DNA from: a virus
Strand: one strand, 5' to 3'
Virus record (IMG/VR): IMGVR_UViG_3300040806_002483
Span: 1 to 35,798 of that record
DNA: 35,798 bases
How positions within the stretch are numbered: the stretch's first letter is position 1; the number at the start of each line of letters is the position of its first letter. The notes beneath the pieces are model-generated. The model was not told the DNA's origin. It was given only the letters and a program-made list of their open reading frames with translations, and made no database searches. Position numbers and translations under genes: made by a program. Positions 1 through 35,798 of the stretch are shown in pieces.

Positions 1-1247
1 ACTATATTTGTTCCAGGTGCCCAGATGTTTACTCTAGATCCTTTGCTGCTAGATGATGCTGTTCTATCTTTGTATACACCTTCGTCGTCAAAAACATTTA
101 TATCAATATTTCCAACAATAAATGCATCGTCCGAATGCGGACTAGAACCTCGATGATAATATCTACCAGTTGCCCCGTAAACAACTTCGTTATCGAAATC
201 TATACTTCCACTTATATCACCTTTAAAATAATCATTACCTGATGCAATAAAGACATGTACACCAGCTGAAATAAGTTCCTCTACGTCTGTATCAACTGAT
301 GCTACTCTAGCAGGAAAACTTCTTGTTATAGCTGATAACGGAACTACAATTCCTGTCCCGGCCCACAGAGCAGTATTATCAGTGTAATCTACGCCCCAGG
401 TCCAGCCTGTTCCTCTATAAGTTCCGCTTGTAGGATTTCCTGATATTTCACTAAGAAATCCCCAACTCATATTTACTATTGTAGGTCGTTTATATCCTGT
501 AATCGGATCAACAGGTTTGTTATTATGCCATTCTTTAATAACATCAAAACAATCTGATACTGGTGTTCCTGTACCCGAATCTCCTGGTCCTTCAAGGCCT
601 GAAATCTTCATCGAATAAATTCTAGATTCTTTACTAAACCCATATGTTTTTCCTGCAACAATACTTGCACACATGGTTCCGTGTCCGTCAAAGTCTCTAT
701 GATAACTTGCACTCTGTGTTCCTGGTAACCCAGATGCTGTATACCAATCTATATATTGATATCGATTGTTTCCTTGACTGTCTTGAAAATCAGGATGTGT
801 TGGTTCTATTCCACTATCTTGAACAACAACATCAACACCTCTTCCTTGCAATGCATAATCATAATTTGTTGAAGTTGAGGCAGAATTTTTATATAAGTTT
901 TCCTGTATGATTGATCTTTTTAACCCCCAATTTACATATTGGTCATTATCAAGTGTTGTTGGTTTTGTAAAATTTGCAAACTGTGTTGATAGTTTTCCTA
1001 TTTTTATATCTGTTCTCTGATCTGGTGGAATTTCAACAGCTAGTATTCTCGGATCAGATTGTAATGCAGATGCTTCTTGGTCAGTGAGCATAAAATGAGT
1101 TTGTCTAAGACTTCCTGGTCGTGCATTAGCTATGTCAACACTTCTATTAGGAATAGGTCCATCGCCGGAAGTTGCAGTAAGTTCTGCTTCAACTTCTGCT
1201 AAATTTACACCTTTATTTACAATTACAGTATATTCTTTTTCACTCAT
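1..1247 (-). CDS. Subtilisin-like serine protease (S8 family), 3' end outside window
   Basis: About 415 codons are open from an ATG at 1247 to the window edge, so the C-terminus is missing. Three S8 peptidase signatures appear in order: the catalytic Asp in VVVQDSGIE (D144), the catalytic His in DGHGTMCAS (H189) and the oxyanion-hole Asn in IASGND (N338). The frame ends near NIWAPGTN, the segment that normally precedes the GTSMA serine motif, so the catalytic Ser should lie just beyond the edge. The N-terminal part (residues 1-100) is acidic and could be a propeptide-like or virion-anchoring region. No signal peptide is seen. The ATG follows the TAA of the fibre-like gene by one base and has no clear Shine-Dalgarno sequence, which suggests translational coupling. 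Processing of virion proteins or attack on host surface protein are both possible. The family call is firm; the role is inferred. Confidence 0.88.
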   Translation of the reverse strand, partial: MSEKEYTVIVNKGVNLAEVEAELTATSGDGPIPNRSVDIANARPGSLRQTHFMLTDQEASALQSDPRILAVEIPPDQRTDIKIGKLSTQFANFTKPTTLDNDQYVNWGLKRSIIQENLYKNSASTSTNYDYALQGRGVDVVVQDSGIEPTHPDFQDSQGNNRYQYIDWYTASGLPGTQSASYHRDFDGHGTMCASIVAGKTYGFSKESRIYSMKISGLEGPGDSGTGTPVSDCFDVIKEWHNNKPVDPITGYKRPTIVNMSWGFLSEISGNPTSGTYRGTGWTWGVDYTDNTALWAGTGIVVPLSAITRSFPARVASVDTDVEELISAGVHVFIASGNDYFKGDISGSIDFDNEVVYGATGRYYHRGSSPHSDDAFIVGNIDINVFDDEGVYKDRTASSSSKGSRVNIWAPGTNI

Positions 1248-1248
1248 A

Positions 1249-2505
1249 TTATACTAAATTTACCCAACTGCCGTTTTCGTAACCTTGAAATTTGTTATCA
1301 GTTGTGTTGTAAATTATATCTCCGTTTTGCGGTGCTAGAGCATTCCTTGTAGTTGTTGTAAAACTTGCCATGCGCAGTGGCGAATTTTGTAATATAATAC
1401 CATCTGGTGCAGTTATTGTTAGTGTACTTGCACTATCTAGCTTTGGCAATCCTGTACCGTTAGTAACAAAGGATTTTGCATAAGCATAGTTACTAACAGT
1501 TAGATCATTTTCAACTGTTAAGTCACTGTTCATTGTAACTGCTGGTGTAATTGTTATAATACTGCTGTCATCTGTTGTTATATTTGATGCTGCTAGAGTG
1601 AAGTTACCAGTGCCGCCGCCGGCAGCATCTTCAAATGTAAATATGCCGGCACCATCAGTTGTAAGAACTTGTCCTACTGTGCCGTCTGTTATTCCTAAAT
1701 CTGTTAAAGTATTAACAGTTGGATAAACTGGTTGTACCCATTGATTACTGTCATCATCCTCTACATATACATATAATTTTGCACTAGTACTGTCAAACCA
1801 TATAGATCCATTAGTTGGTTCTTCGGGCACTGCATCTGACACACTTATACTTGTGTCGCCGCCGCCTGTTCCTGGCTGCGCAGCTGTAATAGTATTACCC
1901 ATTCCGGTGTGACTAGTACACCAGTAATATAATGTTTCTGGAGTACTGCTAGTAATTGTAATTTGAACACTACGCTGTGTTGCACCTGCAAAACCTTGTA
2001 TATATTCTGCCTTTGTAACAGGATCGTTATCTAATTTATAGATAACTTTTGTAGTGTATGAAGTTCCGGCACCAAGTTCTCCATTTAGATTATCAGCACT
2101 AAAACTTAATGGATGAATGTTTGCTGTTCCACCAATGCTATTAGGAAAATATTCATTAGTTGGTTCATCTTGATTAAAGATATAAGTATATCCTACTACT
2201 AACGATAATGTAGGTTTGTACACACCGTCAATAAAATATTTGTTGCCTGCTTCTAAACCATCAGGATCAACTCCTACAGTTACAATATATTCTACAATTC
2301 CTACTCCACTTGAAATAAGTTCTTGTGATATATTACCAGAAGTTAATACAGTGTACCCTCCGGCTAATTTGCCAGAGTATAATCTTAAAGTATTTGATTG
2401 CTTGTCAAAGAATACTTCTCCGCTATTACCGACATTTCTATCAAGAAAATCATCCGGTCTTGGAATAATCCGTATTCTGTCTACAATTGGTGCTTGATTT
2501 GCCAT
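1249..2505 (-). CDS. Tail-fibre-like virion protein with cupredoxin-type domain
   Basis: A 418-residue protein, rich in Thr, Ser, Gly and Asn, without a signal peptide. The N-terminal 60 residues (GEVFFDKQSNTLRLYSG) and the C-terminal end (GDIIYNTTDNKFQGYENGSW) carry the short beta motifs typical of marine T4-like tail fibres. The middle holds a domain of about 110 residues with H131 (in NIHPLSFS) and C196-x2-H199-x2-M202 (in YYWCTSHTGMG). This is the ligand order of a type-1 copper site, and the domain recurs in marine phage and bacterial surface proteins. Copper binding is inferred, not shown. A second segment (VPEEPTNGSIWFDSTSAKLYVYVED) repeats the fibre motif. The gene has its own late promoter and a GAAGGA ribosome binding site inside a hairpin, and it is followed by the protease gene after one base. 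Confidence 0.75.
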   Translation of the reverse strand: MANQAPIVDRIRIIPRPDDFLDRNVGNSGEVFFDKQSNTLRLYSGKLAGGYTVLTSGNISQELISSGVGIVEYIVTVGVDPDGLEAGNKYFIDGVYKPTLSLVVGYTYIFNQDEPTNEYFPNSIGGTANIHPLSFSADNLNGELGAGTSYTTKVIYKLDNDPVTKAEYIQGFAGATQRSVQITITSSTPETLYYWCTSHTGMGNTITAAQPGTGGGDTSISVSDAVPEEPTNGSIWFDSTSAKLYVYVEDDDSNQWVQPVYPTVNTLTDLGITDGTVGQVLTTDGAGIFTFEDAAGGGTGNFTLAASNITTDDSSIITITPAVTMNSDLTVENDLTVSNYAYAKSFVTNGTGLPKLDSASTLTITAPDGIILQNSPLRMASFTTTTRNALAPQNGDIIYNTTDNKFQGYENGSWVNLV

Positions 2506-2514
2506 TATAAAACT

Positions 2515-2548
2515 TCCTTCACAATATATTTATGCTTATTGTGAAGGA
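2515..2548 (-). promoter_or_regulatory. 12-bp perfect hairpin with embedded late promoter and ribosome binding site
   Basis: TCCTTCACAATA (2515-2526) and TATTGTGAAGGA (2537-2548) are exact reverse complements around a 10-base loop. On the minus strand the arm nearer the downstream gene contains GAAGGA, the ribosome binding site of the gene starting at 2505, and is followed by AGTTTTA. The loop contains the late-promoter octamer CATAAATA. Read-through RNA from groEL could fold and hide the ribosome binding site, and possibly terminate weakly. RNA started at the loop promoter would lack the first arm. Confidence 0.75.
2527..2534 (-). promoter_or_regulatory. T4-type late promoter (CATAAATA) for the fibre-like gene
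   Basis: The octamer CATAAATA on the minus strand differs from the T4 late consensus TATAAATA only in its first base. It lies 21 bases upstream of the ATG at 2505, in the hairpin loop. Confidence 0.6.
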
Positions 2549-2555
2549 GTGTGTT

Positions 2556-4232
2556 TTACTGATCGTACTGAGGTGCTAAACTTCTTTCGCCTGCACTAGG
2601 AGCTGGTCCAATCACACTCAAATCTTCTTCATCATTGTCTTCGTAAATTGCACAATCTGTTATTAGTAGTAGTCCTGCAATACTAGAAGCATTTTTTATT
2701 GCTTTTTGCACCACAGTTACAGGGTCAATAATTCCTATGTCAAACATGTTTCCGTATTCGCCTGTGGCTGCATCATAGCCAAACTCTGCATTACCTTTAG
2801 ATACTTCGTTAGCAACTACATCAGGACTATCACCTGCATTGTATACAATTTGTTTTAATGGCTCTTCTAATGCTTTTAATACAACTTGTATTCCAGCATC
2901 CTGTTCTGAGTTTGCACCTTTAAGTGATTTGAGCTTACTCATAACTCTAATTAATGCAACGCCGCCTCCGGGTACAATACCATCTTTTAATGCTGCTTTA
3001 GTAGCATGAAGTGCATCGTCAATTCTATCTTCTTTTTCTCGTAGTTCAATCTTTGTAGCAGATCCTACTCTAATAATACTCACTGCTCCGGTTAAGTTAG
3101 AAATGCGTTTTTGTTGTCCTTTATCTGTAAAGACATCGTCGCCTCTTGGGGCATCAATGTAGTGTTCAATTTTGTCTTTAATATATTGAGCAATCACACC
3201 CTTGTCACCGTGTCCTCCGATAATCGTAACTTGGCTATCTGTAATTTCTACACGATTTGCTTGGCCACAATCTTCTATTTCTGCTGTTTCAACTTTTTTA
3301 CCTGTTTGATCAGAAATAACTTTACCACCAGTTAGTACAGCAATATCTTCACAGTATTTGGTGCGCATTTTACCCTTCCAATCCGGTGGTTTAACAGCAC
3401 AACAACTAATAGAACCATTTAATGTATTAATTACAAGTGTTGCTAATACATCTGTTTCAACTTCTTCGGCCATAATTAAGAATGGTCGTTTTGTAGCGAC
3501 TAGTTTTTCTAATATAGGAAGAATGTCATTCATATTTAAAATCGGTCTGTCGCAAATAAGAATGTAAGGATTTTCTAAAACACATTTTTGTTTTGGTGCA
3601 TTCACAAACTGCGGCGACAAATAACCATGTTCATATTGAAAACCATTAACTTTCACTAATTCATCTTCGTAAGACATGCCAGGCTCAACTGAAACTAATG
3701 ATTGATAAGAAGGTTCATCGCCACCAAGTGCTTCTGCAATTAGTTTTCCTAGTTTTTCATCATTATTTGTAGCGATAGATGCAACTGATTCAACTGTGTC
3801 TCTATCTTCACATTTCTTTGCATCTTCATTTAAAACTTTTAATACTTCGTCAACAGCAAGATCGATTCCTCTTTTTAAATTAATACCACTAATACCAGCT
3901 GTTAGAAATTTTTGTCCTTCATTAATCATTTTTTGTGCAAGAAGTGTTGCTGTTGTTGTACCGTCGCCAATGTCATCAAAAGTTTGACTAGCAGCCATTT
4001 TAATCATTCTTACACCTGTATCTTGCAACTTGTCTTTTAGCCAAATTTCTCGTGCAACTGTTACACCATCTTTAGTAACATGAGGAGGACCAAATGTTCT
4101 TTGAATAATAACATTTCTTCCCTTAGGACCTAGTGTAACTTTAACAGCATCTGCTAGGATGTTTACACCTTCGATAATTTTTTTGCGACCTTCGTCACCG
4201 TTAGCTACTATTCTTGGTATAATTTTACCCAT
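2556..4232 (-). CDS. groL: Chaperonin GroEL (phage-encoded)
   Basis: A 558-residue, full-length group I chaperonin subunit (E. coli GroEL has 548). Visible signatures are KVTLGPKGRNV near residue 31, TKDGVTVA with D55, the ATP-binding GDGTTTAT with D90, the apical-domain segment, and the C-terminal equatorial RIDDALHATKAA and GGGVALIRV motifs. RIDDALHA contains the aspartate equivalent to the ATP-hydrolysis residue D398. The C-terminus ends SLAPQYDQ and lacks the Gly-Gly-Met tail that occupies the cavity in most bacterial GroEL. A strong AAGGAG site lies upstream, inside groES, whose 3' end overlaps by 8 bp, so the two are co-transcribed. All key residues look intact, which argues for an active folding chamber for large phage proteins. 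T4 itself supplies only a co-chaperonin (gp31) and uses host GroEL. Confidence 0.97.
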   Translation of the reverse strand: MGKIIPRIVANGDEGRKKIIEGVNILADAVKVTLGPKGRNVIIQRTFGPPHVTKDGVTVAREIWLKDKLQDTGVRMIKMAASQTFDDIGDGTTTATLLAQKMINEGQKFLTAGISGINLKRGIDLAVDEVLKVLNEDAKKCEDRDTVESVASIATNNDEKLGKLIAEALGGDEPSYQSLVSVEPGMSYEDELVKVNGFQYEHGYLSPQFVNAPKQKCVLENPYILICDRPILNMNDILPILEKLVATKRPFLIMAEEVETDVLATLVINTLNGSISCCAVKPPDWKGKMRTKYCEDIAVLTGGKVISDQTGKKVETAEIEDCGQANRVEITDSQVTIIGGHGDKGVIAQYIKDKIEHYIDAPRGDDVFTDKGQQKRISNLTGAVSIIRVGSATKIELREKEDRIDDALHATKAALKDGIVPGGGVALIRVMSKLKSLKGANSEQDAGIQVVLKALEEPLKQIVYNAGDSPDVVANEVSKGNAEFGYDAATGEYGNMFDIGIIDPVTVVQKAIKNASSIAGLLLITDCAIYEDNDEEDLSVIGPAPSAGERSLAPQYDQ

Positions 4233-4533
4233 GTTGCGTGTCTCCTTTAAGTTTACCTAATACTTCGTGTTCCTCAAGAATAAGAAATTCTTCAGAATTT
4301 ATTTTAATTTGGTGTCCAGCATATTTTGGATAAACTACAGTGTCACCGGTTTCAACCACCATCGGCATAACTTTACCATCATCATTAATCTTGCCCGGAC
4401 CTACAGAAATAACCTTACCTTTAGTAGGTCTTTCTTTAGTGTCATCAGAAAGAACAAGACCGGATTTTGTTTTATTTTCGTCTTCGATTTTTTGTACGAG
4501 AATTCTATCTCGTATAGGTACAAATTCTTGCAT
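4225..4533 (-). CDS. groES: Co-chaperonin GroES (phage-encoded)
   Basis: A 102-residue Cpn10 protein that caps the GroEL ring. The N-terminus FVPIRDRILVQKI, the mobile loop with SGLVL (the GroEL-contacting hydrophobic tripeptide, GGIVL in E. coli), the roof-loop region VGPGKINDDGK and the C-terminal EEFLILEEHEVLG are all recognisable. It is much closer to bacterial GroES than to T4 gp31, so it looks acquired from a bacterium rather than inherited as gp31. The start ATG has a strong AAGGAG site 7-8 bases upstream and a consensus TATAAATA late promoter 33 bases upstream. It is the first gene of the groES-groEL operon. Confidence 0.96.
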   Translation of the reverse strand: MQEFVPIRDRILVQKIEDENKTKSGLVLSDDTKERPTKGKVISVGPGKINDDGKVMPMVVETGDTVVYPKYAGHQIKINSEEFLILEEHEVLGKLKGDTQHG

Positions 4534-4566
4534 GTTATCTTCTCCTTAGTAACGACATTTGCAAGA

Positions 4567-4574
4567 TATTTATA
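4567..4574 (-). promoter_or_regulatory. T4-type late promoter (TATAAATA) for groES-groEL
   Basis: An exact TATAAATA octamer on the minus strand, in the 73-bp gap between the tail-assembly chaperone gene and groES, 33 bases before the groES ATG. The spacing leaves room for a leader with the AAGGAG site. Confidence 0.7.
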
Positions 4575-4606
4575 TACGCAGATAAAATTTATTAAAAGAT
4601 TTGGTA

Positions 4607-5050
4607 TTATTCTGGCTTAGTTGGCCAAACAGGATCCCACGGGTATCTAGTTTGGGTTGTGATATTACGGAGTGCAGTTCTGTATGTTGTCCACTCTGCT
4701 CTCTTTGCTACAGTCATTGTTGCAGATATATCAGGAAGTCCTGTATAGTCAGATTCTAAAAGTAATTGATTACGCTTTGATTTAACTGCTTCTTCTAACT
4801 CAGACTGGGTTTTTGGCATTGTGATATAATGGTCGCCAGTTCCATGATGTAATTCGCCATAATCACCATTTTGTAATTTGTTGTAAAGTTCTACAGATAG
4901 TGGTTCGCTAGAATCTGGGCTTGCATAATATTCACAAAAGTTTTCACAATCTCTAAATTGTACTTGACACCAAACTTCTTCAACACCCATAACATAACAA
5001 GCGTTTTGTACCGCTACAACATCGCTTATTGAAACATTTTTAATAGCCAT
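4607..5050 (-). CDS. Tail (fibre) assembly chaperone-like protein
   Basis: A 147-residue soluble protein. The C-terminal 60 residues match the pattern of the Phage_tail_APC family (PF16778, recalled from memory): KRNQLLLESDYTGLPD, then AEWTTYRTALRNIT, then YPWDPVWPTKPE. In that family an aromatic or Asp/Pro-rich R..LL..SDW...PD...A.YR.ALR.I pattern is typical of small proteins encoded beside tail-fibre genes. The N-terminal 75 residues are unrelated and cysteine-containing, and occur with this C-terminal module in marine phages. A GAGGAG ribosome binding site and a TATAAATA late promoter precede it. It probably helps fold or attach a fibre and sits beside the chaperonin genes. The family call is good; the client is unknown. 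Confidence 0.75.
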   Translation of the reverse strand: MAIKNVSISDVVAVQNACYVMGVEEVWCQVQFRDCENFCEYYASPDSSEPLSVELYNKLQNGDYGELHHGTGDHYITMPKTQSELEEAVKSKRNQLLLESDYTGLPDISATMTVAKRAEWTTYRTALRNITTQTRYPWDPVWPTKPE

Positions 5051-5075
5051 TCTGACTCCTCACTTATTACATATG

Positions 5076-5083
5076 TATTTATA
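5076..5083 (-). promoter_or_regulatory. T4-type late promoter (TATAAATA) for the tail-assembly chaperone
   Basis: An exact TATAAATA on the minus strand, 25 bases before the ATG at 5050. It overlaps the stop codon of the preceding oxygenase gene (5079-5081), so it separates the chaperone gene transcriptionally from the oxygenase operon. Confidence 0.65.
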
Positions 5084-5732
5084 CAATTTGATTCAAATCT
5101 TTATATCCTAAATTTGGTCTTTTATCGTAAATCCATTCAGGATAAAACGGCCCATCTTTATCAATATAATGAAAAAATCCTTGTATGTGATAACTATTTA
5201 TACCCGCTTCAAATTTATCTCTCCAGTGTTCTATATCTACACCTCTATAGATTAAAATATCTCCCGGAGTTTGTTCAATCATTATTCCAGGATTATTTGC
5301 ACTTACAAAATTACCCAATGACGTAGTTCCGTAAGAATCTTTATCAACATACATACCCCAATTATAATCAGTATCTGTGTTGTTGTAATTGAATGAAAAA
5401 CAGGCTGTTGTGCTTATTTCACAACTTTCTCTATCTTTATGTCTTTCTAGTTCTTGTCCAGGGCGATATACTCTGTAGTAACTGTAAGTAGGACACAACC
5501 TTAAACCAGTATTTGCTTCCATATGGGGTAGTAAAAAATATAACATTGTTTCCATTAATGTGTCTGCATATACTGAATGAGAAAACGGAACCTGTCCATC
5601 TGCTTCCTCGGGTTCAAAACTGTTTTCTTCTTTCATTAAACAATATTTAGATACTACACTACAGATATCTTTTGGAATAATTTGTTTACAATCAACATAC
5701 ATATTTTGTTTAAATAGTTCTTCGTTTGTCAT
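5079..5732 (-). CDS. 2OG-Fe(II) oxygenase (phage type)
   Basis: A 217-residue protein with the double-stranded beta-helix iron triad: H98-x-D100 in ELERHKDRES and the distal H169 in GVDIEHWRD, preceded by GDILIYRG. This arrangement (aromatic-rich YSYYRVYRPGQELERHKD, later GDILIYRG...HW, then SYHIQGFFHYID) is a common type in marine T4-like phages. The family hydroxylates or otherwise oxidises substrates with O2 and 2-oxoglutarate; the substrate is unknown here. No arginine follows the distal His at the usual 2OG-binding spacing (a Gln/His-rich strand is there), so cosubstrate binding may differ. The ATG overlaps the stop of the preceding oxygenase gene by 4 bp, making it the last gene of a three-gene operon. 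Confidence 0.8.
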   Translation of the reverse strand: MTNEELFKQNMYVDCKQIIPKDICSVVSKYCLMKEENSFEPEEADGQVPFSHSVYADTLMETMLYFLLPHMEANTGLRLCPTYSYYRVYRPGQELERHKDRESCEISTTACFSFNYNNTDTDYNWGMYVDKDSYGTTSLGNFVSANNPGIMIEQTPGDILIYRGVDIEHWRDKFEAGINSYHIQGFFHYIDKDGPFYPEWIYDKRPNLGYKDLNQIV

Positions 5733-6514
5733 CTAAATGGGTATCCTAAATTCCAGGCAACTAAGCTATACCGGGTTCCTTTTGTTACAGGAGTAACTTG
5801 ATGATGAATATGTGAAGGAAAAACTATCACAGAGCCCTGTGGCCTTATTTCTTTGCAAGTATGATATCTCTTATCTGCATGAGGGCCAAAATCAAATCTT
5901 AAATTGCCGCCTTTATATTCTTCTGGTCGGTTTAAACTAATTGTTACACTTAATTTTCTAACTTTTCCGATTAGATTATCGTTTGTGCTTGCTAGATTAT
6001 CTTCTGTTAGAGGATTTCCAAATGTATCTACCATCGGAGTACCGTCAGATTTTAATTTGAACTTATCAGTGTCAGGATCAAACTTTCGATATGGTTTTGA
6101 ACCCATATCAACATGCCATCCGTAAAATTGTCCAGGACCATATTTAGTAAATTGGAATTCTTCAGTATAATCCCAATCAAAATTCCAATTTGCATTTTTG
6201 TTTGCTTCGGCTACAAACGCCTGGACCATGTCATAAAGATAAGGATCGCTTAACCATGTAATATTAGAATCTCTTACATATGCTTTTTCGGGTTCGATTC
6301 CTTTTTTCTTTAATCCTTCCATAGTTAGATCATTGGCTGCAACATCAAATCCTTCTGATTTATGTTGCCAACCTCCAGTTGTAGCTGTAGAAACTTCTTT
6401 GCCAAATGCTTTTTCTTGTTCGTGCATTTTAGCTAATCCTGCTTCTATAATTGCATCACACACTTCAGGTTTGATAGCAGATTCAAAGTACCAATAATCG
6501 TAATCTAGTATCAC
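5729..6514 (-). CDS. 2OG-Fe(II) oxygenase, PKHD/PiuC-like
   Basis: A 261-residue prolyl-4-hydroxylase-like oxygenase. The iron ligands are H134-V-D136 in YGWHVDMGS and H238 in the FPSHIHHQVTPV strand, and R248 in KGTRYSLVAW is the 2OG-binding arginine. The FPS...H.VTPVT.GTRYSLV.W signature is typical of PiuC/YbiX-type enzymes and of cyanophage homologues. The residue run GKVRKLSVTISLN also matches. The start is GTG at 6514, which overlaps the TGA of the upstream gene (GTGA), with GGAGC about 9 bases before it. It is the middle gene of a three-oxygenase operon. The catalytic core looks complete; the substrate is unknown. Confidence 0.9.
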   Translation of the reverse strand: MILDYDYWYFESAIKPEVCDAIIEAGLAKMHEQEKAFGKEVSTATTGGWQHKSEGFDVAANDLTMEGLKKKGIEPEKAYVRDSNITWLSDPYLYDMVQAFVAEANKNANWNFDWDYTEEFQFTKYGPGQFYGWHVDMGSKPYRKFDPDTDKFKLKSDGTPMVDTFGNPLTEDNLASTNDNLIGKVRKLSVTISLNRPEEYKGGNLRFDFGPHADKRYHTCKEIRPQGSVIVFPSHIHHQVTPVTKGTRYSLVAWNLGYPFR

Positions 6515-7134
6515 TTAAACAACGCTCCGTGTACATGGCCGATAATAATTTTCATCTCACCTTTTGTAACTTTATTGATTTTAAAAGGTACAAATGCCGG
6601 AAAAATTAATATTTTACCGATATTTTTGATATTATGGTCGCTAGTATCAGTGTTTAAAAATTCAATATCACCACCTTCGTATTCTGTTTCATCTGATAAA
6701 TTAACAATCCAGGTCATTTTTCTTGTTGGTGCAAGTAGATTAACATCAATATGCCAATCATAATAACAATTTTCAGTGTATTTGTACACCTGAGGGAAAT
6801 CTTGATCGATTATTCCTAACAAATCAAAGTTATAAATTTGATCGTTAGCTGACTTAGTTACATCTCTAATCTTATCAAAAGGAAATCCAGTTACATCTCC
6901 TCTTAATTTTTGTCTAAAACCTTCGTGTAATTTTGTATCACCGTGAACTTTTATAGGCATCCACAGTTCATCTATTGTATTTTCTTCTATAAGTCTGCAT
7001 TCTTCTTTTGTAAAAACATCACTAAAGTTTACAGAAGTTATTTGCAAACTAGGTTCAATTTTTTCTGGCATGTCTTGTTCAGATCTTTGCTCTGCTAAAT
7101 CTGTAAAGCCGGCACTATTTTCAGGTCCATTCAT
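6511..7134 (-). CDS. 2OG-Fe(II) oxygenase-like protein with degenerate active site
   Basis: I place the start at the ATG at 7134 (207 residues), because a strong AGGAGG lies 6-8 bases before it. An in-frame ATG at 7158 would put that site inside the gene. The fold signals of a PiuC-like oxygenase are present: H128-I-D130 in YDWHIDVN, NLSDETEYEGGDIEF and ILIFPAFVPF...VTKG. In the distal strand, however, the expected His is F184 (FPAFVPFKI in place of the usual FPSFLPHRV), and the position of the 2OG-binding Arg is M194 (KGEMKIII). With two of four key residues gone, it may be a structural or regulatory paralogue, or use another ligand such as the nearby H200 or H202 in GHVHG. It is the first gene of the operon. 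Confidence 0.75.
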   Translation of the reverse strand: MNGPENSAGFTDLAEQRSEQDMPEKIEPSLQITSVNFSDVFTKEECRLIEENTIDELWMPIKVHGDTKLHEGFRQKLRGDVTGFPFDKIRDVTKSANDQIYNFDLLGIIDQDFPQVYKYTENCYYDWHIDVNLLAPTRKMTWIVNLSDETEYEGGDIEFLNTDTSDHNIKNIGKILIFPAFVPFKINKVTKGEMKIIIGHVHGALFK

Positions 7135-7256
7135 ATTTTTCCTCCTGTTGAAGTACAATTACTTATCTTAGTAGTTAACAGAGTTATATTTTTTCTGAAC
7201 CGTATTTACTTTTGAGATATATTCCAAAAGTTAAATATACATGATTAGGATAGAAC
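7135..7256. promoter_or_regulatory. Divergent intergenic region between two oxygenase operons
   Basis: A 122-bp AT-rich gap between head-to-head operons. It holds AGGAGG (minus strand, start at 7134) and TTAGGA (plus strand, 7245-7250, start at 7257). Late-promoter-like but imperfect octamers are AGTAAATA on the minus strand (7203-7210) and GTTAAATA on the plus strand (7230-7237, 19 bases before the plus-strand ATG). Neither is a full consensus, so promoter assignment is tentative. Confidence 0.4.
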
Positions 7257-7856
7257 ATGATGTTACCAGAAGATGCAACATATAGTCAAATACTATTAAC
7301 TGAAGAAGAACAAGCAATTATCGAAAACGATATTCTTGGATACTATTTTCCTTGGTTTTATATTAGCAAACAAACAACTTACATATATCAGGACCATGTT
7401 CCTAAAGAAATACGCGATGGCGAATATGTCAATGGGCCTTTTTTAAGTCATTCATTATTACGCAGGACCGAAGAAGAACATATAAAACATACAGAACGAC
7501 ATATAAATGATTATAGTGAAGGATACTATGAATTTTTTATAGGAATCTTTCATCGTTGGATGAAAGCAAACAATAAAGAATATAAAAATATCTTTAGAGC
7601 TAATCTTAATTGTAATTGGTACAATGGTGATGATGCTGTAACAGTTCCACACGAAGATCATACATGGCCTCACCATAATTGGTTGTTGTATCTTACAGAT
7701 AATCCTGGAGCACCAACTCTTATTTGGCACAACGATAAATGGTTAGAACTACCTGCAGAAAAATTTATGGTTTCAGATTTTAAAGGATGTTACCACGCAC
7801 ACAAATATCCTAAAGTAGGTGAAAGACGAGTTGTAGTAGTAATTACCTATGTCTAA
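7257..7856 (+). CDS. 2OG-Fe(II) oxygenase (phage type)
   Basis: A 199-residue protein with H132-E-D134 in TVPHEDHTW, a following strand HHNWLLYLTDNPGAPTLIW, and a distal CYHAHKYPKVGERRVVVVITY with H180 (or H182) and R190/R191. The H..~10..R spacing is that of the small phage oxygenases at 15479 and 16092. ATGATG offers two adjacent starts; the first is kept because TTAGGA is spaced 6 bases from it. It opens a four-gene plus-strand operon (two oxygenases then two halogenases) and overlaps the next gene by 8 bp. The substrate is unknown. Co-transcription with halogenases suggests oxidation of the same target or pathway, which is an inference. Confidence 0.8.
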   Translation: MMLPEDATYSQILLTEEEQAIIENDILGYYFPWFYISKQTTYIYQDHVPKEIRDGEYVNGPFLSHSLLRRTEEEHIKHTERHINDYSEGYYEFFIGIFHRWMKANNKEYKNIFRANLNCNWYNGDDAVTVPHEDHTWPHHNWLLYLTDNPGAPTLIWHNDKWLELPAEKFMVSDFKGCYHAHKYPKVGERRVVVVITYV

Positions 7857-8490
7857 TTTAGATTTTAATTCAATAGATCAAACAATTATAATGCACATGA
7901 AGGAAGAAATTCCTAAAAACATCTGCAACAATATATCTAAACAGATTTTAAAGTACAAAGACAGTGACAATAAAAACACCGATGCTAAAATGATTAAGAA
8001 CAGCAATTTTGGTTGCTGGCGCGGAAAGCCCCATTTACATAATGGATTTGACGAAGAAACGTCTAAATACTTAATGAATAAAATATTAGAAGTATCAAAT
8101 TTATACATGCAATCATTGCCTCAACCTACAAATTTAAACATGCAACAAGTACATGTTACTAAGCAATGGAATGTAAATGCTTGGTTTAACGCAAATGACA
8201 AAGGCGCGGAAAACAGAGAACATGCGCATACCGGAAATTTAAATTTAGTAAGTGGTGTTTTTTACTTCCAAGGTACAGGAACTGGATTCATAGAATTTAT
8301 TCCACAACACTATATGTATAGAACAACACATGTTGCTTGGCCTTACCATGGTACTTCGTATTATGAACCCAATGACGGTGACATTTTATTGTTTCCTAGT
8401 CATTTAGTACACAAAGTTCATAGTAATCCTATCGACAGGCAGAGAATTAATATGGCATTTAATGCAGGATTAAGTTTAGAGGAGTTTTAA
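7849..8490 (+). CDS. 2OG-Fe(II) oxygenase, 2OG-FeII_Oxy_5-like
   Basis: A 213-residue protein matching the PF13759-type pattern (putative 2OG-Fe(II) oxygenase, recalled from memory). It has NVNAWFNANDKGAENREHAHTG with H125-A-H127, then LVSGVFYFQGTGTGFIEF, then GDILLFPSHLVHKVHSN with H188, and R199 in RQRINMAFNAG. The proximal motif is His-x-His, not the classical His-x-Asp. The same holds for the three relatives at 11505, 14258 and 14826, so it is a family trait rather than a local mutation. It overlaps the preceding oxygenase by 8 bp, and its stop TAA shares one base with the ATG of the first halogenase. Its C-terminal end carries the GAGGAG site for that halogenase. Confidence 0.85.
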   Translation: MSNLDFNSIDQTIIMHMKEEIPKNICNNISKQILKYKDSDNKNTDAKMIKNSNFGCWRGKPHLHNGFDEETSKYLMNKILEVSNLYMQSLPQPTNLNMQQVHVTKQWNVNAWFNANDKGAENREHAHTGNLNLVSGVFYFQGTGTGFIEFIPQHYMYRTTHVAWPYHGTSYYEPNDGDILLFPSHLVHKVHSNPIDRQRINMAFNAGLSLEEF

Positions 8491-10019
8491 TGAAGATTGT
8501 AATTGTAGGTGGTGGTACAGCAGGATGGATCACAGCATTGATTGCTAGTGCAAGGCATCCTGATCACGAAATTACTGTTATTGAAAGTAGTAAAATAGGA
8601 GTAGTCGGTGTAGGTGAAAGTACTACAGGACATTTTACTGATGTACTAGTTAACTGGGCTACAAATTACGGATGTGATCAAAACGAATTTATTAAAGAAA
8701 CCGGTGCAACATTAAAATATGCTATAAAGCATAAGGGGTGGACAAATAATATAGACGATTATTATATAGGCCCTATTGATGGCACACATACCACTAGTGC
8801 GACTCCCGATTGTTTATTTAATTTTGGATTAGACAAACTACAAAGAAAAGAAATGTTAAATCTTTCTCGTTGTGGTTATTGGATTTACAACGAATTAAGT
8901 AATTTTAATAAATTTAAAAAAGAATTTATAGACAATCATCATGCATATCACATAGACGCACACCTTGCAGGGCAATATTTTAAAAAAGTTGCGCTTCGTC
9001 GACTTAACACTAAACACATTGATACCGAAGTACTAGATGTAAAACTCAATGATAAGGGATTTGTGAAAAGTTTGGTGTTATCTAACCAACAAATATTAGA
9101 CGGTGATTTTTTTATTGATTGTTCAGGATTTAATCGTGTGGTAATGAAACATCTTCCTAGTAAATGGGTAAGTTTCCAAGACAACTTGCCTCTAAACACA
9201 GGGTTGCCGTTTCATTTAAAATACAAAGAAGGCGAAGTTCCAGAACCATATACAACTGCCTGGGCGCAAAAAGCAGGTTGGATGTGGCAGATACCTCTAA
9301 TGGATCGCAAAGGATGCGGATATGTTTATTGCGATGCTTATACAACTCCTGACAAAGCCCAAGAAGAAATAGAAACAATACTAGGACAAGAAATAGATCC
9401 TATCAGAGTAATAAAATTTGATTCAGGGCGGCAAGAAAGTGCTTGGATTAAAAATTGTGTTACTATCGGACTTAGTAGTGCCTTTTTAGAACCGTTGGAA
9501 GCAACTAGTATTCATTCAACTATTGTACAAGCTAATAATTTATTCTTTGAATATGTAAAACCTACTATCGAACAAACTATAAATGAAGGAAGTATGGCAA
9601 TATATAACAAACGAACAAGAAAATTATACGATGACATTAAAGATTTTCTAGTATTGCACTACATGGGTGGCCGAGACGACAGCGAATTTTGGAAATATAT
9701 TAAAACCGGAGTAACTCAAACCGAGTTTGTAAAAGAATTATTAGAAATGGCAAAATATAGGACACCGACATTTAACGATTTCCCTCATTACCAAGGTAGT
9801 GCTGGTTGGCCGTTGTACAGTTATGTTATGGAAGGTATAAATGTTCTTAACAAAGATATTGCTAGTTCAGAAATAGATTTTAGCTTGCCGGAGGGTAATT
9901 TATATGAGCTAACACAACATAGTCATTATGAACTTAAAAATCATTGGGCAAATGAGACACAATATTGTTACTCTTATAAAGAGTTTATTGAATATTTTAG
10001 AGGATTACGAAATTTATGA
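8490..10019 (+). CDS. Flavin-dependent tryptophan halogenase-like protein 1
   Basis: A 509-residue protein of normal length for the family. The FAD-binding motif is IVIVGGGTAGW (residues 3-13), followed by GVGESTTG (40-47). The catalytic lysine is K76 in GATLKYAIKHKGW (K79 of PrnA). The halogenase signature WxWxIP is intact as W264-M-W266-Q-I-P269, and the chloride-site segment LEPLEATS has E337 at the position of PrnA E346. FIDCSGF (208-214) is the second flavin motif. The family uses FADH2, O2 and halide to form hypohalous acid, which reacts at the lysine with an electron-rich aromatic substrate. A strong GAGGAG site precedes the ATG, which overlaps the preceding TAA. It is a close tandem paralogue of the next gene. 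Substrate and halide are unknown. Confidence 0.93.
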   Translation: MKIVIVGGGTAGWITALIASARHPDHEITVIESSKIGVVGVGESTTGHFTDVLVNWATNYGCDQNEFIKETGATLKYAIKHKGWTNNIDDYYIGPIDGTHTTSATPDCLFNFGLDKLQRKEMLNLSRCGYWIYNELSNFNKFKKEFIDNHHAYHIDAHLAGQYFKKVALRRLNTKHIDTEVLDVKLNDKGFVKSLVLSNQQILDGDFFIDCSGFNRVVMKHLPSKWVSFQDNLPLNTGLPFHLKYKEGEVPEPYTTAWAQKAGWMWQIPLMDRKGCGYVYCDAYTTPDKAQEEIETILGQEIDPIRVIKFDSGRQESAWIKNCVTIGLSSAFLEPLEATSIHSTIVQANNLFFEYVKPTIEQTINEGSMAIYNKRTRKLYDDIKDFLVLHYMGGRDDSEFWKYIKTGVTQTEFVKELLEMAKYRTPTFNDFPHYQGSAGWPLYSYVMEGINVLNKDIASSEIDFSLPEGNLYELTQHSHYELKNHWANETQYCYSYKEFIEYFRGLRNL

Positions 10020-11515
10020 ACATAGTCATTGTTGGTGGGGGTACAAGTGGCTGGACAACTGCACTAATTTTAGCACACGAACACCCTAACCACACATTTA
10101 CAGTAATTGAATCATCAAAATTTGGTATTATAGGTGTAGGTGAAAGCACTACAGGGTATTTTACAAACTTATTCGACGGAAGGTACGGACTGTCTTTAAA
10201 AGATTTCATGTTAAAGACAAATGCTACTCCAAAATATGCCATTCGGCACATAAATTGGGCTCCTGATGTTACAGATTACTATACTGCACCCATTGACGGT
10301 AGTTATACTAGCGGATTAGACCAAGATCTGTTTTTCTATTGGGGTATGAACAACTTGCCTCGAAAAGATCTTGGAAAAATTAGTCGACTTGGTAATTTTA
10401 TTGATAAAAAGTTTACATTATTTCATAAAACAGATCAAGATTTTGTAGATTATAATTTCGCATTACATATAGACGGTATGAAAACTAGTGAATATTTAAA
10501 AAATCACTGTTTACAATTAAAAAATGTAAAATTAATAGATACAGAAGTGATTAATGTTAATCTTGACGATAAAGGTTTTATAAAATCTCTAAATTTGTCT
10601 AATCAAACAGATATTGGTGCAGATTTTTTTATAGATTGTAGTGGATTTAAAAAAATCTTAATAAATGAGTTAAAAGAAAATAATTGGATAAGTTATAAAG
10701 ATCATTTACCAGTTAACACTGCAATACCGTTTTTTACACAATATAACGAACAGGAATGTCCCGAATTATATACGACTGCCTGGGCACAAAACAACGGATG
10801 GGTGTGGCGCGGTCCTCTTGCACACCGAAGAGGCAACGGATATGTATTCAGTGACGATTTTATAAGTATAGACGATGCTATAAAAGAAGTAGAAACAGCA
10901 TACGGACATAGTATTGATCCTATAAAAGTTGTAAAGTTTGATGCAGGAAGGCTAAAACAATCTTGGATCAAAAATTGTTTTGCTAACGGATTAAGTTCGC
11001 AATTTTTAGAACCCATGGAAGCTACAGCAATACATCATACTGTAGTGCAAACACAGATCTTTAGTAAACAGTTTTTAAAAAATACAATTGAAGATACATG
11101 TAATGAATATTCTCAAAAAATATATAATGAAACAAATGCTAAATCTGTAGATGATTATATGCATTTTTTAAACATGCATTATATGGGGGGAAGAACAGAT
11201 ACTGAATTTTGGAAATATGTTACTAATAATTCGGCAACAGAATATAATAAAACACTAATTGAAAGTTCTAAGTCAAGAATTCCAAGTAGATACGATTTCC
11301 CTACATATTACGGCAGTGGAGGCGGTCCGTTATATAGTCATGTTATGTATCAAATAGGCTTAATTAATCCAGAAATTGCAGTAAATGATTTAAGTAGAAT
11401 ACACACCCAAGATGATATTGAACATGCATTGTTGGACATGCAAGATGAATGGTATAATACTATGTCTTATTGTATGACTAGCGAAGAGTTTCACCAGTAT
11501 AGATTTAAAAATTAA
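10016..11515 (+). CDS. Flavin-dependent tryptophan halogenase-like protein 2
   Basis: A 499-residue tandem paralogue of the preceding gene. The two share ESSK.G..GVGESTTG, YTTAWAQ..GW.W and HYMGGR.D.EFWKY. FAD motif IVIVGGGTSGW (3-13), catalytic K73 in NATPKYAIRHINW and E335 in LEPMEATA are present. The WxWxIP signature reads W262-V-W264-R-G-P267, with Gly in place of Ile, and Pro (P72) precedes the catalytic lysine where the others have Leu or Tyr, so the substrate pocket probably differs. The ATG overlaps the stop of halogenase 1 by 4 bp, and GAGGA lies just upstream. It is the last gene of the plus-strand block. Its 3' end overlaps the convergent oxygenase gene by 11 bp, leaving no room for a terminator. 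Confidence 0.92.
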   Translation: MNIVIVGGGTSGWTTALILAHEHPNHTFTVIESSKFGIIGVGESTTGYFTNLFDGRYGLSLKDFMLKTNATPKYAIRHINWAPDVTDYYTAPIDGSYTSGLDQDLFFYWGMNNLPRKDLGKISRLGNFIDKKFTLFHKTDQDFVDYNFALHIDGMKTSEYLKNHCLQLKNVKLIDTEVINVNLDDKGFIKSLNLSNQTDIGADFFIDCSGFKKILINELKENNWISYKDHLPVNTAIPFFTQYNEQECPELYTTAWAQNNGWVWRGPLAHRRGNGYVFSDDFISIDDAIKEVETAYGHSIDPIKVVKFDAGRLKQSWIKNCFANGLSSQFLEPMEATAIHHTVVQTQIFSKQFLKNTIEDTCNEYSQKIYNETNAKSVDDYMHFLNMHYMGGRTDTEFWKYVTNNSATEYNKTLIESSKSRIPSRYDFPTYYGSGGGPLYSHVMYQIGLINPEIAVNDLSRIHTQDDIEHALLDMQDEWYNTMSYCMTSEEFHQYRFKN

Positions 11516-12131
11516 AACTTAGTGATATTCGACCATCACTTTCGTCATCTGTAACATTCTGTTCAACATAATGACTAACATGGCTAGGGAATAATACAAG
11601 CATTCCTTCTTTAGGTATAAACCAGTGAGAATTATTTGTTTGTGGATTATCTACTATAATGTCATTAGATGCGTAAATACTTTGAATATTATGCATACGA
11701 TCATATTCATTTACACTTCTATTAAAAACAATTCTTCCGCTATTACTGGGAACTTTGATATAATACACTCCGCTAACAAGCGCATTTGCATGTATATGCT
11801 CTCTATTGTATGTGTATTTTGTATTTAAATTATACCAATAACTAAAACTATTAATATCATGTGGAACTTGCCATCCATCTAGGATAGTACCAACCGACGG
11901 TTTAATAAAATTATCAAATAATTTACCTGTTTCGTCATAATCATACGGCATTGGGTAAATATCATTAGTTTGAAAGCCTCCAGCGTTGCTACGCTGTCGT
12001 CTGACATTAGGAACATTTTTATCTAAGTGATATACATGTTCACTTATCTTGGTGTTATCTATATCTTCAACATAAGTAACATAAGCAGATGTAACAAACA
12101 TTGGATGGTGTTCTAAATGTATATTGTTCAT
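11505..12131 (-). CDS. 2OG-Fe(II) oxygenase, 2OG-FeII_Oxy_5-like
   Basis: A 208-residue protein with TYNREHIHANALVSGVYYIKVP (H112-I-H114), SGRIVFNRS, EGMLVLFPSHVSHYV (H187) and GRISLSFNF (R201), the same His-x-His oxygenase type as the gene at 7849. It stands alone on the minus strand between two plus-strand halogenase blocks. It overlaps the upstream block tail to tail by 11 bp and is head to head with halogenase 3. There is no Shine-Dalgarno sequence. A consensus TATAAATA ends only 5 bases before the ATG, so a late transcript would start at about the initiation codon. An internal ATG (residue 11) has no better ribosome binding site. Confidence 0.85.
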   Translation of the reverse strand: MNNIHLEHHPMFVTSAYVTYVEDIDNTKISEHVYHLDKNVPNVRRQRSNAGGFQTNDIYPMPYDYDETGKLFDNFIKPSVGTILDGWQVPHDINSFSYWYNLNTKYTYNREHIHANALVSGVYYIKVPSNSGRIVFNRSVNEYDRMHNIQSIYASNDIIVDNPQTNNSHWFIPKEGMLVLFPSHVSHYVEQNVTDDESDGRISLSFNF

Positions 12132-12170
12132 GCAGATATTTATAGGTAATCATTAAAGGAAAATACTAAA
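12132..12170. promoter_or_regulatory. 39-bp divergent spacer with late promoter (copy 1)
   Basis: The spacer holds TATAAATA on the minus strand (12137-12144) for the oxygenase at 12131, and AAAGGA on the plus strand (12155-12160) as ribosome binding site for halogenase 3. The block GATATTTATA followed by GTA one base later occurs at the same offset in the 39-bp spacer at 16650-16688. No plus-strand late octamer is seen. Confidence 0.6.
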
Positions 12171-13637
12171 TTGAATAAGTTAGAAAAAATTTCAGTTGTA
12201 GGAGGCGGTACAGCAGGACTTGTTGCAGCCTTAATTTTAAAAACTCGGTTTCCTGATAAAAAAATAAATCTTATTAGATCAGAAAAAATTGGTACTATCG
12301 GTGTTGGTGAAGGATCTACTGAACACTGGAATGAATTTATGAATTATATCGGAGTAACTTGGCGTGATATAATAAAAAATTGCGATGCTACACTAAAATC
12401 TGGTATTATGTTTAAAGGTTGGCACGATAAAGATTATTTACATAGTATAGGTCCTGAGCACGAAGTTCAAAACGGTCAATACAGAATGTATTACGGAAAA
12501 ATGATTTCTCATAACATGTCAAACAACACATTAAATCCTATCTTTACCTGGGAAAACAAGGTAGATGAATGGCATTTACAATCCGGTAATGACAGTCCGT
12601 ATAACCAATATCATTTTAATACACAAAAATTAAATGATTATTTAAGTTTTATTGCTCAAAGTAGAGGAATAGATTTTATTGATGACGAAATATCCGATGT
12701 TATTATAAATGAACACGGAGATATTGATTATTTGATAGGAGAGAAAACAAATTACAAAGCAGATTTCTTTATAGATTGTACGGGTTTTAGAAAATTACTT
12801 ATTAGCAAATTGGGTGCTAAATGGAATTCATATAGTCAATACTTAAAAATGAAATCAGCAATAGTTTTTCCTATCGGTGATACACCTGAAATTAATTTAT
12901 GGACAACTGCTCAGGCGATGGATTACGGATGGATGTTTAAAATCCCTGTTTGGGGCAGAAGTGGTAATGGATATATCTTTGATAGTGATTACATTAATGC
13001 AGATCAAGCAAAAGAAGAAGTAGAAAAATTTCTAGGGCACGATATTAATGTTGGCAAGCATATTACATTTGATCCAGGTGCATTAGATAGACCATGGATT
13101 AATAACTGCTGTGCAGTTGGATTAAGTGCAAGTTTTGTAGAACCATTAGAAGCAACAAGTATAGGTACAAGTATTAATCAAACATTTTTGTTAATGCATA
13201 GATTGCCTAATTATACACAAAAAAGTATAAAAGATTACAACAAGATGCTTGATACAATCTTAACAAACATTAGAGACTTTGTCATTTTGCACTATATTAC
13301 TAATAAAGAAAATACCAACTTCTGGAAGGATATTAAAAATACTGCTATTCCAGAAAAATTAAAAGAAAATATTGAACATTGGAAATATAATTTACCAATA
13401 TTAGAAGATTTTATAGAAACTGGTAGTTATGCATTATTTAAAGATCCGCATTTTATACAAGTGTTAGCAGGTTTAGAAATATTTAATAGAGAAAATTTAT
13501 TAAAAGAATATAATCAGCTCAGTTCTGTAACAAAAAAACTTGCAGATAAAGCAGAGTCAGAACGTCAAGTTCTAAAATTAAATAAAAAACCAATTAGTCA
13601 TAAAGAATTTATTCGCAGACTAAGGATTGAAGAATAA
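12171..13637 (+). CDS. Flavin-dependent tryptophan halogenase-like protein 3
   Basis: A 488-residue protein starting at TTG, with AAAGGA 10 bases before it; no in-frame ATG precedes the flavin motif. FAD motif ISVVGGGTAGL (7-17) is followed by GVGEGST. The catalytic lysine is K76 in DATLKSGIMFKGW, and E327 lies in VEPLEATS. The WxWxIP signature is W254-M-F256-K-I-P259, so the second Trp is Phe. FIDCTGF is at 200-206. The rest is halogenase-like throughout, including the QAMDYGW..., WGRSGNGYIF and YITNKENTNFWKDI segments. It is a single plus-strand gene between two minus-strand blocks; its last 18 bp overlap the convergent oxygenase at 13620. The Phe change is in a motif thought to keep monooxygenase activity out, so activity may be altered. 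The substrate is unknown. Confidence 0.9.
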   Translation: MNKLEKISVVGGGTAGLVAALILKTRFPDKKINLIRSEKIGTIGVGEGSTEHWNEFMNYIGVTWRDIIKNCDATLKSGIMFKGWHDKDYLHSIGPEHEVQNGQYRMYYGKMISHNMSNNTLNPIFTWENKVDEWHLQSGNDSPYNQYHFNTQKLNDYLSFIAQSRGIDFIDDEISDVIINEHGDIDYLIGEKTNYKADFFIDCTGFRKLLISKLGAKWNSYSQYLKMKSAIVFPIGDTPEINLWTTAQAMDYGWMFKIPVWGRSGNGYIFDSDYINADQAKEEVEKFLGHDINVGKHITFDPGALDRPWINNCCAVGLSASFVEPLEATSIGTSINQTFLLMHRLPNYTQKSIKDYNKMLDTILTNIRDFVILHYITNKENTNFWKDIKNTAIPEKLKENIEHWKYNLPILEDFIETGSYALFKDPHFIQVLAGLEIFNRENLLKEYNQLSSVTKKLADKAESERQVLKLNKKPISHKEFIRRLRIEE

Positions 13638-14258
13638 TACTTGATTAAGTCTAAAAATATTAAAAAAATCATCGCTGTCTACAGACATTCCGTGTAAAAA
13701 ATATCCTGCATCAAACAGTATAACTCTATTAAATGTTCCTTCGAGTGTTTTAATTAATTTATATTTGTGTTTAGATCGCCATGGTTGATAATGTTCTGGA
13801 CCATCATAAGAATCATCTTCTAGTTGTTCATATAGATTTGTACCTTGATTAGTGGTTGGATTTAAATAAATTATTCCAATGTAACCTTCAAAATCTATAT
13901 GTGGTAACCAATAATAGTTTTTATAATCGTTAAAATCTTTATCTAAAAATTTAGTACAGTTAGTTACTACAATATCTCTATTAATTCCTACATAATGTTG
14001 TTTACAAATATTTGCTAATTCGTCTCCTACATATTCTACTCCAGTATCTTTAAAAGCATGTCTGTAATCTAAAAAATGCACACCGTTGTAACTAGGAGTA
14101 TCATGTTCTTTCCACAATTTAGGTGGTTCAGATGTTAATAAATGAGATACTAATTCGTCAGGATATTTATAAAAATTATCAACATAGTATATTTTACTAT
14201 CTTGGAATTCTTCCTCGGTTATAGTGTAGTTAGGATTTATTTCAAACTTGTTGTACAT
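13620..14258 (-). CDS. 2OG-Fe(II) oxygenase-like protein (DUF6445-like)
   Basis: A 212-residue protein with LPHIDFEGYIGIIYLNP (H120-I-D122), QGTNLYEQ, NRVILFDAGYFLHGMS (H189) and IFRLNQVLFF (R203). The order and spacing of these residues give a complete iron and 2OG site, and the overall pattern resembles DUF6445-type proteins as I recall them. An acidic and aromatic N-terminal region (EEEFQDSKIYYVDNFYKYPDEL) is typical of this type. It is the last gene of a five-gene minus-strand oxygenase operon, shares one base (TAATG) with the gene before it and overlaps halogenase 3 by 18 bp at the 3' ends. The substrate is unknown. Confidence 0.75.
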   Translation of the reverse strand: MYNKFEINPNYTITEEEFQDSKIYYVDNFYKYPDELVSHLLTSEPPKLWKEHDTPSYNGVHFLDYRHAFKDTGVEYVGDELANICKQHYVGINRDIVVTNCTKFLDKDFNDYKNYYWLPHIDFEGYIGIIYLNPTTNQGTNLYEQLEDDSYDGPEHYQPWRSKHKYKLIKTLEGTFNRVILFDAGYFLHGMSVDSDDFFNIFRLNQVLFFNP

Positions 14259-14842
14259 TAACCAAAATTCACTGCGATACTAACTCTCGGAGTTGTGTTG
14301 TTACAGGGTTCTACCATATGTCGCAAGTATGATCTAAAAATTAACAAAGATCCTTCTTCTGCAGCATATCCTATTCTTGTAAAACTCAACGGATTTTTTT
14401 CTTTAATGCTTTTAACTTGTAACATATCAGGTTCTTTTGGATCTTCAAATATTAATTTTCCCGATCCTTCAGGTGCTGCTACCCAATATACACAACTAAA
14501 AATAGCATTATTATGCGTATGAAATTCTTGAAATGTTCCTTGCTCATTAATGTTTAACCAAGCACCAGTAATTTTATATTTTGCAGTAGAACCGTGCATA
14601 CTAGCAAAGTTATGGCAATGGTCTTGTATATTATCTAACAACGGAAAAAATTTGCTGTCATTAGTAAGATCTAAAGTGTCATGTGTGTTATAAGTGTCAC
14701 CATACCATTCACTGCCGCCGTTAGGCACAGTTTTTCTTAATTCTAAACTATGGTTAAATAGATCTTTGTTTTGATCGCTTGTTAATAAATTAGTTTCCTT
14801 GTAAATTGCTACAGGAAACCACATTTCAACTTTTGGGGCCAT
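14258..14842 (-). CDS. 2OG-Fe(II) oxygenase, 2OG-FeII_Oxy_5-like
   Basis: Two ATGs, two codons apart, can start this gene (14848 and 14842). I choose 14842 because GAGAG lies 6 bases upstream of it but directly abuts the other. The 194-residue product has ITGAWLNINEQGTFQEFHTH (H108-T-H110), FSCVYWVAAPEGSGKLIFEDP, EGSLLIFRSYLRHMVEP (H175) and PRVSIAVNFG (R186), a textbook example of the His-x-His oxygenase type. The N-terminal VEMWFPVAIYKETN is also family-typical. It overlaps the upstream gene by 17 bp and the next by 1 bp, so it is within an operon. Confidence 0.87.
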   Translation of the reverse strand: MAPKVEMWFPVAIYKETNLLTSDQNKDLFNHSLELRKTVPNGGSEWYGDTYNTHDTLDLTNDSKFFPLLDNIQDHCHNFASMHGSTAKYKITGAWLNINEQGTFQEFHTHNNAIFSCVYWVAAPEGSGKLIFEDPKEPDMLQVKSIKEKNPLSFTRIGYAAEEGSLLIFRSYLRHMVEPCNNTTPRVSIAVNFG

Positions 14843-15482
14843 TATCATCTCTCATAGTTCTTACAGTTTTTACAACATCGTCAATATCTGCCCAGATGTT
14901 ATATGATACTGATATTCTGTCTTCTTGTGATTCGTTGCGTTCTACACTATGTTGTAACCACGATTCAAACATAATCATTTCACCTACTTTAGGTTCATAC
15001 TCAATATAATCATAATTATATTGATTTTCTCCATTTCTAATTCTTTCAAAAAATACATCACTTGCTCGCCTAGGTTCTAAAGGATTATGAAATTTTAAAT
15101 TGCCGCTTTTTTCAGGAACTTTTAGATACAATACACCGCTTACACATGCACCATAATGATCGTGTCTATTGAATAATGATCCAGGTTGGTTTAACTGTAG
15201 CCAACTAGTTATTTCAACATAACATTCAGGATTAAATCCTCTTAAATCTAAAAAACTTCTAACATGATTGTTTATTTCTTCAAGCAACGGAATTGCATTA
15301 ATTGTACCTAAAAAGTTTTTATTATCATGATAATATGTCGTTAATAATTCATTTTTATGTTTTCCGGCATCTGGCATTTTATTGGTAATGTAATCTTGTA
15401 CTTTTTTATCTGTATCTTGAATTACAGTTTCTGATAAATCTACTGTAACAATAGGTATTGGAAAGGCATGATCTATTCTCAT
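14826..15482 (-). CDS. 2OG-Fe(II) oxygenase, 2OG-FeII_Oxy_5-like
   Basis: A 218-residue protein with FPIPIVTVDL at the N-terminus, EITSWLQLNQPGSLFNRHDHYG (H107-D-H109), VSGVLYLKVPEKSGNLKFHNP, VGEMIMFESWLQHSVERN (H178) and EDRISVSYNIW (R189). All core residues of the His-x-His type are present. About 25 extra C-terminal residues (DIDDVVKTVRTMRDDNG) form a charged helix-like tail, and the DNA for that tail also encodes the start of the next gene. The ATG overlaps the preceding stop by 4 bp. It is the third gene of the five-gene operon. Confidence 0.87.
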   Translation of the reverse strand: MRIDHAFPIPIVTVDLSETVIQDTDKKVQDYITNKMPDAGKHKNELLTTYYHDNKNFLGTINAIPLLEEINNHVRSFLDLRGFNPECYVEITSWLQLNQPGSLFNRHDHYGACVSGVLYLKVPEKSGNLKFHNPLEPRRASDVFFERIRNGENQYNYDYIEYEPKVGEMIMFESWLQHSVERNESQEDRISVSYNIWADIDDVVKTVRTMRDDNGPKS

Positions 15483-16090
15483 TTGACCTCCGTATTTATA
15501 TTAAATATAACCCTGCGTTTTGACTCTATAGGATTACTAGCAGTATGATATTGTAACCCGTTTATAACAAGTAGTCTATTAGCTTTTGGTTCTACTGTAT
15601 CTTTAACTGTAAATGTATCATAAGAAATACCTAAATTCATACCTTGAGGTGTAGGAGTAAATTTTTCATTAAAAATTCTAGTATCTCCGTCTGAATCATT
15701 AACATAATAAATTAACGATAAGTGTGGAGTAAAATAATCTACATGTGGTAAATTGTAATTTTCCGTTGTATACCCGATTTTAGGATGTTTTATGCTCGCT
15801 CTAGATCTAATAATATCATTTTTAGTTATTCCTAATTTATTTTCTAATTGGATGTTAAAATCATCTAACTTTGTATATGTAAATGCTTCAATATTAGTTT
15901 CTCTATCAAAAAATAAATGAGCATACCCGTCAGTTTCAATTGCTTCTTTATTTTTTATATTATTATCTATAGGATCTAAAGATACATGCTCGATATAAAA
16001 CCAAGGAAAGTCGGCAGATAGTACCCAATCCTGTAATTTAGAAAATTGGGGGGTTGGCATAAAATTGTCTATAACTTCAAATTCTATCAT
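15479..16090 (-). CDS. 2OG-Fe(II) oxygenase (small phage type)
   Basis: A 203-residue protein with NLPHVDYFTPHLSLIYYVND (H116-V-D118), SDGDTRIF, RLLVINGLQYHTASNP (H182) and SKRRVIFNIN (R192/R193). The iron triad and 2OG arginine are complete. It is clearly related to the neighbour at 16092 (both share YYV.DSDGDT and ...YHTA..P....R.IINFN endings), so the pair arose by duplication. It begins one base after the stop of that neighbour. This type recurs in marine T4-like phages with unknown substrates. Confidence 0.86.
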   Translation of the reverse strand: MIEFEVIDNFMPTPQFSKLQDWVLSADFPWFYIEHVSLDPIDNNIKNKEAIETDGYAHLFFDRETNIEAFTYTKLDDFNIQLENKLGITKNDIIRSRASIKHPKIGYTTENYNLPHVDYFTPHLSLIYYVNDSDGDTRIFNEKFTPTPQGMNLGISYDTFTVKDTVEPKANRLLVINGLQYHTASNPIESKRRVIFNINTEVK

Positions 16091-16091
16091 G

Positions 16092-16649
16092 TTACTCTAC
16101 ATTAAAATTAATAATGCAACGCATATTGTCTTTAGGTTGCTGCGCTGTATGATAATACTTACCATTAAATATTACAGCTCTGCCCTGTTTTGGTGTAACA
16201 CGCATTACTACATCTTCAACTTTGTCAAGGTACGGTTTTCTTTCTTGTTCAAAATTTTTGTTTGTTATCAATGTGTCACCGTCTGAATCTATTACATAGT
16301 ATAGCACAACAAGATGTTCATAGTCGAGATCTATATGTAATAAATCTATTTCTTTATTATAAAAACTGGTACTTAACGGAAATTGTAAAAAACTTCTGCA
16401 CTGGATTACATTGTTAAATTGATAATTAACTGCTTCGGCACCCTTAATTGCAATTGGTTCAACTATGTCGTAATAAGGGCAATGTGTAGCACTATTCCAT
16501 CTATAATTATGTATAAGAGCCGGTGCATTTATATCAGAACCTGCACTAGTTACATCAGGTATAAATCCCCAAGGAAATTTAGAATTTAAAAGTGTTTCTT
16601 TCAATTCTTCTTGGTAAGCGGGCGAAATCAAATCATCTACGATAAGCAT
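16092..16649 (-). CDS. 2OG-Fe(II) oxygenase (small phage type)
   Basis: A 185-residue protein with DLLHIDLDYEHLVVLYYVID (H105-I-D107), SDGDTLITN, GRAVIFNGKYYHTAQQP (H167) and NMRCIINFNV (R177), giving a complete active site. It is the first gene of the minus-strand operon that runs through five oxygenases to 13620. There is no Shine-Dalgarno sequence; TATAAATA ends 5 bases before the ATG, so a late mRNA would be leaderless. No alternative Met occurs before residue 149, which supports the start. It is divergently arranged with halogenase 4. Confidence 0.86.
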   Translation of the reverse strand: MLIVDDLISPAYQEELKETLLNSKFPWGFIPDVTSAGSDINAPALIHNYRWNSATHCPYYDIVEPIAIKGAEAVNYQFNNVIQCRSFLQFPLSTSFYNKEIDLLHIDLDYEHLVVLYYVIDSDGDTLITNKNFEQERKPYLDKVEDVVMRVTPKQGRAVIFNGKYYHTAQQPKDNMRCIINFNVE

Positions 16650-16688
16650 AGTGATATTTATAAGTACACTTGTACAAAGGAAATATAA
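16650..16688. promoter_or_regulatory. 39-bp divergent spacer with late promoter (copy 2)
   Basis: The spacer holds TATAAATA on the minus strand (16655-16662) for the oxygenase operon, 5 bases from its ATG, and AAAGGA (16676-16681) 7 bases before the plus-strand ATG of halogenase 4. Its length and the position of GATATTTATA.GTA match the spacer at 12132-12170. A small inverted repeat GTACA-CT-TGTAC (16664-16675) sits before the ribosome binding site. Confidence 0.6.
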
Positions 16689-18167
16689 ATGAAAGTTAAA
16701 ACTCTTACTATTGTAGGCGGTGGTACTGCTGGATGGTTAACAGCAACATATCTTAGCCATAGACAACCACATATAAAAATTACTGTAGTTGACAAAGAAG
16801 TGCCAGAACCTATTGGTGTTGGAGAGGCTACACTTTTAACTTTCAGACCGTTTCTTGAGGAGGCAGGACTCCCTATTGAAGATTGGTTTTTAGAAATAAA
16901 AAGTGCGTATAAGTCGGGTATACTTTTTACAAATTGGCAAACTCCAGGTGAGGATATATGGCACCCTTTTTATAAAGGCAATGATCAAATTACAGAAAAA
17001 TGGAAATTATATGATCTTTACACGCACACCCAAGATTTAGATTTTAAAAAACATTGTCTAGCTTTTTATGAAAATAGTGTATATCATAATAGTGTAGATA
17101 TGACCGAATTAAACAGATATGCTGTACATATCGATTGCGGTAAGCTAGTTACTTATTTAAAAAACAAATTAAAAAATAAAGTACAACTAATTAATAGTGA
17201 AGTAATTAATATTGATTATAATAGTAACAATGGTATTGATTGCTTACATTTAAAAAATACAGATATAATAAAAAGCGATTTGTATATAGATTGCACCGGA
17301 TTTAAACAAATTCTAAGAAAAGATTGTAAAAGAATAGATTTAAGCAATCGACTATTTGTTAATACTGCCATTGCTGGTCATGTTCCGTACGAAAACAGAG
17401 ATAACGAACTTACTCCTTATGTAAAGTGTGATGCTGTAGATCATGGATGGGTTTGGAAAATTCCTGTACAAGATAGAATTGGTAGTGGTATGTTGTTCAA
17501 TAGGAATATAACAGATATAGATGACGCTAAAGGTTATTTTATAAAATATTGGAATAATAGAGTGGATAAAAATAACTTAAAAGTTATAAATTGGGATCCT
17601 TATTATAATGAAGATCAATGGCACGATAATGTAGTAAGCATAGGGTTAAGTGCAGGATTTATTGAACCGTTAGAAAGTAGCGGAGTTGCACTAATGACCT
17701 ATGCTATCGGTCAACTAAATGGTATTCTTAATGAAAATTATTATACTGAAAATGAAGTTACCTATTTTAATATCCAAATGAAAATTGTATTTGAAAATTG
17801 TGTAAACTTTGTAGCAATGCATTATGCAGAAAATAGTAGATCAACACCGTTTTGGAAATATGTTAAAGACTCATTCAATCCGAGTGAAGAAATGCAAAGT
17901 TACCTCGAAGACTTTAAAGATCCCAGTATATCATTGCCCTGGACTGCAAAATATAATACAATGTTCGGAGGTCCTAATTGGTCTATATTTTTAATACAAT
18001 TAGGTTATTCGTTGTCTAAAAAGAATTTAGATATAGATAGCGAGTTAGCAAGAAGTATAATTATAAAAAACTATATTGAATTTGAAAAATATAGACATTT
18101 AGACGGTCATCATCATAGTACCGAATTAGATAGGTTAAAAGAAATTAAAAAACATGGAATTAATTAA
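16689..18167 (+). CDS. Flavin-dependent tryptophan halogenase-like protein 4
   Basis: A 492-residue protein with FAD motif LTIVGGGTAGW (6-16), GVGEATLL (43-50, the most PrnA/RebH-like version in the window), catalytic K75 in SAYKSGILFTNW, WxWxIP intact as W254-V-W256-K-I-P259, and IEPLESSG with E329 followed by S330. YIDCTGF (199-205) is the second flavin motif. Every residue I can check for halogenation is in place. AAAGGA lies 7 bases upstream of the ATG. The gene opens the last plus-strand block and overlaps the next gene by 14 bp. The electron donor (a flavin reductase) is not encoded nearby, and the substrate is unknown. Confidence 0.93.
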   Translation: MKVKTLTIVGGGTAGWLTATYLSHRQPHIKITVVDKEVPEPIGVGEATLLTFRPFLEEAGLPIEDWFLEIKSAYKSGILFTNWQTPGEDIWHPFYKGNDQITEKWKLYDLYTHTQDLDFKKHCLAFYENSVYHNSVDMTELNRYAVHIDCGKLVTYLKNKLKNKVQLINSEVINIDYNSNNGIDCLHLKNTDIIKSDLYIDCTGFKQILRKDCKRIDLSNRLFVNTAIAGHVPYENRDNELTPYVKCDAVDHGWVWKIPVQDRIGSGMLFNRNITDIDDAKGYFIKYWNNRVDKNNLKVINWDPYYNEDQWHDNVVSIGLSAGFIEPLESSGVALMTYAIGQLNGILNENYYTENEVTYFNIQMKIVFENCVNFVAMHYAENSRSTPFWKYVKDSFNPSEEMQSYLEDFKDPSISLPWTAKYNTMFGGPNWSIFLIQLGYSLSKKNLDIDSELARSIIIKNYIEFEKYRHLDGHHHSTELDRLKEIKKHGIN

Positions 18168-18879
18168 ACATTCTTTCATAACTAGCAGCGAATGGGATAT
18201 TGATCATCCAAAATGTATTAAAGATTTAGTTGATAACTTTAGTGTTATAGAGCCCTTGCAAAAAAAATACATTCCTGATCGTAAGGGTAATATAGTATTA
18301 AAATGTCCTGCTCATACCGATTTTTTAAAAAATGTTTTTGTATTCTATGCTCCGTTTGATTTAACTATAGAAATAGATATTAATTCTAAAACTGATGAAG
18401 TAAAAATAGCATCCAATAACTTAACACAAGAACAATTTAATTACCTTATTGATACAAGATTTTTGTTTAATGATCGAAGAGGAAAAAATCCTTATCCTAT
18501 GATAGGTATCGATTGGCTTAATATATTTCAAGCAGAAAGCTCTATTATTATGCAAATGTTACCTGCATTTATGCATTACAATGAATTTACACAAAAAACT
18601 ACTCTATTGCCCGGCGAATATGATATTTCAAAATGGACTAGGCCAGCAGAAATAGTGTTTGAATGTAAAAATTTAAAAGACACTATTAATATTAAAAAAG
18701 GTGATGCAATAGCATATTTTAAATTCTACTGTAATGATACTGTTAAAGTAGAACAACAAGATTGTCCGTGGGAAGAAATAAAGTTGTGTAATAGTATACG
18801 CAATGCAGATACATTTCGTCCTTTAAAAGAAAGATATGAAAAATTAGCAGAAATAAAAGGCTGTCCATATGACTACTAA
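18154..18879 (+). CDS. Unrecognised protein between two halogenases
   Basis: A 241-residue soluble protein with no signal peptide or membrane segment. I do not recognise a characterised family. It looks beta-rich, with alternating hydrophobic stretches VFVFYAPFDLTIEID, LPAFMHYNEFTQKTTLLPG, WTRPAEIVFECKN and KKGDAIAYFKFYCND. The last two (an R-P...F/E strand, then a KGDA.AYFKF strand) give a cupin- or jelly-roll-like impression, but without a conserved metal triad. Proteins of this shape occur in marine T4-like phages, as far as I recall. It overlaps halogenase 4 by 14 bp and halogenase 5 by 11 bp, so it is translated with them. A substrate carrier, partner or tailoring accessory are possible roles. 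Confidence 0.6.
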   Translation: MELIKHSFITSSEWDIDHPKCIKDLVDNFSVIEPLQKKYIPDRKGNIVLKCPAHTDFLKNVFVFYAPFDLTIEIDINSKTDEVKIASNNLTQEQFNYLIDTRFLFNDRRGKNPYPMIGIDWLNIFQAESSIIMQMLPAFMHYNEFTQKTTLLPGEYDISKWTRPAEIVFECKNLKDTINIKKGDAIAYFKFYCNDTVKVEQQDCPWEEIKLCNSIRNADTFRPLKERYEKLAEIKGCPYDY

Positions 18880-20437
18880 TGTAAAAAAAATTATCATTGT
18901 AGGCGGAGGAAGTGCTGGATGGATGACTGCTGCAACACTTGCTTCTCAACTTAAAAATGTAACTATTAAAGTTATAGAAAGTCCTAATATACCAACTGTT
19001 GGTGTTGGAGAAAGCACAGTAGGCGGAGTTCGAGCTTGGCTAAGAATGGTAGGTATTCAAGATCATGATTTTGTCAAACACACAGATGCAAGTTACAAAC
19101 TTGCTATTAAGTTTAACAATTTTTACACAAAAGATAGCGGTTCATGGTACTATCCTTTTGGCGAGCCTGTATTTGAAAACTGTATGCATAAAAGAGATGA
19201 TTGGTTTATAAAAAAGACATTGTATCCAGATACTCCTAGCAGTGATTATGTAGACTGTTATTACCCGCAAATGGCACTTGTAAATCAAAATAGAATGGTA
19301 GTAGATCATCCTGATCTAAAAGGATTTGATTTTTACAATGATACTGCATTTCACTTTGATGCAGCTAAACTAGGCATTTGGCTTAGAGATGTATTTTGCA
19401 AAAACTTAGGTGTAGAACATATTTCCGCAGAAGTAGTAGACTGCTTACAAGATCGCATCGGAATACAAAAAATCATACTAGATAACGGTGCTGAGCACAC
19501 TGCTGATTTATTTGTTGATTGCACAGGATTTTCAAGTTTGCTTTTAGGTAAAACACTCAATGTTCCATTTAATAGCTACGAACACATATTGCCTAATAAT
19601 CGTGCTTGGGCTACTCGTGTGCAATATACAGATAAAGAATCTCAACTAGACAGTGTAACAGACTGTACTGCATTAGATAATGGTTGGGTGTGGAATATTC
19701 CTTTGTGGAGCAGAATAGGTACAGGTTATGTTTATAGTGATAAATTTATAAATCCAGAAGATGCTAAAAAAGATTTTATTGCTCATTTGCAGACTAAAGG
19801 CTATAATACTGATAACTGTGAGTTTAAAGACATTCAAATGCGAGTAGGAATTCACGAAAAATTATGGGTTAAGAATGTTGTAGCAATTGGATTAAGTGCA
19901 GCATTTATAGAACCTTTAGAAAGCACGGGTTTGCTTACTACACACGATTTTGCTATAAATTTAGTTAGAATCTTAACAAGAAACAACAGTTATAGTCAGT
20001 GGGATAGAGATGAATTTAATCTGGTATGCGAAGATACTTTTAATTATTGGTCTAGTTTTGTAAGTATGCACTATGCACTTAGTCATAGAAATGATAGTGA
20101 ATATTGGTGTGCTGCTACTGAAAAAAGTTACACTAGTTTATTACCTAAGTTAAGTAATGTGCAAACACAAGGGCTATATTTTCAATCTATATATCAAAAG
20201 AATTTTGTTGATTTTTTACAAGACGATGATGGTGTAAATTGTTTAGCAGCAGGAATGAATTGGAATGCAAATGATGTTACTGTGCTCAATAAAATTTTTC
20301 CTAAGCATATAGATAAAAAACAAGAGTTTGCTAAAATGATAGATAATTTAGAATCTAGAAAACAAAAATGGAACAGTGCTGTGCAATCTGTTCCATCTTT
20401 AAATCAATTTCTTTTAGAAAACTTTTATAAAGACTAG
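18869..20437 (+). CDS. Flavin-dependent tryptophan halogenase-like protein 5
   Basis: A 522-residue protein, the longest of the five. FAD motif IIIVGGGSAGW (8-18), GVGESTVGG (45-53), catalytic K77 in DASYKLAIKFNNF, FVDCTGF (215-221), WxWxIP intact as W273-V-W275-N-I-P278, and IEPLESTG with E351-S-T-G354, identical to the PrnA chloride-site sequence. An insertion after the lysine segment (about residues 90-160, GSWYYPFGEP... and the tyrosine-rich YVDCYYPQM) resembles the substrate-lid region of bacterial tryptophan halogenases, so this may be the most conventional member. AAAAGG lies just before the ATG, within the preceding gene. Its 3' end overlaps the convergent adhesin gene by 4 bp. Confidence 0.94.
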   Translation: MTTNVKKIIIVGGGSAGWMTAATLASQLKNVTIKVIESPNIPTVGVGESTVGGVRAWLRMVGIQDHDFVKHTDASYKLAIKFNNFYTKDSGSWYYPFGEPVFENCMHKRDDWFIKKTLYPDTPSSDYVDCYYPQMALVNQNRMVVDHPDLKGFDFYNDTAFHFDAAKLGIWLRDVFCKNLGVEHISAEVVDCLQDRIGIQKIILDNGAEHTADLFVDCTGFSSLLLGKTLNVPFNSYEHILPNNRAWATRVQYTDKESQLDSVTDCTALDNGWVWNIPLWSRIGTGYVYSDKFINPEDAKKDFIAHLQTKGYNTDNCEFKDIQMRVGIHEKLWVKNVVAIGLSAAFIEPLESTGLLTTHDFAINLVRILTRNNSYSQWDRDEFNLVCEDTFNYWSSFVSMHYALSHRNDSEYWCAATEKSYTSLLPKLSNVQTQGLYFQSIYQKNFVDFLQDDDGVNCLAAGMNWNANDVTVLNKIFPKHIDKKQEFAKMIDNLESRKQKWNSAVQSVPSLNQFLLENFYKD

Positions 20438-21570
20438 TATCTTACAATAACTACGCCGTTACCGCCTGGGTATCCATGTTGGCCGCCGCCGCCTCCACCG
20501 CCAGTGTGTGATCCACCTGCACCACCTCTGGCTGTTGGAAATCCGTCTTGTCCTGTGTTAAGACTTTGTCCGCCACCTTGACCAATTTTTCTAGGGCCGC
20601 CGTAAGGACCACTGTGGTGGAAACTGCCACCGCCGCCGCCCCCGATGCCACCTGTGTTACCGTTAACATTCCAACCTAGGTGTCCGCCGCCAGCGCCGCC
20701 TCCTCCAAAGTATAATGCACCGCCTAGTAGATCTGTTGCACGACCTGCTCCGCCTGAAATTTGATTTCCACGGAAACTTCCTCTATAGTTTTGACGACCG
20801 TCAGGTGCACTAGCACCGCCACCACCGGCGCCACCACCGCCACCACCTTGGTGACTGTTTTCTCCGTCAACATTAAATCTAACACCACTGCCGCCCGGAT
20901 AGCCTTGACCGTCTGTTCCTCTTCCGCCTAAGTGTCTACGACGACTACCATCGGCATCACTGTTTGATCCACCACCGCCGGATCCTCCCGAACGTCCTGA
21001 CGAGTGTCCGTTGTCATAACCTTGGGGATTAGATCCTCTCCAAGAGCCTCCGCCGCCACCGCCTTGAGCAGTTATAGTTGAAAATACTGAGTTGCCTCCG
21101 TTGCCTCCAGCAATCGTAGGTGATCCTCCACCGCCGTTTCCTCCACGACCTTCTCCGCCCACTGTAACATTATAGCCTGATCCCGCACTTACAGGAAAGC
21201 TTCTATTAAATACTACACCACCTGCGCCTCCGGCGCCTGCCCAATCATAACCGCTGGCGCCACCACCACCAACAACCATAACTTGAACATTTCCGCTAAA
21301 AGAAGGTGTAAATGTATGATTGCCTGTAGTTGTAAAGATATGCACAATACCGTGATCTGTATAGTTGATAGTTTGTCCGCCTGTTCCTACAGTTCCTTGC
21401 GAATATCCTGTTACAGGTCTCCAAGCTGAACCATCATAAAATTCTAATGTATTTTGGCTGTTTGCTCCGTTAAATCTTAATTTTGCTGTACCTGTTGTGT
21501 TAGATAAATTTTGATCTGGTAACTCTACAGCATTTGTTGAATTAAGAGTTGTATTTTTTAAAGTTGCCAT
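20434..21570 (-). CDS. Glycine-rich tail adhesin paralogue 1
   Basis: A 378-residue protein. The first 70 residues contain a fibre motif, RFNGANSQNTLEFYDGSAWRPVTGYSQG. The rest is a Gly-rich domain (GGGGASGYDWAGAGGAGG, VTVGGEGRGGNGGGG and so on) ending GNGVVIVRY. Such domains form polyglycine-II sandwiches in the tip adhesin of phage S16 (gp38), where loops between glycine strands bind the receptor. Conserved blocks shared with the next two genes are SRRR..GG.G..GQG.PGGSGVRFN and F.RSFPVSAGSG. The variable loops are Trp/Tyr/His-rich (HLGWNVNGN, HHSGPYGG). The SD-like GAGGT is coded by the last codons of the gene upstream. It is the last gene of a three-paralogue array and the one closest to the halogenases. 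Confidence 0.85.
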   Translation of the reverse strand: MATLKNTTLNSTNAVELPDQNLSNTTGTAKLRFNGANSQNTLEFYDGSAWRPVTGYSQGTVGTGGQTINYTDHGIVHIFTTTGNHTFTPSFSGNVQVMVVGGGGASGYDWAGAGGAGGVVFNRSFPVSAGSGYNVTVGGEGRGGNGGGGSPTIAGGNGGNSVFSTITAQGGGGGGSWRGSNPQGYDNGHSSGRSGGSGGGGSNSDADGSRRRHLGGRGTDGQGYPGGSGVRFNVDGENSHQGGGGGGAGGGGASAPDGRQNYRGSFRGNQISGGAGRATDLLGGALYFGGGGAGGGHLGWNVNGNTGGIGGGGGGSFHHSGPYGGPRKIGQGGGQSLNTGQDGFPTARGGAGGSHTGGGGGGGQHGYPGGNGVVIVRY

Positions 21571-22707
21571 TTAGTACCTCACTATCACTATTCCAGTGCC
21601 TCCAATTTTAGCTGAACCATATGCTCCACCCGATCCGCTACCTGTGTTTGCACCTGCTGTACCGCCTTCATAACCGCTAGAGTTTACTCCTCCACCGTTG
21701 TTGTATGACATGCCGCCACCAGTACTACTCTTACCTCCAGGAGGTCTTCTTGGCTGTCCGTGGTTCATAGTACCACCTCCGCCTCCACCAATACCACCTG
21801 ATGAGCCGTGTGTTTCGTTACCAACATGGCATGCGCCACCTCCACCGCCTGCCCAGTATAGTGTATATCCTAGTATATCATTTGCTGCGCCTGGGCCACC
21901 TGATCCATTACGACCTTCGTGGCAATCATCTTCTGAACTCCATCCAGGTCCACCAGCGCCACCTCCGCCGCCGGCTTTGTGTGAATCTTCGCTTTGTCTA
22001 TTATATCTTATACCTGAACCTCCAGGAAATCCTTCTCCTGTTACTCCACGACCGCCCATGTTAGTGTTACGACTATCGTTTGGTCCAGTGTGTCCATTTG
22101 ATCCAGCACCTGAAGAAGCTGTACAGCCTCCGCCTCCTGAGCCACCTGCTCGAGCTGCGTTGCCGTTCCATGATCCTCCTCCTCCGCCGCCATCAGCAGT
22201 AAGTGAACCAAATACACTGTTTCCGCCTTGGTAAGCAGGAGGACTTTGTCCATAGTTATTAGCAGCACCGCCGTTGCCAACAGTAACATTTATTCCACTT
22301 CCGCTACTTACCGGAAACGCTCTATTAAAGATTAGGCCGCCTGCGCCTCCGCCGCCACCTAAGTGTCCACCACCGCTTGCTCCGCCGCCTACTACTAAAA
22401 CTTCAACTGTTCCGCTGAACTGAGGAGTAAATGTATGGTTACCTACACTTGTAAAAATATGAATCACGCCGCCTTGCTTTCCTGCATGGCTTGGATTATA
22501 TAATATAGTTTGTCCGCCTGATCCAATAGCTCCTTTACTTACACCTGTAATAGGACGCCAGGCGCCGTTATCATAAAATTCTAATAAATTGTTAGAATTA
22601 TTAACTCTCATCATACCAGTAGTTGGTGATGGTCTTTGTGCTGTATTACCTACAGGTAATGTTAAAAATCCTGTATCATTAATTACTGTATCTTTTAAAT
22701 CTGCCAT
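21571..22707 (-). CDS. Glycine-rich tail adhesin paralogue 2
   Basis: A 378-residue paralogue of its two neighbours, with no gap to the one downstream. It has the N-terminal LPVGNTAQRPSPTTGMMRVN and LLEFYDNGAWRPITG, then IHIFTSVGNHTFTPQFSGTVEVLVVGGG, then a long Gly-rich region and GTGIVIVRY at the end. Compared with paralogue 3 it has different loops (HVGNETHGSSGG, HGQPRRPPGG and a Cys in GGGGCTASSGAG), as expected for hypervariable receptor-binding segments. GAGGT just upstream of the ATG acts as ribosome binding site and lies beyond the RY codons of the upstream gene. Confidence 0.85.
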   Translation of the reverse strand: MADLKDTVINDTGFLTLPVGNTAQRPSPTTGMMRVNNSNNLLEFYDNGAWRPITGVSKGAIGSGGQTILYNPSHAGKQGGVIHIFTSVGNHTFTPQFSGTVEVLVVGGGASGGGHLGGGGGAGGLIFNRAFPVSSGSGINVTVGNGGAANNYGQSPPAYQGGNSVFGSLTADGGGGGGSWNGNAARAGGSGGGGCTASSGAGSNGHTGPNDSRNTNMGGRGVTGEGFPGGSGIRYNRQSEDSHKAGGGGGAGGPGWSSEDDCHEGRNGSGGPGAANDILGYTLYWAGGGGGACHVGNETHGSSGGIGGGGGGTMNHGQPRRPPGGKSSTGGGMSYNNGGGVNSSGYEGGTAGANTGSGSGGAYGSAKIGGTGIVIVRY

Positions 22708-22710
22708 GTT

Positions 22711-23775
22711 TTAATACCTCACTACCACAATACCTGAGCCACCGCCACCATGAGCTGATCCTCCGTGCGCACCGCCACCACCGGTGTTAGCTGCACCATC
22801 TCCGCCATATCTTGCATGACCGTCGTTATTACTTGCAGGCTGTCCTTTGTTTAAACTTTGTCCGCCGCCTCTGCCGTTACCAACTGTTGGATATCTGGGA
22901 ACATAGTGAGCAGCACCGCCACCACCTCCACCGACTCCTCCGTCGCCTCCACCACCATCACAGATGTGTGGACCTGATGCGCCACCTCCACCCCAATATA
23001 GAGTGTCACCTAATATGTCTGATGCAGCTCCTGGTCCGCCATGTGTTGGTTGTCCTTGATTTTCATCTTGGCTGTCAAGTCCAGGGCCGCCAGCGCCACC
23101 GCCACCGCCACCATTATGTGTGTTTTCGCCATCGTCGTTAAATCTTACTCCGCTACCGCCTGGAAAACCTTGTCCTGTAACACCTAACCCGCCTGGCTCT
23201 CTGCGTCTACTTCCGTCTGCACTAGAGTTTCCACCGCCTCCGCCGGATCCGCCACCATTAGCATCACCGCCATCCCACCAGCCTCCATAACCGCCACCTT
23301 GAGCAGTAATAGTTGAAAATACAGAGTTACTACCGTTTGATCTTGACCCTCGTGGTGCTCCTGCTCCTACTGTAACACCATAGTTAGATCCTGCGCTTAC
23401 TGGGAATGATCTATTGAAAATCATTCCTCCGCCGCCACCTCCGCCGGTCCAGCCGCCGGCTGTGCCGCCGCCTCCGCCTACTATTAATACCTGTACATAA
23501 CCACTAAAAGCAGGTGTAAATGTATGATTGCCTGTAGATGTAAACATGTGTACAATACTATTGCCTTTTTTAAGAATCTGTTGGCCGCCGGTTCCTATAC
23601 TTCCTTGACTGTATCCAGTAACTGGTCTCCAGTTTGATCCATCGTAATACTCTAATAATCCTATACTAGTATTATATCGTATCATACCAGAAGCAGGTGT
23701 TCCAGGTCTTTCAGCTGTTGTTCCTGTCGGTAAAGTTATGTCTTCGAACGATGTTTGGAGATTAAACTGGGCCAT
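22711..23775 (-). CDS. Glycine-rich tail adhesin paralogue 3
   Basis: A 354-residue first member of the array, with LPTGTTAERPGTPASGMIRYN and LLEYYDGSNWRPVTGYSQG, then VHMFTSTGNHTFTPAFSGYVQVLIVGGGGG, Gly-rich repeats and GSGIVVVRY. The long GGGGG runs separate loops such as DENQGQPTHGG, HICDGGGGDGG and HYVPRYPTVGN. AAGGAAAA, coded by the C-terminal KGK of the S74 fibre gene, serves as ribosome binding site. The array follows the S74-type fibre protein in the same operon, which suits a fibre-tip adhesin. Glycine-rich domain assignment (PF21722 from memory) is good; the receptor is unknown. Confidence 0.85.
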   Translation of the reverse strand: MAQFNLQTSFEDITLPTGTTAERPGTPASGMIRYNTSIGLLEYYDGSNWRPVTGYSQGSIGTGGQQILKKGNSIVHMFTSTGNHTFTPAFSGYVQVLIVGGGGGTAGGWTGGGGGGGMIFNRSFPVSAGSNYGVTVGAGAPRGSRSNGSNSVFSTITAQGGGYGGWWDGGDANGGGSGGGGGNSSADGSRRREPGGLGVTGQGFPGGSGVRFNDDGENTHNGGGGGGAGGPGLDSQDENQGQPTHGGPGAASDILGDTLYWGGGGASGPHICDGGGGDGGVGGGGGGAAHYVPRYPTVGNGRGGGQSLNKGQPASNNDGHARYGGDGAANTGGGGAHGGSAHGGGGSGIVVVRY

Positions 23776-24582
23776 TTATTTTCCTTTTAGCATGTCTATT
23801 TCTGTCTTAATACTCTTAACGGCTTCGATTAAATATGCACTTAGTCTTGAATAATAAATTGACTGTGGGTTTCCATTTGCATCTTTTTTAACTACATTTG
23901 GAATTATTTCGTTTACTTCTTCAGCAATTAATCCTGCTTCGTCTATAGCACTGCCATCTTTACGATCATAAATTTTGCCAGCAAGTTGTACAATACTATC
24001 AAGTGCATTTTCAATAGGAGATATATTTTCTTTTAACGCAATACTTGAAGTTTCTGTAATGCTTCCTGCACTCATATTATTTGTAAACGAGGCTGAGCCT
24101 CCAGTTACTTGTCCAGATACTGTAAAGTTTCCTGTGCTTGGTTGAAAACTCATTTTTGAACTACTAACACTTAATGCTGTTGTTTCACCGCTGTTTGAAC
24201 TTAATATAGCGGGATAATATGTACTTGTATCAGCAAGCTGATCATTAATATCTAGTGCTGGTGATGTCCAGCTTAGTGTTCCAGAACCATTGGTTTGTAA
24301 AACATAACCATTAGTTTGTCCAGTTGCTGGAAATGTGTAAGTTACATCACTTGTAACTGATGCAGGACTTTTAAATCCTACAAAATGCGAACTATCACTG
24401 TCCATCAATTTAAGAGTTTCATTATCCTTAATTTGTATATGAGAGTTGATTAATACTTCGCCAGTTCCGCTTGGAGTTAATGTAATGTTCTGGTTAGCAA
24501 CAACCCCCGTAACTGTGTTTTGGAAAGCTGATAGCTGTCCAAGTATCGGGCCGCCTACTACACCTGTTGTTATCCTACGCAT
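23776..24582 (-). CDS. Tail-fibre protein with S74 intramolecular chaperone domain
   Basis: A 268-residue protein. The N-terminal 170 residues are a Ser/Thr/Gly-rich fibre segment (TLTPSGTGEVLINSHIQIKDNETLKLMDSDSS, then TNGYVLQTNGSGTLSWTSP). From about residue 175 comes a peptidase S74-type domain: TSSIALKENISPIENAL, GLIAEEVNEIIPNV, SIYYSRLSAYLIEAVKSIKTEIDML. The Ser-Lys dyad expected for self-cleavage is S179 and K184 in the S-x3-L-K pattern. The domain trimerises the fibre and is usually cut off afterwards; whether cleavage occurs here is not known. AAGGAG precedes the ATG. Confidence 0.88.
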   Translation of the reverse strand: MRRITTGVVGGPILGQLSAFQNTVTGVVANQNITLTPSGTGEVLINSHIQIKDNETLKLMDSDSSHFVGFKSPASVTSDVTYTFPATGQTNGYVLQTNGSGTLSWTSPALDINDQLADTSTYYPAILSSNSGETTALSVSSSKMSFQPSTGNFTVSGQVTGGSASFTNNMSAGSITETSSIALKENISPIENALDSIVQLAGKIYDRKDGSAIDEAGLIAEEVNEIIPNVVKKDANGNPQSIYYSRLSAYLIEAVKSIKTEIDMLKGK

Positions 24583-24592
24583 CTATAACTCC

Positions 24593-24916
24593 TTATGTTG
24601 TTGCTGTTTCAATACCATACACCATAACAGTTACATCTGTACTGTTTGCATATGCTACAACATTCTTTCCTGCTTGTAATACTACACCACTTCTTTCTAC
24701 TGTACCGTTAGCTACTAGCTCTGTGTCAAATTCTATCCACTCAGCTGCTGTTGGTGTACCACTAGCTGATAGTGCAATTCTAATATCTCTAGTTGCCGTT
24801 GCTCTATTTGTTATGTTTATTGTAACAATAGCAAAATTATCCGACGGAACTGTATATATAGTTGTGTTAGTAGCAGCGGTTAAGTCTGTTGGTGTGCCTA
24901 ATATTCCTGTTGCCAT
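24593..24916 (-). CDS. Small virion protein (beta-sandwich, marine phage type)
   Basis: A 107-residue protein, ATGILGTPTDLTAATNTTIYTVPS followed by alternating beta strands (AIVTINITNRATATRDIRIALSA, VERSGVVLQAGKNVVAYANSTDVTVMVYG). I recognise the overall pattern as a small structural protein common beside tail-fibre genes of marine T4-like phages, probably a jelly-roll decoration or fibre-linked subunit; the exact role is unassigned. AGGAGAA lies 8 bases before the ATG, inside or just after the stop region of the giant fibre gene. Confidence 0.6.
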   Translation of the reverse strand: MATGILGTPTDLTAATNTTIYTVPSDNFAIVTINITNRATATRDIRIALSASGTPTAAEWIEFDTELVANGTVERSGVVLQAGKNVVAYANSTDVTVMVYGIETATT

Positions 24917-24926
24917 TTATTTTCTC

Positions 24927-27900
24927 CTATCTTAAAAAGTAATTATATGCTAATGGTAAACCTAACACACTCTTAGTAAAGTTTACATTTGCTTTTATAT
25001 TTATCGTTGCGCCGCTGACCGTTGTAATTTGTGTGCTATTAATGAAAATATCACCCGCTGTTACACTGTTAACAACTAGTGACGCACCACCGCCACCAAT
25101 CTGTGCTTCAATATATGTTTTAATTGCTCGCTGCGTTGGAACAATACTGTCACTGTTTGCAGTAAAGAATGGATCAGTACTAAATTCAGTAACACTTGCT
25201 GAGTTACCTCCTAGTGTAACTTCACCTAGTGATAGTTCTTGTAGACCTGCAATGTTAAACGCATCAGCATTCAATGTAGCAACACCAGTTGCCTGCTCAA
25301 TACTAAACAAGTCACCAACTCTAAAGTTACCATCTTGGTCAGTAGCAGTGAAGAACACTCGTCCACCGTCTGACGAAACAGTTTCATTTAGCTGTGAAGG
25401 ATCATTTACAGGATCTCCATACACACTGTTAGGATAGTTAGTATCATCAAAGTTACCAGTACCGATATCTAAGAAATCGTGTCCTGTTAGACGTACCTGA
25501 CTAAATCTAATACGCATTGTTACTGGATCATTATTTGGAACAGCATCTTCAATTTCCATCGATGGACTTAGTTGCAAGAATGCAGTGTAAGATCCATCTT
25601 TAGTTCCTACTCTACTAACAACATTAACAAGTTTGAATATAGTTCCTGGTAAACTGTCAAATACAACATTTGAACCATTTACTGGTACTGATGATAACTG
25701 TCTAACAGCAACAAATTGTCCATCTTGTAAGAAGTTAGCAAAACCATTACTGTTATCAGCATTAACTTCGGCACTAGCTTGAATAAATCCACTACCTCTT
25801 GCAATAAATGTTGGTTGTGCAAGCACTCCGTCATTTAATCTAACAGTAAATAATGCATCGTCAATATTGTTAGGATCTGTTACTGTCATTGTAGGTGGTG
25901 TAGACCCGTATCCTGATCCAGGCTCTGAAATTCTAACTTCAAACAGTTTTTCACTTGCAACAGCAGCTCTTGCTTTTGTAGTACATCCTAGTTTAAACCT
26001 ACCAGCAGCAGTTGTTGTACCTGTCTGTATAGCAACAAATACAGGCTCTCTGTCTGGATTACCAAATGTTATTGCACTTAATCCACCCGTGTATGTTGTT
26101 GCAGTAATTGCATATGGCGTTGGCCAATACACACCGTCTTCGGAATATGCAAGCGAATTAGTGTCAGTTGTTGTTACAGCAAATGTTCCTTGTCCGTAAG
26201 CAATTCTCACAGGAGTAGTCGAACCGTCTGTTGTAATTGTAGTTGCTGTAAATTCTGTTCCATCTAAACTATATGCCCCAGCATCTGTGTCATCACAAAT
26301 AGCAACAAATCTTCCTTTGCCGTAAGCAATGTCAACCCAATTATCAGTAGTTGGCATTCCAGCTGCAACTGTTGTCCAACTTGCTCCACCGTCAGTTGAG
26401 TATGCCATTTCTTGGCTTCCGCCTTTAATTGCTACCCATTTCTTAGCACCAAATGCAAGTGCTGTATATCCTGTGCTTGGTAATGCATTTGCAACTGTTG
26501 TCCAACTTATTCCGCCATCGTCTGAATAAGCAATATCTCGATCATTATCAGCAATCAACATAAATCTACCTGTACTTGCATTTATTTGACCAAATGCAAG
26601 ATCACATGTGCTTGTTGCAGACAATGCCGGTTGAACGCCGGGTGCAGACCAAGTTCCGGATAGTCCTGTTAGACTATAGTTTATTGCTGTAGCACTAGCA
26701 GTAATACCTGCAGCTACAGCATAACTTTGTTTAAATGTACTCGAACCATCATCAATTAATCCACTTTCAAATGCTTTCCAAGTTAAACTTGTAGCTAAAG
26801 TATTTGTTATCCAAGTAGTACCATCAATTGAACTTTGTCCTGTTGTGCCACTATCCGGTAATGCAACAAAATATCCTATTCTACCATAACCACTAAAGTC
26901 AAATTCTTCAACAGCACCTGTTGCTGAATTGACTGTAGTAATAGTAATTGTAATATCATTTGTTGTTGTTGCTCCACCTAAACTTGTACCCGGAATTGTT
27001 ATTGTATCTAATCTTGTGTATCCAGTGCCGCCCGAATTTAATGATATGTAATATTTGCTACCGTTTCTTGTTACATCAAAAGTAGCACCTACTCCGTCGC
27101 TTTGAGTTGTTACTGCAACATTGCTGTATTGTGCAGATGTTTCTACAAAGCCAACTTCTGGCCAAACATCACTAGCAACTGTTGTAGTTGTATCCGATCT
27201 GCTTGGTGCTGTAAATGATAGTCTTGGCTCAATTAAGTATATTGAACTACTATTTGGAGATTCAAATACTGTTCCAGGAACAACATGATCCCAACCTGCT
27301 GTGCCATCTGATTCTTTTACAACAGTTGCAACTTTTGATCCAGAGTTATATGTATCAATAATACCAAACAACCCTACTCCTGCACCCGATGTAATATAAA
27401 GTTTCATACCTGGGTAAGCAGTACTTGAGTTACCGTCTGTAGCGGCAATTGTTAGGCTTGTTGAATTACCTGTTTGCGCAGTGTTTGTTATAACTAAGTA
27501 TCCTGTACCACCTGCTACTGCGTCTGGGTTTCCAGTTGAATCATCAACTTCAATAATTCTTGTTTGATTAACTGCTTCGTCACGGAATTCTTCCATAAGA
27601 AGCTCTTCACTGTCGCCTGCTCCAAATATTTGTACCTGTGCTTCTGTATAATCGTTACCAGCATGACTATATTCTAGTTGTAATATTTCATTTACTGCAT
27701 CTGTATATACATTTGCTATAACAGCATTATACTGTTTTTCATTATCTACAATAGCTGTTACAGGAGTTTCATCAGCATCAACACCTTCGGCAACACTACC
27801 AAACTTACCGTAAGAGTTGTTACCGTTTGTAGCTCTCATTCTGCCGCCTGATTCACATAAGTAACCTACATGCGAATAATATGTAAACACTGACACCAGT

Positions 27901-30900
27901 TCGCCTCGACCGTTGTTTAGAATCCAAGCACCAATACCGTCTGATATAACCTGTGTAAAGTCGTTACTAACAATTGAATCGTTACCACCATTGTGTAGAG
28001 CACCATCAATCTTTTGACCAATTGCTGCATAACCAAATGTAGTACAGTTCTGTACATATGGTGATCTTGCGGTAATCCAAGCGCGAGTATCATCTGGTCC
28101 CCAACCTGGATCAAGTGATGCATAAGCACCAGCTGTTGGACGCTGTGTTCCAAATGCATTTGCTGGTCCTAAATCGCCTTGTAAACCTTCCATTGTTTGT
28201 AGTCTTAATCCAGTGCCGTTGCGTAGGTAGTAGAAATCTTCTTCTTGTGAACCTATTATGCTATTAACATAATATCTTGCACCTAATCTAGTTCTATATG
28301 TTGCTGGGAAGTAGAGTGAAACATCAAATCCAAATTTATTGTATGTTCTCCACTGTTGTTGCGGCCACTGTAAATCCCATTTAATTGCATCAATGTGTTC
28401 TCTTACATCTCTTGCACACAATGCACGATTGTATTCATAACCTTTCAGAACTTTAAAACCTTGTCCCCAATCAGTTAGTGTTTTTACAGCACCATACTGT
28501 GTGTCACTTATAGAAAAGTTTGTATCATTTATAATTTGTTTAACATAATAAGTTCGATCATCTATAAGACCTGCGTTTTCTACAGAGTTACTACTATCAT
28601 CGCCGTCTTGGAATTTAATTGGCATACCTTCAAATAACCAACTAGTATCACTAATTATAATTTGACCATCAGTAGAAAAATCAGTTGTAATTACTCCATT
28701 AACAACATCTTGAAATTTATCATCAACATATGCTAAAAGTTCGTCAACAATAAATTCTTTGTTTAGTTCCAATTGGCGTACAGCATTATAAACTTCTACA
28801 TCTTCAGTTTGTGTGTTACTACCTTCAGCACTTCCACTCCATATAATATCTTGTACCCAGTCCCATCCTGTATTGATGCCTGCGATTGCTATAGAATTCC
28901 CTCCAACGCTTGCAACTAATTGCGTTCTAACATATTCGTTAGCAGCAAGTGTTGCAGTTTTTTGATTCCCAACAATCTTATTTGCAGGTTTTCTAAGATA
29001 ACTTAATCCTGCATTTATACTAGCAAAGTTAGTTCCTAGCATAAAATCATATCTTGCAGCATCAATTAATAATCCAATATCTCTTGAACATTTTGCTTGA
29101 TTATATTTAAAGTCACTATATGTTGTATTAATATACTGAACAGTATCAACAATAACACCTTCTAAATCACTAAAAATGTTGCTATGTGCATTTTGATATT
29201 CTGCATCTGCCCAAGTAATACTTGGATAAACTGGTGCTGGTAAACTGTCTAAATTGCCAGCTGTAATTGCTGCTGTAATGATATCAATCTTAGCATCAAG
29301 TTCCGCTTCTTCAGTTGCAGTAGCAGGAGTTCCTGGCTTGGTCTGAATTTCTGTATGACCGCTTTGTGCTGTAACAGTTCCTTCTTGAATAATAGTTCCT
29401 ATGATACTTTTAGCATGATTGTATGCCGCAACAGTTTCAACTTCGTTACCATAAAGTTGAGAAGTTCCGTCTTCGAAATAACTTTCAGCAATTCTAGTTG
29501 TTGCTTGTGTACCACCATAAAGAATGTCGTAGCAAAGTGCATCAACTATATAACCTACATCCCTGTAACACTTACCTTCGTTGTAAACTAGTGCTCCGTA
29601 GGTATTATTAACATATTCTACAGTATCTGCTTGAATAAATGTTTTGTTTGCTACAAGGTTATCTAGTGCATCTACTCTATTTTGATCTACACCTACTGGG
29701 TTTGGAAAACTTAATGCGTTTTCTGCACTTAATCCGTTGTTGATCATATCAACAATTTCATTGTATGCTGTGCTAATTCTAGTGCTAGAATTTGAAGATC
29801 CGCCTGCAGATGAACCGTCATCTGTAACACTTTCTTTTAGTAAATCTCTAGCATTTCTAATTGCACCAACTGTCTCTGTACGCTGTGCTTGTAAGTTATA
29901 AGCATTGTTAGGTCGATTATAAGATCTACCATTAAAAACAGCATTATAGTTTGTTCCTAGTGCAACATCATATGCAGTGTCTGTTATAATATTTCTTAAG
30001 TCTCTACGACATTTAGCACTATTATATTGGAAGCTGCCAAAATGTCCATTGATAAAGTCTATTGTATTTTCTTGTACTGTAGATTTAATATTTTGTAATG
30101 CTGTGCTTGCATTAACTAATGTATCGTCAACACTGCTAACACTAGGATAAGTTATAGTTTCAGTCCCTGTACCGTTAGTTACAATATCAATTATATTAGT
30201 CATCAAACTATTAATAGTATTCGCTGCTGCAACAGATCCTTCCTTACCAGATGTAATCTGAGTTACTGTAGTATTCAGTGCAGGATTTACTGTAGTATTT
30301 CTACTAATACTTTGTAGTATTGTTTTTAAATAACCGTATGCAGCAAGTGTAGCAGTTTTCTCGCTCGAATTAATTTGTAAATTAGTTCCTTCCCAATATG
30401 CTTCACCTGCTTTAACTGACTGCCAGTTGCCGCCATAGGTTAAATCATAAGAAATAGCATCAATAATAAATCCAACATCTTGTTTACATTTTGTTTTACT
30501 ATAAGCAACACTAGAATAATTAGTTGTAATATATGCAATTACTTCTGCTTGTATAAATTCTTTGTTAAGTTTTACAGTATCTCTAGCATAACCGTAGTTA
30601 GGGTCAGACATATCCCAGGCCTTAGTTAAAGTAGCTTCAACTTTATTGCCTAATCCTATATCAACTCTTCTTCTAATAGTTCTTGCAAGTCTTTTAACAG
30701 CATTTTTTGGACCGTCTGTTTCAGCATATGGCCACGAAGTTGTTTGTGTTTCTGTATTACCCGTTGTTGGAGTAACACTTACACCCGAAACAACATCGTC
30801 TATAACTTCTTCAAGTCTTGATAAACTATGATATGTGTAATTAAAATCTGTTGTAGGAGTTAGAGCAGAGTTACTGGCTTTTCTAGGCTGTACATTAGTA

Positions 30901-31094
30901 GCACGAAGTTCGTCACCTATAACACAGCATTCTGCAGGTACAATGATAGGAAGAACTTCATAGTATTTTCCAGTACTTACTTTTATTAGTGATGTTCTTA
31001 TCAATCTTGCTGGTATGTTAGTATCTACTCCTGCTGTAACAGCATCGGTTACTATTCCGCTTAGTTCTGTAATTGTTTCAAATATTGTTGCCAT
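24927..31094 (-). CDS. Giant modular virion (fibre/baseplate-associated) protein
   Basis: A 2055-residue protein, the largest in the window. The N-terminal half (about 180-900) has five diverged copies of a module with the pattern Y..AKC.RD.G.IIDA..YD...G, with cysteines near residues 202, 361, 508, 669 and 892. It is followed by a segment on ARYYVNSI...QRPTAGAYASLDPGWGPDD. Residues 1525-1660 carry Asp-box-like S-x-D-G-x-x-W repeats suggestive of a beta-propeller. Near residue 1868 is GHDFLDIGTGNF..TNYP, followed by GGRVFFTATDQDGNFRVG and TDPFFTANSDSIVPTQRAIKTYI, which are typical of marine T4-like structural proteins. GGAGGA is the ribosome binding site, and the ATG shares one base with the stop of the gene before it. 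Virion function is inferred from composition and context. Confidence 0.78.
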   Translation of the reverse strand: MATIFETITELSGIVTDAVTAGVDTNIPARLIRTSLIKVSTGKYYEVLPIIVPAECCVIGDELRATNVQPRKASNSALTPTTDFNYTYHSLSRLEEVIDDVVSGVSVTPTTGNTETQTTSWPYAETDGPKNAVKRLARTIRRRVDIGLGNKVEATLTKAWDMSDPNYGYARDTVKLNKEFIQAEVIAYITTNYSSVAYSKTKCKQDVGFIIDAISYDLTYGGNWQSVKAGEAYWEGTNLQINSSEKTATLAAYGYLKTILQSISRNTTVNPALNTTVTQITSGKEGSVAAANTINSLMTNIIDIVTNGTGTETITYPSVSSVDDTLVNASTALQNIKSTVQENTIDFINGHFGSFQYNSAKCRRDLRNIITDTAYDVALGTNYNAVFNGRSYNRPNNAYNLQAQRTETVGAIRNARDLLKESVTDDGSSAGGSSNSSTRISTAYNEIVDMINNGLSAENALSFPNPVGVDQNRVDALDNLVANKTFIQADTVEYVNNTYGALVYNEGKCYRDVGYIVDALCYDILYGGTQATTRIAESYFEDGTSQLYGNEVETVAAYNHAKSIIGTIIQEGTVTAQSGHTEIQTKPGTPATATEEAELDAKIDIITAAITAGNLDSLPAPVYPSITWADAEYQNAHSNIFSDLEGVIVDTVQYINTTYSDFKYNQAKCSRDIGLLIDAARYDFMLGTNFASINAGLSYLRKPANKIVGNQKTATLAANEYVRTQLVASVGGNSIAIAGINTGWDWVQDIIWSGSAEGSNTQTEDVEVYNAVRQLELNKEFIVDELLAYVDDKFQDVVNGVITTDFSTDGQIIISDTSWLFEGMPIKFQDGDDSSNSVENAGLIDDRTYYVKQIINDTNFSISDTQYGAVKTLTDWGQGFKVLKGYEYNRALCARDVREHIDAIKWDLQWPQQQWRTYNKFGFDVSLYFPATYRTRLGARYYVNSIIGSQEEDFYYLRNGTGLRLQTMEGLQGDLGPANAFGTQRPTAGAYASLDPGWGPDDTRAWITARSPYVQNCTTFGYAAIGQKIDGALHNGGNDSIVSNDFTQVISDGIGAWILNNGRGELVSVFTYYSHVGYLCESGGRMRATNGNNSYGKFGSVAEGVDADETPVTAIVDNEKQYNAVIANVYTDAVNEILQLEYSHAGNDYTEAQVQIFGAGDSEELLMEEFRDEAVNQTRIIEVDDSTGNPDAVAGGTGYLVITNTAQTGNSTSLTIAATDGNSSTAYPGMKLYITSGAGVGLFGIIDTYNSGSKVATVVKESDGTAGWDHVVPGTVFESPNSSSIYLIEPRLSFTAPSRSDTTTTVASDVWPEVGFVETSAQYSNVAVTTQSDGVGATFDVTRNGSKYYISLNSGGTGYTRLDTITIPGTSLGGATTTNDITITITTVNSATGAVEEFDFSGYGRIGYFVALPDSGTTGQSSIDGTTWITNTLATSLTWKAFESGLIDDGSSTFKQSYAVAAGITASATAINYSLTGLSGTWSAPGVQPALSATSTCDLAFGQINASTGRFMLIADNDRDIAYSDDGGISWTTVANALPSTGYTALAFGAKKWVAIKGGSQEMAYSTDGGASWTTVAAGMPTTDNWVDIAYGKGRFVAICDDTDAGAYSLDGTEFTATTITTDGSTTPVRIAYGQGTFAVTTTDTNSLAYSEDGVYWPTPYAITATTYTGGLSAITFGNPDREPVFVAIQTGTTTAAGRFKLGCTTKARAAVASEKLFEVRISEPGSGYGSTPPTMTVTDPNNIDDALFTVRLNDGVLAQPTFIARGSGFIQASAEVNADNSNGFANFLQDGQFVAVRQLSSVPVNGSNVVFDSLPGTIFKLVNVVSRVGTKDGSYTAFLQLSPSMEIEDAVPNNDPVTMRIRFSQVRLTGHDFLDIGTGNFDDTNYPNSVYGDPVNDPSQLNETVSSDGGRVFFTATDQDGNFRVGDLFSIEQATGVATLNADAFNIAGLQELSLGEVTLGGNSASVTEFSTDPFFTANSDSIVPTQRAIKTYIEAQIGGGGASLVVNSVTAGDIFINSTQITTVSGATINIKANVNFTKSVLGLPLAYNYFLR
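28380..30560 (-). repeat. Five diverged copies of a C-x-RD coding repeat in the giant fibre gene
   Basis: At protein level the unit is about 150 residues long and contains F..A..V.YI...Y....YN..KC.RD.G.I.DA..YD...G. Copies centre near residues 202, 361, 508, 669 and 892 of the 2055-residue protein. A related copy is in the neighbouring 647-residue protein (C near residue 532). At DNA level the copies are strongly diverged. Boundaries are approximate. Confidence 0.6.
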
Positions 31095-33037
31095 TAGTAT
31101 CCTCCGCCGACTGCTACGGCACTCCCTCCACTTACTATGCTTTCGTACTCAGCAGTAGCTTGATTGCCAAGAGCAGTTTCAAAATACTGCTCAACTATTG
31201 CTGTTGAGTTATCTCCGTTAGTTGTTTGATAGTTAACAGCCGGTGCTGTTTGTGATAGTACTTTTTCTATTAGAGTTAGCCCGTATGCAATACTTGCTAC
31301 TGTTTCTGCTTCTTGTCCTAATAAATAAAAGCTACCTGGTTCATTTACATATTTTAGTGCTGCTTCTCTAGATCGAACATTACCACCGTGTGATAAATCC
31401 CATATAAATGCGTCTATTAATAGACCCATATCTCTTTCACATTTTGCACTGTCGTAAGCAAAACTAGATGTAAACGGAGTTAAACTATTTGCTATTTGAT
31501 AGTCTGTCCATTCAACAATTTCTCGTTGTATAAACCGTCTATTAAGTTCTAATAGTCTGCAAGCATTTGCTGCTTTTGACCCGCGTTCTACTTGTTGTGC
31601 TGCATAACGAATTGATCTCCAAGGTCTATCTATACTTTTACCGTATGTCGGAGCAGGACTGTCTGTGCCGTGTTCTGCTACATAATATACATCATCAGCA
31701 GTTGCTATTGATGCCCATTCTGGTAATAACGACGAGTTAACTTGAAGAATTTGTCCGTCAGTTCCGATTGGTAATCTAGTCGGGCCTGCGCCGCCATAAT
31801 ATAATAAATCGCCAGATGTTGTTAAAACACTCTGTTCACTTCCGATACTAAATAGGTTCCAATATGTGCCTGTTGCGTCTTGATCTGGTCTTGAATTTTC
31901 TGCTCCACCTCCTGGCTGTACATCAGTTTCTGTAGAGTAGTCGTCTCCTTCTGATATGTGCCCTTGTACACAAATATATGAATTATCGTTATATCTAACA
32001 ACATCGCCTAAATAGTATTCTTGATCGTCTAGCCAATCGCCGCGCCAATCAATACCTGTATTAAATCTCTGCCAATATGTTATATTAGGAGGTTGTTGTC
32101 CTGTGTGATCTTGTACTGCTCTGTATGTATATCCTCCCAGTCTTACTAGGTCACCAATTTCATATTCGAAGTTTGATGAATCGTCTCCCCAGTCTCCGAT
32201 GAAACGAATACCTTCTGAAAACAAGTCCCAATCGTCTGTGTTTGTTGGAGGTCTTAATCCTGAATTTTCAGTTTTTGCAAGATACTGATTACCACCATAC
32301 GAAACAACATCACCTGGTTGGTAACTTGCAGGTCCAGTCCATCTTGCTTCGTACTGGAAACCGTCTACAAACTTAGCCCATTTTGCACTATCTGTTGCAA
32401 ATGCTGCTGCCGATGTGTGATATTGTGTTGCTATCCAAGTATTAGCACCAAATTTAACAACATCATTTACTTTGTATCTTACACTTGCTGTCCAAGTTCC
32501 TTTGTAATCAAATCCTTGATTAAATATATCCCATTTTGATAAGTCTGCTTCTAATCCTAGTGCAGATGTTGCAGCACTAATGTGATTTTGATTACAAACA
32601 TAAGTTGTGCCGCCGTATTTTACAAAATCATTCGCTTTATAATCTATATTAGTTGACCAGTCACCTTTCCAGTCTAGACCCTCAGCATAGATTTGCCAAT
32701 TGCCAATGTCTGCTTCTAGTCCAATTGTACTGTCAGAAGCCGAAGTGTGAGCAGTCTGACAGATATATAATCTTCCGCCGTATCTAACAATAGCATCAAC
32801 ATCGTAGTCAATTCCAGGCTGCCAGTCACCTAACCAACTCTGGCCGTCACTAACCAAATTCCATTTTGGTGGATCAATATCAAAATCTGTAAAAAATCCT
32901 GCAGAGCTAGTGTGTCCGATTACACATATATAAATTTTTCCACCGTAGGCAATTACATCGTCTTGAAAATATTGAGTAGATGTTACCCAGTCATTTTTCC
33001 ATACAAATCTAATTCTACCAAGTTTAAATTCTGCCAT
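31094..33037 (-). CDS. Modular fibre protein with repeated chitin-binding-like units
   Basis: A 647-residue protein. Residues 10-400 hold seven tandem units of about 55 residues with W..DW...YF.DVVAYGGK.YIC...H.S....W..., for example YKANDFVKYGGTTYVCNQNH. This is the aromatic and GD.V.Y.G..Y pattern of small carbohydrate-binding modules (CBM5/12-like, by pattern). A glycan-binding role is likely but unproven. A linker region (LLYYGGAGPTRLPIGTDGQ) leads to a single C-x-RD unit near residue 532 (YDSAKCERDMGLLIDAF), the same module as in the giant fibre gene. The ATG has GGAG upstream and a GATAAATA octamer 19 bases before it. Confidence 0.75.
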   Translation of the reverse strand: MAEFKLGRIRFVWKNDWVTSTQYFQDDVIAYGGKIYICVIGHTSSAGFFTDFDIDPPKWNLVSDGQSWLGDWQPGIDYDVDAIVRYGGRLYICQTAHTSASDSTIGLEADIGNWQIYAEGLDWKGDWSTNIDYKANDFVKYGGTTYVCNQNHISAATSALGLEADLSKWDIFNQGFDYKGTWTASVRYKVNDVVKFGANTWIATQYHTSAAAFATDSAKWAKFVDGFQYEARWTGPASYQPGDVVSYGGNQYLAKTENSGLRPPTNTDDWDLFSEGIRFIGDWGDDSSNFEYEIGDLVRLGGYTYRAVQDHTGQQPPNITYWQRFNTGIDWRGDWLDDQEYYLGDVVRYNDNSYICVQGHISEGDDYSTETDVQPGGGAENSRPDQDATGTYWNLFSIGSEQSVLTTSGDLLYYGGAGPTRLPIGTDGQILQVNSSLLPEWASIATADDVYYVAEHGTDSPAPTYGKSIDRPWRSIRYAAQQVERGSKAANACRLLELNRRFIQREIVEWTDYQIANSLTPFTSSFAYDSAKCERDMGLLIDAFIWDLSHGGNVRSREAALKYVNEPGSFYLLGQEAETVASIAYGLTLIEKVLSQTAPAVNYQTTNGDNSTAIVEQYFETALGNQATAEYESIVSGGSAVAVGGGY

Positions 33038-33055
33038 TTATTTGCTCCGCTATGT

Positions 33056-33063
33056 TATTTATC
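33056..33063 (-). promoter_or_regulatory. Late-promoter-like octamer (GATAAATA)
   Basis: GATAAATA on the minus strand, one base off the T4 late consensus, 18 bases before the ATG at 33037, next to the stop codon of the partial gene upstream. Confidence 0.55.
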
Positions 33064-35798
33064 TTATTGTACTGTGTCATTGAAATTCCTTGTAAACAGC
33101 ATTTGACTCAGGATTGTTCCTTGTATAGCTGTTGGATTACCGTTGGCGTCTGCACCATCAAATGTTACCACTCTTGGAATTCTTAAATAGTTTCCGCCTG
33201 TCATTGTAATAATATTATCCGCTGTTCCTACTTGAACCTGACCCGCTATAATACTGTTAGTTTGTAGATCAGAACCACCAACTGATAACTGTGCAGCTAA
33301 GAATGTAGCAATGGCCTTTTGTGTAGGAATAATATTATTAGAGTCTGCACTAAATGTTGGATCTGTACTAAACTCATTTACTACAGCACCCGAACCACCT
33401 AATCTTACGCCGCCTAGTGCTAGTTCTGAAAGACCATCTAAGTCAAAAAATTCAGCACTAATTGTAACAACACCAGTTGCCTGGTTTACGCCAAACAATT
33501 CACCAGCTCTAAAGTTACCGTCTTGATCTGTACTTACATAGAATACTCTGCCGCCATCAACTTCAAGAACTTCGTTTTCTGGAGCGGCAGTAAAGAACGC
33601 ACCACCTGCATAAAGCTCAGGATAATTTGTTTCTTCAAAGTTACCTGTACCAATGTCTAGGAAGTCATGTCCTGAAATACGACATTGACTATATCCTATT
33701 CTAGTAGTACCTGCTGTTCCATGTTCAAGGTTATATTCATTTTTTAGTGTAGGTGTAATCTGGAATTTAACTGTTCTAGTGCCATTACCGCTTCCATCAT
33801 CACCTAAATCAGTTGCAAACACACCAACAAATAATTTAAAGTCATCTGGATCTGCTGTAGTTTCGTCAGGTATAGTTTCAATTCTAATTTGTACTCCGGG
33901 TCCTGGAATAGTTGAGCTTACTCCGTCGAGCGTTATAAATTGCCCTTGTTCAATAATATCTGCAAATCCATTACCTGATATTGTAATAGTACTTGTACTT
34001 GTTTTATATCCTGCGCCCCTGTCAATAAAATCTGGTTGTGCTAATACATTATTAGCCCGTCTAGGTTCTATTTCTACTTCTGATACAAATGCTGTGTCTA
34101 CAATAGTAATTGTTGGGTCGCTAGTATAACCACTGCCTGGATCCCATATTTTAATTCTACTAAATGATCTTGCTGTAATATCTGCACGGATTTTTGCTTG
34201 TGCTCCTGTTTTTATAGTAGCAACAGCATTAAGTGTTGCAGCATCTGAAAGAGCAATCCAAGTAGGCGAGTTATTTAAACTTGAAAACATTATAGTTTTC
34301 CAAAGTCCAGATTCTCCTAGTTCTCTTTCTGTCCAAGTAACTCCATCTTCTGTTGTTGCCATATATGTAGTTGGGCCAACTTGTGCTCCGTAGGGATCGC
34401 CAAATTCTTTTCCGCCAGTATCACAAATTGCAACAAAAACACCTTGTGCGTATTTTATATCTTTCCAGACCATAGTCGTTGATCCGTCTAGTGAAGGAGC
34501 CGAAGTTCCCAATTGCCAGGACGCTCCTCGATCCACACTATATGCAACATCTCCGTTGTCAGAAAATGCTAAAAATCTATTATTACCGTAAACTAAGTTT
34601 ATCCAGTTATATTCACCTGCTGGAAGTACATTGTCATATCTAAACCAAGTTATACCGTCTGTTGAATAAGCAACATCTTTTGTTTGTGATCCTGTAATAA
34701 TGACGTATCTATCTTGTCCGTATGCTATTCCTTGCCATTGATCACCGGTTGAGTCATCTCCTGCCGGTAAGTTAGTAGAAGCCCAATTTAATCCGTCTGA
34801 ACTGTAAGCTGCTACTTGACTATTTTCAGCTATAACAACAAACCTGCCAGTTGTTCCACTAGGTGTTCCGTACACACCGTCAATCCATTTTTGATCTGCT
34901 GGGAATGTTCTGCTTACCCAAGCAGCGCCATCGTAACTAAAACTATAACTATTTGTGTTTTCTGCAAGTGCAATAAATCTATTTCTACCTGTAATCAATC
35001 TTTTATAGTCAAGTACTGCACTTAAATTGCCTTCAGTCCAATTTGAACCATCATCGCTATATACTACAAAGTTTGGTTCTGCAAGAGCAACATATCTGCC
35101 ACTGCGAGCAGTTCCTGTAGTACTAATATCAATAATTGTATTAGAACTATCTTCAGTGGTTTCTGTAACTGTTATTACAAGGTCATTTGCAGGAGACGCT
35201 CCGCCTAAAGTAGTTCCAGGAATAGTAAGTTCATCGCCTACAGCATATCCTGCACCTGGATTTGATATTGTTACAGCATAAGATTCTCCGTTTCTTGTTA
35301 CATTAACTTCTGCCGCAACTTCAACTGCATCTTGTACTCCGGCACTACCATTAGCTAAAGTTAGATTAAAGTAAAAAGCTGTTAGATCACCAAATGCCGA
35401 ATCATAAAATGTTCTTGTTTGTGGTAAATTTGAAAACGAAGAAGTAAATCCTGGATGACTTACTGTTAGTCTTGGTTCTATTCTATAAGTTGTAGTACTA
35501 TCTAAATTAGTTTCTATAGGCCAACCCGGAACAACATGATCCCATCCTAGTTCATTTGTACTTTCTTTTCTTACTGTACAAATTTTTGATACTGCGTTGT
35601 ATGCAGCCACATACCCGTATTGACCAACGCCTGTGCCTTGAACAATTAACAATCTCATTCCTAAAATTTCTGTATCAAATTGTGTTTCATCGTTAGTATT
35701 AAGTATTACCCTGTCTGTTGCAGGTATTGTAACCTGTGCTGAATTCTGTCTTATAAGATAATTTGATCCGCCTTCGCTTCCTGATCCTGTTGTATTAA
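33064..35798 (-). CDS. Giant modular virion protein, 5' end outside window
   Basis: The reading frame is open from the window edge to a stop at 33064, about 911 codons; an internal ATG at 35658 is not the start, because upstream codons are uninterrupted and homologous to the 2055-residue protein. It carries RNGESYAVTISNPGAGY modules, many Asp-box-like S-x-D-G repeats (SDDGSNW, SYDGAAW, SSDGLNW, STDGITW, SVDRGASW) in the first 500 visible residues, then GHDFLDIGTGNF..TNYP, GGRVFYVSTDQDGNFRAG and STDPTFSADSNNIIPTQKAIATFL. The final two-thirds is thus a paralogue of the C-terminal half of the gene at 24927. A repeat-rich virion protein is very likely; exact position in the virion is unknown. Confidence 0.8.
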   Translation of the reverse strand, partial: NTTGSGSEGGSNYLIRQNSAQVTIPATDRVILNTNDETQFDTEILGMRLLIVQGTGVGQYGYVAAYNAVSKICTVRKESTNELGWDHVVPGWPIETNLDSTTTYRIEPRLTVSHPGFTSSFSNLPQTRTFYDSAFGDLTAFYFNLTLANGSAGVQDAVEVAAEVNVTRNGESYAVTISNPGAGYAVGDELTIPGTTLGGASPANDLVITVTETTEDSSNTIIDISTTGTARSGRYVALAEPNFVVYSDDGSNWTEGNLSAVLDYKRLITGRNRFIALAENTNSYSFSYDGAAWVSRTFPADQKWIDGVYGTPSGTTGRFVVIAENSQVAAYSSDGLNWASTNLPAGDDSTGDQWQGIAYGQDRYVIITGSQTKDVAYSTDGITWFRYDNVLPAGEYNWINLVYGNNRFLAFSDNGDVAYSVDRGASWQLGTSAPSLDGSTTMVWKDIKYAQGVFVAICDTGGKEFGDPYGAQVGPTTYMATTEDGVTWTERELGESGLWKTIMFSSLNNSPTWIALSDAATLNAVATIKTGAQAKIRADITARSFSRIKIWDPGSGYTSDPTITIVDTAFVSEVEIEPRRANNVLAQPDFIDRGAGYKTSTSTITISGNGFADIIEQGQFITLDGVSSTIPGPGVQIRIETIPDETTADPDDFKLFVGVFATDLGDDGSGNGTRTVKFQITPTLKNEYNLEHGTAGTTRIGYSQCRISGHDFLDIGTGNFEETNYPELYAGGAFFTAAPENEVLEVDGGRVFYVSTDQDGNFRAGELFGVNQATGVVTISAEFFDLDGLSELALGGVRLGGSGAVVNEFSTDPTFSADSNNIIPTQKAIATFLAAQLSVGGSDLQTNSIIAGQVQVGTADNIITMTGGNYLRIPRVVTFDGADANGNPTAIQGTILSQMLFTRNFNDTVQ

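Follow-up and report, generated by a model that had tools for sequence, protein, structure and literature searches.

The stretch of viral DNA analysed here (IMG/VR record IMGVR_UViG_3300040806_002483, 35,798 nucleotides, hereafter the window) comes from a marine cyanophage-like virus. Three complete, ATG-started open reading frames, G3, G2 and G1, lie in tandem on its minus strand and exactly fill positions 20434 to 23775 (Table 1). The initial annotation described them as glycine-rich adhesin paralogues that share a conserved frame, differ in their loops and lie beside modifying enzymes, and this description holds. All three pass the Pfam curated cut-off of 24.3 bits in a profile search with Gly_rich_2 (PF21722), and G2 and G1 are respectively 56% and 60% identical to G3. 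In their alignment an N-terminal module and a glycine scaffold are common to all, while loops and indels vary; in G3 the N-terminal module spans residues ~1-65, and TNF-like strands and the glycine-rich domain span ~72-354. G1 is convergent with the halogenase gene HAL18869, overlapping it by 4 nt, and an oxygenase array is nearby. PDB sequence searches with the glycine-rich proteins gave chance matches only, and a nucleotide search of phage records gave none.

Table 1. Features of the window, with positions counted from its first nucleotide
Feature	Position	Strand	Evidence and remarks
Two 2OG-FeII_Oxy_3 genes	5729..7158	-	PF13640, 53.7 and 33.2 bits
Two genes ahead of the halogenases	7257..8490	+	7849-8490 is 2OG-FeII_Oxy_5 (PF13759); 7257-7856 is a weaker relative, PHROG only
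Fifth halogenase	8490..10019	+	PF04820, 323 bits
Fourth halogenase	10016..11515	+	PF04820, 299 bits
2OG-Fe(II) oxygenase	11505..12131	-	PF13759, 69 bits; TATAAATA just upstream
Third halogenase	12171..13637	+	PF04820, 321 bits
Run of five oxygenase-type genes	13620..16649	-	PF13759/PF13640; DUF6445
Second halogenase	16689..18167	+	PF04820, 281 bits
241-aa companion between two halogenases	18154..18879	+	Conserved in L001-L007
HAL18869, VirX1-clade flavin-dependent halogenase adjoining G1	18869..20437	+	PF04820, 340 bits; best PDB match 6QGM, 1.4e-95; tree
G1, third glycine-rich paralogue	20434..21570	-	378 aa; PF21722, 32.4 bits
G2, second glycine-rich paralogue	21571..22707	-	378 aa; PF21722, 47.4 bits; own fully supported orthologous group
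G3, first glycine-rich tip protein (likely function)	22711..23775	-	354 aa; PF21722, 40.8 bits
Fibre protein ending in S74 intramolecular chaperone, directly upstream of G3	23776..24582	-	PF13884, 42.3 bits
107-aa protein of the same run, tail-fibre PHROG	24593..24916	-	phrog_11338; conserved in L001-L006 and L008
T2055, 2055-aa tail fibre/virion structural protein, upstream in the same run	24927..31094	-	Tail fibre PHROGs
T647, 647-aa tail protein with seven CBM5/12 repeats	31094..33037	-	PF02839 x7

The five halogenases and about 10 oxygenases of the window are more than three proteins obviously need, which counts against the substrate role proposed below for G1-G3. HAL18869 carries the halogenase motifs in alignment: GxGxxG as GGGSAG, the catalytic Lys K77, Glu E348, and WxWxIP as WVWNIP. 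Its nearest solved structure, the best of 30 PDB matches, is VirX1 (6QGM; Syn10 CPUG_00131), a homologue of the same clade (support 98/99) with the same type of neighbour, at ~35% identity. The 241-aa companion aligned to the gene following VirX1 with an hhalign probability of only 9%, and kinship is not claimed. Within the oxygenase-type run at 13620..16649, the genes at 16092, 15479, 14826 and 14258 are of 2OG-Fe(II) type, although two score under the Pfam cut-off, and that at 13620 is DUF6445-like. T4-type late promoter motifs precede the oxygenase and tail transcription units: TATAAATA lies 13 nt upstream of the first gene of this run, and a late-promoter-like GATAAATA lies 26 nt upstream of the T647 gene. 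The T4-type NATAAATA is enriched before starts in the window; the cyanophage-type late promoter CTAAATA occurs there below chance.

G3 and G1 were modelled with AlphaFold (AF2) at modest confidence (pLDDT 68 and 64); the first 60 residues, mostly beta or coil in the models, have low confidence. The top Foldseek match of both is the Pam3 fibre (7YPX; E 2.5e-4 and 4.2e-4), to which G3 aligned with Z 11.3 over 169 residues and G1 with Z 14.9 over 177 residues (rmsd 2.7), well above the Z scores of unrelated folds. Both models have the TNF-like plus glycine-rich domain fold of Pam3 gp24 (PDB 7YPX/7YFW), the trimeric fibre tip of a myocyanophage, found in its virions (PMC9608196). Pam3 gp24 is, however, a single gene with an alpha-helical N-terminal shaft and a dedicated TFA-type chaperone, gp25, whereas the window has three paralogues, an apparently different N-terminal module and an adjoining halogenase/oxygenase cluster. 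No TFA-type chaperone gene adjoins G1-G3, the nearest tail assembly chaperone (PF16778) being at 4607-5050. The same general glycine-rich fold occurs in the tail tip protein of Bxb1 (9D93; Z 11-13), which belongs to a different virus class. It also occurs in the glycine-rich domains of the eukaryotic receptors ALK and LTK (Z 7-10). We know of no halogenase link for either of these.

The initial annotation had likened the three proteins to the S16-type tip adhesin. Their tip-adhesin character is supported by the match to the Pam3 fibre tip and by gene placement: G1-G3 directly follow an S74-terminated fibre gene, the gene order of S16 gp37-gp38, with PF13884 found both in 23776-24582 and in S16 gp37. 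S16 gp38 (PDB 6F45) also has a polyglycine scaffold with protruding loops, but its profiles PF05268 and PF21721 match neither G1-G3 at E 1 nor the records of their relatives (S16 control, 246 bits), and membership of the gp38 sequence family is rejected. Among the structural matches listed for G3 and G1, the Pam3-type fold is at or near the top and 6F45, a beta-helix with a three-layer PGII sandwich, is absent. A tail-tip function for G1-G3 is likely, and we infer their presence in the virion, their oligomeric state and their point of attachment.

The triplet and the enzyme cluster recur in seven IMG/VR contigs (L001-L007). Since gene content and order of the triplet are the same in all these independent contigs, as far as truncation at contig ends lets them be seen, the triplet is not a chance arrangement. 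G3 has orthologues in L001-L006, and each paralogue forms one group in the tree with support of 100/99 or better, so the triplication is old. Overall dN/dS for the paralogues is 0.04-0.19, and the most invariant non-glycine columns of the glycine-rich domain are Trp (8/8) and His (15/18), against Ala (14/60) and Ser (19/72).

These measures bear on the proposal that the paralogues recognise alternative receptors. As fast-evolving adhesins they would broaden or switch host range in the manner of gp38, a single protein whose distal loops are hypervariable (PMC12892980); their general fold is shared with receptor-binding tips, and the loops do differ between paralogues. Yet within each paralogue the loops are conserved across contigs (0.73-0.79 at paralogue-specific loop columns) with dN/dS well below 1, no gp38-like hypervariability was found there, and all three genes are kept in every contig covering the region. 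The S-WAM1 group, moreover, has two glycine-rich domains that are homogenised rather than diversified. Unlike hypervariable adhesin loops, those of G1-G3 are, by these sequence comparisons, under purifying selection; the alternative-receptor proposal is thereby weakened, adhesins with hypervariable loops are unsupported, and we regard host-range switching as very unlikely.

The pairing of glycine-rich genes with halogenases extends well beyond this virus. In 9 of 18 halogenase-bearing phage isolates, glycine-rich genes and a halogenase of a single clade are 0.5-1.7 kb apart. Syn10, the source of VirX1, is among them: its VirX1 gene is just downstream of two tandem glycine-rich genes (CPUG_00135 and CPUG_00134), from which a small gene and another halogenase gene separate it. 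In Syn10, S-RIM44, P-TIM40, Sf-FP1, S-WAM1, S-SZBM1, P-RSM6 and S-CREM1, a VirX1-clade halogenase is separated by 0.5-0.7 kb from two or three tandem PF21722 genes, and 2OG oxygenases are close by. These phages differ from the window in their N-terminal modules and in having the whole run in a single orientation; the five halogenases of the window are spread over runs that converge and diverge. In the halogenase tree one clade (98/99) holds all 15 tested halogenases that adjoin glycine-rich genes and only two others. Counting against the substrate idea, halogenases of other clades are far from glycine-rich genes or in phages lacking one. Among IMG/VR contigs, glycine-rich reading frames were found in 30 of 77 VirX1-type loci, compared with 6 of 80 PrnA-type control loci (p 2.7e-6) and 4 of 80 gp17 control loci (p 1.4e-7).

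That a single halogenase clade is so tightly and repeatedly linked with tip genes argues against the idea, raised in the cyanophage literature (PMC3037559; PMC9964418), that the enzymes have auxiliary metabolic functions independent of the tips: a halotryptophan or antibiotic halogenase, with 2OG oxygenases for DNA repair or 2-oxoglutarate/nitrogen control. Some halogenases and many oxygenases do lie elsewhere in the genomes, as that idea would have it, but pathway genes are absent from the cluster, late-promoter motifs precede the oxygenase run, and the active site of VirX1 is large and open, with the enzyme assigned no native substrate in a review (PMC8407142). We rate such a metabolic role as quite unlikely.

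Conserved adjacency to VirX1-clade halogenases in isolates, metagenomic loci and the tree instead favours the earlier suggestion that G1-G3 are candidate substrates. That suggestion had relied on loops rich in His, Trp, Tyr and Asn. These residues do make up 3.1, 1.2, 3.1 and 6.3% of the glycine-rich domain, but this is no higher than in other phage glycine-rich proteins, and as a mark of substrates they fail: His/Trp/Tyr content is not raised in glycine-rich proteins near halogenases relative to others (p 0.49 and 0.28), and some halogenase-adjacent triplets (L108) have few of these residues. This lack of correlation, and the closeness of large fibre genes in the window, fit a reading in which G1-G3 are tail tips but mere neighbours in a tail hot-spot, the enzymes acting on the S74 fibre, the 2055-aa or CBM-repeat proteins or a host surface component. 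Against it, the fibre genes beside the cluster vary by lineage (T647 is absent from L002-L005 and T2055 only partly alignable) while the glycine-rich triplet stays, and the enrichment is specific to one halogenase clade, the structural neighbourhood of gp17 being without it. We consider this reading possible but not probable.

The virion proteome of S-SZBM1 lists none of its three glycine-rich proteins, although the products of the four genes upstream of them were detected, and so virion presence of proteins of the G1-G3 type is unproven. Of 26 candidate tryptic peptides of these three proteins (proteins 48-50), however, 23 include Trp, Tyr, His or Pro, and modified forms might therefore escape a standard search. 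Some flavin halogenases, SrpI being an example, modify Trp residues of ribosomal peptides and proteins (PMC10858898, PMC10286304). Because the pairing with a halogenase recurs in many other phages, glycine-rich tip proteins are at present the strongest candidates for the natural substrates of viral halogenases, and modification of G1-G3 by their neighbours is plausible on this genomic evidence. We know of no phage protein that is a demonstrated substrate of this group of enzymes.

The explanation we favour, to which we give roughly even credence, is that G1-G3 are distinct, fixed receptor-binding tips of one fibre apparatus, modified by the adjoining halogenase of the VirX1 clade and by some oxygenases. 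Each would be built like trimeric Pam3 gp24, with a TNF-like beta-sandwich and a glycine-rich lattice following an N-terminal module for attachment, would display its own conserved loop set, and would be expressed together with the upstream S74-terminated fibre gene. Before or during assembly, with G1-G3 as substrates, the halogenase may act on aromatic or His residues of the loops, and some 2OG-Fe(II) oxygenases may hydroxylate Asn, Asp, Pro or His there, modifications that might tune receptor contact or stability. A more elaborate version, which we think unlikely, makes the paralogues a heterotrimeric (1:1:1) tip whose loops are halogenated and hydroxylated by paralogue-specific enzymes, with such tips serving VirX1-type viral halogenases as native substrates; if true, the virus chemically modifies its receptor-binding tip after translation. 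Modification of the tips by the neighbouring enzymes would be, to our knowledge, the first instance in which halogenases encoded by a phage chemically modify its receptor-binding proteins. VirX1 is a marine phage halogenase of solved structure, for which a candidate virion tip, found as a conserved neighbour specific to its clade, offers a concrete, testable substrate; in the literature consulted, the many 2OG-Fe(II) oxygenases of cyanophages are accounted for only by guesses (DNA repair, protein modification, metabolism).

The triplication is not peculiar to the present virus, since phages of this group commonly carry two or three tandem glycine-rich copies; in S-CREM1 one of the two copies is interrupted.

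Three ORFs sit exactly where the initial annotation had placed three tandem glycine-rich adhesin paralogues, and all exceed the PF21722 (Gly_rich_2) cut-off. They close a minus-strand fibre gene run that encodes, in order, tail proteins of 864, 647 and 2055 aa, a 107-aa protein, an S74-terminated fibre protein, G3, G2 and G1. The 35.8-kb record also carries an array of halogenases and oxygenase-type genes; among the latter, six pass the 2OG-Fe(II) Pfam cut-off, one barely passes that for DUF6445, and the remainder have weaker or PHROG-only matches.

Features of the window and of three compared phages (HAL numbers are halogenase start positions)
Feature	Positions	Strand	Remarks
GroEL and GroES genes	2556-4533		adjoin tail region; late-promoter-like motif ahead of GroES; nearest GroEL matches in phage records not cyanophage
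217-aa gene	5079-5732		ferrochelatase by PHROG; no Pfam match
Enzyme array	5.7-20.4 kb		five halogenases, up to eleven oxygenase-type genes, 241-aa companion
Halogenases	8490-20437		catalytic Lys and Glu conserved in 5/5; WxWxIP replaced by WVWRGP in HAL10016 and by WMFKIP in HAL12171
DUF6445 gene	13620-14258		
241-aa protein	18154-18879		between two halogenases; kept in all relatives; without known family
HAL18869	18869-20437	+	convergent with G1; 4-nt overlap
G1	20434-21570	-	
G2	21571-22707	-	
G3	22711-23775	-	
Tail protein	31094-33037		seven CBM5/12 (chitin/carbohydrate-binding) repeats
P-TIM40 middle Gly-rich paralogue	L038:9150-10739		extra C-terminal ~250 aa, fibrinogen-like by eye
S-CREM1 Gly-rich copy	L042:9826-10600		broken by in-frame stops (five TAA); beside intact copy
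S-SSM7 Gly-rich protein read	L062:3875-4663		strikingly Cys-rich

The G3-G2-G1 order and the same adjoining enzyme cluster recur in the seven nearest IMG/VR relatives reaching the region, which count as six independent lineages because L007 is truncated within G3 and its G1 and G2 are identical to those of L006. Each paralogue forms one group in a maximum-likelihood tree of 21 sequences (support 100/99 or better), and paralogue-distinguishing columns are 73-79% conserved within each. Overall dN/dS is 0.04-0.19, against 0.08-0.28 at the loop positions specific to a paralogue, values that are only approximate because the high synonymous change is near saturation. The most invariant non-glycine columns of the Gly domain are Trp and His. 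The triplet is old, with constrained loops. L006/L007 is the only lineage lacking HAL18869; its G1 has diverged furthest (61% identity versus 70% or more), a single case. The CBM5/12 repeats are present in L001 and L008 and absent from L002-L005, which suggests lineage-specific carbohydrate binding.

AlphaFold2 models were obtained for G3 (pLDDT 67.6, pTM 0.66) and G1 (pLDDT 64.2, pTM 0.68). For both, Foldseek against the PDB ranks the cyanophage Pam3 fibre gp24 first, and VIA-align gives Z 14.9 over 177 residues for G1 and Z 11.3 over 169 residues for G3, the latter tied with the Bxb1 tail tip (11.5); ALK/LTK glycine-rich domains come next, and unrelated folds score about 5 or less. This top match makes the family Pam3-like by predicted fold. 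As in S16 gp37-gp38, an S74 fibre gene is followed by a glycine-rich one, and G1-G3 are very probably tail-tip proteins. Membership of the gp38 family by sequence was rejected: the S16 control scored 246 bits and no relative scored.

Of all solved structures, HAL18869 matches VirX1 (Syn10 CPUG_00131) best (1.4e-95), and in Syn10 itself a single small gene separates two tandem Gly-rich genes from the two halogenases that follow them. Of 23 phages scanned over their whole records, nine carry Gly-rich genes at 0.5-1.7 kb from a halogenase: Sf-CH11, S-RIM44, P-TIM40, Syn10, S-CREM1, Sf-FP1, S-WAM1, S-SZBM1 and P-RSM6. The copies are tandem in eight of these and flank the enzymes in Sf-CH11. Each of the five controls lacking a halogenase has a single Gly-rich gene, a comparison that is only suggestive because controls were picked by similarity to the G3 N-terminal module. 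One clade (98/99) holds all 15 tested adjacent halogenases and two non-adjacent ones; other halogenases fall outside. Among virus contigs from metagenomes, 30 of 77 VirX1-type halogenase loci have Gly-rich ORFs (Gly content of 30% or more across 150 aa), versus 6 of 80 PrnA-type loci (Fisher 2.7e-6) and 4 of 80 around gp17 (1.4e-7). These p-values are optimistic as contigs are related; the contigs also vary in length. Further triplets occur in L108, L125, L148 and L137. S-SSM7 has three tandem Gly-rich matches, with the nearest halogenase 7 kb off.

The N-terminal modules of S-WAM1, S-SZBM1 and P-RSM6 are position-specific (75-90% identity within position, 50-58% within phage), whereas their Gly domains are as alike or more within a phage (87-90%) as between positional counterparts (83-88%); this points to a shared Gly-domain function with distinct attachment. 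Tandem copies in L059, L060 and L061 keep distinct N-terminal modules, while their Gly domains have been homogenised phage by phage, suggesting gene conversion. Paralogues remain distinct in the window group and in S-RIM44/Sf-FP1. A putative hetero-oligomeric tip is possible.

The loop residues had been proposed as marking halogenase and hydroxylase substrates. Were these residues present for modification, enrichment would be expected in Gly-rich proteins next to a halogenase. Halogenase-adjacent Gly-rich proteins proved no richer in His, Trp or Tyr than others, and L108-type triplets have few aromatic residues; the case for substrates thus rests on genomic linkage. Given that conserved linkage rather than any chemistry, we consider modification of G1-G3 by the neighbouring halogenase and oxygenases an evenly balanced proposition; no paper found in the open-access literature proposes a link between such enzymes and tip proteins. 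Virion proteomics of S-SZBM1 (PMC9146016 Table 1) detected proteins 51-54 and none of the three Gly-rich proteins 48-50, which lie directly downstream in the same gene run. Proteins 48-50 offer 26 tryptic peptides of suitable length, 23 containing Trp, Tyr, His or Pro. The non-detection would fit proteins that are present in few copies, that are not part of the virion, or whose modified peptides escape a standard search.

Of the 11 occurrences of the T4-type late promoter motif NATAAATA, 7 have a start no more than 60 nt downstream (p 1.5e-9). The motif was not found directly before halogenases; it precedes the oxygenase run, other oxygenases, the tail assembly chaperone, GroES and two tail genes. 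Most relatives lack it at called ORF starts, and support for the oxygenases being expressed late, along with tail genes, is accordingly modest. Ferrochelatase-annotated genes also occur within other cyanophage oxygenase arrays (L035, L040).
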